From Natronococcus sp. AD-5 (GTDB taxonomy: Archaea; Halobacteriota; Halobacteria; Halobacteriales; Natrialbaceae): a DNA stretch of 64,000 bases. Each line of letters begins with the position of its first letter. Positions within the stretch are counted from its first letter, which is position 1. Location of the stretch: the NCBI RefSeq assembly GCF_030734285.1, contig NZ_CP132294.1, positions 558,001 to 622,000 on the forward strand. Direction: 5' to 3'. Below the pieces are notes generated by a model, which was not told where the DNA came from, made no database searches, and saw only the letters and a program-made list of their open reading frames with translations. The translations under genes were made by a program, and so were the position numbers. Below, piece after piece: positions 1 to 64,000 of this stretch.

Positions 1-179
1 TCGAGACGGACATGACGAGCGATCGGACGCCCGAGGAGAAGGACGAAGAACTGGCCCGAATCCCGGTCGATCGGTACGGACAGCCGGCGGACATCGCCGA
101 CGCGGTTGCGTACCTCCGCGACGCGACGTTCGTCACGGGAGAGACGCTGAACGTGAACGGCGGCGAACTGATGCAGTAG
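1..179 (+). CDS. Short-chain dehydrogenase/reductase, C-terminal fragment
   Basis: The reading frame is open from the window edge to a TAG at 177-179 and gives about 58 residues. The end carries the typical classical SDR (FabG-like) C-terminus: a segment like GQPADIADAVAYL followed by TGETLNVNGGELMQ. This part of the fold shapes the substrate side and the tetramer interface. The Rossmann nucleotide motif and the catalytic Tyr-Lys lie upstream, outside the window, so the substrate cannot be inferred. The family call is secure; the specific reaction is not. Confidence 0.85.
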   Translation, partial: ETDMTSDRTPEEKDEELARIPVDRYGQPADIADAVAYLRDATFVTGETLNVNGGELMQ

Positions 180-275
180 CGTTCGGCGTTCAGTACTAGT
201 AGTTGGTAATACAGTTTCGTTATTCTGATCGAAGTCCGAACTGAATTGCCAGATTCGGTAATTACGTGTCCGAAC

Positions 276-291
276 GTACCGGTTACGGTAC
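276..291. terminator. Small hairpin in the 180-361 intergenic gap
   Basis: GTACCG, a GTTA loop and CGGTAC form a perfect 6-bp stem between the convergent 3' ends of the SDR fragment and the SPW gene. There is no long T tract on either strand. It may be a bidirectional terminator or chance. I see nothing else in this gap. Confidence 0.25.
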
Positions 292-361
292 TGTCCACTC
301 TTCGCCGTCAACAGTCTGGACTGGGTTCCCGGCTCCTCGGGATAAAAAAGTGGGTCGGTAG

Positions 362-799
362 TTACGCCCGAGCGGGGGCGGGCCCGGGAGCATCGGCCCT
401 GCTGTTCGCGTAAGCGCTGTACGCCGAGAGTGCAGTTATGATCAGGCCGCCGCCGGCGGTGGTCATTGCGAGTTCGCTGCTCCCCATCTCGATTACTGCC
501 GGGGAGACGAGCGCCCACAGCCCGAGCAGCGTGGCCAACGACGCGACGGCGACGCTCGCCAGTCGATCCTTCGTTAACCGGTAGAAGTTGTATCCGGCGA
601 GCAGGAAGACCGCCGTCCCGATCATGGTGTCGTTCCAGATCGCCGCCTCCGTGGCCTCGAACATGAACGGGTAGGCTACGAGTCCCAGTCCGGCCAGGGC
701 GACGATCGCGCTTACCCACTGCATCGTGTCCGTGTTGAGGGTATCACGGTCAGCTTCGGTACCGCCGGACGGTTCGGTGTCAGTTGGTGTATTGCTCAT
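362..799 (-). CDS. SPW-repeat membrane protein
   Basis: A 145-residue protein with a short acidic, Thr-rich N-terminus and then four hydrophobic segments, forming two similar halves of two helices each. Each half has a Trp-containing stretch (QWVSAIVALAGLGL and GLWALVSPAVIEM), as in the SPW family of small archaeal and bacterial membrane proteins. The function of the family is unknown. I chose the ATG at 797-799 (MSNTPTDTEP) over the longer frame starting near 883 because the extra residues look non-coding and the acidic start is typical of halophiles. The gene is monocistronic and faces the aminotransferase in the same orientation across a 221-bp gap. Confidence 0.75.
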   Translation of the reverse strand: MSNTPTDTEPSGGTEADRDTLNTDTMQWVSAIVALAGLGLVAYPFMFEATEAAIWNDTMIGTAVFLLAGYNFYRLTKDRLASVAVASLATLLGLWALVSPAVIEMGSSELAMTTAGGGLIITALSAYSAYANSRADAPGPAPARA

Positions 800-800
800 G

Positions 801-812
801 AAGAACGTTCTT
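801..812. promoter_or_regulatory. 12-bp perfect palindrome just upstream of the SPW start
   Basis: AAGAACGTTCTT is a perfect palindrome ending 2 nt before the chosen start codon of the SPW gene. It could be a regulator site or a 5' leader stem. No second copy was noticed in the window, so this is weak. Confidence 0.2.
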
Positions 813-990
813 TTTAGTCGTTGAGAGGACAAAGCAGCGAGGCTTGCACTTGTCGAGAGGTTGTGTAATGGTTGTTCGTTCAATCATCGGTTCTGATCGT
901 ACTGAGCGACGTAACCACGTTTCCTATTCAGGGATACTCGTCCTAAACACGATGGCACGTGTTCCGCCTGTACGCACCTCGAGTTTCACG

Positions 991-1013
991 CGCGGTTTTT
1001 ATTCAAAACCGCG
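991..1013 (-). terminator. Stem-loop downstream of the aminotransferase
   Basis: CGCGGTTTT and AAAACCGCG form a perfect 9-bp inverted repeat around a 5-nt loop. It starts 8 nt beyond the stop codon of the minus-strand aminotransferase. Position and symmetry fit a transcription terminator or a 3'-end stabilising hairpin. Confidence 0.6.
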
Positions 1014-1020
1014 CTACTAT

Positions 1021-2178
1021 CTACTGGTACGTTTCCAGCCCGGCCTCGAGCCGGTCGAACCCCTCGCGGAGGCGTTCGACGGAGTTCGCGAACGACAGTC
1101 GGAGTCGTCCCGGGGCCGTATCGCCGAACCCGTCTCCGGGGGCGAGCACGACGCCGTGTTCCCGCAGCAGGTGTTTCGCCAACGGGAGGCTGTCGTCGTC
1201 GATCCCGGGGTCGAGAAACGCGTAAAACGCGCCCTCCGGTCGCGGGCAGGATACCCCCTCGATCTCCGCGACGCGGTCGACGACGAGGTCTCGACGGCGT
1301 CGAAACTCCCGGTACATCTCCTCGAACGGCTCCTGCGGTCCCGTGAGGGCGGCGATCGCGGCGTGCTGGGCCACGCTCGAGGCGCAGGCGGTCGTCGACT
1401 CGTGGACCTTCACCACCTCGTCGACGAGGTGGTCATCGCCGGCGAGCCAGCCCAGGCGCCAGCCGGTCATCGCGTACGCCTTCGAGCAGGAGCCGACGGT
1501 CAACACGTGGTCGGGATTGCCGGTGTACGACGCGATTCCCTCGGGTTCGCCGTCGTAGGTGAGTCCGAGGTACACCTCGTCGGCGATCACGTAGGCGTCG
1601 TGATCGGCGGCGGCCTCGACGACCGCGCGGCACTCGTCGGGATCGAACACGCGACCGGTCGGGTTCGACGGCGTCGCGAGCACGACCGCCGCGGTGTCGT
1701 CGCCCATCGCCTCGATCACGCGATCGGCCTCGAGGGCGAACCCCGACTCGGCCGGCATCGGCACCTCGCGAAACGAGCCGTTCGCGAGCAGCGCCTGCGT
1801 CTCGTAGTTCGGCCACGTCGGCCCCGGGACGAGCAGTTCCTCGCCCGGGGCGACCGTCGCCAGGACCGCCAGGTGGAGCGCCTCCATTCCGCCGGTGGTG
1901 ACGACGATCTCATCGGGGTCGTGGCTGACGCCGAAGCTGTCGGCCAAGGTGTCGCTGATCGCGCGCCGACACGCCGGGAGTCCGGCGTTCGAGGTGTAGT
2001 GGGTCTCCCCCTCGCGGGCGGCGCGTGCGGCCGCGTCGACGACGTGTTCCGGCGTGTCGAAGTCGGGTTCGCCGACCTCGAGTCGGACGAGGTCCCCGTC
2101 GTGGCGTTCCGCGAGATCGAACATGACGCGGATGCTCGAGCGTTCGGCCCGGCGAACGCGCTCCGTCGGTGTAGGCAT
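1021..2178 (-). CDS. Pyridoxal-phosphate aminotransferase, class I/II
   Basis: A 385-residue fold-type I aminotransferase, the usual length for the aspartate/aromatic aminotransferase subgroup Igamma. The motifs are in order: TTGGMEALHLAV for cofactor phosphate binding, SNPTGRVFD, the ADEVY segment whose Asp contacts the pyridine nitrogen, SCSKAYAMTGWRLGW with the Schiff-base Lys, and a late RLRLSFANS whose Arg binds the substrate carboxylate. Substrate specificity cannot be read from sequence; aspartate, aromatic and alanine-type activities all occur in this subgroup. The start at 2178 has a weak TATA-like CCTTTTGA about 27 nt upstream, consistent with a leaderless message. It is divergent from the histidine kinase. 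Confidence 0.9.
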   Translation of the reverse strand: MPTPTERVRRAERSSIRVMFDLAERHDGDLVRLEVGEPDFDTPEHVVDAAARAAREGETHYTSNAGLPACRRAISDTLADSFGVSHDPDEIVVTTGGMEALHLAVLATVAPGEELLVPGPTWPNYETQALLANGSFREVPMPAESGFALEADRVIEAMGDDTAAVVLATPSNPTGRVFDPDECRAVVEAAADHDAYVIADEVYLGLTYDGEPEGIASYTGNPDHVLTVGSCSKAYAMTGWRLGWLAGDDHLVDEVVKVHESTTACASSVAQHAAIAALTGPQEPFEEMYREFRRRRDLVVDRVAEIEGVSCPRPEGAFYAFLDPGIDDDSLPLAKHLLREHGVVLAPGDGFGDTAPGRLRLSFANSVERLREGFDRLEAGLETYQ

Positions 2179-2432
2179 ACGCTACAAAGAGGGATCTCCG
2201 TCAAAAGGGGTCGGATGGCGGAAATCGCTGCAGCACGCGCGATCGGCGGTCGCCGGAACGATCGCCGGAGACCGTCGCGATCGAAACGTGAGAAAACCGT
2301 CCGTCGACGACGGAGGCGTCTCCACAGGTACGACCGCGAGCGGGCCCGCGGGGACGACTCCGAGTCGGCTGCTCGTTGCGCGCTCGAGCGACGAGCGGAC
2401 GCGGCGACTCGTTGTATTACGAGCCCCGGAGT

Positions 2433-2439
2433 ATTTATT
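2433..2439 (+). promoter_or_regulatory. TATA-like box for the histidine kinase
   Basis: ATTTATT lies about 29 nt upstream of the ATG at 2465 in otherwise GC-rich sequence. This is the spacing expected for a leaderless haloarchaeal transcript, and it supports the 2465 start over the upstream in-frame extension. Confidence 0.55.
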
Positions 2440-2464
2440 CAGGTTGAGTTACTCGTACGAACAT

Positions 2465-5400
2465 ATGAGTGAACGAGCGGACGCCACCGATCAGGACTTC
2501 TGGGCAGACGCGGATGGTGGCCGGGCGCCTCAGCGCTATCGAACGCTCGTCAACGCGATCGACGACGGCATTTACCAGCTCGACGCCGACGGGTGCGTTC
2601 TCGCCGTCAACGACCCCATCGTCGAGATGACCGGGTACGCGCGCGAGGAGCTTCTCAGCGAATCGGTCGCGCCGCTTCTCGAGGACGACGACGTCGACCG
2701 GATCGAACGGGAGATCCGCGACCGCCTCGCGAGCGACGAGTACCGGAGCGATCCGCTCGAGTTCGCGGTACGGACGGCGGACGGCGAGACGACCCCCTGC
2801 GAACTGAATCTGAGCCTCCTCGTCGAAGAGGAAACGTTCCAGGGGACCGTCGGCATCGTTCGCGACGTCAGCGATCGGAAGCGGACGGAACGCGAGCTCC
2901 GCGAGCGCGAAGCCCAGCTCGAGCGCGAGCGGAACCTGACCGACCGAATCGTCGAGGCCAGTCCCGTCGGCATCGGAGTTTTCGACCGCGACGGGGAGAT
3001 CACGCGGATCAACGAACGCGGACGGGAGCTTCTCGACATCGACGACGTGGGGACCTACAACCCGCCGGAGCGGCCGACGTACGACGAGGACGGCGCGCGG
3101 ATTCCGTTCGACGAGCACCCGCCCGCCCGAGCGCTGGAGACGGGAGAGCCGGTCGAAGACCGGGTGTTGCGTGTCGAACGACCGGATGGCAACCACCGCT
3201 GGCTGTCGGTTAACGCGACGCCGGTGCTGACCGACGAGGAAACGATCGATCGCATCGTGACGACCGGACGGGACGTCACGGCTCTCAAAGAGCGCGAACG
3301 TCGGCTCGAACGGCGTGCGGACGAGATGTCCACGGAACTGGACGAAATCTACGGACGGATCACCGACGGGGTGATCGCCCTGAACGAGGCGTGGGAGTTC
3401 ACCCACGCCAACGAGCGCGCCGAGCGAATTCTCGGCGTCGACCGGAAAGCGCTGCTGGGATCGAACATCTGGGAACGCTTCCCCGAAGTCGTCGGAACCG
3501 CGTTCGAGGAGCGCTACCGAGAGGCGATGGAAACGCAGAAGCCGTGCTCGTTCGAGGAGTATCATCAGCCGGACGAGGCCTGGTACGAGGAGCACGTTTA
3601 CCCCTCGGAGACCGGCCTGTCGGTCTACTTTCGGGACGTCATCGAGCGCAAGGAGCGCGAGCGGGACCTCGAGTTAGTCCGACGGCTGCTCGATCACTCC
3701 ACCGACAGCGTATTCGTAATCGACTCGGAAACGGGGGACTTCGTAGACGCCAACGATACCGCCTGTCGCCGGCGTGGCTACTCCCGGGCGGAGCTTCTGG
3801 AGCTATCGGTCCCCGATATCGAAGCGAACCTCTCCGACGGCGAAGCGTGGCGGTCCTTCGTCGAAGGGCTGAAAGCCGCGGGACAGACCACGTTCGACGG
3901 CACTCACAGACGGAAGGACGGTTCCACGTACCCCGTGGAAGTCAACGCCTCTTACGTCGCCCTGGACCGGGAGTACGTGTTCGCTATCGCCCGCGACGTT
4001 ACCGAACGCAGGGAGTTCGAGGCGATGCTCACGGGACTGCACGACTCGTCTCGGCGGTTTTTGACCACCGAAACGAAGGCCGACATCAGCGATACCGTCG
4101 TCGACACGGCGTCGGACGTGCTCGAGCTTCCCTACGTCACGTGCTATCACTACGATGCCGACCGGGACGTGTTGACTCCGGACGCTCACTCGCGGAACGC
4201 GGACGTTCCCGCCCGGCAGTTCTCCGAACTGCGAGCGACCGGGGATAGTCGCGCCGCGGAGGTCTTCGAGGAGGGCGAACTCTACCAGTACGACGCGGAA
4301 ACCGAGCCGCCTCGAGTTTGGGTAGACGCGAGCGAGATCGAGATGCGAAGCGGGCTGTTCGTGCCGATAGGCGAACACGGCGTCGTCGTCGCCGGCGCGC
4401 GTACGGTCGGCGGGATCGACGACAAACGGCGACAGCTCGTCGAGATCCTGGCTACGAACGCGCAATCGGCGTACGACCGCGTCGAGCGCGAGCAGTACGT
4501 TCGCGACGCCAAGACGCAACTCGAGGCCGCGACCGAAGCCGGCGCCGTCGGCACCTGGGAGTGGCACGTCCCCGAGGATCGGTTCGTCACGGGCCGATCG
4601 TTCGCCGAGACGTTCGGGGTCGACCCCGACGCCGAGAGGGAGGGCGTCTCGCTCGAGCAGTTCTTCTCGGCCGTCCACGAGGGCGACCGCGAGCGGGTCA
4701 GACGACAGATCGAAGACGCGGTCGAGTCCTGCGGCGAGTACGAGGCGGAGTACCGCGTCCGAAACGACGACGGCGAGCTTCGCTGGGTCGTGGCTCGCGG
4801 CCACGTCGAGTGCGACGAGGACGGCGACCCGACGACGTTCCCCGGCTCGCTCGTCGACATCACGGAGCGCAAACGGACGGAAAAGGAACTCGAGGAGCAC
4901 AGGCGCCAGCTCGAGACGCTGTTCGAGGTCCTGCCCGTGGGCATCGTCGTCGCGGAGAAGGACGGAAAACTCGTCGACGCCAACAAGACGGTCAAGGAGC
5001 TCTGGGGCGGCGACGTCTTCGACGCGGAGTGCATCGCCGACTACGACCGCTATCGGGGCTGGTGGGCGGACACGGGCGAGTTGGTCGAACCCGAGGAGTG
5101 GACCCTGGCTCGCGTCCTCGAGGGCGAAGAAATCACCGAGCCCGACGTCTGCGAGATCGAGACCACCGACGGGGAGCGTCGGATCACCATGTTACACGGG
5201 ATGCCGATCCGAGACGCGAGCGGCGAGATCACCCGCGGGGTCGTCACGCAGACCGACATCACCGAGCGCCGGCGGTACCGGCGGCAACTCGAGGAGTCGA
5301 ACGAACGGCTCGAACAGTTCGCGTACGCCGCCTCCCACGACCTCCGGGAGCCGCTGCGGATGGTCTCGAGCTACCTCCAGCTGATCGAAAACCGGTACGC

Positions 5401-5968
5401 CGACGAACTCGACGAGGAGGGCCGGGAATTCCTCGAGTTCGCCGTCGACGGCGCCGACCGGATGAACGCGATGATCGACGGGCTGCTCGAGTACTCGCGC
5501 GTCGAAACGCGGGGGGATCCGTTCGAGCCTACCGAACTGGACGAAGTGCTCGCGGAGGCGACGCAGGATCTGCAGCTAAAGATCGACGAGTCCGACGCCG
5601 AGATCACCGCCGAGGCGCTTCCCCGCGTCGAAGGCGACCCCAGCCAGTTACGGCAACTGGTCCAGAATCTGCTCGACAACGCGCTCGAGTACAGCGGCGA
5701 TGACCCCCCGCGGGTACACGTCTCGGCGGAGCGCGACGGGCCGGCGTGGATCGTCTCGGTTCGCGACGAGGGGATCGGCATCGATCCGGACGACCGGGGG
5801 CGGATCTTCGAGGTGTTCCAGCGGCTTCACAGCCACGAGGAGTACGACGGGACCGGCATCGGCCTCGCGCTCTGCAAGCGGATCGTCGAGCGCCACGACG
5901 GCGAGATCTGGGTCGACTCCGAACCCGGCGACGGGACGACGTTCTCGTTCCGTCTGCCGGCCGAGTAG
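2465..5968 (+). CDS. Multi-PAS/GAF sensor histidine kinase, cytoplasmic
   Basis: A 1167-residue soluble kinase with no transmembrane segment. Four PAS domains fill roughly residues 20-520. They are separated by short charged coiled coils ending in DxxxRK-type motifs such as DVSDRKRTEREL. A GAF-like domain follows at about 525-690, then two more PAS domains at about 695-940. The HisKA domain has its phospho-acceptor in SHDLREPLRM (His958). The HATPase domain shows NLLDNALEYS (N box), DEGIGIDP (G1) and GTGIGLALCKRI (G2). The SHDLREP type is common in haloarchaeal and bacteriophytochrome-like kinases. Such kinases often sense redox, small ligands or light-related signals, but no cofactor site is evident. 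The start follows the TATA-like box; the frame is open further upstream but reads as non-coding. No response regulator is adjacent. Confidence 0.9.
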   Translation: MSERADATDQDFWADADGGRAPQRYRTLVNAIDDGIYQLDADGCVLAVNDPIVEMTGYAREELLSESVAPLLEDDDVDRIEREIRDRLASDEYRSDPLEFAVRTADGETTPCELNLSLLVEEETFQGTVGIVRDVSDRKRTERELREREAQLERERNLTDRIVEASPVGIGVFDRDGEITRINERGRELLDIDDVGTYNPPERPTYDEDGARIPFDEHPPARALETGEPVEDRVLRVERPDGNHRWLSVNATPVLTDEETIDRIVTTGRDVTALKERERRLERRADEMSTELDEIYGRITDGVIALNEAWEFTHANERAERILGVDRKALLGSNIWERFPEVVGTAFEERYREAMETQKPCSFEEYHQPDEAWYEEHVYPSETGLSVYFRDVIERKERERDLELVRRLLDHSTDSVFVIDSETGDFVDANDTACRRRGYSRAELLELSVPDIEANLSDGEAWRSFVEGLKAAGQTTFDGTHRRKDGSTYPVEVNASYVALDREYVFAIARDVTERREFEAMLTGLHDSSRRFLTTETKADISDTVVDTASDVLELPYVTCYHYDADRDVLTPDAHSRNADVPARQFSELRATGDSRAAEVFEEGELYQYDAETEPPRVWVDASEIEMRSGLFVPIGEHGVVVAGARTVGGIDDKRRQLVEILATNAQSAYDRVEREQYVRDAKTQLEAATEAGAVGTWEWHVPEDRFVTGRSFAETFGVDPDAEREGVSLEQFFSAVHEGDRERVRRQIEDAVESCGEYEAEYRVRNDDGELRWVVARGHVECDEDGDPTTFPGSLVDITERKRTEKELEEHRRQLETLFEVLPVGIVVAEKDGKLVDANKTVKELWGGDVFDAECIADYDRYRGWWADTGELVEPEEWTLARVLEGEEITEPDVCEIETTDGERRITMLHGMPIRDASGEITRGVVTQTDITERRRYRRQLEESNERLEQFAYAASHDLREPLRMVSSYLQLIENRYADELDEEGREFLEFAVDGADRMNAMIDGLLEYSRVETRGDPFEPTELDEVLAEATQDLQLKIDESDAEITAEALPRVEGDPSQLRQLVQNLLDNALEYSGDDPPRVHVSAERDGPAWIVSVRDEGIGIDPDDRGRIFEVFQRLHSHEEYDGTGIGLALCKRIVERHDGEIWVDSEPGDGTTFSFRLPAE

Positions 5969-6032
5969 CTGCACCATCGGTGACGAACCGGAAAACTCGG
6001 TCCGCTCGGTGCCCGTCGAGCGAATCGCCGCC

Positions 6033-6674
6033 TTACTCCTCGGGGGGCTCGTCGATCAGGACGACCGCCTCGCCGTCGATCACCGTCTCGTCGTCCGAAC
6101 GCACCGTCGTCCGGAGCCGGTAGCGATTGCCGCCGAGCGACTCGACGATCTCGCAGTCGGCGGTGACCGTCGCGCCGACCTCGACCGGCGCCTGGAACTC
6201 GAGGTCCTGCGAGAGATAGATCGTCAGCCCCGGGAAGCGCGCCAGCGCCGCGCTGATGGTGCCGGCGACGAGCGTCCCGTGGGCGATCGGCCCACCGAAC
6301 TGGGTTTCCTCGGCGAACGACTCCTCCAAGTGCAGCCGATTGGTGTCCCCGGAGATCTGGGCGAACGCCGAGACGTCGGTCTCGTCGACGGGTTTGGTGA
6401 ACCGGACGTAGTCGCCGACGTCGAGATCCTCGAGCGTGTCGGCCGAGCGTTCTATCGACCACTCGGCGTCACCGTACGCGACTTCGTCGACGGACGGCGA
6501 TTCGGTCGTCGAGCGCTCGTCGCTCGACTCTCGAGCGTCGGACAGTCCCATCGCCGCCAGGAACGCGTTGTTGGCTTCGACGTAGCTGTTGACGACGTGT
6601 TGAGAAATGTTCGCCCAGCGTTCGGTACTCGGTACGGAATCGGCGGAGTCAGTCGGTGTCGGCTTACTACTCAT
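6033..6674 (-). CDS. MaoC-like (R)-enoyl-CoA hydratase with helical N-terminal extension
   Basis: A 213-residue protein. Residues from about 80 onward form a MaoC/PhaJ hotdog domain, with FAQISGDTNRLHLEESFAEE supplying the catalytic Asp/His pair of the hydratase-2 motif and PIAHGTLVAGTI closing the site. The family hydrates trans-2-enoyl-CoA to (R)-3-hydroxyacyl-CoA, often feeding polyhydroxyalkanoate synthesis. The first 75 residues are an extra region with a helical segment (WANISQHVVNSYVEANNAF) that resembles phasin or PhaE-type helices; that resemblance is an impression, not an alignment. No PHA synthase is in the window. It is convergent with the kinase gene. Confidence 0.8.
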   Translation of the reverse strand: MSSKPTPTDSADSVPSTERWANISQHVVNSYVEANNAFLAAMGLSDARESSDERSTTESPSVDEVAYGDAEWSIERSADTLEDLDVGDYVRFTKPVDETDVSAFAQISGDTNRLHLEESFAEETQFGGPIAHGTLVAGTISAALARFPGLTIYLSQDLEFQAPVEVGATVTADCEIVESLGGNRYRLRTTVRSDDETVIDGEAVVLIDEPPEE

Positions 6675-6860
6675 TGGTTTTCGAATTGTGTCGGCGTCTC
6701 GGTAGAGCTGACGGACCGGCGGGCTAAACCGGGGATCGATCCAATGCTACTAGCACGGCAGTCCTCTTGGTGTCACTGCCAAACCATGTTGGTCAGAGAC
6801 TCGCGAACGTCACGTACGGGTACGCTTCGTTCCCGGAACCGTGCGGTATCCGTCTCGCGG

Positions 6861-7688
6861 TTACGTCGGGGAGAGCCGATCGAGGAACGACGCGCCGGCG
6901 TCGTTGAACGCCCGCGGCCGATCCTGATTGACGAGGTGCCCCGATCCGGGCAGCTCGAGCCAGGCGCCGTCGTCGACCTCCGCGGCGATCTCGCGCCCCT
7001 GTCGCTTGACCGGCGGCGCTTCCTGGTCGCCGTGAACGACGAGCGTCGGCGTTTCGACGTGGGTCAGCGCCGGCGGCTCGAACCGGTAGAGCGCGCCGAA
7101 CACCTTCCGGAACTCCGCTCGCGAAACGTCGCCGACGGCTTCCATCGCGTCCGCTCGAACCCGGGGGTCGACCGACAGCCACTGCTCGCCGGTCGCCGCC
7201 CGGATCGAACACAGCATCGATCGGAACGTCGTCTCGGGACCCACCATCGATAGCGACGCCGCGATCCCCGGCAGCGGCGACAGGAACGGCTTCGTCCCCG
7301 GCGGCAGTTCGACGGGGGGCATCGACCGGACGGCCCCGCCGAGGATCGCGCCCGCCGCGCGCTCCGGGTGCCGATCGAGGTACCGCTGGACGACCATCGA
7401 CCCCAGCGAGAGCCCGCAGAGGATCGGCCGCTCGAGGTCGAGGTGCTCGAGCAGCGCCTCGAGGTCGTCCGTAAAGAGGTCGATCGAGTACCGGTCCGGA
7501 TCGGTCGCGCCGGTTCGGCCGTGCCCGCGGACGTCGAGCGTGACCGTTCGGTAGTCGGCCGCGAAGCGTTCGACCTGCGGCCGCCAGGCGCGGCCGTTCA
7601 TCCAGCCGCCGTGGACGAAGACCAGCGGCGGACCGTCGCCGCGAGCGTCGTACCAGAGGGCGCCGTTCTCGAGCGGGAGTTCTGCCAT
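6861..7688 (-). CDS. Alpha/beta-fold hydrolase
   Basis: A 275-residue protein with the full alpha/beta-hydrolase layout: an oxyanion HGG near the N-terminus (VFVHGGWMNGRAW), the nucleophile elbow GLSLGSM with Ser, a late acid in VVHGDQEAP, and the catalytic His in GSGHLVNQDRP. Length and motifs match the MhpC/esterase-like group. The substrate is unknown; carboxylesterase, lactonase and C-C hydrolase activities are all possible. It is transcribed in the same direction as the MaoC gene 186 bp downstream, but the gap makes a shared operon uncertain. Confidence 0.85.
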   Translation of the reverse strand: MAELPLENGALWYDARGDGPPLVFVHGGWMNGRAWRPQVERFAADYRTVTLDVRGHGRTGATDPDRYSIDLFTDDLEALLEHLDLERPILCGLSLGSMVVQRYLDRHPERAAGAILGGAVRSMPPVELPPGTKPFLSPLPGIAASLSMVGPETTFRSMLCSIRAATGEQWLSVDPRVRADAMEAVGDVSRAEFRKVFGALYRFEPPALTHVETPTLVVHGDQEAPPVKRQGREIAAEVDDGAWLELPGSGHLVNQDRPRAFNDAGASFLDRLSPT

Positions 7689-7796
7689 GGATACTTCCTG
7701 GAGACGGTCGCTAATAGACCTCCGGTCTGCAGCGCAGGTCGAGAACGAACAAAGGGGATGACCGGAGCGTGCTCGAGCGACGTCGTCTCTCGATCC

Positions 7797-9386
7797 TTAC
7801 GAGCGGTCCCGGTCGGCGCCGATCCAGCGCTGCCAGAAAGTCTCGAACTCCGAGTCGTCCTCGGCCAGGCGTTCCCACTGCGCGAGGCCGCGCTCCTCGC
7901 GCGTGCCGGGGACGGTGTTGTCGAGCAGGAGGGCCGCCAGGCCGCCGACGGCCATCCCCGTCGAGCCGACGATGAAGACCGAGTCCGCGACGGCCTGGGC
8001 CGCGGCCTCGATCCAGCCGGCGAGGGCGGTTCCCGCGATTGGATCCGCCTCGAGCAGCGGCGCGATCGTCGCCGCGAGGTCGATCGCCGCGCGGAACTCG
8101 AGCGGGCCGCCGAAGTTCGCCATGTACTCGGGGATGGCGAGCCCGACGAACATGGCGAAGCCGATGATGAATACGTTTCTCGAGGAGTCTAAGTCGACGT
8201 GTTTCAGGTTCGAGATGCCGACCGCGACGATCTGGCCGAACATCGCGACGAAGAGGCCGCCGATGATCGGATCGGGAATGGTCGCGATGAGTTGCCCGAA
8301 GTAGCCGACGAAGCCGACGACCAGCATGATGGCGGCGCCGATCTGGACGACGTACCGCGAGGCGACGCCGGTCAGTCCGATGGCGCCGATGTTCTCCGAG
8401 TAGGAGGTCGAGCCGCCGGTGCCCATGATTCCGGAGAAGACGTTCATCAGCCCCTCCATCCCGATCCCGTGGTTGATCCGCTTCTCGCTCGGCGCCGCGG
8501 CGCCGGTCAGGTTCGCCACCGCGTAGTAGTCGCCGATGCTCTCGACGATCGAGGCGAGCACGCCGGCGATCATCCCGATGACGAACGCCGTCGTCACCTC
8601 CGGCGTTCCCCACTGGAACGGGTGAATCGGCAGGAGGAGTTGCGCGTCCGCGACGTCTCCGAGGGGGACGTATCCCGGATGGCCGGTGCCGAGCGCTCCC
8701 AGTGCGGAGAGCGCCGCGGCGACGAGCCAGGCGATGACGAGCGCCAGAATCACGGGGTAGAGCCGGAACGCCCTGTGTTTAACCTCGAGGTACTGCGAGA
8801 AGAGGAGGATGAGCCCGAGCGTCAGACCGAGCAGCCACCAGCTCTGGTCGGGGCCGGTGATCTGCGGGGCGTCGAACAGCGCCAGGCCGATCAGCGCGAT
8901 CGTCGGTGCGATAGCGACCGGCGAGAGGAACCGCCGGAGCTTCCCGACCAGGCCGAAGTAGCCGAGCGCGACCTGGACGGTCGCGGCGACGATGATCGCC
9001 CCCTGTAACTGGACGAGCGCGGCCTGCCAGTCGGTTCCCGGACCCGCGTCGCCGGCGGTAACGACGAAGACGATGGCGAGCGCGGGTGCGAGCATCGAGA
9101 ACGGCGCCCCCTGGACGATCGGATACCGGTTGCCGAGCGTCGTCTGGGCGAGCGTCGCGATGCCGGAGACGACGAAGAAGGTTCCGACGAACTGCGCGGT
9201 GACGCCGGGCGGCATTCCCATCGCATCGGCGAGCAGCAGGGGAACTGCGATGTTCGCCCCGACCATCGTGAGGTAGTGTTGTACCCCGAGGACGACCGAT
9301 TCGTCCAGCGGCGGTCGGTCGTCGATGTCGTACTCGATACCGCGTCCGGGGTCCTCCGCGGTCGCGGCTGACTCGTCTGCAGTCAT
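7797..9386 (-). CDS. NCS2-family nucleobase (uracil/xanthine) permease
   Basis: A 529-residue membrane transporter with about 12-14 hydrophobic segments. It carries signature stretches of the nucleobase-cation symporter-2 family: a start like LGVQHYLTMVGANIAVPLLL with the conserved QHxx motif in helix 1, and an IGDYYAV segment followed by GMEGLMNVFSGIMG. Uracil, xanthine or uric acid are the usual substrates, imported with protons or sodium. The short acidic N-terminal tail is typical of halophiles. No purine or pyrimidine catabolic gene is adjacent, so substrate choice stays open. Confidence 0.9.
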   Translation of the reverse strand: MTADESAATAEDPGRGIEYDIDDRPPLDESVVLGVQHYLTMVGANIAVPLLLADAMGMPPGVTAQFVGTFFVVSGIATLAQTTLGNRYPIVQGAPFSMLAPALAIVFVVTAGDAGPGTDWQAALVQLQGAIIVAATVQVALGYFGLVGKLRRFLSPVAIAPTIALIGLALFDAPQITGPDQSWWLLGLTLGLILLFSQYLEVKHRAFRLYPVILALVIAWLVAAALSALGALGTGHPGYVPLGDVADAQLLLPIHPFQWGTPEVTTAFVIGMIAGVLASIVESIGDYYAVANLTGAAAPSEKRINHGIGMEGLMNVFSGIMGTGGSTSYSENIGAIGLTGVASRYVVQIGAAIMLVVGFVGYFGQLIATIPDPIIGGLFVAMFGQIVAVGISNLKHVDLDSSRNVFIIGFAMFVGLAIPEYMANFGGPLEFRAAIDLAATIAPLLEADPIAGTALAGWIEAAAQAVADSVFIVGSTGMAVGGLAALLLDNTVPGTREERGLAQWERLAEDDSEFETFWQRWIGADRDRS

Positions 9387-9499
9387 TCGTCGTCGGATAA
9401 CGGGAGAGCCCGCTCAAATGGGTGTTGATCCGTTTCCGTACCGCCGATGTCGTCGATTGCGGATCGGCGCGATCCGCCTCGCGGTCGCGCCTCAGCCCC

Positions 9500-11731
9500 T
9501 CACCGCTCGTTTGCGGCCCGATCGGCGGCCGCGCGCACCGTTTCGGCGGACAGCGACGAGAGCGGGACGAGTTCCCCGCCGGTTTCGCCGGCGACCAGTT
9601 CGGAGAGGCCGGCGCGGGAATCGTCGCCGGCGTCGACGACGATCACGCGCGTCTCCGGTCCTCGCAACGCGCGAGCGGCCCGCCGGGTCGCCGCAGTCGG
9701 GCTTCCGTCGGCGACGTTCGCCCGCCCGTCCGTCACGAGAACGACGACCGCGGCGTCCGACTCCGCGCGCTCGAGAACGTCGTGTGCGGTCTCGAGGCCC
9801 GCCGGAAGTGGCGTTCGATCGCCCGACGGCAACTCCTTGAGGTGGCGCGCGGCGAGGCCGACGTTGTCCGTGGGGGGTAACAGCACGTCGGCGTCGTCGC
9901 CCGCGAAGGCGACGAACGCGACCTCGTCGCGCTGCTCGTAGCTGTCTCGCAGCAGGTCGAGGACGACGCCCTTGGCGGCGCGCATCGCCGGCCGCATCGA
10001 GGCGCTGGCGTCGACGGCGAAGACGATCGTCGCCGACGCCTCGCCGGCGCGGACCGCCCGCCGGAGGTCTCGCTTCTCGACTCGAGCGTCGCCGCGGGCC
10101 GCGGCCGAGCGAACCGACGCCGCCGCGTCGATGGGGCCGTCGCCCAAGGCGGGTTCCGTCCGGACGCGAGCCCCGCGGTTGTCGACGCTCGGCGCCGCGT
10201 TCGCTCGCGACCCGCCCGCTCCCGATCCGTTCCGGTTCTCGACCGCCGGGGACTCGAGGTCCGGGGTCGTCGCCTCGCCGACGTCGGCGATGTCGGCGCG
10301 CCGCTGGCCGGGAACGAGCGGCTGGGCTTCCTCGTCCTCCTCGTCGGTCTCGTCGTTCTCGTCCGAACCCTCGCTCGAATCGTCGGTGTCGAAGTCGCCG
10401 CCCTCGCCGTCGCCGGCGCCGGTCTCGGCGGGAGACGGCTCGCCGTCGGACGGCCGCTCGGCGTCGCCGGGTCGGCGCTCGGAGCCGGAGTCGGACTCGC
10501 CCGACTCGGCGTCGTCGCCATCGTTCGACTCGCCGAACCCGTCGTCGTTTCCGGACTCGGTATCGACGCCGTCGCCGCGGTCGTCACTACCCTCGCCGCC
10601 GGACCCAGTTCCCGTCTCATCGTCGTCGCGCTCGTCCGCAGACTCGCCCTCGTCGGATTCTTCGTCCTCAGTTTCCCCGTCGCCTCCTTCCTCGGCAGGG
10701 GGCTCGTCGAAGCGATCCTCGAGCAGGTCCTCGAGGTCCGGTTCGTCTTCGAACGGCGTACTCCGGAGGCGATGGGGAAGCGCGTAGCTCGCCGCCTCGC
10801 GGACGTCCGACTCGACGACCGTCGCGCGGCCCTCGAGCGCGGCGAGGGTCATCGCGGCGCGGGCGGTCGCCACGTCGCCGCGGTGGCCGTCGACGCCGGC
10901 CTCGAGGCAGAGTTCGGCGATCTCCTCTTTGAACTCGGTCGGGAGGGAGACGCTCGAGAGCAGGTCGCGGGCCTCGGCCAGCTCGTCCCGAAGCCGCCCG
11001 ACGTCGTCGGCGTACGTCGCCGACGGGTCGGCGCGTTCGTCGCGGGCGAGCGTCCGGTCGATGATCTCGACGCGGTCGTCGATCTCCCGGCAGCCCTCGA
11101 CGGTCGCCCGGAGTGCGAACCGATCGCGCAGCTGCGGGCGCAGGTCGCCCTCCTCGGGGTTCATCGTCCCGATCAGCGTGAAGTTCGCGGGATGGGAGAC
11201 GCTCACCCCGTCCCGTTCGACCGTGTTGACGCCGCTCGCGGCCGCGTCGAGGATGACGTCGACGAGGTGGTCGTCGAGGAGATTGACCTCGTCGACGTAG
11301 AGGAGGCCCCGGTTCGCGCGGGCCAGGAGGCCGGGATCGAAGTCGGCCGCGCCGGCCAGCGCGTCCTCGACCGAGAGGGTCCCGACGACCCGGTCTAGAG
11401 TCGCCCCCAGCGGGAGGGTGACGAGCGGAACGGACCGCGTCTCGACGGGGCGGTCGTCTGGATTACGGTCGCGACAGTCCGCACACTGCAGCGCCGGATC
11501 GTCGGGTGCACAGCCGTACGGACAGTCCGCGACGGTCCGCTGGTCGGGCAGCAGGTCGACGAGCCCTCGAACGGCGGTCGACTTCGCGGTTCCCTTCTCG
11601 CCGACGATCAGCGCGCCGTCGAGGTCGTCGTTCGCCGCGACGGTCAGCAGGACGCGCTTGAGCTCCGACTGTCCGACGATCGCCGGAAAGGGGATCGACG
11701 ACAGGTTTTTGCCCCCGGCGTTTGCAACCAT
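9500..11731 (-). CDS. chlID: Fused magnesium/cobalt-chelatase ATPase (ChlI-ChlD type)
   Basis: A 743-residue fusion. The N-terminal AAA+ module (about 1-330) has Walker A GEKGTAKS at 44-51, a four-Cys insertion near CPYGCAPDDPALQCADC, and Walker B in LLYVDEVNLLDDH. A hyperacidic linker (about 335-500) follows. The C-terminal von Willebrand A domain has the MIDAS motif DASAS near residue 572. In bacteria these modules are separate I and D subunits that drive metal insertion by a large H-type subunit. Here the partner is clearly CobN, whose gene diverges 34 bp away. The start was set at the ATG at 11729-11731 because a longer frame would overlap the promoter region. The usual CobS/CobT partners are absent, so ChlID probably energises CobN. 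Confidence 0.9.
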   Translation of the reverse strand: MVANAGGKNLSSIPFPAIVGQSELKRVLLTVAANDDLDGALIVGEKGTAKSTAVRGLVDLLPDQRTVADCPYGCAPDDPALQCADCRDRNPDDRPVETRSVPLVTLPLGATLDRVVGTLSVEDALAGAADFDPGLLARANRGLLYVDEVNLLDDHLVDVILDAAASGVNTVERDGVSVSHPANFTLIGTMNPEEGDLRPQLRDRFALRATVEGCREIDDRVEIIDRTLARDERADPSATYADDVGRLRDELAEARDLLSSVSLPTEFKEEIAELCLEAGVDGHRGDVATARAAMTLAALEGRATVVESDVREAASYALPHRLRSTPFEDEPDLEDLLEDRFDEPPAEEGGDGETEDEESDEGESADERDDDETGTGSGGEGSDDRGDGVDTESGNDDGFGESNDGDDAESGESDSGSERRPGDAERPSDGEPSPAETGAGDGEGGDFDTDDSSEGSDENDETDEEDEEAQPLVPGQRRADIADVGEATTPDLESPAVENRNGSGAGGSRANAAPSVDNRGARVRTEPALGDGPIDAAASVRSAAARGDARVEKRDLRRAVRAGEASATIVFAVDASASMRPAMRAAKGVVLDLLRDSYEQRDEVAFVAFAGDDADVLLPPTDNVGLAARHLKELPSGDRTPLPAGLETAHDVLERAESDAAVVVLVTDGRANVADGSPTAATRRAARALRGPETRVIVVDAGDDSRAGLSELVAGETGGELVPLSSLSAETVRAAADRAANER

Positions 11732-11765
11732 ACTTGCGCTAATACAACAGAGGTTTAAAAAATCG
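11732..11765. promoter_or_regulatory. 34-bp divergent promoter region, chlID/cobN
   Basis: The two start codons face away from each other across only 34 bp. A TTTAAA-containing AT tract at 11754-11762 is 24-31 nt upstream of the chlID ATG on the minus strand, a good TATA position for a leaderless transcript. On the plus strand the same tract is too close to the cobN ATG to be its TATA box. cobN may use the weaker GCTAATA at 11738-11744. Such tight spacing implies the promoters interfere or are co-regulated. Confidence 0.5.
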
Positions 11766-14700
11766 ATGACACGCATCGGGATCTACACCGCGACGGAGAA
11801 CGAACTCGGTTCGATCGGCGAGGCCGCCGAGCGACTCGAGGGCGTCGAACTGGTCGTCCGATCGGAGAGCGACCTCGAGGACGAATCCGACGTCGAGTCG
11901 TTCGTCGAGGAACTGCGCGACGCCGCGGCGGCGATTCTCTGGCTGCACGGCGCCGAGGATAGCATGCCCGGCTACGACTACGCCGCGGGTGCGCTCGAGG
12001 AGGCGAGCGTCCCGCTGATCGTGAAGTCGACCGGCGACGCCTTCGCCTTCGAGGACACGACGGTCGCCGAGGAGCACCGCGAGCGGGTCTACGACTACCT
12101 CGAGAAGGGCGGAACGATCAACGTCGAGAACTGCTGTCGGTTCCTCGCGGCCGAGTACGAGGGTCGCGACCTCGCGTACGACGAGCCGACCGAACTCCCG
12201 ACGGAGGGCGTCTACCACCCCGACTATCCGGGAGCGGGGTACGAGGAACTGCTCGAGAGCCGTGACCCCGCGAAGCCGACGGTTGCGGTCTGGTTCTACG
12301 AATCCCACTGGACCCACGAGAACACGCGGTACGTCGACGCGCAGGTCCGGGCGCTCGAGGAGCAGGGAGCGAACGCCCTGCCGATCTTCTGTAACCCGGC
12401 GACCGATACGGACGAGCAGGAGGACGCCGAGTGGGTGACCGACGAGTGGCTCATCGACGATGCGGGCCGGCCGACCGTCGACGCCGTCCTCTCCTCGTTC
12501 ATGTTCTCGCTCTCGATGGACGAGCGCGGACGCAGCGCCAGCGACGAGGGCCAGCGCGCCGAGGACGTCTTCCTCGATCGCCTCGGCGTGCCGGTGCTCC
12601 AGACGGTGACGACGATGCGCTCCCGGTCGCGGTACCAGTCGAGCGACACCGGCGTGATGGGCTTCGAACTCGCGCTCTCGGTCGCGCTGCCGGAGTTCGA
12701 CGGCAACGTGATCACGCACCCGATCTCGGGCAAGGAGCGCACCGACGACGAGGCCGGCATCGGCTCCGCGCCGAAACACCACTTCCCGATCGAAGGCCGG
12801 ATCGACCACGCGACGCGGCTCGCGGTCAACTGGGCGCGACTGCGACACACCCCCAACGAGGAGAAACGGATCGCCGTCGTCCTGCACAACTACCCGCCGA
12901 GCGACGACGGGATCGGGACCGCGTTCGGTCTCGATAGCCCCGAGAGCACGGTCAACCTGCTCGAGGAGCTCGAGGCCCGAAACTACGACCTCGGCGGCGA
13001 GATGCCGGACGACGGCCGGACGCTCGTCGAGCAACTCACGTCGCAACTCACGCTCGAGGACCGCTGGGTCGCGCCGGAGGACGTCCGGGACCTGTCGGTC
13101 GACATCGTCTCGCCGGATACCTACGCGGGCTGGTTCGAATCCGCAGACGAACGGTTCCAGGAAAACGTTATCGAGGAGTGGGGCGAGGTTCCGGACCGAC
13201 CGTTCGCCGTTCCGGGCGTCGAATTCGGAAACGTCCTTGTGACGGTTCAGCCCCCGCGCGGCTTCGGAATGGATCCCTCGAAGGTTTACCACGACTCCGA
13301 TCTCCAGCCGCCGCACGACTACTACGCCTTCTACGGCTGGCTGCGCAACGCGTTCGAGGCCGATGCGGTCGTCCACCTCGGCACGCACGGCAGCCTCGAG
13401 TGGCTCCCCGGCAAGACCGTCGGGCTCGACGGGGAAAGCGCGCCCGATCAGCTCGTGGACGACCTGCCGAACGTCTACCCCTACATCGTCAACAACCCCG
13501 GCGAGGGGACCCAGGCCAAGCGCCGTTCGTACGCGGCGATCGTCGACTACCTCACGCCCGTCATGCGGTCGGCGGGCACCTACGACGAGCTCTCGGAACT
13601 CGAGGAGCTCGCGAACCAGTACCGGGAGGCCGGGATGGAGGACGCCCGCGCCGACGACGGCGACCACCTCGAGACGCTGATCCGCGAGAAGGTCGCGGAA
13701 CTCGACCTCGCCGTCGAACTCGGAATTTCGGGCACCATCGACGAGAAGGCCGACGTTCGCGGCCCCGACGAGGCGGGTTCGACGCTCGCCGAGGGCGACG
13801 TGGACGGCGACAACGTCGACGTCGACGAACTCGTCGAGCGCGTCCACGAGTACCTCACCGACGTCAAGACGACCCAGATCCGGCTCGGACTTCACACCAT
13901 GTCCGAGCCGCCGGCCGACGAGCGCCTGGTCGAGTACCTCGTCGCGCTCACCCGGCTCGAGAACCCCGGCGCGCCGAGCCTGCGCGGGAGCGTCGCCGGC
14001 GCGCTCGGCGTGGATTACGAGACGATGCTCGAGTCGCCCGGCGAGTACGACGACGCGCTCGGCATGACCTACGCCGAGGCCGCCGACGTCGTCCACGAGA
14101 CGAGCCTCAAACTGGTCGAGACGCTGGCCGAGCACGGCTTCGACGTCCCCGAATCCGAGCGGGACGCCGGACCGGACGACGAAGTGAACATGAACCTGCT
14201 CGTCGTCGACCTCGAGACGATCGGCGACGCGCGAGCGACGTCGGGCGCTCACGACGACCTCCGAGAAGTCCTCGCGTACATCTGCGAGGAGGCCCAGCCC
14301 CGCGTCCAGGGCGCCGAGGGCGAGATTCCCAGAACCGCGGACGCGCTCTCGGGCGAGTACGTTCCGCCGGGCGGCTCCGGCGCGCCGACCCGCGGCGGCG
14401 TCGACCTGCTGCCCACGGCGCGGAACTTCTACACGCTCGACCCGCGCAAGGTGCCCGCCAAGCCCGCCTGGCAGGTCGGGAGGGAAGTCGCGGAGGGCGT
14501 GCTCGAGCGCCACCGCGAGGAGAGCGCGGCGCGACGCGCCGCGGAACGGTCGAGTAGCGCGGAACGGAGTTCCGCGGACAGTCACGCGGCGAAGCCGCGA
14601 GACGACGGCGACGAGCCGGAGCCGCGAGACGGCGAGTACCCCGAGGAAATCGGCGTCGTCGCCTGGGGCACCCCTACCGTCCGTACCCGCGGCGAGACGA

Positions 14701-15758
14701 TCGCGCAGGTGCTCGCGATGATGGGCGTCGAGCCGCGGTGGACCGACGCCGGCCGGATCGACGATGTCGAGCCGATTCCGCTCGATGAGCTGGATCGGCC
14801 CCGAATCGACGTGACGACGCGCGTCTCGGGACTGTTCCGCGACGCCTTCCCCGCTGCGGCGGGCGTCATCCACGACGCCGTGGACGCCGTGGTCGACCTC
14901 GACGAACCCCACGAGATGAACTACGTGAAGAAGCACGTCGAGGAGGAGCAGGCGGAACTCGAGGCGGACGGACTCGACGAATCCGACGCCCGCAAGGCGG
15001 CCAAACACCGCGTCTTCACCACGAAGCCCGGCGGCTACGGCGCCGGGACGAACAAGGCCGTCGACGAGGGCAACTGGGACGACCGCTCCGACCTCGCCTC
15101 CGTCTACGTCCAGTGGGGCGGCTACGCCATGGGCTCGAGAGGGCGCGTCTCGGACGCCCACGACGCCTTCGAACGCCGCCTCTCGAGCGTCGACGCCACC
15201 GTCAAGATCGAAGACACGATGGAGCAGGACGAGTTCGACTCCTCGGACTGGTACGCCTTCCACGGCGGATTTATCTCCGCGGTCTCCGAGATCTCGGGCG
15301 AAGAACCCGCCTCCTACGTCGGCGACTCCTCGGACCCGGACAACGTCGACGTCTACACGAACGAGGAGAAGGTTCGCAAGGCGATGCGCTCGCGGGTGTT
15401 GAACCCCGACTGGCTCGAGTCCATGGAGGAGCACGGCTACAAGGGCGCCGGCGACCTCTCGACGACAGTCGACGTGACGCTGGGGTGGGACGCCACGACC
15501 GGCGTCGTGAGCGACACCCTCTGGGCGGAGGTCGCCGAGAAGTTCGCCTTCGACGCGGATCGTCAGGAGTGGATGCGCGACGTCAATCCCTGGGCCCTCG
15601 AGTCCATCACGGACGCGCTGCTCGAGGCGATCGAGCGCGACCTCTGGGACGCAGACGAGGAGACGGTCGACCGCCTGTGCGACCTGAACCTCGAGGTCGA
15701 GGGCGATCTCGAGGCGCGGACGACCAACCCCGCTGTGGAGGTGGCGGACGATGACTGA
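11766..15758 (+). CDS. cobN: Cobaltochelatase large subunit CobN
   Basis: A 1330-residue CobN/ChlH-type chelatase, slightly longer than bacterial CobN. Recognisable stretches include HLGTHGSLEWLPGKTVGL, NNPGEGTQAKRRS, SGAPTRGGVDLLPTARNFY and the late YVQWGGYAMGS. The subunit binds the corrin or porphyrin and inserts the divalent metal at the cost of ATP from the I/D subunits. A hyperacidic and Ser/Arg-rich insertion (about residues 915-960) looks like a halophile-specific linker. It overlaps cbiC by 8 nt, so it is translationally coupled. In the oxygen-dependent pathway CobN acts late on hydrogenobyrinate diamide, yet this genome also has early-type CbiX. The true substrate in haloarchaea is therefore uncertain. 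Confidence 0.92.
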   Translation: MTRIGIYTATENELGSIGEAAERLEGVELVVRSESDLEDESDVESFVEELRDAAAAILWLHGAEDSMPGYDYAAGALEEASVPLIVKSTGDAFAFEDTTVAEEHRERVYDYLEKGGTINVENCCRFLAAEYEGRDLAYDEPTELPTEGVYHPDYPGAGYEELLESRDPAKPTVAVWFYESHWTHENTRYVDAQVRALEEQGANALPIFCNPATDTDEQEDAEWVTDEWLIDDAGRPTVDAVLSSFMFSLSMDERGRSASDEGQRAEDVFLDRLGVPVLQTVTTMRSRSRYQSSDTGVMGFELALSVALPEFDGNVITHPISGKERTDDEAGIGSAPKHHFPIEGRIDHATRLAVNWARLRHTPNEEKRIAVVLHNYPPSDDGIGTAFGLDSPESTVNLLEELEARNYDLGGEMPDDGRTLVEQLTSQLTLEDRWVAPEDVRDLSVDIVSPDTYAGWFESADERFQENVIEEWGEVPDRPFAVPGVEFGNVLVTVQPPRGFGMDPSKVYHDSDLQPPHDYYAFYGWLRNAFEADAVVHLGTHGSLEWLPGKTVGLDGESAPDQLVDDLPNVYPYIVNNPGEGTQAKRRSYAAIVDYLTPVMRSAGTYDELSELEELANQYREAGMEDARADDGDHLETLIREKVAELDLAVELGISGTIDEKADVRGPDEAGSTLAEGDVDGDNVDVDELVERVHEYLTDVKTTQIRLGLHTMSEPPADERLVEYLVALTRLENPGAPSLRGSVAGALGVDYETMLESPGEYDDALGMTYAEAADVVHETSLKLVETLAEHGFDVPESERDAGPDDEVNMNLLVVDLETIGDARATSGAHDDLREVLAYICEEAQPRVQGAEGEIPRTADALSGEYVPPGGSGAPTRGGVDLLPTARNFYTLDPRKVPAKPAWQVGREVAEGVLERHREESAARRAAERSSSAERSSADSHAAKPRDDGDEPEPRDGEYPEEIGVVAWGTPTVRTRGETIAQVLAMMGVEPRWTDAGRIDDVEPIPLDELDRPRIDVTTRVSGLFRDAFPAAAGVIHDAVDAVVDLDEPHEMNYVKKHVEEEQAELEADGLDESDARKAAKHRVFTTKPGGYGAGTNKAVDEGNWDDRSDLASVYVQWGGYAMGSRGRVSDAHDAFERRLSSVDATVKIEDTMEQDEFDSSDWYAFHGGFISAVSEISGEEPASYVGDSSDPDNVDVYTNEEKVRKAMRSRVLNPDWLESMEEHGYKGAGDLSTTVDVTLGWDATTGVVSDTLWAEVAEKFAFDADRQEWMRDVNPWALESITDALLEAIERDLWDADEETVDRLCDLNLEVEGDLEARTTNPAVEVADDD

Positions 15759-16500
15759 CGGCGAAGGGGCGTTCGAAGAGGAGTACGCCGACCTCGGCGC
15801 CACCACCCGGGACGCGATGGAGATCGCCGAGACGAGCATGGACATCGTCCGGCAGTTCGTCCCCGACGAGACGCTGGCCGACCGAATCCGCCAGAAATCG
15901 GTTCACTCGATGGGCGACATCGAGTTCCAGCACCTGCTCGAGTTCACCGGCGGCGACGGGATCGGCGACGACGAGGACGCGCCGGTCCGCGCCGGCGCTC
16001 GAGCGGTGCTCGAGGAGGCGACCATCGTCACGGACATCACGATGGCCAAAGCCGGCATCACGAGCCGCGGCCACGACTGCGAGACGCGCAAAGCCATCGG
16101 CAACGGCGCCGAACTCGCCAAGGAGACGGGGATGACCCGGACCGCCGCCTCGGTGCTCGAACTCGACAAGCGGGGCGTCTACGACGGTGCCATCGCGGTC
16201 GTCGGCAACGCGCCGACGGCGGCGTTCGCCCTCGCGGACTGCGTCGATAACGGCACCCGTCCTGCCGCGATCGTCGCGACGCCGGTCGGGTTCGTCAAGG
16301 CCGAGGAGAGCCGCCAGCGCGTCCGCGAGGTCAGCGAGGCGCACGACGTGCCGGCGATCACGAACGTCGGACGGCGCGGCGGCAGCGGCCTCGCAGCCGC
16401 CTTGACGAACGAGCTGATCCACGTCGCGACGGACGTGCGGACGGGCGAGCTCGAGCTGGATCTCGACGCCGAGACTCGAGCGGGGAACCAAAACCGATGA
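15751..16500 (+). CDS. cbiC: Cobalt-precorrin-8 methylmutase
   Basis: A 249-residue CbiC/CobH homologue that moves the C11 methyl group to C12 to make cobyrinic acid. SVHSMGDIEFQHLLEF contains the active-site His region, and ITDITMAKAGI, VGNAPTAAF and VGFVKAEESR are family blocks. The C-terminus is slightly extended and acidic. It starts inside the last codons of cobN and overlaps cbiE by 4 nt, so cobN-cbiC-cbiE is one operon. Confidence 0.93.
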   Translation: MTDGEGAFEEEYADLGATTRDAMEIAETSMDIVRQFVPDETLADRIRQKSVHSMGDIEFQHLLEFTGGDGIGDDEDAPVRAGARAVLEEATIVTDITMAKAGITSRGHDCETRKAIGNGAELAKETGMTRTAASVLELDKRGVYDGAIAVVGNAPTAAFALADCVDNGTRPAAIVATPVGFVKAEESRQRVREVSEAHDVPAITNVGRRGGSGLAAALTNELIHVATDVRTGELELDLDAETRAGNQNR

Positions 16501-17282
16501 GCGGCGAGTACGACCTCGACGCGGGGCCGGATCCGGCGACGTTCGCGTCGGGAGCCGCCGAACCCGACATCGACGAGGAGGCGGACGATCCCGTGTACGC
16601 CGTTGGCGTCGGCCCCGGAAACCCGGAGTTCCTCACGCCTCGCGGGCGGCGAGCCATCCGGGAGGCGGACGTCGTCGTCGGCTTCACGACGGTCGTGGAG
16701 TTCGTCGAGGATTACACCGACGCCGATCTGCTGACCTGTGGCTACAAGGACGAGGCCGCCGCGCTCGAGGAGTTCGGTGAGCGCGTTGCCGCCGGCGAGC
16801 GCGGGACGGCGGTCGCGATGGGCGACCCCAACCACTCGGGCTACCAGTTCGTCGGCAAGGTGCAGGATGCCGCCGAGTCCGCCGCTCCTGAACGGCCGGT
16901 TCGCGTCGTTCCGGGCATCTCCTCGCTCCAGATGGCCGCGAGCCGCGCTCGGACCCCGATGGAGGACGCGGAGTTCGTCACGCTCCACAAGAGCGGCGAC
17001 CTCGCGGCCGACATGAACCGGCTCGCCGAAGCCGTCCACGATCGGCACCTCCTCGTGCTGCCGCGCCCGTTCGATCGGATGCCCGGCGACATCGCCGCCT
17101 TCCTGCTCGAGCGAGGCGCCGAGCCGGACCTCGAGGCGCTGGTACTCGAAAAGCTGACTCACGAGGACGAGGAAATTCACCGATTCACGCTCTCGGAGCT
17201 GTCGGCGCACGCCGGCGGCGACGGCCGGGAGGACACGCCGTTCTCCGATCTGGTCGTACTCGCGGTGCGACAGTCGGTGTAG
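16497..17282 (+). CDS. cbiE: Cobalt-precorrin-7 C5-methyltransferase
   Basis: A 261-residue SAM-dependent tetrapyrrole methylase. VYAVGVGPGNPEFLT is the N-terminal GxGxG block and VVPGISSLQMAASR is the central block. It is shorter than CbiL, CbiF and CbiH and lacks their insertions; the SLQMAASR form is typical of CbiE. It methylates C5, and CbiT (encoded at 25066) does the matching C15 methylation and decarboxylation. In many bacteria the two are fused as CobL; here they sit in separate operons 8 kb apart. About 35 N-terminal acidic residues precede the fold. Confidence 0.88.
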   Translation: MSGEYDLDAGPDPATFASGAAEPDIDEEADDPVYAVGVGPGNPEFLTPRGRRAIREADVVVGFTTVVEFVEDYTDADLLTCGYKDEAAALEEFGERVAAGERGTAVAMGDPNHSGYQFVGKVQDAAESAAPERPVRVVPGISSLQMAASRARTPMEDAEFVTLHKSGDLAADMNRLAEAVHDRHLLVLPRPFDRMPGDIAAFLLERGAEPDLEALVLEKLTHEDEEIHRFTLSELSAHAGGDGREDTPFSDLVVLAVRQSV

Positions 17283-17361
17283 GACGCACGGAGTACCGGC
17301 GTGCGACTTTTACCGAGTGTTCGCCTCACCGCAGCCGGCCGCGCCGCATTCGTATTTTCAG

Positions 17362-17685
17362 TTACGCCGCGTTCGCGTCGTCCCCTCCGTCCGCGTCCGG
17401 GATCGGCTCGACGCGGAAGACGTAGTCTTCGTACGCGTCCTCGAGATTCGCCGGACTCTCTTCGGCGGTGTGTTCGCGACAGAGAGCGGCCTCTGCCTCG
17501 ACGGCGCCGTGACCGGTTTCTTCCTGGTATCGCTCGAGGACGACGAACCGGGGCGGCTTGTCGCAGCCGCGACGGTGGCACTCACGTGACGGCCCCGAAG
17601 CGTCGCCCTTCTTCTGGTCGCCACCGTCCGCGTTTTCCCGCTTCCCGCGGCTGACCTGGTTTCGACGCTCTTTCTCGTCGGTCAT
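17362..17685 (-). CDS. Small putative zinc-binding protein, uncharacterised
   Basis: A 107-residue hydrophilic protein. A charged, probably disordered N-terminal third is followed by a compact region with CHRRGC near residue 36 and CREH near residue 70, a possible C-x4-C/C-x2-H zinc site. It ends in an acidic tail. I do not recognise the family. It is convergent with cbiE and stands alone. Codon use and acidic composition fit a real gene. Confidence 0.6.
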   Translation of the reverse strand: MTDEKERRNQVSRGKRENADGGDQKKGDASGPSRECHRRGCDKPPRFVVLERYQEETGHGAVEAEAALCREHTAEESPANLEDAYEDYVFRVEPIPDADGGDDANAA

Positions 17686-17797
17686 ATCGTGGCAGAGGGG
17701 AAGGATCCGGATAACGCTATGGTCGGCGATCCCGGCTCCGACGGACGGGGCGCCGTCGTCGAGTGAACCCGCACCAGCAGCGAAAAGAACGCCGTCG

Positions 17798-17965
17798 CTA
17801 CTCGTCCTCAGTATATTCGCGAAGGACCGTAGAAACGGTCGTGATAACCTCCTCGATGGCGACGGCGTTCGTCTTTCTGAGGTCGCCGTCCTGTGCTTCG
17901 CCGAGGTGCCGAATCGCCTCCCGAAGGTGGTGCTCGGTTCGGTCTTCGGTTTCCTCAGTCATTGC
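17798..17965 (-). CDS. Short acidic helical protein, uncharacterised
   Basis: A 55-residue protein starting MTEETEDRTEHHL. It is mostly helical and ends in EYTEDE. The frame stays open upstream to 18097 (MLDRASQKRS), which would give 99 residues. I prefer the short form because CTTAACG near 17995 is TATA-like at about 28 nt, and because the long form would begin only 7 bp from the divergent formate-dehydrogenase operon start. The function is unknown. Confidence 0.5.
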   Translation of the reverse strand, partial: AMTEETEDRTEHHLREAIRHLGEAQDGDLRKTNAVAIEEVITTVSTVLREYTEDE

Positions 17966-18104
17966 GAGTCGACGAACGTAGTCGACTCGATCCGTTAAGT
18001 CCGTCGGTGGGCGATCTGTCACGCGGTCCTGAACGTCTTCATCGACTGTGAACCGGCAACGGACTGCACTACGCTTTTGGGACGCTCTGTCAAGCATAGT
18101 AGCT

Positions 18105-19703
18105 ATGCGTGAACAGAGGGGGGCCATCGGCCAGTCTCCGGCGGTTCGAATCAGCAACTCCGGGGACACCGCCGCGGAAGCGATCCTGGACGAGGCGCGC
18201 GAAGCGGCTGGGAAGACGAGCGTCGTCGACGTCGGTCCGATCGGGATACCTCGGTTCGAGCCGCTCGTTCTGGCGACCGACGAGGGAACGACCGCGTTCT
18301 ACGCGGACGTCACGAACCGCGAGGTCCGGACGCTCGTCGAAACGCTCGAGGACGGAGAGGTGCCGACCGACGGGGCGCACGCGGTCGTCTCGCACGATCC
18401 CGAAACGGGGACGCTGCCGCGTCCCGAGGACGGTCCGCTCGCGGTCGGCGAGCGCGTCGTACTCGCGCGGTGCGGCTGGGTTGTCCCCGCAAGCGTCGAC
18501 GATTACGAGACCGGCGACGGGCTCGTCTCTGCGGCCGGCGACGGAGACGACGCGTTCGAACGAATCGACGAGGTCGGGCTCCGCGGACGCGGGCGCGGCG
18601 ACGGGAGCGCGGACGATCCGGTCGCGGAGACCTGGACGACGGTCCGGGAGACGCCGGGCGAACCGGTCGTCGTCGTCAACGCGAACGAAGCCGACGAGAA
18701 CGCGCGGATGGATCAACTGCTCCTCGAGAGCGTGCCGATCGACGTTTTAGACGGCGCGCGACTCGTCGCGTCGATCGTCGACGCGCCCGACGTCGTCGTC
18801 TACGTCGGGGACGAACAGACGCTGGCGCGCGAGCGCGTCGAACGGGCGGCGGGGGCGATGGACCGCGCCGTCGACGGACCGAACGTGCAGGTCGTGAGCG
18901 GCCCCGACACGTACCGGGCCGGGGAGATGACGATGGCGCTCGAGTCCCTGGAGGGAAACGACCGACTCGAGGCGCGCCGCCGGCCGCCGGGTCCCGCGGA
19001 GTACGGGCTCTTCGGGCGACCGACCGCGATCCACACGCCCCGGACGCTCGCGCAGGTTCGGGCCGCACTCGAGACCCCCGAGGCGATGGAGACCGACGAA
19101 GCCGACCCCGGGACGCGGCTCGTGACCGTCGCGGGCGACGTCGAGTCGCCGGCGACCGTCGAACTGCCCACCGACGGATCGCTGAAAACGGCGTTCGACG
19201 CCGTCGTCGGCGACGGGCAGTTCAAAGCCGCCTGCGTCGGCGGCGTCTTCGGCGGCATCACCCGCGATGTTCGCGTGTCGCCGAGCGCGGGGGCGCTTCG
19301 CTCGTCGAACCTGGGGACGAACGGCATCGTCGAGCGGCTCAACCACGAGCGGTGTATGGTCGCGTTCGCCGGGAAGCGCGCGAAGTTCGCCCGCGAGGGA
19401 AACTGCGGGCGCTGCGTGCCCGGTCGCGAGGGGACCAAACAGCTCGTCGAACTCCTCCGGGGGATCTACGACGGCGACTACGACCGCGGCATGATCGAGG
19501 AACTCGCCCGCGTGATGCGGCGCTCGTCGATCTGCGACTTCGGCCAGACCGCCTCGCGCCCGACGACGACCGCCATTTCGAACTTTGACAGCGAGTTCAC
19601 CGCCCACACCGAGGGGTACTGTCCGGCCGGCTTCTGCGAGGAACGCGCGGCGACCGAGCGCCGAACCGAACCCCGACGACCCGAATCGACCGCCCATGAG
19701 TAG
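18105..19703 (+). CDS. NuoF/FdhB-like iron-sulfur flavoprotein subunit, degenerate sites
   Basis: A 532-residue protein related to the 51-kDa NuoF/HoxF/FdhB subunit that passes electrons between NAD(P)H, FMN and a 4Fe-4S cluster. GLRGRG is kept, but the following glycine-rich FMN loop (usually GGAGFP) is replaced by RGDGSADD. The cluster motif, usually CGxCxPCRxG, reads CGRCVPGREG, so the third Cys is Gly; the distal Cys survives in SSICDFG. A late CPAGFC pair could contribute. The start MREQRGAIGQ follows an intergenic space and was preferred over a longer frame. The 8-nt overlap with the FDH alpha gene shows coupling. NADH reactivity is doubtful; electron exchange with ferredoxin or another carrier is an alternative. 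Confidence 0.75.
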   Translation: MREQRGAIGQSPAVRISNSGDTAAEAILDEAREAAGKTSVVDVGPIGIPRFEPLVLATDEGTTAFYADVTNREVRTLVETLEDGEVPTDGAHAVVSHDPETGTLPRPEDGPLAVGERVVLARCGWVVPASVDDYETGDGLVSAAGDGDDAFERIDEVGLRGRGRGDGSADDPVAETWTTVRETPGEPVVVVNANEADENARMDQLLLESVPIDVLDGARLVASIVDAPDVVVYVGDEQTLARERVERAAGAMDRAVDGPNVQVVSGPDTYRAGEMTMALESLEGNDRLEARRRPPGPAEYGLFGRPTAIHTPRTLAQVRAALETPEAMETDEADPGTRLVTVAGDVESPATVELPTDGSLKTAFDAVVGDGQFKAACVGGVFGGITRDVRVSPSAGALRSSNLGTNGIVERLNHERCMVAFAGKRAKFAREGNCGRCVPGREGTKQLVELLRGIYDGDYDRGMIEELARVMRRSSICDFGQTASRPTTTAISNFDSEFTAHTEGYCPAGFCEERAATERRTEPRRPESTAHE

Positions 19704-22700
19704 CCACAAAGATCCGCATCCGCACGTACCGAACGTCGACGACCCGCAGCCGGAGACGCCGCTGACGGAAGACTTCAACAAGGGGACCGCGAACGATCCG
19801 AACGTCGACGTCACGACCACGACGACCGAGATCACCGTCGACGGCGAACAATTGACCATGCGCCCGGGCTCGACCGTTCTCGACGCGCTCGAGGGGACCG
19901 GCGCCACCGAGGACGTCCCCGCGCTCTGTCACTACGAGCGCGGCGACGAGGGCGACTCGGGCGACCACGGGCGGTACGAGATCGGGCCGCGAAGCGAGTG
20001 CCGGACGTGCATGGTCGAGACGGACCGGTACGGACTGGTTCCGGCGTGTAGCTTCCCGGCCGAGGACGGCCTGATCGTCGACACCGACACGGCCGACGCG
20101 ATGGAGGCCCGCGACGTCAACTTGGACCTGCTCCTGTCGAATCACAACCTCCGGTGTACCACGTGCTCGAAGAACGGCTGGTGCGAACTCCAGGACGCGT
20201 CGATCCAGCAGGGCGTCGAACATCCGCGCTACGGCGTCTTCGACGACCGCGACGAGTACGAACCGATCGACTCGACGTCGTCGTTCATCCAGATCGACCG
20301 GAACAAGTGCATCCTCTGTAACCGGTGCGTCGAAGCCTGCAGCGACGTCCAGGTCGCGGGCGTCCTCCGCATGGAGGGCAACGGCCCCGACACCCGCATC
20401 GGCTTCCAGAGCGAGGCCGAGACGATGGCCGACTCGAACTGCATCTCCTGTGGCCACTGCGCGACTGTCTGTCCGACGGGTTCGATCGTCGAGAAGGGCC
20501 TCACCGATATGACGACGCTCCCGCTGCCCGGCTTCGACCAGGAGACCTCGGTCGGCAAGGTGATCCGCGGCGAGCGAGCCGAAACGAGCGAGACGAGTTC
20601 GTCGCCGAACCGCGCGGTCGCGGGGCGGTCTCCCACGGAGATCGACGTCGCGCGCAAGTCCGGCGTCGCGAAGATGATGGCCCGGGCGAAACGGCAGGCC
20701 GGGAAGACGCGAAAACTGGCCAGCGAGAAGGCCCGCGAAACGGCGGACATGGTGCTCGAGGAATCCGAACACACGGCCGAATTCTTCGCGGCGAACACCC
20801 TCCCCGAGGGGATGTTATTCGACATCGGCCACGCGGTGGGCGACCAGCGACTCAAGCGGGTGAACAAGGCCGAGACCACCTGCGGCTACTGTGCGGTCGG
20901 GTGTCGGTTCGACCTGTACGGCAAAGGCGGCGAAATCCTCGGGACGCGACCGGCCGAGCCCGACGCCACGCCCGCGAACGGCTACTCGACCTGCGTCAAG
21001 GGCAAGTTCGGCTACGACTTCGCCAACAGCGACGAGCGCCTCGAAACGCCGCTCATCAAAGAGGACGGCGAGTTTCGCGAGGCGTCGTGGGACGAGGCGC
21101 TCTCTCGAGTCGTCGACGAGTTGACCGACACGCGCGAGACCCACGGGCGGGACTCGATCGCGGTCTTCTCCTCGTCGAAGGCGACCAACGAGGAGAACTT
21201 CCTGATGCAGAAGTTCGCCCGGCAGGTGCTCGGCACGAAGAACATCGACAACTGCACGCGGCTCTGTCACTCCTCGACGGTGGCGGCGCTGAAACAGACG
21301 ATGGGCTACGGGGCCATGTCGAATCGGATCGAGGACGTCGGCAACGCCGACTGCTACCTCATCACGGGCTCGAACACGACCGAGAGCCACCCCGTGCTGG
21401 CGACGAAGATCAAACAGAACGTCCGGGACGGCGCGGACCTGTTCGTCTTCGAACCGCGGCGGATCGAACTCGCCGAGCACGCCGACCAGTTCACGCGGAC
21501 GGCGGGCGGCCACGACATCGCGTGGATCAACGGCATGATCCGCCACATCGTCGAGAACGACCTGCACGACGAGGAGTTCATCGAGGGGCGCACGAGAGGG
21601 TTCGAGGACGTAAAGGAGAAGGTCCAGGCGTTCACTCCCGACAAGGTCGAAGAGCTCACGAACGTCTCGCCGGAAGAACTCGAAAACGCCGCCGAGACGA
21701 TCGCCGAGGCCGACACGTGCGTGTTCGGCTGGGCGATGGGCATCTCCCAGCACACGTACGGAACGCAGACGGTCCTCGCCCTCGCGGACCTCGCGCTCGT
21801 GACCGGCCACGTCGGCAAGCCCAACGCGGGCGTGTCGCCGTTCCGCGGACAGAACAACGTCCAGGGCGGCGGCGGTGACATGGGAGCGATCCCCGACAAC
21901 CTGCCGGGCTATCAGGACGTCACCGACGACGACGTACTCGACCGGTTCGAGGAGGTGTGGGGCGTCCGACCGCCGGACGAGCCGGGTCTTCGCGTCACGG
22001 AGGTGTTCGACGAAATCGACGAGGGGAACGTTCACGGGATGTACATCATCGGGGAGAACCCGGCGATCTCCGAACCCGACGTGACGAACGCGCGAGAGAG
22101 CCTGCAAGAGCTCGACTTCCTCGTCGTACAGGACATCTTCGTGACGGAAACCGCGGAGTACGCCGACGTGATCCTGCCCGCGGCGACGTTCACCGAGAAG
22201 TACGGGACCGTCACGAACACCGAACGACGCGTGCAACTGGTCCGCCCGGCGGTCGAGCCGCCGGGGGAAGCGCGAGCCGACTGGAAGATCCTGCAGGACC
22301 TCGCCCGGCGAATGGGCTTCGACTGGCAGTACGACTCGCCGACCGACATCATGGACGAAGTCAACGAGTTGACGCCGATCTACGGCGGCATCACCCACGA
22401 GCGGCTGGAGGAGAAAGGCGACGGGTTGCAGTGGCCCTGTCCGGACGAGGACCATCCCGGGACGCCGTACCTCTACGAGGACGAGTTCAACTTCGAGGAC
22501 GGGAAGGCGCGGTTCGTTCCCGCCGACCTGGGCGACCCCACGGAACTGCCCGGCGACGAGTTCCCCATCGCGCTCACGTCGGGACGCGTGTTGTACCACT
22601 GGCACACCGGACAGCTCACGCGACGGAGCGAAGGGCTGATGGGTCACGTCGGCGAGAGCTACGCGGAGATCCACCCGCAGACGGCCGGCCAGATCGGCGT

Positions 22701-22980
22701 CGCCGACGGCGAGTACGTCGAGGTCGAGTCCAAGCGTGGATCGATCGTCGTCCGCGCGAAGGTGACCGAGCGCACGGCGCCGGGCAAGGTCTTCATCCCG
22801 ATGCACTTCGCGGAGGGCGCGGTCAACGAACTCACCCAGGAGAAACTCGATCCGATCAGTCGCATTCCGGACTACAAGCTCGCGAGCGTGCGGGTCAGTC
22901 CGATGGGGCCCGACCCCGATACCGAGCCGATCGGTGCGCCGGGCGAGTCGCGGCCGAGAACGCCCTCGGACGACGACTGA
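19696..22980 (+). CDS. fdhA: Formate dehydrogenase alpha subunit, molybdopterin type
   Basis: A 1094-residue NAD-type formate dehydrogenase catalytic subunit. In order: a 2Fe-2S ferredoxin domain (about 40-135, Cys in PALCHYE, SECRTCM and VPACSF); a His/Cys-ligated cluster region (RCTTCSKNGWCELQD); two 4Fe-4S motifs (CILCNRCVEAC and CISCGHCATVC); a Lys/Arg-rich linker; then the molybdopterin domain opening with TTCGYCAVGCRF. The metal ligand position is Cys, not selenocysteine, in NCTRLCHSS. The C-terminal MGD-binding domain has ALTSGRVLYHWHTG. Known members oxidise formate or, with low-potential donors, reduce CO2. There is no twin-arginine signal, so it is cytoplasmic. It forms a two-gene operon with the NuoF-like gene. 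Confidence 0.9.
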   Translation: MSSHKDPHPHVPNVDDPQPETPLTEDFNKGTANDPNVDVTTTTTEITVDGEQLTMRPGSTVLDALEGTGATEDVPALCHYERGDEGDSGDHGRYEIGPRSECRTCMVETDRYGLVPACSFPAEDGLIVDTDTADAMEARDVNLDLLLSNHNLRCTTCSKNGWCELQDASIQQGVEHPRYGVFDDRDEYEPIDSTSSFIQIDRNKCILCNRCVEACSDVQVAGVLRMEGNGPDTRIGFQSEAETMADSNCISCGHCATVCPTGSIVEKGLTDMTTLPLPGFDQETSVGKVIRGERAETSETSSSPNRAVAGRSPTEIDVARKSGVAKMMARAKRQAGKTRKLASEKARETADMVLEESEHTAEFFAANTLPEGMLFDIGHAVGDQRLKRVNKAETTCGYCAVGCRFDLYGKGGEILGTRPAEPDATPANGYSTCVKGKFGYDFANSDERLETPLIKEDGEFREASWDEALSRVVDELTDTRETHGRDSIAVFSSSKATNEENFLMQKFARQVLGTKNIDNCTRLCHSSTVAALKQTMGYGAMSNRIEDVGNADCYLITGSNTTESHPVLATKIKQNVRDGADLFVFEPRRIELAEHADQFTRTAGGHDIAWINGMIRHIVENDLHDEEFIEGRTRGFEDVKEKVQAFTPDKVEELTNVSPEELENAAETIAEADTCVFGWAMGISQHTYGTQTVLALADLALVTGHVGKPNAGVSPFRGQNNVQGGGGDMGAIPDNLPGYQDVTDDDVLDRFEEVWGVRPPDEPGLRVTEVFDEIDEGNVHGMYIIGENPAISEPDVTNARESLQELDFLVVQDIFVTETAEYADVILPAATFTEKYGTVTNTERRVQLVRPAVEPPGEARADWKILQDLARRMGFDWQYDSPTDIMDEVNELTPIYGGITHERLEEKGDGLQWPCPDEDHPGTPYLYEDEFNFEDGKARFVPADLGDPTELPGDEFPIALTSGRVLYHWHTGQLTRRSEGLMGHVGESYAEIHPQTAGQIGVADGEYVEVESKRGSIVVRAKVTERTAPGKVFIPMHFAEGAVNELTQEKLDPISRIPDYKLASVRVSPMGPDPDTEPIGAPGESRPRTPSDDD

Positions 22981-23043
22981 GGGCGAAAGCGGGAACTCGC
23001 AGGCAGCAGCGCTATTCTCCCGGACCGAGTTCGTTCGCCCATC

Positions 23044-23256
23044 ATGACGGTCGAAATCACCGAGGACGTCGTGGGGAAGTCGGTCACCACCGACGGCGGA
23101 CAGGAGATCGGGACCGTCGCCGAAATCGACGACAACCACATCTACGTCGATCTGATGGGCGGCGGCGAGACCGAACACGACGAGGACATCGACGCGGAGG
23201 AGATCAAGGAGATCACCGACGACGAAGTGATCGTGTACGAACCCGAGCGTCGCTAG
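23044..23256 (+). CDS. PRC-barrel-like small acidic protein
   Basis: A 70-residue protein of short beta strands (EDVVGKSVTTDGGQEIGTVAEI, then NHIYVDL) matching the start of PRC-barrel domains, with an acidic helix in the last half. PRC barrels act in RNA processing (RimM-like) and as small archaeal proteins of unknown function. It begins 63 bp after the FDH gene on the same strand and could be read through from it. Confidence 0.75.
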   Translation: MTVEITEDVVGKSVTTDGGQEIGTVAEIDDNHIYVDLMGGGETEHDEDIDAEEIKEITDDEVIVYEPERR

Positions 23257-23312
23257 TCGACGCTCGGACGCGGGTACCGCATTGGCTACCGAACCGCCCG
23301 TTCAGGGACGCC

Positions 23313-23319
23313 TTATAAG
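23313..23319 (+). promoter_or_regulatory. TATA box upstream of a small membrane ORF
   Basis: TTATAAG is a strong archaeal TATA box in GC-rich surroundings, 26-32 nt before the GTG at 23345. The spacing matches a leaderless transcript. It supports a gene here or a promoter reading into cbiA. Confidence 0.6.
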
Positions 23320-23344
23320 ACCGGCGTCGTAGAACCTGACTACC

Positions 23345-23497
23345 GTGACTCGAAACCGCACGCGAACGGATACCGAATCGTCGCTGTCGGCCTGTCGCTG
23401 CGCCCTCGTCGGCGCCGGCGTAGTCGGCCTGGTCGTCGCGGTCGGTAAATTACGCTCTCGCCACCGAACCCGGCCGCGGTTCACCGCACCGTTTTGA
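23345..23497 (+). CDS. Putative 50-residue single-pass membrane protein
   Basis: A GTG-started frame of 50 residues. It has a polar, Arg/Thr-rich N-terminus, two Cys (ACRCA), a hydrophobic helix ALVGAGVVGLVVAVG and a basic C-terminus. The support is the well-placed TATA box and the coherent topology; there is no recognisable homology. It ends 70 bp before cbiA and could be the first gene of that transcript. Alternatively the promoter belongs to cbiA alone and this frame is an untranslated leader. Confidence 0.4.
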   Translation: MTRNRTRTDTESSLSACRCALVGAGVVGLVVAVGKLRSRHRTRPRFTAPF

Positions 23498-23567
23498 TTC
23501 GGTTCGCGTATTCGAACTCCCCGAGTACACCGACGGATTCAAGTCGAGTTGTACTAACGAAAAGACG

Positions 23568-24884
23568 ATGATGAACGGGTTCGTCCTCGGCGGCGTCAGC
23601 TCCGGCGTCGGGAAGACCGTCGCGACGCTCGCAGTTCTCCAGGCCCTCGAGGACGCCGGCTACGACGTCCAGCCCGCGAAGGCGGGGCCGGACTTCATCG
23701 ACCCGAGCCACCACGAGGCGGTCGCGGGGCGGCCCTCTCGCACCCTCGATCTGTGGCTCTGCGGGGAGGACGGCCTTCGGCGCAACTACCGCCGCGGCGA
23801 GGGCGACGTCTGCGTCGTCGAGGGCGTCATGGGACTGTACGACGGCGACGGCTCGAGCACCGCGATGGTCGCCGAAGCGCTCGACCTGCCGGCGGTCCTC
23901 GTCGTCGACGCGAGCGCGGGGATGGAGAGCGTCGCGGCGACGGCGCTCGGCTTCCGCGAGTACGCCCGCCGAATCGGCCGCGACGTCGAAGTTGTCGGAA
24001 TCGTCGCCCAGCGCGCCCACGGCGGTCGCCACGAGCAAGGGATCCGAGACGCGTTGCCCGACGACCTCGAGTACTTCGGGCGGATTCCGCCGAACGACGA
24101 CCTCGAGATTCCCGACCGCCACCTCGGCCTCGAGATGGGCGCGGAGGCGGCGCTGCCCCGAGAGGCGCTGCGGGAGGCGGCCGAGACGCTCGAGGGCGAG
24201 CGACTGGCGTCGGTGGCGAGCGAGCCGCCGGCCGTCGAGTCGACCGGACGGGCGTCGGATCCGGAGCCGGTCGACGCCCGGATCGCCGTCGCCAGCGACG
24301 CGGCCTTCTGCTTCCGGTATCCGGCCACGATCGAGCGCTTCCGAGAGCGGGCCGACCTCGTGACGTTCTCGCCGGTCGCGGGCGATCCGGTCCCTGACTG
24401 CGACGGCGTCTACCTCCCCGGCGGCTACCCCGAACTGCACGCCGACGAACTCGAGGCCGCCGGCACGCTCGCGGAACTCGGCGAGCGCGCGAGCGACGGC
24501 CTGCCGGTGCTCGGCGAGTGCGGCGGCCTGATGGCGATGAGCCGGTCGCTGACGACCGCCGACGGCGAGCGCAGCGAGATGGCCGCCATTTTGCCGGCGG
24601 ACGTGTCCGTGCACGACCGCTACCAGGCGCTCGATCACGTCGAACTCGAGGCCGTCGACGGGACGCTCACCGCAACCGCCGGCGAGACGATTCGAGGGCA
24701 CGAGTTCCACTACTCGAGCGCCGACGTCGACGGCGACGCCCGCTTCGCCTTCGAGACGGTTCGGGGCGACGGCATCGACGGCGAGCACGACGGCCTTACC
24801 GAGTACGACTCGCTCGGCACCTACGCCCACGTCCACCCCGAGAGCGGAGCGTTCGATCGGTTCCTCGAGGCGCTCTCCTCCTGA
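23568..24884 (+). CDS. cbiA: Cobyrinate a,c-diamide synthase
   Basis: A 438-residue CbiA. The N-terminal ATPase of the dethiobiotin-synthetase fold has the P-loop GGVSSGVGKTV. The C-terminal class I glutamine amidotransferase has its Cys in LGECGGLMAMS and a late His in YAHVHPES. It amidates the a and c side chains of cobyrinate using glutamine and ATP. Two in-frame ATGs (23568 and 23571) are adjacent, and either could start the protein. It lies alone between the FDH region and the cbiT operon. Confidence 0.93.
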   Translation: MMNGFVLGGVSSGVGKTVATLAVLQALEDAGYDVQPAKAGPDFIDPSHHEAVAGRPSRTLDLWLCGEDGLRRNYRRGEGDVCVVEGVMGLYDGDGSSTAMVAEALDLPAVLVVDASAGMESVAATALGFREYARRIGRDVEVVGIVAQRAHGGRHEQGIRDALPDDLEYFGRIPPNDDLEIPDRHLGLEMGAEAALPREALREAAETLEGERLASVASEPPAVESTGRASDPEPVDARIAVASDAAFCFRYPATIERFRERADLVTFSPVAGDPVPDCDGVYLPGGYPELHADELEAAGTLAELGERASDGLPVLGECGGLMAMSRSLTTADGERSEMAAILPADVSVHDRYQALDHVELEAVDGTLTATAGETIRGHEFHYSSADVDGDARFAFETVRGDGIDGEHDGLTEYDSLGTYAHVHPESGAFDRFLEALSS

Positions 24885-24951
24885 TCGGTTCGCCGTCGTT
24901 CTACCGATCGACCGTCCGCAACGGAGCCGCTGCACCCCCCGTGATCCCGTC

Positions 24952-24969
24952 GTTCAGCCCCGGCTGAAC
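24952..24969. promoter_or_regulatory. Perfect inverted repeat between cbiA and cbiT
   Basis: GTTCAGCC and GGCTGAAC are 8-bp complementary arms separated by CC. The repeat lies 67 bp after cbiA and about 100 bp before cbiT. A two-base loop is poor for an RNA hairpin, so a protein-binding palindrome is as likely as a cbiA terminator. Confidence 0.4.
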
Positions 24970-25033
24970 AACGCTACTTGTGTTATCGAAACTAAGGATG
25001 AGCAATGACACTTGATCTAACCCAACCACAATT

Positions 25034-25040
25034 GTTTTAG
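25034..25040 (+). promoter_or_regulatory. TATA-like box for the cbiT operon
   Basis: GTTTTAG lies 26-32 nt before the ATG at 25066, the expected spacing for a leaderless transcript. The operator-like palindrome begins directly after it. Confidence 0.45.
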
Positions 25041-25060
25041 TGGATGCGACAGTCATCCAC
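25040..25060. promoter_or_regulatory. Operator-like inverted repeat at the cbiT promoter
   Basis: GTGGATG, a 7-nt spacer CGACAGT, and CATCCAC form a perfect 7-bp inverted repeat. It fills the space between the TATA-like box and the start codon, where a bound protein would block initiation. It is a strong candidate for the site of a cobalamin or cobalt repressor controlling the cbi operon. No second copy was seen at cobN, chlID or cbiA. Confidence 0.5.
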
Positions 25061-25065
25061 GGGTG

Positions 25066-25677
25066 ATGCCACCCATCGCGCTGCCACACGACGCGAAGGC
25101 GGGACCGACCAAGCCGGAGGTCCGCGCCGTCGTCCTCTCGAAGCTCGCGCTCGCCGAGGACGATCACTTCGCGGAGGTCGGCTCCTGTACGGGGGCCGTC
25201 ACGATCGAGGCCGCACGGAGAGCCGGGCGGGTAACCGCGCTCGAGCGGAAAGCCGAACGGCTCGAGACGACGGAACAGAACCTCGCGGCGAACGAGGGAG
25301 CGGTTCGTGCCGACGTCGAGTTGCGCAACGCGGAAGCGCCCGAGGGGCTGCCCGAGGACGCCGACGCGCTCTTTCTCGGCGGCAGCCGGAACTTCGAAGC
25401 CGTGCTCGATCGCGCGGCCGAGACGGGCGTCGACCGCATCGTGATGAACGTCTCGCGCCTCGAGGTCGCCGGCCGGGCGACCGAGGCGTTCCGGGAGCGC
25501 GACCTGCTCGAGGAAGTCGTGCAGTTCCAGGTGAGCCACGGCTACGAGCTCGCCGGCGCGACGAGTTTCAACTCGGACAACCCGGTCTACATGCTGGTCG
25601 GCAGCGCGACCGACAACGACGCGGACGGAGACGACGGAAAGCGGGTCGCCGCCGACGGTGGGGGATCGCAGCGATGA
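25066..25677 (+). CDS. cbiT: Cobalt-precorrin-6B C15-methyltransferase, decarboxylating
   Basis: A 203-residue class I SAM methyltransferase with motif I in FAEVGSCTGAVTIEAAR and an acidic LERK after strand 2. The opening GPTKPEVRAVVLSKLAL is the CbiT hallmark. It methylates C15 and decarboxylates the C12 acetate side chain. A GTG at 25063 is directly followed by the ATG at 25066; I take the ATG. It overlaps cbiL by 4 nt and heads the main cobalamin operon. Confidence 0.92.
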   Translation: MPPIALPHDAKAGPTKPEVRAVVLSKLALAEDDHFAEVGSCTGAVTIEAARRAGRVTALERKAERLETTEQNLAANEGAVRADVELRNAEAPEGLPEDADALFLGGSRNFEAVLDRAAETGVDRIVMNVSRLEVAGRATEAFRERDLLEEVVQFQVSHGYELAGATSFNSDNPVYMLVGSATDNDADGDDGKRVAADGGGSQR

Positions 25678-26501
25678 CGCTCTACGGCGTCGGACTCGGT
25701 CCCGGCGAGGCCGACCTCGTGACCGTCCGCGGGAAGCGAGTGCTCGAGGAGTGCGACGTGGTCTACTCCCCCGGCCGACTCTCGCGGTCCGTCGCGCTCG
25801 AGCACGTTTCCGAGGAGCGGATCGGCGACCTGGACTTCCCGATGACGAAAGACGAGGAGAAGCTTCGAGCGGCGTGGAAGGAGGCCGCGGCGGAGATCGC
25901 GCCGAACGCGCGCGACGGCGACGTCGCCTTCGTCACGCTCGGCGATCCGAACGTCTACTCGACGTTCGGTCACCTGCGCCGGACGATCGACGCCTTCCAC
26001 CCCGACGTCGAGCTGGAGATCGTCCCCGGCGTCAGCGCGGTGACGGCCTTCGCGACCGCGCTGGGCGTCGAGATCGAGGCCGGTGCGGGGCTCTCGCTCC
26101 GGGAGGCCGCCGCGGGGGCCAGTCCCACGGGGCCGGACCGAATGATCCTGTTCAAAGTCACCGACGCGCCGGCGACCCACGAGGGGCTCGTCGACGCGGG
26201 CTACGAGGTGACCTACGGCCGGCGGCTGTTCATGGAGCAGGGCGAGACGGTCGTTACCGACGACCCGGAGGAGATCGACGAGCGCGACTACTACACGCTC
26301 GCCTACGCCGAGAAGGCGGACCTCGAGATCGAGCGGGCGACGGCTGCCTTTGCGCGGGAAGCCGGCGCTGACGAGACCGGTGAGTCCTCGAGCGAGGCGG
26401 AGGCGACGGGAACCGAGCCGGTCGCCGACGGGGGCGACCGAGAGGTCGAGGAACTCGAGCGCGCCGAGGGCTGCGAACACGGCGACTGCGGAGGGCACTG
26501 A
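25674..26501 (+). CDS. cbiL: Cobalt-precorrin-2 C20-methyltransferase
   Basis: A 275-residue tetrapyrrole methylase. LYGVGLGPGEADLVTVRG, FVTLGDPNVYSTF and IVPGVSAVTAFA are diagnostic of CbiL. It methylates C20 of cobalt-precorrin-2, the product of CbiX acting on sirohydrochlorin. The last 50 residues are an acidic extension ending in CEHGDCGGH, a Cys/His cluster not needed for the fold that could hold a metal ion. Confidence 0.93.
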   Translation: MTLYGVGLGPGEADLVTVRGKRVLEECDVVYSPGRLSRSVALEHVSEERIGDLDFPMTKDEEKLRAAWKEAAAEIAPNARDGDVAFVTLGDPNVYSTFGHLRRTIDAFHPDVELEIVPGVSAVTAFATALGVEIEAGAGLSLREAAAGASPTGPDRMILFKVTDAPATHEGLVDAGYEVTYGRRLFMEQGETVVTDDPEEIDERDYYTLAYAEKADLEIERATAAFAREAGADETGESSSEAEATGTEPVADGGDREVEELERAEGCEHGDCGGH

Positions 26502-26502
26502 G

Positions 26503-27423
26503 ATGACGGAACCGGACTCGAACGATGCCGAGACGAACGGCGATCCGCAGAAGGCGATCGACGCGCAAGGAGACCGCCGCCGGGAGGAACTGGACGATCG
26601 GATCTTCGAGCACGGCGCCGGCGACGAACAGGAGGGGATCCCCTTCGTCGGCGCCGGTCCCGGCGACCCGCGGCTGCTGACGGTGGCCGGGAAGGAACTG
26701 CTCGCGGACGCCGACCTCGTCGTCCACGCGGGCTCGCTGGTCAACAGCGAACTCTTGGACGCGTACTGCGGCCACGCGGAGCTCGTGAACTCGGTCGGCA
26801 AGGACCTCGAGGAGCTGATCCCGCTCATGCGGGACGCGTACGAAGAGGGACGGAACGTCGTTCGGCTCCACAGCGGCGACCCCGCGATCTACGGGGCGGC
26901 GCTCGAGCAGATGGACGCGCTCGAGCACGAGGGCGTGCCGACCTACTTCGTGCCGGGCGTCACCTCCGCCTTCGCCGCGAGCGCGACGCTGCGGACGCAG
27001 CTGACGCTCAATGAGGTCTCGAACCACGTCGCGTTCACCCGGCCGCAGGGCAAGACCCTGAGCCCGGAGGAGGACCACGTCTCCGACTTCGTCGAGATGG
27101 GCGACGTGACGACCTGCATCTACCTCGGGACCCACGCGGTCCGGGACACGATGGATCGCCTGCTCGAGGACGGCCACGACCCCGAGACGCCGGTCGCGGT
27201 CGTCTACCACGCGTCCTGGCCGGACGAGGACGTCATTATCGGCTCAGTTGGCGACATCGCGGACAAAGTCGAGGAGGCAGGATACCGGGCGTCGGCACTC
27301 GTCGTGATCGGCGACGCCGTGACCGGCGCGGGCTACGAGCGATCCTACCTCTACGGCGACTGGGCCAATCGAGGTTCGTCGTCGTCGGAGACCACGAGCG
27401 AACCGGAGGCGAGCGATGACTGA
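26503..27423 (+). CDS. cbiF: Cobalt-precorrin-4 C11-methyltransferase
   Basis: A 306-residue protein with an acidic 45-residue N-terminal extension before IPFVGAGPGDPRLLTVAG. VRLHSGDPAIYGA, VPGVTSAFAASA and VVYHASWPDEDVI identify CbiF/CobM, which methylates C11. It starts 1 nt after cbiL ends. The C-terminal tail is Ser/Glu-rich. A 264-bp gap holding an intergenic repeat separates it from cbiG. Confidence 0.93.
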   Translation: MTEPDSNDAETNGDPQKAIDAQGDRRREELDDRIFEHGAGDEQEGIPFVGAGPGDPRLLTVAGKELLADADLVVHAGSLVNSELLDAYCGHAELVNSVGKDLEELIPLMRDAYEEGRNVVRLHSGDPAIYGAALEQMDALEHEGVPTYFVPGVTSAFAASATLRTQLTLNEVSNHVAFTRPQGKTLSPEEDHVSDFVEMGDVTTCIYLGTHAVRDTMDRLLEDGHDPETPVAVVYHASWPDEDVIIGSVGDIADKVEEAGYRASALVVIGDAVTGAGYERSYLYGDWANRGSSSSETTSEPEASDD

Positions 27424-27450
27424 GACCCGTCTGAATAGGGACCGCAAACA

Positions 27451-27620
27451 GGATGAAAGCCCTCGGACCGCTCGAGTCGGGGGGCAAGCGAGTCGCTTCG
27501 CGTCTCGCTGCTCTTCGCTCGCTTTCGCTCGCGAAGACCTCGCTGCGGTCCTCGGCCGACGGCCTGCGGTCCTTGCGTCGTCCGCCTTCCCCGAGCGGGC
27601 TGACCCCTTTCAGTCCCACC
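27451..27620 (-). repeat. Intergenic structured repeat element, copy A
   Basis: Read on the minus strand, the element begins GGTGGGACTGAAAGGGG (27620-27604) and ends GAGGGCTTTCATCC (27464-27451). Inside the ends, CCGCTCG and CGAGCGG can pair, and the interior has repeated GGACCGCA words. It fills the cbiF-cbiG gap and inverts the orientation of copy B at 52045-52157, with which it shares both ends and the GGACCGCA words. There is no coding capacity. It could be a MITE-like mobile element or an RNA structure within the cbi transcript. Confidence 0.6.
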
Positions 27621-27687
27621 CGGGCGGTGGTCTAGACGGGTCATCGGAGCGTGGAACGGACGTTTTCGGCACGACGGAGGTTTGATC

Positions 27688-28683
27688 ATGAGTTCAGGAA
27701 GCAAGAACACGGACGGCACAGGCGACTCGAGTACGGACTCCGGCGGCCACTGCTCTACGCCCGATTCGGACGGCGAAGTCGCGGAGGAGATCGCGATCGT
27801 CTCCTTCGGGCGGAAGATGGACACCGCCGAGGAGATCAAGGCAGAGATCGGCGACCGCTACGAGTCGATCGAGATCCTCGAGTACCACGGCGACGTCTTC
27901 GAGGAGCACTGGGGCGAGTACGACTGCTTTATCGGCCTGATGGCCTCCGGGATCGCGATGCGCAAGACGGCCCACCTGCTCGACGACAAGTGGGAGGACC
28001 CCGCGATCTGCGTCGTCGACGAGGAGCTGACGTGGGCCATCCCGATCACTGGCGGTCACCACGGCGCCAACCAGGTCGCGCAGGACCTGGCGACGATGGG
28101 CGCCGTACCGGCGATGACCACCGCGAGCGAGGCCGCGGGAAAGCAGGGCGTCGAGTCCCGCGCGAAGGCGATGGACGCCCACGTCGTCAACGGCGAGTCG
28201 ACGGTCAAGACGAACCTCGCCGTGCTGGACGACGACCTCGGTCCGGTGGCCCGAGTCGACGGCCCGAAAGCGGTGCTCGTCGGCGACGACGTCACCGTCC
28301 TCAAGCGGAACACGGACGACGGCGTCGTGCTCGGCACCGGCAGCGTCTCCGGCGCGAGCAAGGAGTCGTTCCTCGCCGCGTGGGAGGAAGCGCTCGAGCA
28401 GACCGAGTACGACGTCTCGGACGTCGAGTTCGTCGGGACCGCAACGCGGAAGGAAAAGGAGGAAGGGCTGCTCGAGGCCGCCCAAGAGCTCGACCTCGGC
28501 GTCGTCGTCTTCGACAAGGAGACGCTGCTCGAACACGAGGGGCCGACGCCCTCGAAGTCGAAGGAACTGATCGGCTGGCCGGGCGTCTCCGAAGCCTCCG
28601 CGATTGCGGGCGGACGCGAGCAGGAACTGGTGCTCGAGAAGATCAGCTACGAAGACGAAGTCACGGCGGCGATCGGCCGATGA
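27688..28683 (+). CDS. cbiG: Cobalt-precorrin-5A hydrolase
   Basis: A 331-residue CbiG that opens the delta-lactone of cobalt-precorrin-5A and releases acetaldehyde. YDCFIGLMASGIAMR and VVDEELTWAIPITGGHHGAN are the conserved core, and a C-terminal CobE-like domain carries FVGTATRKEKEEG. The ATG at 27688 has a clear Shine-Dalgarno GGAGG at 27676-27680, so it can be translated internally in the operon mRNA past the repeat. The first 30 residues are a polar tail. It overlaps cbiH by 4 nt. Confidence 0.93.
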   Translation: MSSGSKNTDGTGDSSTDSGGHCSTPDSDGEVAEEIAIVSFGRKMDTAEEIKAEIGDRYESIEILEYHGDVFEEHWGEYDCFIGLMASGIAMRKTAHLLDDKWEDPAICVVDEELTWAIPITGGHHGANQVAQDLATMGAVPAMTTASEAAGKQGVESRAKAMDAHVVNGESTVKTNLAVLDDDLGPVARVDGPKAVLVGDDVTVLKRNTDDGVVLGTGSVSGASKESFLAAWEEALEQTEYDVSDVEFVGTATRKEKEEGLLEAAQELDLGVVVFDKETLLEHEGPTPSKSKELIGWPGVSEASAIAGGREQELVLEKISYEDEVTAAIGR

Positions 28684-29600
28684 GTTCGGACGTCGATCCT
28701 GCGACCGCGGAGGCGGACGCAGACGCGAACGCGGAGACGGAGGCGAACGCAACAGCCGCCGGAACCCCCGACGAACACGGCACCCTCTACGTCGTCGGCA
28801 TCGGCCCCGGTCTGCCGGATCAGATGACGAAGCGAGCGAAGGCGGTCATCGAGTCCGCCGACGTGGTCATCGCCTCGAGCCTCTACCAGACGTTCCTTCG
28901 GGACGACGGCACCCTTCCGCCGGAGGAGCGAACGGACGAGGACGGAATCGCCACCCGCGAGGATGGTTTCGAACAGGAGATCGTCCGCTCGACGATGGGA
29001 CGACAGATAGAACTCGCTCGAGCGGCGTTCGACTACGTCCGCGAGGGGAAAGACGTCGCCCACGTCTCGGGTGGCGATCCCTCCGTCTACGGCAAGTCGG
29101 ACCTCATCTTCAAGATGGCCGAGGAGGAGGACGCGACGGACGTTCCGATCGAGATCGTTCCCGGCCTGACCGCGGCGCTGGGCGGCGCGGCGAACGTCGG
29201 CGCGCCGCTGTGCAACGACTTCTGTACCGTCTCGCTGTCGGACAAGTGGCGCGGCTGGGACGAGATCGAAGAGAAGCTTCGCGCGGCGGCGATCTCGGAC
29301 TTCGTGATCGTCCTCTACAACTGCTGGCGCAACTACGAGCGGGCCGTCGAGATCGTCCGCGAGGAGCGAACCGACGACGCCCTCGTGGCGATCGTCAACG
29401 ACGCCGGCCGCGCCGACGCCGGCCGCAACGGCGAGGGCGAGTTCATCACCACCCTCGGCGAGGCCGCCGACCACGACGACAAGGTGTCGGGGATGGGCAC
29501 CTCGCTGATCATCGGCAACCACGAGACCGAGACCTGGAGCAACGACGACCGAACGTACCTCGTCACCCCGCGCGGCGGGCGTGACGTCGACGACTTCTAA
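28680..29600 (+). CDS. cbiH: Cobalt-precorrin-3B C17-methyltransferase, copy 1
   Basis: A 306-residue CbiH/CobJ-type methylase. LYVVGIGPGLPDQMTKRA, VAHVSGGDPSVYGKSD and IVPGLTAALGGAANVGAPLCNDFC mark the family. CbiH methylates C17 and contracts the ring. An acidic/Ala-rich tail of about 35 residues precedes the fold. It is followed 3 nt later by a second CbiH-like gene, so the roles of the two copies need separating. Confidence 0.9.
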   Translation: MSSDVDPATAEADADANAETEANATAAGTPDEHGTLYVVGIGPGLPDQMTKRAKAVIESADVVIASSLYQTFLRDDGTLPPEERTDEDGIATREDGFEQEIVRSTMGRQIELARAAFDYVREGKDVAHVSGGDPSVYGKSDLIFKMAEEEDATDVPIEIVPGLTAALGGAANVGAPLCNDFCTVSLSDKWRGWDEIEEKLRAAAISDFVIVLYNCWRNYERAVEIVREERTDDALVAIVNDAGRADAGRNGEGEFITTLGEAADHDDKVSGMGTSLIIGNHETETWSNDDRTYLVTPRGGRDVDDF

Positions 29601-29603
29601 GAC

Positions 29604-30644
29604 ATGAGCACGGACACCAACGCAGACGCTGACGCCGAATCGACATCGAAATGCGGTGCGTCGACGACCGAGAGCGACGCGGACGCCTCGTCCTCGGGTT
29701 CGAAGTGCGGTGCATCCTCGAGTACCACGGACGACTCGAGTAGCACGTGCGGCGCCTCGAGTAACTCGTCTTCGTCCTCCTCGAGCACCTGTGGCGCTTC
29801 GTCCTCGAGTTCGAACGACTCGAGCGGCAACGAGCGGGAGGTCGGCGCAACCGTCGCGGACTTCGACGCCGACCCCGGCCGGCTGACCGCGGTCGGACTC
29901 GGTCCCGGCCACCCCGAGGGAATGACCGAACGCGCAAAGACGGCGCTGCTCGAGGCCGAGCACGTCGTCGGCTACACGACCTACATCGAACTCATTCCGA
30001 ACGAGATCACGAAGGCGGCCGACGAGCTCTACGACACGCCGATGTGCGGCGAGGTCTCCCGCACGGAGGAGGCGATCGATCGCACGCTGGCGGGCAACGA
30101 CGTGGCGATCGTCGGCAGCGGCGACCCGAACGTCTACGCGCTCGCCGGACTGGCGCTCGAGATCTTAGAGTCCAAGGGTGCGACGGCATCGATGGTCGAC
30201 TTCGACGTCGTGCCGGGCGTCCCCGCGGCCCAGTCCTGCGCGGCGCGACTCGGCGCGCCGTTGGTGAACGACACCGTCTCGGTCTCGCTGTCGGACCACC
30301 TCGTGCCGATGCCCGAGATCGAGTCCCGGCTCCACGCGGTCGCGAGCGAGAACTTCACGATCACGATCTACAACCCGTGGAGCCGCAAGCGCCGAGAGAA
30401 CTTCGAGAAGTGCTGCGAGATCCTCCTCACCCATCGGGACAAGGGGACGCCGGTCGGCATCGTCCACGGCGCCGGCCGCGAGGACGAGCAGGTGATGATC
30501 ACCGAACTCGGCGAACTCGAGGAGCTGGGCGAGAGCGAAATTATCGACATGACGACGACGATCGTCGTCGGCACCGAGGACACCTACGTCTGGGACGACC
30601 GGATGGTGACGCCGCGGGGCTACGAGACGAAGTACGACTACTGA
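29604..30644 (+). CDS. cbiH2: Cobalt-precorrin-3B C17-methyltransferase, copy 2, with Cys/Ser repeat tail
   Basis: A 346-residue paralogue of the preceding CbiH. The methylase core starts near residue 90 (LTAVGLGPGHPEGMTERA) and includes IVGSGDPNVYALAG and VVPGVPAAQSCAARLGAPL. The first 75 residues are low-complexity Ser/Asp/Thr with four spaced copies of CGAS, placing Cys at 17, 35, 49 and 63. Free Cys repeats are rare in haloarchaeal cytosolic proteins, so a metal- or cluster-binding tail is plausible. A ferredoxin gene follows 2 nt later. In other systems ring contraction needs an Fe-S protein partner, which makes a redox role for this copy attractive but unproven. Confidence 0.88.
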   Translation: MSTDTNADADAESTSKCGASTTESDADASSSGSKCGASSSTTDDSSSTCGASSNSSSSSSSTCGASSSSSNDSSGNEREVGATVADFDADPGRLTAVGLGPGHPEGMTERAKTALLEAEHVVGYTTYIELIPNEITKAADELYDTPMCGEVSRTEEAIDRTLAGNDVAIVGSGDPNVYALAGLALEILESKGATASMVDFDVVPGVPAAQSCAARLGAPLVNDTVSVSLSDHLVPMPEIESRLHAVASENFTITIYNPWSRKRRENFEKCCEILLTHRDKGTPVGIVHGAGREDEQVMITELGELEELGESEIIDMTTTIVVGTEDTYVWDDRMVTPRGYETKYDY

Positions 30645-30646
30645 TC

Positions 30647-30913
30647 ATGCCACAGTACCAGATCACCGTCGAGAAGGACGCCTGCGACGGCATCTTCGCC
30701 TGCCTGACCCGCGATCCGAGGTTCGTCGAGGGCGAGGACGGCCTCGCGACGATCGATCCGGACGCGGACCCCGTCTACGACTGCGAGGGAGCGGTAACCG
30801 ACACCGAAGAGCGCGTCGTCGCGACGTTCGACGACGACCGCGTCGACGAGGCCAAACAGGCCGCCGCGGCCTGTCCGACGGATGCGATTATCGTCGAGGA
30901 GGTGAGCGAATGA
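30647..30913 (+). CDS. fdx: Ferredoxin-like protein of the cobalamin operon
   Basis: An 88-residue protein with CDGIFAC near the N-terminus, a lone Cys in VYDCEG, and AACPTDAIIVEE at the end. This is the pattern of a single-cluster (3Fe-4S or 4Fe-4S) ferredoxin related to the P. furiosus type. Four Cys are available but the first motif is C-x5-C, not CxxCxxC, so the cluster type is uncertain. It overlaps the next gene by 4 nt. It probably supplies electrons to a reductive or ring-contraction step. Confidence 0.8.
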   Translation: MPQYQITVEKDACDGIFACLTRDPRFVEGEDGLATIDPDADPVYDCEGAVTDTEERVVATFDDDRVDEAKQAAAACPTDAIIVEEVSE

Positions 30914-31629
30914 GCGAAACTGCACCAGCCGAGGAGGAATCGGATCCGGTCGAACTCGAAGTACCCGCGGACCCGCTGGCGGGCCACCCCGCGACGGCCT
31001 ACTTCTGGGGCCACGTCGCCGCTGCCGGCGACGTTTCCGATGACGGCATCGAGGTCGTCACGAACGACGAGGCGTCCGCGCGGGTGCTCGCTGCCGTCGC
31101 GGGCGGCGACGTCGGGCGCGACACCACGAGCCGCGAGTACGCCCACGACGCGTCGATCACGCGAACGGAAGACGAGTACACGCTCTCGATCGGCCGGGAT
31201 GAGGGTGCGGGTGACGGCCCGGGCCTACTCGGTCGCAGCGGCGCGCTCGGCCTCCCCGTCGACGGCCGCGGCAACTACCGCTTCGGCGCGTTCTCGAGCC
31301 ACGATCGGGAACTGCTCCGGGGGCTGCTCGAGGGCTGTGGCACCGTCTGCTTCAAGTCGAAGAGCGGGACCGTCGGCATCTCGTTCGTCCACGACGACCG
31401 GGAGCTGCTCGAGCTAACCCAGGAGCTGATCGACGACTGTCCGGTCGACGCGCCGTTCGGCGAACTCTCGGAGACGTCCTCGGGCGGCTACTGGTTCGGC
31501 GTCGACGACGCCGCCGCGCCGGCGTTCGGCACCTGGCTCTACGAGACCTGCGAGGAGACCGGCTGCTTCGCCCCGAGCCGTCGTCGAAAGCTCGAGAAGA
31601 GCCTCGAACGGGCGGAGTCGTACGACTAA
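30910..31629 (+). CDS. Cobalamin-operon protein with two degenerate LAGLIDADG-like repeats
   Basis: A 239-residue protein of the kind that recurs at this position in haloarchaeal cobalamin operons and has no assigned function. It has two internally similar halves. The first begins AYFWGHVAAAGDV (31-42), the second ELLRGLLEGCGTV (134-146). Each is followed by a pattern like GIEVVTNDEASARVL and GTVGISFVHDDRELLELTQELI, as in LAGLIDADG endonucleases and the WhiA family. The position of the catalytic acid is Ala39 in one repeat and Cys143 in the other, so DNA cleavage is unlikely. I infer a domesticated DNA-binding or scaffold protein. The Cys-rich second half (CGTVCF, DDCPVD, CEETGCF) could sense metal or redox. 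The fold assignment is by eye only. Confidence 0.65.
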   Translation: MSETAPAEEESDPVELEVPADPLAGHPATAYFWGHVAAAGDVSDDGIEVVTNDEASARVLAAVAGGDVGRDTTSREYAHDASITRTEDEYTLSIGRDEGAGDGPGLLGRSGALGLPVDGRGNYRFGAFSSHDRELLRGLLEGCGTVCFKSKSGTVGISFVHDDRELLELTQELIDDCPVDAPFGELSETSSGGYWFGVDDAAAPAFGTWLYETCEETGCFAPSRRRKLEKSLERAESYD

Positions 31630-31662
31630 CGCGACACACCGCACGAATCGACGGACCCACGA

Positions 31663-32901
31663 ATGCATCACACGACCGACGCCGCATCCGGCACCGACGC
31701 GCTCGCGGCCTTCGACGACGAGGCCGTCCTGCTGATCGGCCACGGCTCCCGGCGCGAGAAGTCGAACGACCAGGTGCGGGAACTGGCCGCCGGCCTCGAG
31801 TCCCGCCTCGGGATCCCGGTCGACGCCGCGTTTCTCGAACTCGCGGAGCCGTCGATCGACGAGGCGGTCGCCGAACTCGCGCCCGTCGTCTCGCGGGTGA
31901 CCGCCGTCCACTGCTCGCTGTTCGCCGCGAGCCACGTCAAGAACGACGTACCGCTGGCGATCGAGCGCGCTCGCGCCGCACACGACCTCGAGATCGACGC
32001 CGGCGCACACCTGGGTATCCACCCGGCGATCCTCGACCTGCTGGACGATCGCGCTGCGACCGTCGAGCGCGAACTCGGCGTCGACCGCGAGCGCGACGAC
32101 GTCGCCGTCGCGCTCTGCGGCCGCGGCTCGAGCGATCCGGACGCCAACGGCGACGTCCACAAGTTGGCCCGGTTACTCTACGAGGGGCGGGAGTTCGACC
32201 GGGTCGAGGCGACCTTCGTCGGCGTCACGGAGCCGACGCTCGAGGAGACCCTCCACGGGCTCTCGAAGCACCGGCCCGATGCGGTCGTCGTCCTCCCGTA
32301 CATGCTCGGCGACGGGGTTCTCACCCAGCGAGTGCGGGACTGGACGGCCGACTTCAATGACGAGTGCCCCTACGTCGACGCGCTGGCGGGCGACCCCCTC
32401 GGAACGGACTCGCGGCTGCTCGACGTCTTCGCCGACCGCTGGCAGGAAGCGCGCACCGCGAGCGTCGAGATGTCCTGTGACACGTGCAAGTACAAGGTCG
32501 ATCTCGAGGGCTACGAGGAGGACGTCGGCGGCGCGCGGGCCATGCTCCGCGCGCTGGCCCACCGGGACGCCCACGCCGACCGCGAGGACGTCGACGACGA
32601 GCCTCACAGCCACGACGCGCCGGGGAACCACGTCGCGGTCTGTACCAACCGGACCTGCGCCGACACGGGCTCGCCCGCGGTGCTCGAGCGGCTTCGACAG
32701 GAAGTCCGCGACTCCGACCACTGCGACGCCCGCATCACGCGGTCGTCGTGTCTCGGCCGCTGCGGCGACGGCCCGATGGTCGCCGTCTATCCCGACGGCG
32801 TCTGGTACGGCGACGTCGGGGAGGCGGACGCCGAACGAATCGTCGCCGACCATCTCGATCGGGATCGCGTCGTCAGCGACCTCGTCGATCAGATCCTGTA
32901 G
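31663..32901 (+). CDS. cbiX: Sirohydrochlorin cobaltochelatase CbiX with C-terminal Fe-S domain
   Basis: A 412-residue protein with two CbiX-like halves. The first has LLIGHGSRREKSND with the metal-handling His. The second has ALCGRGSSDPDAN and VVVLPYMLGDGV. A CxxC (SCDTCKYKV) follows near residue 270. The last 100 residues resemble a thioredoxin-like 2Fe-2S ferredoxin: CTNRTCADTGS, then SCLGRCGDGPMVAVYPDGVWY. CbiX puts cobalt into sirohydrochlorin at the start of the anaerobic route. The fused Fe-S domain and a His/Asp-rich stretch (about 305-320) are extras over the minimal enzyme. Confidence 0.9.
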   Translation: MHHTTDAASGTDALAAFDDEAVLLIGHGSRREKSNDQVRELAAGLESRLGIPVDAAFLELAEPSIDEAVAELAPVVSRVTAVHCSLFAASHVKNDVPLAIERARAAHDLEIDAGAHLGIHPAILDLLDDRAATVERELGVDRERDDVAVALCGRGSSDPDANGDVHKLARLLYEGREFDRVEATFVGVTEPTLEETLHGLSKHRPDAVVVLPYMLGDGVLTQRVRDWTADFNDECPYVDALAGDPLGTDSRLLDVFADRWQEARTASVEMSCDTCKYKVDLEGYEEDVGGARAMLRALAHRDAHADREDVDDEPHSHDAPGNHVAVCTNRTCADTGSPAVLERLRQEVRDSDHCDARITRSSCLGRCGDGPMVAVYPDGVWYGDVGEADAERIVADHLDRDRVVSDLVDQIL

Positions 32902-32949
32902 TATCGCGCTGCAACCGACCGATCACCCACGCAACTACAACGAATCACT

Positions 32950-33321
32950 ATGAGCTGTCACGAAATCGAAGCGCTACGACTCGGACTGATGAACGTCCTC
33001 GGCGTCGGGGACCGAAGCACCCGCGAACACGCGGAGACGGAACTCGAAGGCCACCTCGAGGGGCCGATCGAAGGGCTCGCCGAGGCCGAGAGCCTCGCGG
33101 AGATCGAGCGGCACCTGGACGCCGCGCTGGTCGATCTCGAGGAGGAGGTCGCCGCGATGGACGCGGACGACCCCGAGTACGACTACACACGGGGGCGCCT
33201 CCTCGAGGTGCGAAACGCCGAGCGAGCGGTACAGCGCCTTCGCGTCCAGGGCGAGAGCGTCGTCGACGGACTCGGCGAGGCCCACGACACGCTTCACGAG
33301 ACGTTCCCCGTAGCGGAGTGA
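32950..33321 (+). CDS. DUF3209-type cobalamin-cluster protein
   Basis: A 123-residue, all-helical, strongly acidic protein beginning MSCHEIEALRLGLMNVLG. The N-terminal S-C-H-E-I-E plus the later AHDTLHETFP suggest conserved Cys/His positions. It matches my recollection of DUF3209, a haloarchaeal family found next to cbiX. No catalytic motif is visible. Its place 48 bp after cbiX and 2 nt before the propeller gene suggests co-transcription. Metal delivery or a scaffold role is speculation. Confidence 0.75.
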   Translation: MSCHEIEALRLGLMNVLGVGDRSTREHAETELEGHLEGPIEGLAEAESLAEIERHLDAALVDLEEEVAAMDADDPEYDYTRGRLLEVRNAERAVQRLRVQGESVVDGLGEAHDTLHETFPVAE

Positions 33322-33323
33322 GC

Positions 33324-34664
33324 ATGGCGGAGGCAGACACCGAACGCGACGAATCCGATCGGGACGCGGCGTTTCGACGGCGCTCCCTCGGCGAGATCGA
33401 GAGCGCCCGCAGCCGACACATGTGGACTCGCTCCGCCGTCCACGCGGCAGACGACGTCGTTATCACGGGCCAGTGGGACGGGACGGTCGCGGCTTTCGAC
33501 CTCGACTCGCTCGAACCCCGATGGTCCGTCGAGCACCCGAATCACGCGGCCGGGATCGCGACGCTCGGCGGCGGGGAGACCGAGAGCGAGAAGACCGCGG
33601 TCGTCGCCGGGCGCGGCGACACAGGGACGATCGCGGCGTACGACCTCGAGACGGGCGAGACGCGCTGGCGGTACGACACCGCCGACGACGTCGGCGAACC
33701 GGGAATGGACTCCGTCTTCTACCTGCCCTACGTCGTCGCCCTCGAGGTCGACGACGGCGACGGCGACGACCGATTGTACGCGGCGGCCCGCCGCTACGAG
33801 CGCGACGGCGAGACGCGGCGGTGGCACAGCACGGTGCTCGCGTTCGACGCGGACGGCTCGGTCCGCTGGCGATACGAGGCCGACGCCTCTCCCGTCGCGA
33901 TCGACCTGCGCGACGACGGCGAGCGCCTGGCGGTCGGCTACAACCGCTGCACGGGCGACCACGACAACGGGCTGGTCGTCCTCGAGGCCTGCGCGACGAC
34001 GGAGTCGTCGCGAAACGGAGGTGGTGAAACCGCCGGAGGGGGCGGCGACCTCGCGTGGACCTGGGATCCCGGCACCGAGGGGGATCGCCGCGTCGGCGAC
34101 GTCTCGTTCGACGGCGACTCGATCGCGGTCTCGAGCCACGGCGATAAACGCGGGTACCTGCTGGAGTCGGGCGGCGCCGAGCGGTGGGCCGTGGATCTGG
34201 CGGTCGAAACCGAAATAGGGGGCGAGACGCTGTACGCGTATCCGAATCACGCTCACGCGAGCGACGGACGGATCGCGTTCGTCACCGGGAACACCTACGC
34301 CGAGGAGAGCCGCGAGACGGAGAACCGGCACCCGAACGAGCACCGAATCGTCGCCTTCGACGAGGACGGGGACGTCCTCTGGGACGCCGAACTTCGAGGC
34401 TTCGTCCACGAACTCGCGACCGACGGCGCGACGATCATCGCCCCCTGCGCTCAGAACTTTCGGGTTCGGGATCCCGACACGCACGCGATCCGTCGGTTCG
34501 ATCTCGAGTCCGGCGAGGGTGGGCTCGAGCGCCTCGAGGGGATCGCCACCGCGGCGACGATCGACGGCGGGACGGTCGCGGCGATCGAGGAACCGGTCGC
34601 GTACCACGACGACGGCAAAACGCGCGGCAAGTACGCGGTTCGCGTCGGCTCGCTCGAGCAGTAA
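33324..34664 (+). CDS. PQQ-type beta-propeller protein of the cobalamin cluster
   Basis: A 446-residue protein of repeating blades such as GTVAAFDLDSLEPRWS, GTIAAYDLETGETRWRY and STVLAFDADGSVRWRY, as in BamB/PQQ-repeat propellers. It has no signal peptide or lipobox, so it is cytoplasmic, unlike bacterial BamB. Seven or eight blades fit the length. Propellers of this kind act as binding platforms; a substrate or partner in cobalamin synthesis is inferred only from the operon position. It starts 2 nt after the DUF3209 gene. Confidence 0.8.
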   Translation: MAEADTERDESDRDAAFRRRSLGEIESARSRHMWTRSAVHAADDVVITGQWDGTVAAFDLDSLEPRWSVEHPNHAAGIATLGGGETESEKTAVVAGRGDTGTIAAYDLETGETRWRYDTADDVGEPGMDSVFYLPYVVALEVDDGDGDDRLYAAARRYERDGETRRWHSTVLAFDADGSVRWRYEADASPVAIDLRDDGERLAVGYNRCTGDHDNGLVVLEACATTESSRNGGGETAGGGGDLAWTWDPGTEGDRRVGDVSFDGDSIAVSSHGDKRGYLLESGGAERWAVDLAVETEIGGETLYAYPNHAHASDGRIAFVTGNTYAEESRETENRHPNEHRIVAFDEDGDVLWDAELRGFVHELATDGATIIAPCAQNFRVRDPDTHAIRRFDLESGEGGLERLEGIATAATIDGGTVAAIEEPVAYHDDGKTRGKYAVRVGSLEQ

Positions 34665-34794
34665 GCGCGATCGATTCTTCGGAACGAACGAGTTACTGTC
34701 ACGAAGTTTTTCACTGTCCGTCGTACCGAGATCGCTGGTGTACATACGCAAGGCAAACCACCACAACGCTCACTCTCGTGTTTTTTCTCGTATA

Positions 34795-35790
34795 ATGACA
34801 ACGAGTCCAGCAAATGATGGCTCGGAGGAGTGTTCGGACCCCGAACGGGTCGGGGCTTCCTCGACGCCGTCACGGGAGGTCGATCCGGCGGATCGAGGAT
34901 CGCGGCGAGCGGTGACCGACGGCGGTCAAGCGCAAGAGGCGGAAGACGAGGACGAAGCCGCCGAGCAAGCCGACGACGAGGATGCAGAAGCGGCCGAGGA
35001 CGAAAGTGAGGAAGCCGAGGACGAGGAGGCCGAAGAAGCGGCGGAGGACGAGGCCGAAGAAGCCGAACCGGAGGAGGAAGCTGAAGACGGGGAAGGGGAC
35101 GGCGAAGACGAAGAGACGGCGGACGAGGGGGACGAAGAAGCGGAACCCGAAGACGAGGAAGGAGAAGACGAAGAAGGCGAAGAGGAGGAATACCACGTCG
35201 AGGATGCCGAGGATGTCTACCAGGACGAAGACGTATCGAGCGTCCTTCACCTCGATCTCGACGGGTTGTTCCTGGACCTGCTCGGACTCGAGGTCAACCT
35301 GAACCCGGTCACACTCGACGTCTCCGCACGTCCGGGCGAGAACAACCTGCTCGGAAACCTCCTGTCGGCGGTTACCGGATTGCTCGACGGCTCGAGCGCG
35401 GTCACGGACACCGTCAAGTCGCTACTGGGTAAGCCGAAGGAACTCCTCGGCAGCTTCCCGGGTAAACTCAAGGAGTTCTTCGGCGGCCTGCTGCGCAAGC
35501 CGCGAGAGTTCCTCGGCGGGCTCTTCGGCGGAGCCGAGGAAGGAGAAGCGGACGAAGAGGAGGTCGAAGGCGAGGAAGCGCCAGAGGAGGAAGCGACCGG
35601 GAACGGTCGGCTCTCCTCTGCAGCCGGCTGGCTGAAGCAGAAGCTGATCGGTCTCATTCCGGGCTTCCCGATCGAGGAACTCGTGGCGGCGATCGTCAGG
35701 GAAGTGATCGAGACGCTGCTCGAACGGGTGGAACCGGAGGGCGAAGAAACGAACGCGCAGTCTGAAGCGACGTCGCAGACGGAGGCCTAA
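34795..35790 (+). CDS. Hyperacidic protein with amphipathic LLG/FFG repeats
   Basis: A 331-residue protein. Residues about 40-140 are nearly pure Glu/Asp/Ala. A conserved-looking beta-rich block follows (LHLDLDGLFLDLLGLEVNL, then LDVSARPGENNLLGNLL), a kind I recall from actinobacterial and haloarchaeal proteins of unknown function. After it come four related amphipathic motifs: LLGKPKELLG, FPGKLKEFFGG, LLRKPREFLGG and a final IGLIPGFPIEELV. There is no signal peptide. It heads a four-gene operon; each of the next three genes shares the acidic style. A membrane- or granule-surface role is plausible but unproven. Confidence 0.7.
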   Translation: MTTSPANDGSEECSDPERVGASSTPSREVDPADRGSRRAVTDGGQAQEAEDEDEAAEQADDEDAEAAEDESEEAEDEEAEEAAEDEAEEAEPEEEAEDGEGDGEDEETADEGDEEAEPEDEEGEDEEGEEEEYHVEDAEDVYQDEDVSSVLHLDLDGLFLDLLGLEVNLNPVTLDVSARPGENNLLGNLLSAVTGLLDGSSAVTDTVKSLLGKPKELLGSFPGKLKEFFGGLLRKPREFLGGLFGGAEEGEADEEEVEGEEAPEEEATGNGRLSSAAGWLKQKLIGLIPGFPIEELVAAIVREVIETLLERVEPEGEETNAQSEATSQTEA

Positions 35791-35792
35791 TC

Positions 35793-36242
35793 ATGAGTGA
35801 CGAATCCGACTCTCTGTCCCAGCGGATCGACTACGAAAAGATCACCCAGAACATCAACGTCAACGACCTCGTCGAAGGAACGCAGTGGGAAGACGAGATC
35901 GACGAAGACGAACCGCTCGGCGAGACCCTCGGCGGACTGATCGGCGCGGTCATCGGCCGGAAACTCGGTGAAAGTATCGGCCGCACGATCGGGGAACTCG
36001 TAGTCGACGAACTGCTCAGCGCCGAACCGGAGGAAGAAGAAGCGGACGAAGCCGAAGAGGCTGACGAGGAAGCGGAAGCCGAGGAGGGCGAAGAAGCGGA
36101 AGGCGAAGACGGAGAAGACGAAAGCGAAGCCGACGACGAGGAGGGCGAGGCGGGCGACGACGAAAACCAGGACGAGGAGACCGAGGACGAAGGGACGGAA
36201 GGCGAGGAAGCGGAAGAAACCGACGAGGACGAGGGGGATTAG
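35793..36242 (+). CDS. Glycine-zipper protein with hyperacidic tail, paralogue 1
   Basis: A 149-residue protein with a Shine-Dalgarno GGAGG at 35781-35785, 7 nt before the ATG. Residues about 45-75 form a glycine zipper (LGETLGGLIGAVIGRKLGESIG) able to pack as a helix pair or insert in a membrane. Residues 80-149 are almost only Glu, Asp, Ala and Gly. It starts 2 nt after the preceding gene and shares its zipper with the next protein. Confidence 0.7.
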   Translation: MSDESDSLSQRIDYEKITQNINVNDLVEGTQWEDEIDEDEPLGETLGGLIGAVIGRKLGESIGRTIGELVVDELLSAEPEEEEADEAEEADEEAEAEEGEEAEGEDGEDESEADDEEGEAGDDENQDEETEDEGTEGEEAEETDEDEGD

Positions 36243-36295
36243 CGCCGTGATATCGGATCGTCTCACCGACCGGAATCGATTCGAGGTGGATCGCG

Positions 36296-37018
36296 ATGAG
36301 TGACGGCTCCGGGCTGAAGAACCTCGTCGCCGAGGAGGTCAGCGAACAGGTCGACGTCGCGGACCTGCTCGGCGACGGAAACCTCGAGGATAGCATCGAC
36401 GGCGGCGACGTCGGGGCGTCCGTCGGCCGGCGGTTCGGCGAGCGGATCGGCCGCGAGATCGGCGCGGCGATCGGCCGCGAGATCCACGAGACGATCGAGG
36501 AGGGACTCGAAGAGGGAAAGGAGCTCCGCGAGGTGAGATCGGAGCTTCCGTCGGCGATTCGCGAGGCCTTCAGCGACGCGGCCGGGGAGACCGTCGACCG
36601 CGACGCGGTGGAGTCGGTGGCCCAGAACGTCACCGAAGGCAGCAGCCTCGAGGGAATTCTCGAGAGCGACGAGGCGGAGGAAGACGAGGAAGCCGAGACC
36701 GAGGAACCAGAAGGCGAGGAGGTGGCCGAAGAAGCGGAACCCGAAGACGAGGCGATGCCCGACGAAGACGAACCGTCGGCAGAGGACCTCGAGGACCTTC
36801 GGCGGGAAACACTTGAGGACTTCCTCGGCGTACTATCCTACCAGGACCTGCAGTCGGTCGCGAAGGACGTCGGCGTGAAGGCGAACCTCAGTCGGGAGGA
36901 GATGATGGAGGAGATCATCGCGGAGGTGTCGGATGCGGACGACGGTGAGGCCGACGACGGGTCCGAAAACGATGCAGACGACGGGACCGACGACGAGGTG
37001 AAAGCGGAATCGGAGTAA
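36296..37018 (+). CDS. Glycine-zipper protein with SAP/Rho-N-like C-terminal domain, paralogue 2
   Basis: A 240-residue protein. The opening LVAEEVSEQVDVADLLGD parallels the start of its upstream neighbour (ITQNINVNDLVEG). A glycine zipper follows (VGASVGRRFGERIGREIG), then a helical region, an acidic linker, and a 40-residue helix-extended-helix (LEDFLGVLSYQDLQSVAKDV). That last module resembles SAP or Rho-N domains, which bind nucleic acid or partners. A GAGGTG Shine-Dalgarno lies 7 nt before the ATG. The function is unknown. Confidence 0.7.
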   Translation: MSDGSGLKNLVAEEVSEQVDVADLLGDGNLEDSIDGGDVGASVGRRFGERIGREIGAAIGREIHETIEEGLEEGKELREVRSELPSAIREAFSDAAGETVDRDAVESVAQNVTEGSSLEGILESDEAEEDEEAETEEPEGEEVAEEAEPEDEAMPDEDEPSAEDLEDLRRETLEDFLGVLSYQDLQSVAKDVGVKANLSREEMMEEIIAEVSDADDGEADDGSENDADDGTDDEVKAESE

Positions 37019-37071
37019 CGGAATCTGCTCACGGACGGCACACGACACGGCGACGAAGCGGAGGACGACAA

Positions 37072-37845
37072 ATGACTGACCAACTCCACGACCGGGTGAA
37101 CGAGGTACTGAACGAGGCCGACGCCGAAAGCCGTTCGGTGCTGGCGTCGGACGACGGCGAGAGCCGCGAGGCCGAACGCGACCTGCTCGAGGCCGCCGAC
37201 GAGGCCAGCGAACTCCTCGAAACGGCGGACCCGCGGGAGCTACTCGAGGCCCTCGGTCTCGGAACGCTTCCCGACGGCTCGGAACCGGACACGCTTCCGG
37301 AGGCGATCGCGAACGGCGATCCCGAGCGCGTCGAGGAACTCCATCGACTGTTGCGCCTCGCGAGGCTCGCCGACCGGTCGGACGACGAGGAACTCGAGGA
37401 CGCGGTCGGCGGACTCCGCGAAACGATCGACCGAGCGCAGACCGGCGAGGACGACACGATGACAGACGACACTGACCAGAACGAGACCGAACAGGAGTCG
37501 ACGAACGGCGACGGCGCGGCCGACGACCTCGGAGAGCGGCTTCGATCGGCGATGAGTTCGTCGTTTGAGGACTTCGACGACGAACTCACCGCGATGCAGG
37601 ATCGAATCGAGGACGCGGCTTCGACGGTGACGGACGACGAAGCCGACGAAGACGCCGAAGACGAGGCGAGCGAAGCCGACGAAGGCGAGGAAGACGGTGA
37701 CGACGGGCTCCTCGGATTGGGCGGCGAGGACGGACTCGGCTCGAGCGATTCGTCTCGGCTCTCGACGATGGCGCCGCCGCCCTCCGAACGGGCGGATATG
37801 CGCGCGGTGAAGCGACACTCGACGATGCCGAAGAAGAAGGACTAG
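37072..37845 (+). CDS. Acidic two-part protein with basic STM-containing tail
   Basis: A 257-residue protein. The first half is a helical acidic domain (NEVLNEADAESRSVL to DRAQTGEDD). A second half starts at an internal Met (MTDDTDQNETEQE, codon 37459) and ends in a basic tail with RLSTMAPPP and RHSTMPKKKD. GGAGG lies 7 nt before the first ATG. GAGG with very similar context precedes the internal ATG, so a shorter 128-residue product is possible. It is the last gene of the acidic operon. The basic tail contrasts sharply with the acidic partners and could dock onto them. Confidence 0.7.
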   Translation: MTDQLHDRVNEVLNEADAESRSVLASDDGESREAERDLLEAADEASELLETADPRELLEALGLGTLPDGSEPDTLPEAIANGDPERVEELHRLLRLARLADRSDDEELEDAVGGLRETIDRAQTGEDDTMTDDTDQNETEQESTNGDGAADDLGERLRSAMSSSFEDFDDELTAMQDRIEDAASTVTDDEADEDAEDEASEADEGEEDGDDGLLGLGGEDGLGSSDSSRLSTMAPPPSERADMRAVKRHSTMPKKKD

Positions 37846-37923
37846 TAGCGACGACCTGGACTCGAATCGGAACCGCCTCGGCCGGCGGTCGAGTTCGATT
37901 TGCAGGCTAGAGCGGGCTGAAGC

Positions 37924-37930
37924 CTTATTC
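37924..37930 (+). promoter_or_regulatory. TATA-like box for the DUF2299-like gene
   Basis: CTTATTC lies 23-29 nt before the ATG at 37953, so this gene probably has its own leaderless transcript separate from the acidic operon. Confidence 0.45.
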
Positions 37931-37952
37931 GGGCGCTCGTGGACGGATCCGT

Positions 37953-38432
37953 ATGTCGACGCACGTGAGCGAAACGCAGGTACAGGAGTGGCTGGACGAC
38001 ACGGCGATCAGTAACGTAACCCGCCACAGTGACGAGGAGACCGCGTTCAACTTCCAGGTCGAACTCTCACGGCTCCCGATACACGTGATCAAGGAGACCG
38101 AGTTCGGGCCGGTCCAGATCGTCGGTCGGAGCGGATTCGACACCGACGCGGCCAAAACGCTGCTTCGAGACGATCAGCGGCGCGGAGAACTGCTCAAGTA
38201 CGTCGGACCGATGCTCGCCGCGACGCCGGGGTTCTACACGTTCCTCGACGAAGACGAGGCGTCCTGCGAGCTACGGGAGGCGGAGACGATCCAGGTCGAG
38301 TACCGCATCTATCCGGACGAAGCGAGCCAGCAGGCGCTGATGGACGGAATCATGTCGATCGCGACGAGCATGCGGTACATTCAGAACGTCATCGCGGGGG
38401 TGTCGGCTCGAGATCCGGTTACCGGCAAGTGA
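37953..38432 (+). CDS. DUF2299-like archaeal protein
   Basis: A 159-residue alpha/beta protein starting with a helix (VQEWLDDTAI) and then alternating strands, including FNFQVELSRLPIHVIKE and TIQVEYRIYPDE. Size and order fit DUF2299, an archaeal family with a chaperone-like YbjN/T3S-chaperone fold. There is no catalytic signature. It stands just after the hyperacidic operon and could be its chaperone, which is only a positional guess. Confidence 0.6.
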   Translation: MSTHVSETQVQEWLDDTAISNVTRHSDEETAFNFQVELSRLPIHVIKETEFGPVQIVGRSGFDTDAAKTLLRDDQRRGELLKYVGPMLAATPGFYTFLDEDEASCELREAETIQVEYRIYPDEASQQALMDGIMSIATSMRYIQNVIAGVSARDPVTGK

Positions 38433-38499
38433 TGATCTCGGCGAACCGGTCGGCGCGGGTAGGTGTAGGTCTTTGCCGCGGCGGACCGTACTACCGCGT

Positions 38500-38928
38500 A
38501 TGTACGACTCGCTTCTCGTCGCCACGGACGGCAGCGACGCCGCGTCGAGGGCCGCGGAGCACGCCGTCGGTCTCGCGGCCCGACTCGACGCGACGCTCTA
38601 CGGAATCGCCGTCGTCGAGACGCGGACGGCCTACGACAACGCCATCGTCGATCCCGACGACGCCGAACGGCGGCTTCGTGCGCGCGCCGAAGCGTCGCTG
38701 GCCGCGCTCGAAGGGGCGGCCGCGGAAGCCGGGGTCCCCGTCGAGACGGTTCTTCGCTCCGGCGTTCCGCACGAGGAGATCATCGCTCACGCGGACGAAC
38801 GCGGCGTAGACGCCATCGTCGTCGGTGCTCGGGGCCGTTCGGAGTTCAAGCGCGCGCTGCTCGGCAGCACGGTCGACGGGGTCATCAGACTCGCGAACCG
38901 GCCGGTGCTGGTCGTCGGGAACGGGTGA
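38500..38928 (+). CDS. Universal stress protein, UspA family
   Basis: A 142-residue UspA domain beginning YDSLLVATDGSDAASRA and ending in the ATP-binding loop VVGARGRSEFKRALLGSTVDGVIRLANRPVLVV. The G-x2-G-x9-GS pattern is complete, so it likely binds ATP. It is usually induced by stress or energy limitation. The ATG at 38500 was chosen because the longer frame runs into non-coding sequence. Confidence 0.93.
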   Translation: MYDSLLVATDGSDAASRAAEHAVGLAARLDATLYGIAVVETRTAYDNAIVDPDDAERRLRARAEASLAALEGAAAEAGVPVETVLRSGVPHEEIIAHADERGVDAIVVGARGRSEFKRALLGSTVDGVIRLANRPVLVVGNG

Positions 38929-38932
38929 GATG

Positions 38933-38939
38933 TTTTATT
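38933..38939 (+). promoter_or_regulatory. TATA-like box for the Gfo6-like gene
   Basis: TTTTATT lies 25-31 nt before the ATG at 38964, the usual leaderless spacing. Confidence 0.5.
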
Positions 38940-38963
38940 CCTACTCCGAGTACCCTTTCGGTG

Positions 38964-40034
38964 ATGCACGACTGGATCGACACCTACGACGAGCGGGACT
39001 GGCAGACGACGGAGGACGGAACCGTCCGCTACGCGCTGATCGGGCTCGGCTGGTGGACCGTCGACGTCGCCATTCCGGCCATCGAGTCGTCGGATCTCGG
39101 GGAGGTCTCGGTGCTGGTGAGTAGCTCGGCCGAAAAGGCGGCGGACATCGCCGCCGATCACGACGTCGAACACGGGATCAGCTACGACGAGTACCACGAC
39201 GGGGAAGTCAGCGACGCCTACGACGCCGTTTACATCGGCACCCCGAACGCGTTCCACCTCGAGTACGCCGAGACGGCCGCGGAACTCGGGAAGGCGGTCC
39301 TCTGCGAGAAGCCGATGGAGGCGACGGTCGAGCGCGCGGAGGAGATGGTCGAAACGTGCGAGGACGAGGACGCCCCGCTGATGATCGCCTACCGAATGCA
39401 CACGGAACCGGCCGTTCGGCGAGCGCGGGAACTCGTCGAATCCGGCTTCGTCGGCGAGCCCGTCGCGGTCTACGGCGCCAACAGCCAGCCGCTGCTCGAG
39501 ATGATCCCCGATCACGATCAGTGGCGACTCGATCCGGATCTCACGGGGTACGGAACGTCGGTGATAGATCTCGGGATTTACTCGATCAACACCGCGCGGT
39601 ACCTGCTCCGGCGGGATCCGGTCACCGTCCACTCGCAGATGACCTCACACCACGACGCGTTCGGCGACGTGCCGGACGAGCGCGCGTCCTCGACGCTGCT
39701 GTTCGAGGACGACGTGCACATGATCTCGAGCTCGAGCCAGCGCGCGCACGAAGATACGCACCTGAAGATTACCGGAACCGAGGGGCGGATCGAACTCGAT
39801 CCGGCGTTCCACGGCGAGGCAGCGCTGCGACTCTCCCGCGGTGATCTCACCGTCGAGGTCGAACACGGGACGTTCGACGCGGAACGAGAAGTCCGGGAAG
39901 TGTTCGACTACTTCGCGGATCGCGTGCTCACGGACGGCGAGATCCACCCCGACGGTCGGCACGGACTCGTCGACATGCGGGTCATCGAGGCGATTCACCG
40001 GGCCGCCGAGGTTGGTGAACCGGTCGATCTCTGA
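38964..40034 (+). CDS. gfo6: Gfo/Idh/MocA oxidoreductase, D-xylose 1-dehydrogenase-like
   Basis: A 356-residue protein with an N-terminal Rossmann domain (YALIGLGWWTVDVAIPAIE) and the family core VLCEKPMEATVERAEEMV, where the EKP Lys aids catalysis. MIAYRMHTEPAVRRARELV and IDLGIYSINTARYLL closely resemble the haloarchaeal Gfo6 enzyme that oxidises D-xylose to xylonolactone with NADP. Family level is sure; sugar specificity is by resemblance. No other pentose-pathway gene is adjacent. Confidence 0.85.
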   Translation: MHDWIDTYDERDWQTTEDGTVRYALIGLGWWTVDVAIPAIESSDLGEVSVLVSSSAEKAADIAADHDVEHGISYDEYHDGEVSDAYDAVYIGTPNAFHLEYAETAAELGKAVLCEKPMEATVERAEEMVETCEDEDAPLMIAYRMHTEPAVRRARELVESGFVGEPVAVYGANSQPLLEMIPDHDQWRLDPDLTGYGTSVIDLGIYSINTARYLLRRDPVTVHSQMTSHHDAFGDVPDERASSTLLFEDDVHMISSSSQRAHEDTHLKITGTEGRIELDPAFHGEAALRLSRGDLTVEVEHGTFDAEREVREVFDYFADRVLTDGEIHPDGRHGLVDMRVIEAIHRAAEVGEPVDL

Positions 40035-40529
40035 CTGACGAGTCGGGATCCGCTACCGTCCTCGATTCGTTCGAACCTGCGACCGTCGTCGTTGGAGGAC
40101 TTCGCGGATGCGCTTCACCGGAATAGACGTTGGATCGAAGCTACCAGTCACGGGTAATAGTTTAAATCGGTATGTGACCATTTGTTCGCGGCCATACTCC
40201 GATAATTGTTTCAATTTCGAGGCGGATCGCGTTCGTCCGGTTTCCAAATAATAATCAAAACAATAGGTGTATTTTGGATCGACACCGCTTAAATCACCAA
40301 TATAGACAGATATATTAGAAAAATATAGAAATAATTGTATGGTTCTCGATCTACTTCCGATTGATTGCCTGACTCTTGCTATCGGTGTATATACGTATCC
40401 GTCTCGGATCATTACGGGGTACATATCGAGAAGGCGTTATATATCTATACGACGCTATCCGCCTGTCCTGAAGTATCGGCAACCCATTCATAAGAAAAAT
40501 ACATATGGGACCGAAGTCTCGAGAACGGT
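40035..40529. other. 495-bp AT-rich non-coding gap
   Basis: This is the longest gap in the window and is markedly AT-rich from about 40150 to 40510, with many TATA-like runs (for example GTTATATATC near 40434 and AATATAG words near 40300-40326). No credible gene was found; the frames present have no acidic bias or recognisable motif. AAATACATA near 40497-40505 sits 25-33 nt before the amidohydrolase ATG and may be its promoter. The composition suggests an acquired segment or the edge of an island. Confidence 0.6.
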
Positions 40530-41399
40530 ATGGATTCTCTACCGGTACTCGACGAACCGCGGGCGATCGATACGCACGCGCATCAGCCGACCAGCGAGTT
40601 CCTCCACGACGCTGGCGGGCAGATGATGAAAGACGCCGCCGACCGGTTCGGCGCCGATCTCGAGACCGACACCTACGAGAACATGATCGCGGAGTATCGC
40701 GAGGCCGGCGTCGGTCGAGCCGTGCTGCTCGGCTGGGACGCCGAGACGAACACCGGCAATCCGCCCGTACCGAACGACTACGTCGCCGACGTTCGCGACG
40801 AGTACTCGGACTTCTTCATCGGCTTCGGCTCCGTCGATCCGCTCAAGGACGACTGCGTCGAGGAGGCGATTCGCTGCGTCGAGGACCTCGACCTCAGCGG
40901 ATTCAAGTTCCAGCAGATCGCGCAGGGATTCGATCCGTCCGATCCCGAACACGAGGAACTCTGGTCGACGATCGAGGACCTCGGCGTCCCGGTCGTCTTC
41001 CACGGCGGGAACTCGACCCTCGGCGCGTGCTCGCCCGGCGGCCGCGGGCTGAAGATCAAGTACGGCAACCCGATGCTGATCGACGACGTGGCGGCCGACC
41101 ACCCCGACCTGCAGATCCTCATCGCCCATCCCGCCTATCCCTGGGAGAAAGAACAGCTCGCCATCTGCCAACAGAAGGGGAACGTCTACATGGACCTCTC
41201 CGGCTGGATGCCCAGGTACATCGACGATCAGGTGCTCCACTACGCGAAATCGCTCCTCTCGGACAAGGTGATGTTCGGCACCGATTACCCGATGCTCGAG
41301 CCCGGGCCGTGGCTCGAGCAGTTTGCCGAACTGGACTACAACGAGGAGGTCCAGCGGAAAATCCTCTGGGAGAACGCGGAAGAGTTCCTCAGCCTGTAA
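40530..41399 (+). CDS. Amidohydrolase-2 family metal-dependent hydrolase/decarboxylase
   Basis: A 289-residue TIM-barrel enzyme. It has the metal-binding IDTHAHQP near the N-terminus, FHGGNSTLGA, IAHPAYPW and the late catalytic Asp in FGTDYPMLEPGPW. The family includes ACMS decarboxylase, gamma-resorcylate decarboxylase and lactone hydrolases. Together with the EthD, ThDP and FMN enzymes nearby it suggests aromatic or cyclic-compound breakdown, but the substrate is unknown. It is convergent with the iclR gene. Confidence 0.85.
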   Translation: MDSLPVLDEPRAIDTHAHQPTSEFLHDAGGQMMKDAADRFGADLETDTYENMIAEYREAGVGRAVLLGWDAETNTGNPPVPNDYVADVRDEYSDFFIGFGSVDPLKDDCVEEAIRCVEDLDLSGFKFQQIAQGFDPSDPEHEELWSTIEDLGVPVVFHGGNSTLGACSPGGRGLKIKYGNPMLIDDVAADHPDLQILIAHPAYPWEKEQLAICQQKGNVYMDLSGWMPRYIDDQVLHYAKSLLSDKVMFGTDYPMLEPGPWLEQFAELDYNEEVQRKILWENAEEFLSL

Positions 41400-41443
41400 G
41401 GTCGTCCCTCTCGAGCCGTCCGCGTCCAGCAGTACGTCTCTTC

Positions 41444-41460
41444 GTTCGAGCTATAGGAAC
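41444..41460. promoter_or_regulatory. Degenerate GTTCGA-N5-TCGAAC-like site
   Basis: GTTCGAGCTATAGGAAC, followed by GATACG, is nearly identical to the perfect site at 42487-42503 including its spacer and flank. It lies 45 bp after the amidohydrolase stop. The right arm has two mismatches. Confidence 0.4.
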
Positions 41461-41521
41461 GATACGTGTGAAGGGGATAGCGAACGAATACTGGTCGCAC
41501 AGTCATAACTGATACCGAGGT

Positions 41522-41543
41522 ATTACAAAGGTATGGTTGTAAT
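41522..41543. terminator. Hairpin between amidohydrolase and iclR
   Basis: ATTACAA and TTGTAAT are 7-bp complementary arms with an 8-nt loop, located between two convergent genes. It could terminate either transcript. No T tract follows. Confidence 0.3.
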
Positions 41544-41602
41544 CAGAACGCGAGAGAAGCGAACGGCGGGCGGCTCAGTCGTCGATCGCGCGCGCTCCAA
41601 CC

Positions 41603-41619
41603 GTTCGAGTAATTCGAAC
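41603..41619. promoter_or_regulatory. Perfect GTTCGA-N5-TCGAAC palindrome downstream of iclR
   Basis: GTTCGA, spacer GTAAT, TCGAAC. It lies 36 bp beyond the iclR stop codon. It has the same arms and spacer length as the site at 42487-42503 on the other side of the gene. It is a regulator site or an iclR terminator hairpin. Confidence 0.45.
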
Positions 41620-41654
41620 CAGTCTTCGATCGGTTTCGAAGTGGACGCGATCGG

Positions 41655-42422
41655 TTACGAGTGGGCGAGGTTGATCTCCACTTCGTTCGTCGCGCCCAAC
41701 AGAAGCGTCGGGAGCTCCTCCGTGAGCGACGTATCGCGCAATCGGTTGGCCGGTCCCGCGACGCTGATCGCCCCGATCGCAGTCCCCGATTCGCCTCTGA
41801 TCGGCGCGCCGACGGCGTGAACGCCGCGAACCGACTCCTCGCGGTTGAACGCGTACCCCCTGTCGCGGATCGTCTCGAGTTGCGCGTCCAGTTCGTCGCG
41901 GTCGGTGATCGTCCGGGACGTCTTCGCGGCGAGCCCGTGCTCGGTCAGAATCTCGTCGACCCGCTCCGCCGGGAGGTGGGCGAGGATGGCCTTGCCCGCG
42001 GCGAACTGGTGGAGGGGCGTTCGCTTTCCGATTCGGGCGTGCGTTTTCACGGAGTGGCGGCCCTCGGCGCCGTAGATGTGGACGCCCATCCCGTGCTCCT
42101 CGATGACGCACCAGACCTTCTCGTCGGTTTCGGCGGCGAGTTCATCCACCTTGGGCTTGACGACGTCGAACAGCGGATGGCGGTCGCGCACGTGAATCCC
42201 GTAATCCAGAAACCACGTGCTGATGCGATAGCCGTTCGCGTCCCGCAGGAGGAGTCCGCGGGCCTCGAGCGTCTTCACGTGTCGGTGAACGGTGCTCTTC
42301 GCGAGTCCGAGCTCGTCGGCGATTTCGGTGATCCCGGCCCCGTCCCGGCGTTTGAGCGCGTCGATGATCTCGAAGGCCGTGTCGACGGTTTCGACCGGCC
42401 TGTGTTTCGAGTCGCTTCCCAT
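41655..42422 (-). CDS. IclR-family transcriptional regulator
   Basis: A 255-residue regulator. The N-terminal winged helix has ITEIADELGLAKSTVHRHVKTLEARGLLL. The C-terminal effector-binding GAF-like domain has the family blocks RTPLHQFAAGKAILAHLP and GVHAVGAPIRGESG. IclR proteins control aromatic and carboxylic-acid catabolism and bind inverted repeats. It is divergent from the symporter operon, with palindromes between them, so it probably controls that operon. A TATA-like AATACTTTT lies about 26-35 nt upstream of its start. Confidence 0.93.
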   Translation of the reverse strand: MGSDSKHRPVETVDTAFEIIDALKRRDGAGITEIADELGLAKSTVHRHVKTLEARGLLLRDANGYRISTWFLDYGIHVRDRHPLFDVVKPKVDELAAETDEKVWCVIEEHGMGVHIYGAEGRHSVKTHARIGKRTPLHQFAAGKAILAHLPAERVDEILTEHGLAAKTSRTITDRDELDAQLETIRDRGYAFNREESVRGVHAVGAPIRGESGTAIGAISVAGPANRLRDTSLTEELPTLLLGATNEVEINLAHS

Positions 42423-42486
42423 GCGTTATCAACGCGTCGGGGGTGCCAAAAGTATTGTTCCCGTAGTTCGAACGCACCGGGGGTTT

Positions 42487-42503
42487 GTTCGAGCTATTCG
42501 AAC
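42487..42503. promoter_or_regulatory. Perfect GTTCGA-N5-TCGAAC palindrome upstream of the symporter operon
   Basis: GTTCGA, spacer GCTAT, TCGAAC. It lies between iclR and the symporter transcript, about 75 bp upstream of the latter's TATA-like box. An 8-bp GTTCGAAC at 42466-42473 lies just beside it. It is the best candidate for the IclR operator. Confidence 0.5.
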
Positions 42504-42518
42504 GATTACGGATAGGAG

Positions 42519-42532
42519 CGAACGATCGTTCG
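42519..42532. promoter_or_regulatory. 14-bp perfect palindrome in the iclR/symporter intergenic region
   Basis: CGAACGATCGTTCG is fully palindromic and can be extended by GGAG/CTCC with one bulged base. It lies about 35 bp upstream of the symporter-operon TATA-like box. It shares the GAACG words of the neighbouring palindromes and may be part of a composite operator. Confidence 0.4.
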
Positions 42533-42563
42533 GCTCCTGCTGGAGCCGTCGCTCTCGCAACAA

Positions 42564-42570
42564 GTTTTAT
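42564..42570 (+). promoter_or_regulatory. TATA-like box for the symporter operon
   Basis: GTTTTAT lies 29-35 nt before the ATG of the 31-codon frame at 42599. Transcription would start at or just before that ATG. Confidence 0.5.
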
Positions 42571-42598
42571 TGAGTATCACAGAATCCGTACGTACGGG

Positions 42599-42694
42599 AT
42601 GGCGAGAGTTAACACTGAGCGAGGGACGATGCAGCACGTGCGGTACGTAACGAGTGCGCAACGCAGAGCAACGAAAGCGGAGGCGTTCCGATGA
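42599..42694 (+). CDS. 31-residue leader ORF of the symporter operon
   Basis: A short basic peptide (MARVNTERGTMQHV, then an Arg/Lys-rich end). The expected transcript start coincides with its ATG, and its stop codon overlaps the ATG of the next small gene in an ATGA junction. It may be a translated leader that carries ribosomes to the coupled downstream genes. No homology is recognised. Confidence 0.4.
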   Translation: MARVNTERGTMQHVRYVTSAQRRATKAEAFR

Positions 42695-42861
42695 GCTTTC
42701 TCTTCGGTTTTCCGACGCCCGTCGTCGAGGTAATACTCGCACTGGTCGTTCTCGTACTCGGGCTCGCGCTGTATTTCGGATACCGATTCGAGACCGTCGA
42801 TATCGAAGAGCGAGAAACGCGGTCGACTGATACGATCAGTCGGGAGGGAGCGGGTAAATGA
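42691..42861 (+). CDS. Small single-pass membrane subunit of an SSS symporter
   Basis: A 56-residue protein: a short start (MSFLFGFPTPVVEV), one long hydrophobic helix (ILALVVLVLGLALYFGYRF) and a polar acidic tail. It overlaps the symporter start by 4 nt (ATGA), so the two are translationally coupled. Small accessory membrane proteins are known partners of several sodium-solute symporters. Too short for common gene-length cutoffs, but coupling and topology make it convincing. Confidence 0.75.
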   Translation: MSFLFGFPTPVVEVILALVVLVLGLALYFGYRFETVDIEERETRSTDTISREGAGK

Positions 42862-44489
42862 CGCTCCTATCGACGCTCGTCCCGCTTCAAACGTGGGGTG
42901 AAGACCTCGGCGTCGAGTACTATTCGTCGAAGGCACTCGCGTTGTTCGTACTCTTTTCGCTGCTGATGGTCGCGATCGGGGTGCTGGCCGGGCGATACCA
43001 GACTGATCGAGAGGAGTATTTCGTCGCGGGCCGACGGGGCGGCGTCTTCGTCGTCGCGCTGGCCATGTTCGCGTCGATACAGAGCGGCTGGGGGATGGTC
43101 GGCGTGACGGGAACCGGCTTCGCGGTCGGACTGGAATACATGATCATCGTCGCCGTCGGTACGCCGTTCGGATTCGTCCTCTCGTACTGGTTGCTCGGCC
43201 GGAAGATGCGAATGCTGGGCGACCTTCGCAACGCCATTACGGTTCCCGACGCGATGTACTACCGGTTCGAGGACGAACGAGTGCGCCTGCTCGGTGCGAC
43301 GTCGGTCTTGCTCGGTTGTATGGGCTATCTGGCCGCACAGTACGCGGCCCTCGGCATCGTCGGCGCGCTGGTCCTCCCCGTGAGTTTCTTCGAAGCGCTC
43401 CTGATCGGACTCGTCGTCGTCGGCTTTTACACCGTCGTCGGCGGGATGCTCGCCTCGATCTGGTCCGACGCGATACAGGGTGTGTTGATGGTCCTCGGAG
43501 CCGTCCTGACCGCGTACTTCGTTATTGCGAACTATCCCGGCGGAACGGACGCGATGATCGCGACGATCTCCACCGAACAGCCCGCATTCTTCGACTTCAC
43601 GCTGCTTGGCATGGACGGAATCGGTGCGATCGGATTCCTCCTGTCCGTCGTCGTTATTCAACTCACGGTCGCCGGACAGCCGCACGCGACAACCAAGTTC
43701 TACATGATCAGGGACGTGTCGCTGCTCCGATGGGGCGCCTTCATCACGGCGTTCGCGTACATGCTGACGGCGTTGTACTGGGTCACTGCACCGTTCGTCC
43801 GTGCGGCGATCCTCGAGGGACACGTCGCCGACCCCGGGAACCCGGACGCGGCTCTTCCGCTCGCCCTGCTCGAGTTCGCCCCGGACGTCGTCATCGGGTT
43901 CGTCTTGGTCGCGGTCATTGCGGCCATCATGTCGACGAGCAACGCGTTCCTCAACATGGGCGCCTCCGCGGTCGTCCACGATTACTTCCTCGAACACCGT
44001 GGCGAAGAGATCTCCGACGAACAGGAGGTCCGATACAGCCGGCTGACCACGCTCGCGATCCTCGTCGTCGCCGGAGTCATCGCCGCGACGTTCCCCGGCC
44101 TCATCTTCGTGCTCGGCGCGGCCGGCTGGGCGGTCTTCGCGTCGGTCCTGTTTCCGTGCGTCGCGGTCGCCTACAACTGGCGAGGTGCGACTACGGAGGG
44201 CGCACTCTGGGGCAGCGCCGTCGGGCTCAGCCTTACGCTCGTGATGGCGTACGGCGTCGAGTACCTCGGCTTCAGCCTCCCGATGGGAATCCTCGGCGGC
44301 CAGCTCGCGATGGTGATCGGCTACGTCGTCTTCGTCGCAGTGTCGCTCGTCACGTCGACGAACACCTACGAGGATCTCGACTCGGACATCCAAGAGGTCA
44401 TGGATCTCGGCCGAGTTCGCGGCGGGACGGTCTCTTCGCCCACGATCGCAACCGACGGCGGCGTCGACGACTCGAGCGAGAACGAGTAA
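42858..44489 (+). CDS. Sodium:solute symporter (SSS) family transporter
   Basis: A 543-residue transporter with about 13 membrane helices. The core has YFVAGRRGGVFVVALAMFAS near the start of the second helix, SIQSGWGMVGVTG, and the central GGMLASIWSDAIQGVLMVLG typical of SSS members such as PutP, PanF and ActP. The acidic C-terminal tail is cytoplasmic. The substrate is probably a carboxylate or the growth substrate of the adjacent catabolic genes. It forms an operon with the 56-residue subunit and lies opposite the OYE-type gene. Confidence 0.9.
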   Translation: MTLLSTLVPLQTWGEDLGVEYYSSKALALFVLFSLLMVAIGVLAGRYQTDREEYFVAGRRGGVFVVALAMFASIQSGWGMVGVTGTGFAVGLEYMIIVAVGTPFGFVLSYWLLGRKMRMLGDLRNAITVPDAMYYRFEDERVRLLGATSVLLGCMGYLAAQYAALGIVGALVLPVSFFEALLIGLVVVGFYTVVGGMLASIWSDAIQGVLMVLGAVLTAYFVIANYPGGTDAMIATISTEQPAFFDFTLLGMDGIGAIGFLLSVVVIQLTVAGQPHATTKFYMIRDVSLLRWGAFITAFAYMLTALYWVTAPFVRAAILEGHVADPGNPDAALPLALLEFAPDVVIGFVLVAVIAAIMSTSNAFLNMGASAVVHDYFLEHRGEEISDEQEVRYSRLTTLAILVVAGVIAATFPGLIFVLGAAGWAVFASVLFPCVAVAYNWRGATTEGALWGSAVGLSLTLVMAYGVEYLGFSLPMGILGGQLAMVIGYVVFVAVSLVTSTNTYEDLDSDIQEVMDLGRVRGGTVSSPTIATDGGVDDSSENE

Positions 44490-44509
44490 CGAGATCCGTC
44501 CGGCTCCGC

Positions 44510-46576
44510 TTACAGCTCCCGGGCCGCGCCCTCGCCCTCGTGGATCGCCTCCATGATCGTCCGCGGAGCCAGCGCGTCGCCGACGACCGAGACGTCGTAG
44601 CCCGCCGACTCGAGCCGCGTTCGCATTCCGTCGTCGGCGCGGTGAAACCCGGCGAGCACGACGCTATCGAGGTCGGCTATCGTCACCGCCCGGCCGGCCT
44701 CGCGCAGCGTCACGTCGGGCCACTCGACCCGCTCTGGCATCGTGAACGTGTGCAGCGAAACGGGGTTCTCGAGTCCGAACAGTTCGCGCTGGAGCTTCGC
44801 CGTCGTCGGTCCGGTGAGCGATCCGCCGGGATCGCCGCCGACCATCGCGAAGTGGACGTCCCGACCCTCGTTCGCGAGGTGCTTTGCGGTGCCGACGCCC
44901 TTCCAGTGATGTTCGCCGTCGTCGAGGACGAGTACGCGCTCCCCCGGATCGCGGTAGTCGAGTTCGGTCTCGACGCTCGAGGTGAGAACCGCCGTGCTCG
45001 ACAGCACGCGGGCGTCCGTCCACCCCGGTACGTCGTCGACCGTGACGCCGTGACCGCGGTAGCCGCGCGGAAACGCGGGCTGGCTCGATCCCGTCGCGAG
45101 CACGACCGCGTCGGGATCGATCTCTTCGACGAGCGCGGGCGTCACCTCGACGCCGGTTCGAGCCTCGACTCCCTCGCGCTCCGTCGCCTCCCGGAGCCAC
45201 AGGATCGGCTTCTCGAACTCCCGTCGGCCCTCGAGTTCCTTCGCGAATCGAACTTGCCCGCCGAGCGTTTCGTCGGCCTCGCAGAGGGTAACGTCGTGGC
45301 CTCGCCTGGCCGCGACCTCGGCCGCTTTCATTCCAGCAGGGCCGCCACCGACGACGAGTACGTCTCGGACTGGGTCCGCCGGCTCGAGCGTCCCGCGGCC
45401 GCGCTCGGCCTCGAATCCGGTCGCGGGATTGAGCACGCACCGACACTCCGCACCGTCGTAAACCCGTTCGATACAGCCCTGATTGCACCCCATGCACTCG
45501 ATCAGTTCGTCGAGTCTGCCGTCCTTCGCTTTCTCCGCGATCGCGGGATCGGCGATGTGACCGCGAGTCATCGAAACGACGTCGGCGCACCCCTCCCGGA
45601 GCACGCGGTCGGCGGCTCGCGGATCCGTGATTCGGCCCGTCGTCGCGACCGTAACGTCGGGGTTCTCCGCTCTTACCGCATCTCTGACGTCCTTTGCGAG
45701 CGGCGCGAGCAGTTCCTGTTCGTGTTGCATGTCCGGGACGATGTAGTCCTGTTTCTGGTAGGTGCCGGCCTTGACGACGAGGTAGTCGACCTGTCCCGTC
45801 GCGGCGAGTCGCCGCGCGACCTCGCTGTACTCCTCGACGTCCATCCCGCCCGGCGCCGCATCCGTGGCGTTGACCTGAAATCCGACCGCGTAGTCGTCGC
45901 CGACGCGGTCCCGGACGGCGTCCAGCGTTTCGAAGACGATGCGGAGCCGGTTCTCCAGGTTGCCGCCGTACTCGTCGTCCCGGTCGTTCGAGTACGGCGA
46001 GATGAACTGCGAGAGGAAATAGCCGCCGTAACCCGAATGGATCTCGACCCCGTCGAATCCGCCACGTTCGATGATCTCAGCGGTCCTGGCGTACGACTCG
46101 ACGATTTCGTCGATCTCGTCGTGGGTCATCTCGCGCGGCATTTCTCGGTTGACCGGCCCGGGAACGTCGCTCGCCGACAGCAACGGTCGCTCCGTAAGGA
46201 GGCTGGTCATCTGACGCCCGTAATGGAGGTTCTGACAGAAGATCGGGACGCCCGCCTCGTGAACGGCGTCGGTCAACCGCCGGAGTTTCGGGATCATCTC
46301 TTCGTCCCAGCCGACGATCGCGCTCCCCGTCTGTGCCGTCGGATGGTTCGCGAGGTAGGCCATCACGATCAGCCCGATGCCGCCTTCCGCGCGCTCGACG
46401 TAGTAATCGATTAGCTGCTGATCGATCTCTCGTCCGCCGGCATAATTCGTGGTGTGTCCGGTCATCATCAGCCGGTTGCGAAGATCGACGTCGCCGATCG
46501 ACGCCGGGTCGAACAGCCGCCGAAATTCGTACGCGTTCGGCTCCTCGTCGTCGAGTACCGCCTCGTGGTCGGGCAT
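44510..46576 (-). CDS. Old-yellow-enzyme/2,4-dienoyl-CoA-reductase-type FMN/Fe-S/FAD oxidoreductase
   Basis: A 688-residue, three-part enzyme. The N-terminal FMN TIM barrel runs from FDPASIGDVDLRNRLMM through FDGVEIHSGYGGYFLSQF. A 4Fe-4S site follows (CMGCNQGC, then CRCVLNP). The C-terminal FAD/NAD(P) domain carries VVGGGPAGMKAAEVAARRGHDVTL. Relatives are FadH, trimethylamine dehydrogenase, bile-acid BaiCD and stachydrine or betaine demethylases. The substrate cannot be told from sequence. A TATA-like ACTATTTCG is about 27 nt upstream of its ATG. It is convergent with the symporter. Confidence 0.9.
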   Translation of the reverse strand: MPDHEAVLDDEEPNAYEFRRLFDPASIGDVDLRNRLMMTGHTTNYAGGREIDQQLIDYYVERAEGGIGLIVMAYLANHPTAQTGSAIVGWDEEMIPKLRRLTDAVHEAGVPIFCQNLHYGRQMTSLLTERPLLSASDVPGPVNREMPREMTHDEIDEIVESYARTAEIIERGGFDGVEIHSGYGGYFLSQFISPYSNDRDDEYGGNLENRLRIVFETLDAVRDRVGDDYAVGFQVNATDAAPGGMDVEEYSEVARRLAATGQVDYLVVKAGTYQKQDYIVPDMQHEQELLAPLAKDVRDAVRAENPDVTVATTGRITDPRAADRVLREGCADVVSMTRGHIADPAIAEKAKDGRLDELIECMGCNQGCIERVYDGAECRCVLNPATGFEAERGRGTLEPADPVRDVLVVGGGPAGMKAAEVAARRGHDVTLCEADETLGGQVRFAKELEGRREFEKPILWLREATEREGVEARTGVEVTPALVEEIDPDAVVLATGSSQPAFPRGYRGHGVTVDDVPGWTDARVLSSTAVLTSSVETELDYRDPGERVLVLDDGEHHWKGVGTAKHLANEGRDVHFAMVGGDPGGSLTGPTTAKLQRELFGLENPVSLHTFTMPERVEWPDVTLREAGRAVTIADLDSVVLAGFHRADDGMRTRLESAGYDVSVVGDALAPRTIMEAIHEGEGAAREL

Positions 46577-46686
46577 GCGTGACTATCCCGTGCACGTCTA
46601 GCGAAATAGTCGTGTCGACGGCCGCGCGGTAAAACCGATCACGCCTCGGTCCGTCTCCGAAGCCCGGGCGACCGCTCGCGTACCGC

Positions 46687-47154
46687 TCAGAGCGGATCGC
46701 CGTGTACGAACAGCCGACTTCCCGCCGTGCGCGTCTCGGCGTACCCGTCCTCGTACTCCATCAGCTGGAACAACGCGCCGGTCGGGTTACTCGGCGGGAC
46801 GAACGCCTCCTTCCAGTGCTCGCACTCGAGTCGATCGACGACGGGGACGCCCCGCGCCTCCAGCGCGCCGACGGCCGCCTCGAGGTCGGCGACCTCGAAC
46901 GTGACGTGGTGAAGGCCGGGACCGTTTCGCTCGAGGAAGTCGGTGAGGAACGAGTCGGAGCCGGCTTCCGGTGCGATGAGCTCGAGTCGAGACGCGTCGC
47001 CCAGGGCGTAGGCGGCCCAGGTAAACTCGCCGTACTCGCTTCGCTCCTCGTGGATCTTCTCGCACCCGAGCGCGAACAGCAGTTCCTCAGCTCCGTCGAT
47101 CGACTCGACGGCGATCCCCACGTGATCGACGCGGATCGCTGGCATCTCGGTCAT
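46687..47154 (-). CDS. VOC-fold protein, methylmalonyl-CoA-epimerase-like
   Basis: A 155-residue vicinal-oxygen-chelate protein with paired beta-alpha-beta modules. VDHVGIAVESIDGAEEL gives the first metal His, GPGLHHVTFEVADLEAAV the second, and LFQLMEYEDGY the acidic ligand. The arrangement resembles methylmalonyl-CoA epimerase. VOC lactonases and dioxygenases share it, so the reaction is uncertain. The start at 47154 has a good TATA-like AAATATCTA (47180-47188) upstream. Confidence 0.85.
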   Translation of the reverse strand: MTEMPAIRVDHVGIAVESIDGAEELLFALGCEKIHEERSEYGEFTWAAYALGDASRLELIAPEAGSDSFLTDFLERNGPGLHHVTFEVADLEAAVGALEARGVPVVDRLECEHWKEAFVPPSNPTGALFQLMEYEDGYAETRTAGSRLFVHGDPL

Positions 47155-47272
47155 GGTCCCACCGGCGTGCGCTTCGAACATAGATATTTGGTCCGCGTGA
47201 ACGCTCGTCGCGAGAAACGAGAACGGGGTGCACCGATAGAACAAAGTCGCGGGAGCGCAACGGTGCGGTCAC

Positions 47273-47593
47273 ATGACAAAACTGGTCCAGGTTCTCGTCC
47301 GGCGGGACGAGTACAGCCACGAAGCGTTCGTCGACTGGTGGCGGGGTGACCACGCCGAACTCGCGAGCGAGCTGCCGGGACTGAAGCGGTACAGCACGTC
47401 CGTGCCGACGAACCCCGACTACGTCGACTACGACGGCGTCCTCGCGCTCACTTTCGAGAGCGCAGCGGCGCTCGACGAGGCCTTCGAGTCCGAGATCGGC
47501 CAGGAGGTCCAGGCCGACGCCGCCGACTACGTCGACTTCGACGCCGGATCGCGGATGATCGTCGAGGAGACGGTTCACGTCGACGAGGGATGA
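47273..47593 (+). CDS. EthD-domain protein
   Basis: A 106-residue dimeric ferredoxin-like fold protein: TKLVQVLVRRDEYSHEAFVDWWRGDHAELA is the EthD hallmark. Related proteins are small isomerases or lactonases, or helpers in catabolic operons. It overlaps the following ThDP enzyme gene by 4 nt, so the two probably work on the same pathway. Confidence 0.85.
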   Translation: MTKLVQVLVRRDEYSHEAFVDWWRGDHAELASELPGLKRYSTSVPTNPDYVDYDGVLALTFESAAALDEAFESEIGQEVQADAADYVDFDAGSRMIVEETVHVDEG

Positions 47594-49284
47594 CGTCGAC
47601 GGCCGCTGCACTCGTCGATACCCTCGAGGAACTCGGCGTCGAGTACGTCTTCGGGTATCCCGGCGGGCGCGTGATCGAGTTGCTCGAGCACATCCCGGAG
47701 TCGGAGGTGGACCTCGTTCGCCCGCGCGACGAACGCGAGGCGAGCGTCATGGCCGAGGTGCACGGTCGACTCACCGGCACCCCCGGGGTGCTCGCCGGCC
47801 AAGGGCCGTGGATCGGCAGCCTGGGGCTGATCGGCCAGATGGAGGCGCGCCTGTCGTCCTCGCCGATGGTCGTGCTCACTGAGGCATCCGAACGCGGCGA
47901 GTACTCGACGCTGGCGCCGTACCAGCAGGCGCGGGGCGACTACGGCGGGTTCAGCCTCCCGAGTATCCTGGACGGCGTGACCAAGGAGTGGTGGTTCCCG
48001 CGCACGCCGATCGAAACGCTACGGAGCACGCAGCTGGCGTTCAAACACGCCGTCGCGGACCGCCCCGGTCCGACAGCAGTCATCCTGGACGGCGACGCGA
48101 TCACCGCCGACGTCCCCGCCGATCCGACGCCGCCCGCCTGGGACGCGCGCGAGCAGGCCCGTACCTGGGACGCCGCCCCGACCGCTTCGGACGTCGCGGC
48201 AGCGGTCGACGCGCTCGAGGCCGCCAACCGGCCGGTGATAATCGCGGGAAATGGGGTTCACGCCGCGCAGGCCTACGACGAACTCGCGGCGGTCGCCGAC
48301 GCCTACGACTGCGTTGTCGTCGCCTCCTACCTGGGGAAGTCGACGTACCCCGAGACCGAGGACCGCGCGGCGGGCGTCGTCGGCTCGTTCGGCCACGAGG
48401 GGGCGAACCGGCTCGTCAGCGAGGCCGATACGCTGCTCGTCGTCGGCTGCCGGCTGAACCCGATGGACACCAACTGGCAGGCACCCGACTTCATCCGACC
48501 CGACGAGCAGATGATCGTCCACGCCGACGTCGATACCCGCAACGCCGGCTGGGTCTACCCCGCGGACGTGGGGCTGATCGGCGACGCGAAGGCGAGCCTC
48601 GAGGCGCTCGCCGAGGCCGGCGGTGCGGAGAACGGGTGGGCGCCCGAGCGCGCGGCCGACGCCCGTGACTGGTTCACCGCCCCCGAGTGCGAGGACGACT
48701 CGGCGCCGATCAAGCCACAGCGCGCGGCCAAGGAGATCCAGGCCGTCGTCGACGACGAGACCATCGTCACCGCCGACTCCGGGAACAACCGGTTCTGGCT
48801 GCTGTACTACCTCCAGACGCCGGCCGTCCGCACCTACTTCGGGAGCGGCGGCGTCGGCGGGATGGGGTGGGCGAACCCGGCGGCCGTCTCGGCGGCGCTG
48901 ACGACGGGCAAGGACGTGATCGCGGTCGCCGGCGACGGCGGCTTTGCGATGACGATGAACAGCGTCGAGACGGCCGTGGAGTACGGCGTCGCTCCCACGT
49001 TCGTCGTGCTCAACGATACCAGCCTCGGGATGGTCCGCCAGATGCAGGGCGAGCGCGAGATCGCCGGCGTCGAGTTCCACGACACGGACTTCGTGAAGGC
49101 CGCCGAGGCGTTCGGCGCGGTCGGGACGCGGGTGACCGCACCCGACGAGTTTGCCGACGCGCTCGCGGAGGGCAAAGCGGCGGACGTCCCGCACGTCATC
49201 GACGTGCGAATCGACCGCGAGGAGGACATGGCCGAGACGCTCGCCTCCTCGTTCTACGAATCGATCGGAGGGCTCCACGAGTAA
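47590..49284 (+). CDS. Thiamine-diphosphate enzyme, acetolactate-synthase/decarboxylase-like
   Basis: A 564-residue, three-domain ThDP enzyme. The N-terminal PYR domain has the catalytic Glu in PRDEREASVMAEVHGRLTG. The middle domain is Rossmann-like (NRPVIIAGNGVHAAQAYDEL). The C-terminal PP domain has the GDG...N cofactor motif (AVAGDGGFAMTMNS to VVLNDTSLGM). It could be a 2-oxo-acid decarboxylase, a carboligase or a cyclic-dione hydrolase. It is probably not the biosynthetic acetolactate synthase, because it is paired with EthD and has no regulatory subunit gene. Confidence 0.88.
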   Translation: MTSTAAALVDTLEELGVEYVFGYPGGRVIELLEHIPESEVDLVRPRDEREASVMAEVHGRLTGTPGVLAGQGPWIGSLGLIGQMEARLSSSPMVVLTEASERGEYSTLAPYQQARGDYGGFSLPSILDGVTKEWWFPRTPIETLRSTQLAFKHAVADRPGPTAVILDGDAITADVPADPTPPAWDAREQARTWDAAPTASDVAAAVDALEAANRPVIIAGNGVHAAQAYDELAAVADAYDCVVVASYLGKSTYPETEDRAAGVVGSFGHEGANRLVSEADTLLVVGCRLNPMDTNWQAPDFIRPDEQMIVHADVDTRNAGWVYPADVGLIGDAKASLEALAEAGGAENGWAPERAADARDWFTAPECEDDSAPIKPQRAAKEIQAVVDDETIVTADSGNNRFWLLYYLQTPAVRTYFGSGGVGGMGWANPAAVSAALTTGKDVIAVAGDGGFAMTMNSVETAVEYGVAPTFVVLNDTSLGMVRQMQGEREIAGVEFHDTDFVKAAEAFGAVGTRVTAPDEFADALAEGKAADVPHVIDVRIDREEDMAETLASSFYESIGGLHE

Positions 49285-49315
49285 TAGCGCCGCTCGCGAG
49301 CCGAACGATCACCAA

Positions 49316-49322
49316 CCTATAC
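49316..49322 (+). promoter_or_regulatory. TATA-like box for the epimerase gene
   Basis: CCTATAC lies 27-33 nt before the ATG at 49349. Confidence 0.4.
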
Positions 49323-49348
49323 GTGAACCATCACCGTATCACCGACAC

Positions 49349-50317
49349 ATGAACGACGACAACGCGACGGTACTGGTAACCGGCGGAACCGGCTTCATCG
49401 GTTCCTACGTGGTACAGGATCTGCTCGAGCACGGCCACGACGTCGTGGCCTACGACCTCTCGACGGACGCGGAGATCCTCGAGAAGCTCGGCGTCGCCGA
49501 CGAGGTCGAGGTGCGACGCGGCGACGTCTCCGAACCGACCGACGTGATCCGTACGGTCAAGGAGACCGGCGCGACGCGCGTTATTCACCTCGCCGCGCTG
49601 CTGACGACGACGGCGCGGGAGAACCCGCGCGCGGCGGCCGAGGTGAACATCATGGGGACGAACAACGTCTTCGAGGCGGCCCGGACGCTCGACGACCAGG
49701 TCGAGCGCGTCGCGTGGGCCTCCTCGGCGGCGGCGTATGCGCCACCCCGTAACTACGACGCGGAGTGGGTCGACGAGGACGAACTCGTCTATCCCGATAC
49801 GCTGTACGGCGCGACCAAGGAGTACAACGAACACCAGGCGCGGGTCTACCACGAGGACTACGGGCTGGACCACGTCGCGCTCCGGCCGACGGTCGCCTAC
49901 GGCCCGTACCGCGAGACCGGGGGCTCGGCCTTTCTCGCGAACATCATCGAAAAGCCCGCGCTCGGCGAGCCCTACAGCGTCGAGTACGGCGACCAGGAGA
50001 TCGACTGGCAACACGTCGAGGACATCGCCCAGGCGTTCCGGAAGGCGGCCTTCACGCCGTCGGCGGCGCTGACCCAGCGCGTCTACAACGTCCGCGGCGT
50101 GCTGGCGACGGTTCGAGAGGCCGCCGAAGCCGTCGAGTCCGTGATGCCCGACGCCGACATCGACGTCTCCGACGACGGCGAACTCCCCTGGACGCAGAAC
50201 TTGGACATGACGAAGGCCCAGGAGGACCTCGGCTACGAGCCCGCGTACGACCTCGAGTCCGGCTTCCGGAAGTACATCAACGTGCTGCGCGAGGAAGAGG
50301 GATTCGAACCGATCTGA
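49349..50317 (+). CDS. NAD-dependent epimerase/dehydratase (extended SDR)
   Basis: A 322-residue extended SDR: VLVTGGTGFIGSYVVQDLL binds NAD, RGDVSEP follows strand 3, and the catalytic pair is in YGATKEYNEHQ (YxxxK). The end carries the substrate-domain pattern AQEDLGYEPAYDLESGFRKYI. Relatives are sugar-nucleotide epimerases and uronate or 3-beta-hydroxy dehydrogenases. It begins 64 bp after the ThDP gene with its own promoter-like box. The substrate is unknown. Confidence 0.9.
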   Translation: MNDDNATVLVTGGTGFIGSYVVQDLLEHGHDVVAYDLSTDAEILEKLGVADEVEVRRGDVSEPTDVIRTVKETGATRVIHLAALLTTTARENPRAAAEVNIMGTNNVFEAARTLDDQVERVAWASSAAAYAPPRNYDAEWVDEDELVYPDTLYGATKEYNEHQARVYHEDYGLDHVALRPTVAYGPYRETGGSAFLANIIEKPALGEPYSVEYGDQEIDWQHVEDIAQAFRKAAFTPSAALTQRVYNVRGVLATVREAAEAVESVMPDADIDVSDDGELPWTQNLDMTKAQEDLGYEPAYDLESGFRKYINVLREEEGFEPI

Positions 50318-50339
50318 ACGCCCTTCCCACGCTCTCGAC

Positions 50340-50543
50340 TCAATCGGGGACGTCGATCGACGCGTCCTTCCGATTCAGAATCCGCTCGATTTCGTCCCCC
50401 TCGAGGAGGTCGACCAGATCGGCGTCGCCGGATCGGTACGCTTCGAGTTCCGCCTCGCTCAGGTACTCTTCGATCTCGTCGTCCTCGAGGAGCGACTCGA
50501 GGGTGTCGTCGATGTCTTCCGGATCGTACCCTGGCACTGGCAT
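50340..50543 (-). CDS. Small acidic helical protein, uncharacterised
   Basis: A 67-residue protein rich in Glu, Asp and Leu (DDTLESLLEDDEIEEYLSEAEL). TATTATA at 50567-50573 lies 24-30 nt upstream of its ATG on the minus strand, supporting a leaderless gene. I do not recognise the family. Confidence 0.6.
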   Translation of the reverse strand: MPVPGYDPEDIDDTLESLLEDDEIEEYLSEAELEAYRSGDADLVDLLEGDEIERILNRKDASIDVPD

Positions 50544-50613
50544 GTGCTATCGTGCGACGTCCACGCTATTATACCCCGACCTCGGCCCGCCGCCGGTCGC
50601 CGACAACGGTACG

Positions 50614-50621
50614 ATTTAGTA
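50614..50621 (+). promoter_or_regulatory. TATA-like box for the M24 gene
   Basis: ATTTAGTA lies 23-30 nt before the ATG at 50644. Confidence 0.45.
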
Positions 50622-50643
50622 GGTCGCCCTGATACGTCAGCAC

Positions 50644-51918
50644 ATGACGTTCTACGAGCGCGACTACATGGAGGGGACGCTCGGCACGCAGGCCGTCGAC
50701 TGGGAGGAGCGAATCAACACGCAGCGCCTGCGCGAAGAGCGCAAGGAGAAGGCCCTCGCCCGGCTTCGGGAGACCGACCTCGGCGCGATGTTGCTCGTCT
50801 CGGATCCGAACATCCGGTACGTGACGGGGCTGGCGATGACCGGCGGCAGCGGCGCGGATCACTACACGCTGCTCACGGAGAACGGCGACGTCGTCCACTG
50901 GGACACGGCCGACCACGCGAGCAACCAGCGGGCGAACTGTCCCTGGCTGCACGACGTCCGGTACGCCTGTCCCGGACTCGGCAACGTCCCTCGAGCCTCG
51001 GGCAGCGCGTCGGCGCGACGGTTCCTCCTCTCGACGATGGCCGAAACCGTTCACGAGGCCATGGAGGAGTACGGCGTCGCCGACGGGAAACTGGGAATCG
51101 ACGTCGGCAATCGGGGGCTGCTCGAGGCGTTCGAGGACCGCGGCCTCGAGGTCGATCCCGGAACGGCGCGGGCGGTGATGGAGGACGCCCGGAAGGTCAA
51201 GACCCGGGACGAGGTCGAGTGCCTGCGGCAGGTCGCGGCGATCTGCGAGGCCGGCTTCCAGACGATCAAAGACGCGGCGAAACCCGGAATGCGTGAGACC
51301 GAACTCTGGGGTAACGCCGTCCGCGAGCTGTGGCGCCACGGCGCGTTCGTCGGCGGCGGCTACCTCACGTCGGGGCCGAACACGTGGCCGAAACACCAGG
51401 CCAACACCACCGATCGGGCGATCCGGCCCGGCGACCTCGTCTACGCCGACTTCTACAATATCGGCTACCTCGGCTACCGATCGTGCTATTACCGCACCTT
51501 CTCGGTAGGCGAACCGACCGAGGAACAGCGGGATGCCTACGAGACCGCTCGAGACAACCTCTACGACGTGCTCGAGCGCATCGAGCCGGGCGCGACGACC
51601 GACGAGATCGCGCAGGGCTTTCCGGACATGGAGGGCGAGCACGCCGATTTCTACGACGCCGACGAGCACTGGCAGCTGACGACGAACCACTGGGCCCACG
51701 GCCTGGGCCTCCAGCTGTACGAGGTGCCGCTGATCTGGCGCGGGCTCTCGCCGGAGCACCCGATCGAGATCGAGGAGGGAATGACGATGGCCGTCGAGAC
51801 CCAGGAGCCCGCGGGTCGGCAGGGCGTCCGCGTCGAGGAGATGGTCGTCGTCCGCGAGAACGGCGTCGAGATCCTGAGCCAGTGGCCGGTCGAGGAGATC
51901 ACGGTCATCGACCACTAG
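50644..51918 (+). CDS. M24-family pita-bread protein with altered metal site
   Basis: A 424-residue creatinase/aminopeptidase-P-like protein. The N-terminal domain has MLLVSDPNIRYVTGLAM. The C-terminal pita-bread domain keeps the first Asp ligand (LVYADFYNIGY), the His (NHWAHGLGLQLYEVP) and both Glu ligands (MAVETQEPAG and RVEEMVVV). The second Asp, normally before xxRT, is Cys in SCYYRTF. Length and spacing look like the DddP-type DMSP lyase/creatinase subgroup rather than a true Xaa-Pro peptidase. Activity with one ligand changed is uncertain. Confidence 0.85.
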   Translation: MTFYERDYMEGTLGTQAVDWEERINTQRLREERKEKALARLRETDLGAMLLVSDPNIRYVTGLAMTGGSGADHYTLLTENGDVVHWDTADHASNQRANCPWLHDVRYACPGLGNVPRASGSASARRFLLSTMAETVHEAMEEYGVADGKLGIDVGNRGLLEAFEDRGLEVDPGTARAVMEDARKVKTRDEVECLRQVAAICEAGFQTIKDAAKPGMRETELWGNAVRELWRHGAFVGGGYLTSGPNTWPKHQANTTDRAIRPGDLVYADFYNIGYLGYRSCYYRTFSVGEPTEEQRDAYETARDNLYDVLERIEPGATTDEIAQGFPDMEGEHADFYDADEHWQLTTNHWAHGLGLQLYEVPLIWRGLSPEHPIEIEEGMTMAVETQEPAGRQGVRVEEMVVVRENGVEILSQWPVEEITVIDH

Positions 51919-52044
51919 ATACGGTGGAGAGGCTTTTTCGCCCTAAATCAGTGAAATCCGGATCGGACTGAATCGACCGAGTTAACGAATCGAATGAGAA
52001 CACTTTCATTTCCGCCCGTGTCGGCTGACCGGCCGTCCACCGTG

Positions 52045-52157
52045 GGTGGGAATGAAAGGGGCTGGCGCTCTCGGCGAGTGAGACGAAGCTAGGACCGCAA
52101 GCTCGAAGAGCTGAGGACCGCAGCAAGTCGCGACCGCCGAGAGCGCCAGGGGCTTTC
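52045..52157 (+). repeat. Intergenic structured repeat element, copy B
   Basis: It begins GGTGGGAATGAAAGGGG and ends GGGGCTTTC. Between the ends is a perfect 15-bp stem (CTGGCGCTCTCGGCG at 52062-52076 pairing with 52135-52149). Its loop holds AGGACCGCAAG and GAGGACCGCAGC, words shared with copy A at 27451-27620. It sits in the 345-bp gap (51919-52263) between the M24 and LLM genes. The rest of that gap has only the LLM promoter. Confidence 0.65.
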
Positions 52158-52231
52158 GTGGTGTTCACGACGATGGAGAAGCACATATACCAGTCTCGGA
52201 ATCAGAACACGACCAATAACTGGTTCGCCAA

Positions 52232-52240
52232 CAATTATAC
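52232..52240 (+). promoter_or_regulatory. TATA-like box for the LLM gene
   Basis: CAATTATAC lies 24-32 nt before the ATG at 52264, a good leaderless promoter. Confidence 0.55.
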
Positions 52241-52263
52241 CGATTCCGCGTGATACCGGGACT

Positions 52264-53271
52264 ATGAAACTCGGGACTGGTCTGTTCACCGCCCAGCGGC
52301 GGCCCGACGGCGACCGCGAGCCGAGCGACCTGTACGACGACGTACTGCGGCTGACCCGCGAGACCGAAGACGCGGGCCTGGACAGCGCGTGGGTCTCCGA
52401 ACACCACTTCGCCGAGGACGGCTACCTCTCGGGGACGCTCCCCACGCTGGGGGCGATGGCCGCCGAGAGCGACCGGATCGAGATCGGAAGCTGCGTCGCG
52501 CTCGGGCCGCTGTACGACCCGATTCGGCTCGCCGAGGACGCGGCGACGGTCGACCTGCTCTCGGACGGGCGGCTCACGCTCGGACTCGCCATCGGCTCGA
52601 ACCCGCGGGAGTTCGACGTCTTCGACGTCCCGCGCGAGGAGCGCGCCGAGCGCCTCGCCGACCTCGTCCCGTTTCTCCGGGGTGCTTGGAGCGAGGGCTC
52701 GCTCGAGTACGACTCCGCGTTCCACGACGTGCCGACGGACGTCTCCATCACGCCGAAGCCTACCGACGGAGACGTGCCGATCGTGCTCGGCGGGGCGGCC
52801 AAACCCGCCGTCAGACGCGCGGCGCGGATCGCGGACGGCTGGTGTGCGCCCTCCGCACTGTCGGTCGAGGGCGTCCGGAAACGCGTCGAGGACGTCCGTC
52901 GGGTCCGCGAGGCGGAAGGACTCGAGGACGACGGTACGATCTACGTCCTCCAGCACGGCTGGGTCGGCGACTCCCGCGAGGAGGCCTGGGAGGCGATGCG
53001 CGACGGCTACTTCTACCTCCAGCGTCGCTACGCGGAGATCTTCTCCGGCGAATCGGTCGACGAGCTCGGCGAGGAGCGCAAGCGGGAGCTGAAAGAGCAG
53101 GCGATCTTCGGCGCCCCCGAGCAGGTCGTCGACGAACTCGAGACCTATCGCGAGGCGCTCGGCGACGACGTGCACTTCATCCTCCGGACGTACTACCCCG
53201 GCGTCGACACCGAGGGGATGGTCGACTGCGTCCACCGTCTCGGTGACGAGGTCGCGCCCGCACTCCGCTAA
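52264..53271 (+). CDS. LLM-class flavin-dependent oxidoreductase
   Basis: A 335-residue luciferase-like TIM barrel. It opens MKLGTGLFTAQ and has DSAWVSEHHFAEDGYLSG with the conserved EHH, LGPLYDPIRLAEDAATVDLLSDGRLTLGLAIG, and PIVLGGAAKPAVRRAAR. Members use FMN or coenzyme F420; haloarchaea make F420, so either cofactor is possible. The closest family pattern is the alkanal-monooxygenase-like group. The substrate is unknown. It marks the right end of the catabolic region. Confidence 0.9.
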   Translation: MKLGTGLFTAQRRPDGDREPSDLYDDVLRLTRETEDAGLDSAWVSEHHFAEDGYLSGTLPTLGAMAAESDRIEIGSCVALGPLYDPIRLAEDAATVDLLSDGRLTLGLAIGSNPREFDVFDVPREERAERLADLVPFLRGAWSEGSLEYDSAFHDVPTDVSITPKPTDGDVPIVLGGAAKPAVRRAARIADGWCAPSALSVEGVRKRVEDVRRVREAEGLEDDGTIYVLQHGWVGDSREEAWEAMRDGYFYLQRRYAEIFSGESVDELGEERKRELKEQAIFGAPEQVVDELETYREALGDDVHFILRTYYPGVDTEGMVDCVHRLGDEVAPALR

Positions 53272-53298
53272 CCCGGACCGGAGCGCGGTAGAACGGAA

Positions 53299-53682
53299 TT
53301 ATCCCGTCTTGTAAACGCCGCGAGCGTCGGCGATGAGCGCGTCGTCGGCAGCGTAGACCTCCACGTCGACGGTCCCGACGTCGCTGCCGCAGCGCACGAC
53401 GTCGGCCTCAGCGTAGAGGTCGCCCGCTCCGACCGACAGGTAGTCGATGCGCATGTCGATCGTCGGAACCGGTTGATCGACCAGCGAGACCAGCGCCGCG
53501 CCGCCGACGGTGTCCGCGAGCGTGAACGTGACGCCGCCGTGAGCCATCAACTCGTCTTCGTTCCACGAGAGCTCTTCCGCCATCTCGAGGCGACCCTCGG
53601 CGTGACCGTCGGCGCACTCGGTAACCTCGATCCCCAGCAGGGAGGCGAACGGCATCCCCTCGAAGAACGCTTCGGTGTCCAT
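53299..53682 (-). CDS. paaI: PaaI-type hotdog thioesterase
   Basis: A 127-residue hotdog protein: LMAHGGVTFTLADTVGGAALVSL is the PaaI catalytic helix with the HGG loop, preceded by NEDE. PaaI removes dead-end CoA esters during phenylacetate breakdown. It lies 68 bp downstream of paaK on the same strand and is probably the last gene of the paa operon. A second hotdog gene at 58649 shares the family. Confidence 0.85.
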   Translation of the reverse strand: MDTEAFFEGMPFASLLGIEVTECADGHAEGRLEMAEELSWNEDELMAHGGVTFTLADTVGGAALVSLVDQPVPTIDMRIDYLSVGAGDLYAEADVVRCGSDVGTVDVEVYAADDALIADARGVYKTG

Positions 53683-53750
53683 GCAACACGGTGCCGTACG
53701 AACCGTAATAAAAGTAGCAGATAATTCGCGACGCGCGCTCGCAGCGGGCG

Positions 53751-55034
53751 TCAGCGGTGATCGTAGACGCGTTTGACCTTCCCGACCTCGGTTCGCTCGA
53801 TGGTTCCGTACTCGACCAGCTCGAGCGCGTCGGGCCGGAACGACAGCACGTTCTGCAGCCGCTCGAGGATCTCCCCGCAGAGCTGCTCGCGGTCGCCGTC
53901 GAACGCTTCCGTCAGCTCGAGCGTTAGCTCGAGTCGATCCAGTTCGTCCTCGCGGGAGAGGTCGATGCGGTAGTGTGGCGCCACTTCCTCGAACTCGAGG
54001 ACGACGGCCTCGATCTGACTCGGGTAGAGGTTGACGCCGCGGACGATCAGCAGATCGTCGGCCCGGCCCGTGACGCTATCCATGCGAACCATCGTTCGGC
54101 CGCACGCACACTTCTCGGAGGCGAGCGTCGTGAGATCGCCCGTCCGGTAGCGCAGGACGGGAACGGCCTCCTTCGACAGCGACGTTAGGACGAGTTCGCC
54201 CTCCTCGCCCTCCGGGAGCGTCTCGCCCGTCCGCGGATCGATAATCTCCGGGTAGAAGTGGTCTTCCCAGATGTGCATCCCGTCCTGGGCCTCGCGACAC
54301 TCGACGGCGACGCCCGGGCCGATCAGTTCGGAGAGCCCGTAGTTCTCGATCCCGGTCGCGCCGAGTCGCGTCTCGATTTCCTCGCGCATCGGCTCCGTAC
54401 AGGGCTCGGCGCCGTAGAGTACCGTCGAGAGCGGGAGGTCGCGCGGATCGATGCCCATCCCTTCGGCCGTCTCGGCGAAGTAGAGGGCGTACGACGGCGT
54501 ACAACAGAGGGCGTCGCTCTCGAGATCGCGGGCGAGCTTGATCTGGCGCTGGGTGTTGCCGCTGCCCGTCGGGATCACCGTCGCGCCGAGCGCTTCGGCG
54601 CCGCCGTGAAAGCCCAGCCCGCCCGTAAAGAGGCCGTAGCCGTAGGCGTTCTGGACGGTGTCGTTCGATCCGACCCCCGCAGCCTTCATCGAGCGAGCCA
54701 TCACCTCGCGCCACAGCCCGAGGTCTCCTTCGGTGTAGCCGACGATCTTGGGTGTGCCGGTCGTCCCCGAGGAGGCGTGAATCCGCAGAATCTCGTCGTC
54801 GTCGACGGCGAAGAGGCCGTCGGGGTACTCGGCGCGGAAGTCTTCCTTCGTCGTGAACGGCAGTTTCTCGAGATCGTCGATGCTTCCGACGTCGCCGGGT
54901 GAGACGCCGGCTCCGTCGAGTCGATTCCGGTAGAACGGAACGTTCTCGTACGCGTGCTCGACCGTCGTCCGGAGCCGCTCCGACTGCAACTCTCGTAGTT
55001 CTTCTCGAGAACGCTGTTCGGTAATCCTTCCCAT
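53751..55034 (-). CDS. paaK: Phenylacetate-CoA ligase
   Basis: A 427-residue adenylate-forming enzyme of normal PaaK length. RIHASSGTTGTPKIVGYTE is the P-loop-like motif. GAEPCTEPMREEIE, ENYGLSELIGPGVAVEC, YRTGDLTTL and the hinge GRADDLLIVRGVNLYPSQIE follow in order. It activates phenylacetate with ATP and CoA. It is transcribed with the paa epoxidase genes upstream. Confidence 0.93.
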   Translation of the reverse strand: MGRITEQRSREELRELQSERLRTTVEHAYENVPFYRNRLDGAGVSPGDVGSIDDLEKLPFTTKEDFRAEYPDGLFAVDDDEILRIHASSGTTGTPKIVGYTEGDLGLWREVMARSMKAAGVGSNDTVQNAYGYGLFTGGLGFHGGAEALGATVIPTGSGNTQRQIKLARDLESDALCCTPSYALYFAETAEGMGIDPRDLPLSTVLYGAEPCTEPMREEIETRLGATGIENYGLSELIGPGVAVECREAQDGMHIWEDHFYPEIIDPRTGETLPEGEEGELVLTSLSKEAVPVLRYRTGDLTTLASEKCACGRTMVRMDSVTGRADDLLIVRGVNLYPSQIEAVVLEFEEVAPHYRIDLSREDELDRLELTLELTEAFDGDREQLCGEILERLQNVLSFRPDALELVEYGTIERTEVGKVKRVYDHR

Positions 55035-55156
55035 TGCTTGTACGCAGAATCACGACACCGAGTACCAAAGATCTTGGTTTCCGTGGCAGTCCGCTCCGGA
55101 GACATCGTCGGACGAGCGTCGATAGATCGTTCGATACGCGCGTAGCGAGGTGACGA

Positions 55157-55324
55157 TCACTCGAACTTCTCGAACGGCTGTCGACAGCCGTTGCAGTAGT
55201 GCATCGACCGACAGAGCGACGGCCCTTTCGGGTGCTCGCGGACGGTGTCCGTCGACCCGCAGTACGGACACTCCGCGCCCGCCGCGTCGCCGCTGGTCGT
55301 AACGCTCGGATCCGGTTTTCTCAT
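55157..55324 (-). CDS. Separate zinc-ribbon domain of PaaD
   Basis: A 55-residue protein with ECPYCGSTDTVREHPKG followed by SLCRSMHYCNGCRQPFEKF. This is the four-Cys zinc ribbon that in bacteria forms the C-terminal end of PaaD. Here it is its own gene. Its ATG overlaps the PaaD stop codon in an ATGA junction, so the two are made together. It is too short for common gene-length cutoffs, but the match is clear. Confidence 0.85.
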   Translation of the reverse strand: MRKPDPSVTTSGDAAGAECPYCGSTDTVREHPKGPSLCRSMHYCNGCRQPFEKFE

Positions 55325-55740
55325 ATGCTGAGCCCGAACTCGCGCAGATCGTCTTTGCCCCGTTCGGTCACCATCTCGATCGTCCACTCCGGACTCCAGA
55401 CGAGCCGCAGCTCGACATCGTCGACGCCGTCGACGGCGGCGGCCGCGTTCTCGACGTCCTCGGTGAGCATCTCTCGAGCCGGACAGCCCGAGTAGGTGAG
55501 CGTCATGTCGACGGTCGCGACGCCGTCCTCGGCGCCGACGCCGTAGATCAGCCCCAGGTCGACGATGCTGATCGGCATCTCGGGATCCTCGATCTCGTAG
55601 AGGGCGTCCCACACGTCGGCCTCGAGGCCGGTCGCGTCCTCGCCGGTCGCGGGCAGGTCGTCGGCGCCCTCACCCTCGCGGTAGTCGGTGTACGCACAGG
55701 GCGCGGCGCCGGTCTCGGGGTCCGGAGCGTTGCTGCTCAT
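55321..55740 (-). CDS. paaD: PaaD, MIP18-type maturation factor for the phenylacetyl-CoA epoxidase
   Basis: A 139-residue DUF59/MIP18-family protein. After a 38-residue acidic tail come VWDALYEIEDPEMPISIVDLGLIYGV and LTYSGCPAREMLTEDV with the reactive Cys. The family aids Fe-S or di-iron maturation; PaaD is needed for the PaaABC(E) epoxidase. It lacks the C-terminal zinc ribbon, which is the next gene. It overlaps paaC by 4 nt. Confidence 0.9.
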   Translation of the reverse strand: MSSNAPDPETGAAPCAYTDYREGEGADDLPATGEDATGLEADVWDALYEIEDPEMPISIVDLGLIYGVGAEDGVATVDMTLTYSGCPAREMLTEDVENAAAAVDGVDDVELRLVWSPEWTIEMVTERGKDDLREFGLSI

Positions 55741-56603
55741 TCTGGTTTCTCCATGAGTTTGGTCGTCTCGCTGCGCCCGAGTTCGCGGTAGGTGCGGGTG
55801 AACTCGTCGTAGAGGTCGAACCACGCGTCGGTGTGGTCGCCGTCCCGGCCGCGCTCCGCGGGGAGCATCTCCCGGGTGACCGCGAATTCGAACTCGTCGT
55901 CGCCCACCTGGCCGCTCTCGGGGAGCTCGAGGTCGAGCGACTCGAGGTACGGGACGACGATCGAGAGCCACTCCTCGCCCAGCTCCTCGAGCGTGGCGTC
56001 CCGCAAGCCGAGGTCGACGATATCGCTCTCGACGTCCGGATCGACCGGTTCGAACAGCGTCAGCGCGTGCGGGAACAGCCTGTCGAGTGCGTCCTGCAGG
56101 CGCTCGTGGCCCTCTTCTCCCTCCGCGAGGCGCTCGAGCCAGCTCTGGGCGTGCTCGAGGTGGTACCCCTCCTCGCTCTGGATCTTGCCGACGCGATCGG
56201 CGATCTTCGGGTACGCAGACTCTTCGAGCGCCTCGAGGCGGAGCTTCTCGGCGGCGTCGTACAGGTACGATCGGAGGATCGCGTCGGCCCAGTCGCCCTC
56301 CTCGAACGGGAGTTCGACGAGCGTGCTGTGCCGGAAGTCCGCCGGGTCGCGCTCGTAGACGAGATCCCGCTCCTCGAAGCCGATGTCCTCCAGCACGTCG
56401 TACCACAGCCGGGCGTGGCCGAGTTCGTCCTGGGCGTTGTTCGCCAGCGCGAGGTCCGACTCGAGGCTGGGTGCCCGGACCTGCCACTCGGTGTAGCGCT
56501 CGGCCAGCACGAACTCGTCGTCGCCGAGGCGTTTCAGCAGGGTCTCGAGGGCGTCGCGCTCGCGCGCGTCGAGATCGGCGGGATTTTCGAGGCTCGCCGC
56601 CAT
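55737..56603 (-). CDS. paaC: Phenylacetyl-CoA epoxidase structural subunit
   Basis: A 288-residue ferritin-like helical protein. LALANNAQDELGHARLWYDVL and IQSEEGYHLEHAQSWLERL are the PaaC blocks. It pairs with PaaA as the structural, catalytically silent subunit of the ring-epoxidising monooxygenase. It overlaps paaB by 1 nt and paaD by 4 nt. Confidence 0.93.
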   Translation of the reverse strand: MAASLENPADLDARERDALETLLKRLGDDEFVLAERYTEWQVRAPSLESDLALANNAQDELGHARLWYDVLEDIGFEERDLVYERDPADFRHSTLVELPFEEGDWADAILRSYLYDAAEKLRLEALEESAYPKIADRVGKIQSEEGYHLEHAQSWLERLAEGEEGHERLQDALDRLFPHALTLFEPVDPDVESDIVDLGLRDATLEELGEEWLSIVVPYLESLDLELPESGQVGDDEFEFAVTREMLPAERGRDGDHTDAWFDLYDEFTRTYRELGRSETTKLMEKPE

Positions 56604-56920
56604 CAGTCGTCACCTCGCTGTTTCTCGGCGGTCGCCTGCTCGTCTTCGGATTCGACGACCTCGCGGGCGTCCGTTCCGGTCGTGTTGTACGCGGTCGCCC
56701 ACCGGTAGGCCTTGTCCGTCGTCCCGCCGAAGGCGACGTCCTCGGCGTCGATCTCGCCGATTTCGTCCCTCGGGACGACCCAGATGCTGTTGGTCGGCTT
56801 GCGGCGGCCGTGCTGTACGGCCGCGAACTGCTTCGCCATCTCGCGGTCCGGCGCGTGGACGTTCCCGCAGTGGGTGTGGTAGCCGCCCACCTTCTCCTGG
56901 CGGAACACTTCCCAGATCAT
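56603..56920 (-). CDS. paaB: Phenylacetyl-CoA epoxidase subunit PaaB
   Basis: A 105-residue protein: MIWEVFRQEKVGGYHTHCGNVHAPD matches the PaaB start, and the rest holds ARxxYxRR-like RRKPTNSIWVVPRDEI. PaaB bridges PaaAC dimers. The start lies 2 nt after the paaA stop codon. Confidence 0.92.
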   Translation of the reverse strand: MIWEVFRQEKVGGYHTHCGNVHAPDREMAKQFAAVQHGRRKPTNSIWVVPRDEIGEIDAEDVAFGGTTDKAYRWATAYNTTGTDAREVVESEDEQATAEKQRGDD

Positions 56921-56922
56921 GG

Positions 56923-57864
56923 TCAGTCGGCCGCCTGCGGCGCATGGCCGCCGGCGGCTGTGGCGTCTCCTTCGATCGCGTCGCGAACCCACTGGACGGC
57001 CTCCTGGGCGCGCTTTCGGCCGTCGATCTGGCCGAGACCGGGCTCGTAGTCGTTCTTCGCGATCGTGAAGAACTCGTCCCAGTCGAGGTCGCCCTCCTCG
57101 ACCTCGTAGGTGCCGTCGTCGCGCTCGCGGATGCGCGGCTCGTCGGGGATCTCGAGGCCGTACTTCCGCGCTTTCGGGATGTACTGGTCGAGGAAGGCGT
57201 TGCGCAGCGCGTCGTTGGACTGCTGTTTCAGCCCGACCGAGGCCGCGAAGTCGTGGTGGGTGCTCTTGTCGTCGGTCGGCCCGAAGAACTGGATGATGCG
57301 GGGCCACCACTCCTCGAACGCTTTCTGGGTCATCTGCTGTTCCTTGCGCGAACCCGTCATCAGCTCCTTGAGGATGTCCTCGCCGTGTTTGACGTGGAAC
57401 CCCTCCTCGAAGCAGACCTTGTCCATCGCGTGGGCGTAGGGCTCCCAGCTGGTCCGGCGCAGCGTCGCCTGCCGGCGCATCGCCGCCCCGTCGACGAAGA
57501 AGGCGATCATCGGCGTCTCGACCCAGTCCGCCATCGGATAGTGGAAGCAGTTGAGGAACTTCCCGTCGCCGTTGGCGAGGTCGTCTAACATCTCCTCGCG
57601 GGTCTTTACGCCGAGCGACTCCGCCGCGCGGTAAAGCAGCTGACCGTGGCCGATCTCGTCCTGGACCTTCGCCGAGAACGCCAGCTTCCGGTCGATGCTC
57701 GGCGCCTGGCGGATGAACGGACGCTCCAGATACGCGCCCATGATCTCGCTGTTCGCGTGGAACTCGATCATTCGGGTCGCCGCCTTTCGGTACTCCTCCG
57801 GAAGGTCGTCCGCGGGGCTGAACTCCCGCGGCCCCGCGCGTTCTTTCACTGTGTCCAGGTCCAT
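56923..57864 (-). CDS. paaA: Phenylacetyl-CoA epoxidase catalytic subunit
   Basis: A 313-residue di-iron protein: RMIEFHANSEIMGAYLERPFI and AKVQDEIGHGQLLYRAAESLG supply one pair of iron ligands (E, ExxH), and CFEEGFHVKHGEDILKELM the other. It inserts oxygen into the ring of phenylacetyl-CoA. The ATG at 57864 (MDLDTVKERAG) fits the family start better than an upstream one at 57915. PaaE reductase is not nearby, so electrons must come from elsewhere. Confidence 0.93.
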   Translation of the reverse strand: MDLDTVKERAGPREFSPADDLPEEYRKAATRMIEFHANSEIMGAYLERPFIRQAPSIDRKLAFSAKVQDEIGHGQLLYRAAESLGVKTREEMLDDLANGDGKFLNCFHYPMADWVETPMIAFFVDGAAMRRQATLRRTSWEPYAHAMDKVCFEEGFHVKHGEDILKELMTGSRKEQQMTQKAFEEWWPRIIQFFGPTDDKSTHHDFAASVGLKQQSNDALRNAFLDQYIPKARKYGLEIPDEPRIRERDDGTYEVEEGDLDWDEFFTIAKNDYEPGLGQIDGRKRAQEAVQWVRDAIEGDATAAGGHAPQAAD

Positions 57865-57880
57865 GGTTTCATTATAAACC
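57865..57880. promoter_or_regulatory. Palindrome at the paaA start
   Basis: GGTTT, CATTAT and AAACC form a 5-bp inverted repeat touching the paaA start codon. The AT centre may double as a promoter element. It is a candidate repressor site for the paa operon, of low weight. Confidence 0.3.
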
Positions 57881-57941
57881 ACGACAGTTACGCCCTTAGC
57901 AGTTGACCGCCACATAGCGGGGTTTTAAGTACTATGGACGC

Positions 57942-57957
57942 GCGTACGAACGTACGC
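57942..57957. promoter_or_regulatory. GCGTACG-AA-CGTACGC palindrome before the bat-type regulator
   Basis: A perfect 7-bp inverted repeat with a 2-nt centre, ending 7 nt before the regulator ATG. GGTTTTAAG at 57921-57929 upstream is TATA-like, so the palindrome would overlap the transcription start. It is a good candidate for autoregulation or for control of the divergent paa operon. Confidence 0.45.
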
Positions 57958-57964
57958 TTCCGGC

Positions 57965-58603
57965 ATGATCGACGAGTGTCTCGCCGTGGAATTCAGGGTG
58001 CGAAACGACGATTGTCCGCTCGCGGAGGCGACTCGAGCCGTCGACGTCGAAATCGACGCGCGGGCTCCGCAGCGACGAAGCGACGGCTACGACCTCCTGC
58101 AGTTCAGTTCGCCGACCGCCAACCGGCTGACGGAAACCCTCGACGACGACGAGCGAATCTCGTACCTCCACGTCTCGAGAACCGACGGCCGTTCGCGGTA
58201 CCGGTGCCTGTCGAAACATCCCTGCGTCGTCCGCCGGCTGATCGACGGCGGGCTCATCGTGGAGACGCTGCGCTACCGGGACGGCGCGGCGATGATCTTC
58301 GGCGCGGTCGTCGGTCGCGACGTCCTCAAGGGGGTCATGGAAGCCGCGGGCGAGACCGTCGGGGTCAAACTCGAGCGGGTGTACCCCCTCGAATCGGAAG
58401 CCAAGGAATCGCCCGGCCAGCGGTGGGACCTCACGCCGGCCCAGGAGGAGTGCATCCGGACGGCCCTCGAGCGGGGGTACTTCGCGATCCCGCGCCAGGC
58501 CAGCTCCGAGGCGGTCGCCGAGGAACTCGGGATCAGCAAGTCGGCGTTTCTCGAGCGGCTTCGCCGCGCCGAGGCGGCGCTGTTTCGGCAGATGTTTCGT
58601 TAG
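57965..58603 (+). CDS. Bat-type helix-turn-helix regulator, probable paa regulator
   Basis: A 212-residue protein. The N-terminal 140 residues form the ligand-binding-like domain common to haloarchaeal bat-family regulators. The C-terminal HTH-10 domain reads LTPAQEECIRTALERGYFAIP, then EAVAEELGISKSAFLERLRRAE. It is divergent from paaA with about 100 bp and a palindrome between, so it likely controls the paa genes, possibly with phenylacetyl-CoA as effector (inferred). Confidence 0.9.
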   Translation: MIDECLAVEFRVRNDDCPLAEATRAVDVEIDARAPQRRSDGYDLLQFSSPTANRLTETLDDDERISYLHVSRTDGRSRYRCLSKHPCVVRRLIDGGLIVETLRYRDGAAMIFGAVVGRDVLKGVMEAAGETVGVKLERVYPLESEAKESPGQRWDLTPAQEECIRTALERGYFAIPRQASSEAVAEELGISKSAFLERLRRAEAALFRQMFR

Positions 58604-58648
58604 TCGGATCCGCTAGATACTTCTACTCGCGGATCGCTGTGCCAACCT

Positions 58649-59035
58649 GTGACGGACAGCATTCGGCAGCGCGTCGAGGACGACGCCTACTGCGAGACGC
58701 TGGGAATCGAACTCGCCAGCCTCGAGCCGGGGCTGGCGCGGACCCGACTCGAGGTCACCGACGAGCTGACGAACTTCCACGGCACGCCCCACGGCGGGGC
58801 GATCTACTCGCTGGCCGACGCGGCGTTCGCCGCCGCCTCGAACTCCCGCGGGGAGACCGCGGTCGCCCTCGAGACGAACATCTCGTACCTCGAGGCCGTC
58901 GACGTCGGGACCGAACTCACCGCGACGGCGACGGAGACCCACGAGTCGGGCCGGACGGCCGAGTACGAGGTCGTCGTTACCGACGAGGACGAGGAACGGG
59001 TCGCGACGTTTCGCGGCCGCGTTTACAAGCCCTGA
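58649..59035 (+). CDS. PaaI-family hotdog thioesterase, GTG start
   Basis: A 128-residue hotdog fold: GIELASLEPGLARTRLEV, NFHGTPHGGAIYSLADAAFAAASN with the HGG helix, and AVALETNISYLEAV. The start codon is GTG (VTDSIRQRVED). It follows the regulator by 45 bp, so it may share its transcript. It is a second aryl-CoA thioesterase beside the one at 53299. Confidence 0.88.
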   Translation: MTDSIRQRVEDDAYCETLGIELASLEPGLARTRLEVTDELTNFHGTPHGGAIYSLADAAFAAASNSRGETAVALETNISYLEAVDVGTELTATATETHESGRTAEYEVVVTDEDEERVATFRGRVYKP

Positions 59036-59062
59036 GCGGAGAACGGCCGTCGCGGGGGCGGA

Positions 59063-59785
59063 TCAGACGGTGACGCCGAGGTACCTGTCGAGGACCTCCT
59101 CGTCGTCCTCGAGCTCCGCGGACGTCCCCTCGTAGACGATCTCGCCCTGATTGATGAGGTAGTTGCGATCGGCGAGTTCGAGGCAGACGCGGACGTTCTG
59201 TTCGACCAGCAGGACGGTGATGCCGCGATCGTTGAGGTCCTCGACGATGTCCATCACGTCGCGGACGATGTACGGCGCGAGTCCCTCCGTCGGCTCGTCG
59301 AGCAGGACGAGGTCGGCGCCGCCGACGAGCGCGCGGGCGATCGCGAGCATCTGCTGTTCGCCGCCCGAGAGCGACGAGCCGGGATTCGACGCCCGCTCCT
59401 GCAGGTTCTCGAACGTCTCGAGCGCCTCGCCGACCGAGAGCGAATCGACGCCGGACGCGCCGCCGTAGTCGGCGAGTTCGAGGTTCTCCTCGACCGTGAG
59501 TTCGGGGAAGATCCGCCGTTCCTCCGGGACGAGTGCGAGCCCGCGCCGAACGGTCTCCGTGGCCTCGAGTGCCGTGACGTCGGTCCCGCGGTAGGTGACG
59601 GTCCCGCTCGTCGGCGTGAGGATCCCCACGATCGAGCGCAGCGTCGTCGTCTTGCCGGCTCCGTTGCGGCCGACCAGCGAGACGATCTCGCCCTCGTCGA
59701 TCGACATCGACAGCTCTCGGAGGACCGTCGTTTCGCCGTACCCCGCGTCGACGTCTTCGACGGCGAGCAGCGGTTCGGAACTCAT
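59063..59785 (-). CDS. livF: Branched-chain-type ABC transporter ATPase LivF
   Basis: A 240-residue ATPase: Walker A GRNGAGKTT, signature LSGGEQQML and Walker B LVLLDEPTEGLAP. VPEERRIFPELTVEENL is typical of LivF. It overlaps livG by 4 nt and ends the operon. Confidence 0.93.
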   Translation of the reverse strand: MSSEPLLAVEDVDAGYGETTVLRELSMSIDEGEIVSLVGRNGAGKTTTLRSIVGILTPTSGTVTYRGTDVTALEATETVRRGLALVPEERRIFPELTVEENLELADYGGASGVDSLSVGEALETFENLQERASNPGSSLSGGEQQMLAIARALVGGADLVLLDEPTEGLAPYIVRDVMDIVEDLNDRGITVLLVEQNVRVCLELADRNYLINQGEIVYEGTSAELEDDEEVLDRYLGVTV

Positions 59786-60582
59786 TCGATCATCCCCCCG
59801 AGGTAGGCGTCCTGTACGTTCTGGTTCTCGGCGATCTCTTCGGGCGTCCCCTCCGCGAGGATTTCGCCCCGATTCAACACGGTGATGCGGTCTGAGAGTT
59901 CCATGACGAGCTCGATGTCGTGTTCGATGAGCAACAGCGTCTGGTCGACCAGGACGTCCTCGATCAGGTCGATCGTCTCCCTGGTCTCCTCGACGCTCAT
60001 GCCGGCGGTCGGTTCGTCGAACAGGACCAGTTCGGGATCGGTCGCGAGGACGACGCCGATCTCGAGCCGTCGCTTGTCGCCGTACGCGAGCGCGTTCGCC
60101 GTCTCGTCGGCGACGTCCAGCAGGCCGATCCGTTCGAGGACGCGGTCCGTCCGCTCGTTCGTCTCCTCGTACCGGTCGGTCGGTTTGAACAGCGACTCGA
60201 GGAGGGTGTACCGATCGCGGACGATCGATTGCGCGGCCAGTCTGACGTTTTCGCGGACGGTCAGCCCGCCGAAGATATTCGATATCTGGAACGATCGTCC
60301 CATTCCGAGGCGGACCCGCTCGGCGGGTGAACGCTCGGACACCTCCGTCTCGTCGAAGTAGATCGCGCCGTCGGTGATCGGTAACGCACCGGTGATCAGG
60401 TTGAACAGCGTGGTCTTGCCGGCGCCGTTCGGACCGATGATACTGCGGAACTCCCCCCGCTCGACGGCCAGATCGACGCGGTCGATGGCCGTGAACTGAC
60501 CGAACCGCTTGACCAACCCCTCCGTTCGAAGGATCGGTCGGTCGTCGGGTCGTCGGTCGACCTCGGGCGTTTCGAGCGCCAT
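59782..60582 (-). CDS. livG: Branched-chain-type ABC transporter ATPase LivG
   Basis: A 266-residue ATPase: Walker A GPNGAGKTT, then GMGRSFQISNIFGGLTVREN typical of LivG, Walker B LVLFDEPTAGMS, and the switch His in LLIEHDIELVMEL. The usual signature is weakened to LAYGDKRRLEI, which is normal for LivG. Its start overlaps the stop of the permease gene by 1 nt. Confidence 0.93.
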   Translation of the reverse strand: MALETPEVDRRPDDRPILRTEGLVKRFGQFTAIDRVDLAVERGEFRSIIGPNGAGKTTLFNLITGALPITDGAIYFDETEVSERSPAERVRLGMGRSFQISNIFGGLTVRENVRLAAQSIVRDRYTLLESLFKPTDRYEETNERTDRVLERIGLLDVADETANALAYGDKRRLEIGVVLATDPELVLFDEPTAGMSVEETRETIDLIEDVLVDQTLLLIEHDIELVMELSDRITVLNRGEILAEGTPEEIAENQNVQDAYLGGMIE

Positions 60583-62549
60583 CAGTCGTCACCTCCGACG
60601 CTCGAGTCGTCCGGCACCGGCTCCGGACCCGGGCCCGAGCCGCCGGTCAGGTGGGGCGCGAGCCGGGCCGGCAGCGACACCAGCCCTCGCGGGAGGAAGA
60701 TGACGAACAGGACGAAGATCGTCCCGAGTACCAGTCGCCACCGCCCGGTGAAAGAAGTGAGCACCTCCTCGAGCCCGAAGAACACGGCCGACCCGATGAT
60801 CGGGCCGTAGAGCGTCCCCATACCGCCGAGGATGACCATAACGATCACCTCGCCGGAATGGAGCCAGTAGGCGAACGACGGCGTCGCGTACCCCGAGTTG
60901 AGCGTGAACAGCGCCCCGGCCAGCCCGGCCAGTGCACCGCTGATCACGAACGCGCGCCGCTTGTAGACGGTCGTCCGGTAGCCGATGAACGTAGCCCGTT
61001 GCTCGTTCTCGCGGATGGACTTGAGCACCGCTCCGAACGGCGACTCGAGCATCCGCCGGGTGAGCAGGAACGAGGCGACCAGCGCCGCCAGCGCGATGTA
61101 GTAGAACAGCGACTGGCCGGTCAGCGCGACGGGGCCGACGAAGACTCCAATGTCGTTGAGACTGACGCCCAGTCCGGCGATCCCGTAGTACGCCGAGGTT
61201 CCGAACAGCCCCTCGGAGCCGCCGGTGATCTCGAGACGGTACAGCGTGTTGTAGAAGATTTCGGCGAACGCGAGGGTGATCATCGCGAAGTAGACGCCCG
61301 AGACGCGGATCGAGAGGAAGCCGACGACCCACGCGATCGCGGCGCAGACGACGATCGCGAGCGCGATCGCGGCGAACGCGGACTGGCTCACGTGCAACAG
61401 CGCGAGCGCGACCGCGTACGCGCCGAGCCCGTAGAACAGCGCGTGACCGAGCGACACCAGTCCGGTGTACCCCATCACGAAGTCCAGGCTGAGCGCGAAC
61501 AGCCCCCAGATGATGATCTCGATCGCGAGCGTGACGGCGTACGTCGAGTACAGCGTGCCCGCTCCGAGGGGGATCACCGCGAGCAGTCCGACCATCGCGA
61601 TCCCCAGCCGCTTCCGGGTCCGGGGCTCGAGTATCCCGCTACCCGAGCCGGTGAGGAGGTCGCCGCTCTCCTCTCCCTCGGTCGCCTCGGCTCCGAACAG
61701 TCCGTGGGGCCGGAGCAGGAGCACCGCGATCATCAGCAGGAAGATCACCGTCCCCTCGAGGATCGGCGCGTACGTGCGCATGAGCGTGTTGATCACGCCG
61801 ACGAGGAGCCCTCCGGCGACGGCGCCCTTGAAACTGCCGAGGCCGCCGATGACGACGATGACGAACGCCGGAATGATGACGGACATCCCCATCCCGGGGC
61901 TGACCGTCTGGTAGCCGCCAAGGATGATCCCGGCGACCGCGGCGAGGGCCGCGCCGCCGCCGAAGACGAGCGAGTAGTACCGGTCGATGTCGATCCCGAG
62001 GTTCCGGACCATCTGTCTGTCCTGGGAGCCGGCGCGGACGATCAGCCCGTACTTCGTGTACTCGAGCACCGCCCAGACGCCGAGCGCCGTGACGCTGCCG
62101 AAGGCGATGATGAACAGGTTGTACACGCTGGCGTTGAGCCCGAACAGGCCGACCGTCCCCGACAGGGCGGCCGGCACGGAGAGGCTAACGTTCCCCGTGC
62201 CCCAGACGAGGTATATCAGGTCGTTTATCACCAGCACCAGGCCGAACGTGAGCAGGATGTGATAGAGCGGATTCCGACCGTACAGCGGTTGGACCGTGTA
62301 GCGTTCGATCGCGACCCCGATGACGCCGACCAGGAGCGGAGCGACGAACAGCGCGAGCAGGAACCCGGCGGCGCCGAACGGCACGACCAGCGTCAGCGCG
62401 AAGTACGCCCCGAGCGCGAACAGTTCCCCGTGGGCGAAGTTGATGACGTGCATGACGCCGAAGATAACCGACAGTCCGGCCGCCAGCAACACGTACACGA
62501 CGCCGATCGTCAGGCCGTCGACCAGTGCCTGTGGGAGTCCTCCGATCAT
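60582..62549 (-). CDS. Fused LivH-LivM permease
   Basis: A 655-residue permease. The first 290 residues are LivH-like (VVYVLLAAGLSVIFGVMHVI, NFAHGELFALGAY). An acidic linker (about 290-310) follows, and then a LivM-like half (LDFVMGYTGLVSLGHALFYG and a late VILGGMGTLYGPIIGSAVFF). Most transporters of this family have two separate permease genes. The fusion fixes a 1:1 ratio. Substrates of this family include amino acids, urea and aromatic acids; the paa neighbours make an aromatic acid possible. Confidence 0.9.
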   Translation of the reverse strand: MIGGLPQALVDGLTIGVVYVLLAAGLSVIFGVMHVINFAHGELFALGAYFALTLVVPFGAAGFLLALFVAPLLVGVIGVAIERYTVQPLYGRNPLYHILLTFGLVLVINDLIYLVWGTGNVSLSVPAALSGTVGLFGLNASVYNLFIIAFGSVTALGVWAVLEYTKYGLIVRAGSQDRQMVRNLGIDIDRYYSLVFGGGAALAAVAGIILGGYQTVSPGMGMSVIIPAFVIVVIGGLGSFKGAVAGGLLVGVINTLMRTYAPILEGTVIFLLMIAVLLLRPHGLFGAEATEGEESGDLLTGSGSGILEPRTRKRLGIAMVGLLAVIPLGAGTLYSTYAVTLAIEIIIWGLFALSLDFVMGYTGLVSLGHALFYGLGAYAVALALLHVSQSAFAAIALAIVVCAAIAWVVGFLSIRVSGVYFAMITLAFAEIFYNTLYRLEITGGSEGLFGTSAYYGIAGLGVSLNDIGVFVGPVALTGQSLFYYIALAALVASFLLTRRMLESPFGAVLKSIRENEQRATFIGYRTTVYKRRAFVISGALAGLAGALFTLNSGYATPSFAYWLHSGEVIVMVILGGMGTLYGPIIGSAVFFGLEEVLTSFTGRWRLVLGTIFVLFVIFLPRGLVSLPARLAPHLTGGSGPGPEPVPDDSSVGGDD

Positions 62550-62579
62550 TGGTAGGGGAATCGTCGCCTCGCGTACTCG

Positions 62580-63842
62580 TTACAGGTCACAGCCCGTTTC
62601 CTCGCAGTCCGGCGCGGCGTCTTCCCCGGAGAGCTCCGACAGGAGTACGACGTCGGCGAGTTCGCCCTCGTCCGGTTCGACGCACTCGCCCATCCAGACG
62701 GGGTTCATCGCCTGCTGGTCGCACTCCCGGAACTCGTTCGGACCGAAGATGGTGTCGTGTCCCATCCCCGAGAGCGTATCCTTCACCGTCGTCGGATTCC
62801 GCGATCCGGCCTCGCGGATCCCGTTCGCGACCATCCGGATCGACTCGTAGCCGACGCGCGAGAAGTTGTCCGGGACGTCGTCGTACTCGCCCTCGTAGGC
62901 CTCGACGAATTCCTCGTTGTCGCCGGTCTCGATCTCGGGGACGTACCGTACGCCGCTGTAGACGTTGTACGCCCCTTCGCCCGCACCGGCCCGCACGGCG
63001 CGGAACGATCCGGTCGTCGTCACGATTGGAATTTCGTCCTGCAGGCCGCGCGAACTGGCCTGCGAGAGGAAGATCGCGAGGTCGGCTCCGGTCATCCCGA
63101 CGACGAGCGCGTCGGCCTCGTCGCTGGCGTCCGCAATCTGGCTGATGAACGCCTCGAAGTCCGTCGACCCCGGATCCGAGCGGGTCACGCCGACCCGCTC
63201 GGAGGAGTCGCTGATCGCCTCCATTCGGGTTTCGACCTCGTTCAGCACCGAGTCTCCGTACGCGTAGTCCGCGACGTGATAGAAGATCCGATCGCCGAGT
63301 TCGTCGGCGGTCCACCGGGCCATCACCTCCGCGATCTGGGCGGTGTTCGTCTCGAACCGGAACACGTACTCGTTGCACTCCGCGCCCGTGATCGAGACGT
63401 CCGCCGCACCCGGCGTGTACACGATCTCGTTATCGGCGGCGAAATCGTTGATCGCGAGCGCCGCCGAACTCGAGATACAGCCGGTGATGAACTGCGCCTC
63501 GTCCGACTGGACGGCCTCCTGGGCTCGCTGCGTCGCCGTCGCCGGATCGAGTTGCGTATCGTACTCGCTGTACTCGATCTCGAAGTCGTATTCGTCGCTC
63601 TCGTTGATCTCCCGGATCGCGAGTTCGGTCCCCCGGTGGCGCTCCTTGGCGAGCTCGGCGAACTCCCCCGTGAACGGCTCGAGGACGCCGAACTGGACCG
63701 TGTCGAACTCCTCGTCACCGTTGTCCATTTCGTCCGGGTCCCCCACGCAGCCGGCCAGTCCGGTCAGGCCAGCGATGCTCCCTACTGTGACGGCTCTCAG
63801 AAGTTGCCGTCTACTCCCGTGGTATTTGTCATCTCGACTCAT
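62580..63842 (-). CDS. Substrate-binding lipoprotein of the Liv-type transporter
   Basis: A 420-residue periplasmic-binding-protein type I. The N-terminus has a twin-arginine motif (SRRQLLRAV), a hydrophobic stretch and a lipobox LAGC near residue 32, so it is Tat-exported and lipid-anchored as is usual in haloarchaea. The mature part starts acidic and then has VQFGVLEPFTGEFAELAKER and ITGCISSSAALAINDFA. Two Cys in the tail (ECDQQ, MGECVE) and the final ETGCDL may form disulfides. The ATG at 63842 gives a compact Tat signal. Confidence 0.9.
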   Translation of the reverse strand: MSRDDKYHGSRRQLLRAVTVGSIAGLTGLAGCVGDPDEMDNGDEEFDTVQFGVLEPFTGEFAELAKERHRGTELAIREINESDEYDFEIEYSEYDTQLDPATATQRAQEAVQSDEAQFITGCISSSAALAINDFAADNEIVYTPGAADVSITGAECNEYVFRFETNTAQIAEVMARWTADELGDRIFYHVADYAYGDSVLNEVETRMEAISDSSERVGVTRSDPGSTDFEAFISQIADASDEADALVVGMTGADLAIFLSQASSRGLQDEIPIVTTTGSFRAVRAGAGEGAYNVYSGVRYVPEIETGDNEEFVEAYEGEYDDVPDNFSRVGYESIRMVANGIREAGSRNPTTVKDTLSGMGHDTIFGPNEFRECDQQAMNPVWMGECVEPDEGELADVVLLSELSGEDAAPDCEETGCDL

Positions 63843-63864
63843 ACCCCCAGTTGCGTACAGGAGG

Positions 63865-63873
63865 TTATAAAAA
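63865..63873 (-). promoter_or_regulatory. TATA box for the Liv-type transporter operon
   Basis: TTTTTATAA on the minus strand lies 23-31 nt upstream of the binding-protein ATG. It is a strong leaderless promoter for the four-gene operon. The remaining sequence to the window edge (63874-64000) holds no gene that I can support. Confidence 0.6.
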
Positions 63874-64000
63874 TCGACCCCCACTTGTAGGTGTTTTATA
63901 TTCTATACCGCCAGCGGATCGAACGCTCAGGACGCCGAAATCGCCGGTAATCGGCACCGGTATCGCTATTTTCGTCACGGCTATCGAGTCGCTAGTAAAT

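Follow-up and report, generated by a model that had tools for sequence, protein, structure and literature searches.

Few domesticated LAGLIDADG proteins are known, the standard example being WhiA, a bacterial transcription factor (DUF199). The two studies of its LAGLIDADG domain considered here come from different bacteria: in Streptomyces the isolated domain is unable to footprint DNA (PMC3781837), and in Mycoplasma the domain was reported to bind DNA and to respond to ATP (PMC11701221). A second described system is CbiX-L of Bacillus megaterium, in which an Fe-S centre is combined with a His-rich region; these were proposed to serve in metal storage or delivery and are dispensable for chelation (PMC7689651). 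Among the cob cluster genes of Haloferax volcanii, HVO_B0055 and HVO_B0056 are unassigned and were named in a 2021 review as obvious candidates for the missing EC 2.1.1.195 and EC 1.3.1.106, a gap-filling role being proposed generally for four unassigned haloarchaeal cob cluster genes; the synteny of these genes is conserved, and the main text of the review gives HVO_B0055 neither fold nor function (PMC8305020). Here, we analysed the counterpart of HVO_B0055 in Natronococcus sp. AD-5, a gene for a LAGLIDADG-fold protein that we call LAGL.

Gene neighbourhood and distribution

In the 64,000-nucleotide stretch of DNA that was analysed (hereafter the window), LAGL encodes a 239-amino-acid protein and was assigned by position as the ortholog of HVO_B0055 (Table 1). 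Plasmid records label its orthologs only as "cobalamin biosynthesis protein" or "hypothetical protein". An earlier note on this DNA had located the gene inside the cob operon, between a ferredoxin gene and cbiX, and the same placing recurs in the 80 loci of the haloarchaeal orthologs that we retrieved. Upstream lie the Fer4_15 ferredoxin, cbiH2, cbiH1 and cbiG, and downstream cbiX and a DUF3209 gene. The ferredoxin and the CbiX core adjoin LAGL in 80/80 loci; the 2Fe-2S domain of CbiX and DUF3209 were found in 76 of the 80 LAGL-bearing loci, three of the four misses falling in loci that have too little downstream sequence. Translationally coupled to LAGL, the ferredoxin gene shares 4 nt (ATGA) with it in the window, where its stop codon runs into the LAGL start codon; a simple scan recovered the ferredoxin frame in 69 loci, and 63 of these have a 4-nt overlap. 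The modeled DUF3209 protein (pLDDT 95) matches the uncharacterised TTHB059 (2ehw; TM 0.81-0.86, 35% identity), and the N-terminal tail of CbiH2 is a low-complexity Ser/Asp sequence with repeated CGAS cysteines. In the cob cluster of Leptospira, DUF3209 and CbiD come after a 2Fe-2S CbiX, and both LAGL and the ferredoxin are absent from the stretch read; a 2Fe-2S CbiX as such therefore does not need LAGL.

Table 1. Features of the LAGL locus and of the cob operon promoter region (positions are those of the window)
Feature	Position	Strand	Details
22-bp pseudo-palindrome TAACCCAA-N6-TTGTTTTA	25018-25039	+	upstream of cbiT; operon operator/promoter element
cbiH2	29604-30644	+	N-terminal Cys-rich CGAS-repeat tail at about 29604-29867
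Small single-cluster ferredoxin (Fer4_15)	30647-30913	+	Pfam E 2.7e-14; present in 80/80 loci
LAGL, LAGLIDADG-fold protein gene	30910-31629	+	open reading frame, AlphaFold2 and Foldseek, Pfam and HMM-HMM comparison, 80 syntenic orthologs
LAGL repeat 1, AYFWGHVAAAGDV	30997-31035	+	residues 30-42; position 8 is Ala39 (S/D/N in orthologs)
LAGL repeat 2, LLRGLLEGCGTV	31312-31347	+	residues 135-146; position 8 is Cys143 (Cys in 80/81)
LAGL C-G-T-V-C	31336-31350	+	residues 143-147; former catalytic position and invariant Cys147
LAGL C-terminal helix, conserved P-SRRRKL	31573-31623	+	residues 222-238
cbiX	31663-32901	+	two CbiX domains and a C-terminal thioredoxin-like 2Fe-2S domain at about 32626-32847; Pfam CbiX, 2Fe-2S_thioredx
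DUF3209 helical protein	32950-33321	+	same fold as Thermus TTHB059 (2ehw)

Of 391 Halobacteria genomes, 204 contain LAGL and 210 contain the haloarchaeal CbiG; the two sets, compared by reading the two lists, share 202 genomes, leaving eight with cbiG and without LAGL and two with LAGL and without cbiG. Every LAGL match in a phylum sample of 393 genomes falls within Halobacteriales, and phage records held no relative. One divergent homolog, from the most distant relative, stands outside the cob operon (genome G021, L206, reverse strand, 4542-7557). This 198-residue protein (profile E 1.4e-31) retains CGTIC as well as the Ala-His of the region around His79, and its gene is flanked by two cation-diffusion-facilitator-like transporters, with a rhodanese-like gene adjacent (neighbours named from sequence); this locus, from one genome, would bring the family closer to metal handling than to promoters. 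In another genome (G014, L207, reverse strand, 5325-6254), the linker joining the two LAGLIDADG repeats of the LAGL ortholog contains a long insert of SNAT repeats, and the profile match falls into two parts as a result.

LAGLIDADG ancestry and loss of the active site

The LAGLIDADG family LAGLIDADG_3 (PF14528) of Pfam matches 27 of the 39 diverse orthologs that were aligned, with a best E of 3.6e-5, and the window protein alone reaches only a sub-threshold E of 0.12. An independent LAGLIDADG profile was assembled from 30 PF14528 matches in the haloarchaeal genomes of relatives, most of them in long intein-like open frames. Compared with this profile by hhalign, the 39-ortholog alignment matched with its N-terminal half at E 1.5e-4 and with its C-terminal half at E 6e-5, the motif being in register in both cases, and the best of 20 column-shuffled controls of the C-terminal half reached E 3.6e-3. 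Direct comparison of the two halves was not significant (E 0.56), so that the repeat claim rests on the match of each half to the outside profile and on the structural model. A PDB sequence search with the LAGL profile returned chance matches only.

The structure was modeled with AlphaFold2 without templates, from an input alignment made of orthologs only (pLDDT 87.5, pTM 0.84). The model has two alpha-beta-beta-alpha-beta-beta halves in which the motif helices lead into strand 1, the order being helix 27-39, two strands, helix 54-64 and two strands, then helix 125-143 together with the strand and helix elements of repeat 2. Foldseek against the PDB ranked WhiA (3hyi) at the top with E 8e-7, followed by I-Tsp061I, I-DmoI, the bI3 maturase and intein endonucleases, and all 41 matches at E <= 1e-3 are WhiA, LAGLIDADG endonucleases, the maturase or endonuclease-bearing inteins. 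The Pfam matches, the half-by-half profile alignments, the predicted core topology and the structural search thus bear out the LAGLIDADG origin proposed in the earlier note, which had also recognised both repeats, the first of them starting at residue 30 and not at 31. The comparison that it drew with WhiA holds for the fold, WhiA being the nearest one solved, but LAGL is not a WhiA: at E<=1, Pfam matched neither the N-terminal domain of WhiA nor LAGLIDADG_WhiA, be it in the window protein or in any of the 39 orthologs, and no HTH was matched in LAGL, which ends at its C-terminal helix. There is little doubt that LAGL has a two-repeat LAGLIDADG fold, is homologous to LAGLIDADG proteins and has lost cleavage.

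Double-strand cleavage by single-chain LAGLIDADG enzymes depends on an acidic residue in each of the two motifs. The residues first read at position 8 of the two repeats, Ala39 and Cys143, were confirmed in the protein, and across its family the catalytic acid is lost from repeat 2 and variably from repeat 1: among 81 sequences, the window included, repeat 2 has Cys in 80 and Ser in one, and repeat 1 has S in 46, D in 31, N in three and A in one, so that Ala39 is particular to the window protein. Because repeat 2 has lost its acid and repeat 1 does not keep one stably, the family has very probably lost cleavage, and cutting of DNA by LAGL is very unlikely. A Cys-rich second half had likewise been put forward as a possible sensor of cobalt or redox state; Cys143 and Cys147 are conserved there, but the remaining cysteines are not. 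Also invariant on strands 1 and 2 of repeat 2 are Thr145, Lys149, Gly156 and Ser158, together with Cys147, whereas the matching strands 1-2 of repeat 1 are variable; on strand 4 of repeat 1, Thr84 is invariant, and Arg85, Glu87 and Tyr90 are nearly so. By analogy with I-CreI, the residues at +4 and +6 after position 8 face DNA. A face fixed on one half only would therefore be better suited to a partner protein or a small ligand than to a target of 20 bp. LAGL resembles the enzymes encoded next to it in net charge (-11 per 100 aa) and is more acidic than intein LAGLIDADG domains (-3.4).

Two types of cob operon

The eight genomes with cbiG and without LAGL consist of seven with a second type of operon, type B (G001, G007, G129, G269, G317, G318 and G359), and of G052. 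In type B, cbiT-L-F-G-H1-H2 is found without the ferredoxin and LAGL, and a His-rich tail replaces the 2Fe-2S domain of CbiX in all seven genomes, the His-tailed cbiX being located elsewhere in G317 and G359. The CbiH2 tail, which has at least three cysteines in 73 of the 80 type A loci, has none in 7/7 type B genomes; DUF3209 gave no match in the type B operon regions read, and CbiC is carried by the type B genomes. In G052 the operon is of type A, but an extra His-tailed CbiX (L144, 9706-10644) occupies the place of LAGL immediately behind the ferredoxin, and the normal CbiX still follows it. LAGL thus alternates with another metal-handling feature of CbiX; the link to CbiX in particular is not isolated, because the two operon types differ in several features at once. 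The second CbiH-like methylase, cbiH1 (28743-29600), is found in both types, which makes it a more obvious choice than LAGL for the C1 methylation that is missing.

Possible functions of LAGL

The assignment of a missing enzymatic step to LAGL would make it an enzyme or subunit filling the CbiD (EC 2.1.1.195) or the CbiJ (EC 1.3.1.106) step, to which the ferredoxin would supply electrons. The candidacy of HVO_B0055 and HVO_B0056 for these gaps (PMC8305020), the absence of both families from the window genome and the strict pairing of LAGL with the ferredoxin speak for such a role. LAGL itself has no Pfam match to CbiD or CbiJ, and these families gave no Pfam match in the eight cbiG-only genomes, nor in type A, control genomes being matched. 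The type B genomes, all seven of which have cbiT, L, F, G, H1, H2, CbiX and CbiC, do without CbiD/CbiJ, LAGL and the operon ferredoxin alike, and G052 lost LAGL alone; moreover, no SAM or NAD(P) site is known from LAGLIDADG folds. LAGL was rejected as a substitute for CbiD or CbiJ, and it is probably not the missing pathway enzyme, because the type B genomes and G052 lack both families as well, so that we regard this role as highly doubtful. Two other readings fare still worse. An RNA-binding or maturase-like action on the long cob transcript, brought to mind by the bI3 LAGLIDADG maturase among the structural matches, seems far-fetched, as no Rfam element reached the gathering threshold in window positions 18000-38000, no intron was seen and nothing points to an RNA target. 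A homing endonuclease that is still selfish and active, and that came into the operon recently, would share the fold, but the active-site acids are lost, the syntenic position is fixed in 80 loci, the gene is co-inherited with cbiG in 202 genomes and phage records contain no relative, and we give this last reading next to no credence.

The main rival is a WhiA-like DNA-binding regulator of the cob genes, whose saddle would read a promoter pseudo-palindrome of 20-22 bp and would be modulated by ferredoxin or metal through Cys143/Cys147. LAGLIDADG proteins read targets of the 20-22 bp length class. The cob operon does have a pseudo-palindrome of 22 bp, found not at 25040-25060, where the earlier note had placed a palindrome and where the sequence differs between relatives, but at 25018-25039. 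The pattern yTAnnnCAAnCnnnATTGTTTT is common to 44/44 cbiT upstream regions of types A and B, G052 having one mismatch and a few loci deviating at less conserved positions; the element TAnnnCAA-N6-TTGTTTTA lies mostly about 39 bases before the cbiT start and is conserved across haloarchaeal families, and among nine further loci G160 has only a poor match, at another position. The core pattern has a single perfect match in the 5.2-Mb window genome and one to two matches in each cob-operon genome checked. This near-uniqueness, the rank of WhiA as best PDB match and the DNA contacts and ATP response reported for the Mycoplasma WhiA LAGLIDADG domain (PMC11701221) are in favour of a regulator. Against it, the identical operator is conserved in 7/7 type B genomes without LAGL, from which it follows that LAGL is not a required operator-binding regulator and that another protein can serve the operator; in type A, LAGL may still touch it as well. 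A tie between the loss of LAGL in G052 and an altered operator was considered and rejected, the same variant occurring in the LAGL-bearing relative G167. LAGL has, furthermore, no HTH domain, is acidic and has a saddle conserved on one half only, and the LAGLIDADG domain of Streptomyces WhiA gives no footprint alone (PMC3781837). On balance, a regulatory role seems unlikely.

Of the options raised in the earlier note, a DNA- or RNA-binding regulator or a structural partner, the structural or binding partner is probably the likeliest. LAGL is inherited with the ferredoxin, the CbiX bearing a 2Fe-2S domain, DUF3209 and the Cys-tailed CbiH2, and this co-inheritance, together with the alternation described above, suggests an accessory protein of the Fe-S/cobalt module, a role that we propose tentatively and put slightly below an even chance. 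LAGL would then be a domesticated, cleavage-dead, single-chain LAGLIDADG protein fixed in a biosynthetic operon, a non-catalytic accessory of an Fe-S/thiol module that may work beside cobalt insertion by CbiX or beside a ferredoxin-linked step. The former active-site and DNA-contact face of repeat 2 (Cys143, Thr145, Cys147, Lys149, Gly156, Ser158) may now be fixed for holding a partner protein or a metal and no longer for recognising target DNA. Taken as a whole, domestication and accessory role together, we consider this explanation about evenly poised. The active site of homing endonucleases binds Mg2+ through aspartates. A more specific version, in which that site would have been rebuilt as Cys143/Cys147, perhaps with His79, holding cobalt or an Fe-S cluster passed on with the coupled ferredoxin, with delivery or gating of metal for CbiX, is distinctly improbable at present; if true, a selfish DNA enzyme would have turned into a cofactor-assembly factor.

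Comparison with known systems

The archaeal homing endonucleases I-DmoI and I-Tsp061I have the same monomeric two-repeat LAGLIDADG fold as LAGL (Foldseek E 2e-5 to 4e-4), but they keep their catalytic acids and sit in introns, features found on their side only. The LAGLIDADG_3 domains of haloarchaeal inteins (PF14528), whose profile homology is detectable for both halves of LAGL, differ from it in that LAGL is stand-alone, has no splicing domain, is more acidic and has lost the catalytic acids. WhiA (3hyi, also 8dy7 and 8dy9) is closest in being a single-chain, two-repeat, domesticated LAGLIDADG protein without catalytic residues; LAGL, in contrast, is archaeal, lies in a biosynthetic operon, has Cys in place of the repeat-2 acid and lacks a C-terminal HTH. 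LAGL would thus be a domesticated LAGLIDADG protein fixed in an archaeal metabolic operon, apparently without a DNA-reading HTH, and its co-inheritance with a ferredoxin and with one kind of CbiX suggests that an enzyme of selfish DNA has taken on a new house-keeping role.

In Haloferax volcanii, HVO_B0055 has the same position, beside cbiX1 (HVO_B0054), and HVO_B0056 adjoins cbiH2 (HVO_B0057). HVO_B0055, published among four obvious candidates for the two B12 steps that are missing, gains a fold and a testable role, and the comparison of operon types argues against its candidacy for those steps. The CbiX-L of Bacillus megaterium already shows that Fe-S and His-rich appendages of CbiX exist, both on one protein (PMC7689651), whereas in haloarchaea they are split over two operon types, one of them with LAGL. 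The comparison also tells apart two ways in which haloarchaea deal with cobalt, one by a Cys/Fe-S module and the other by a His-tail module.
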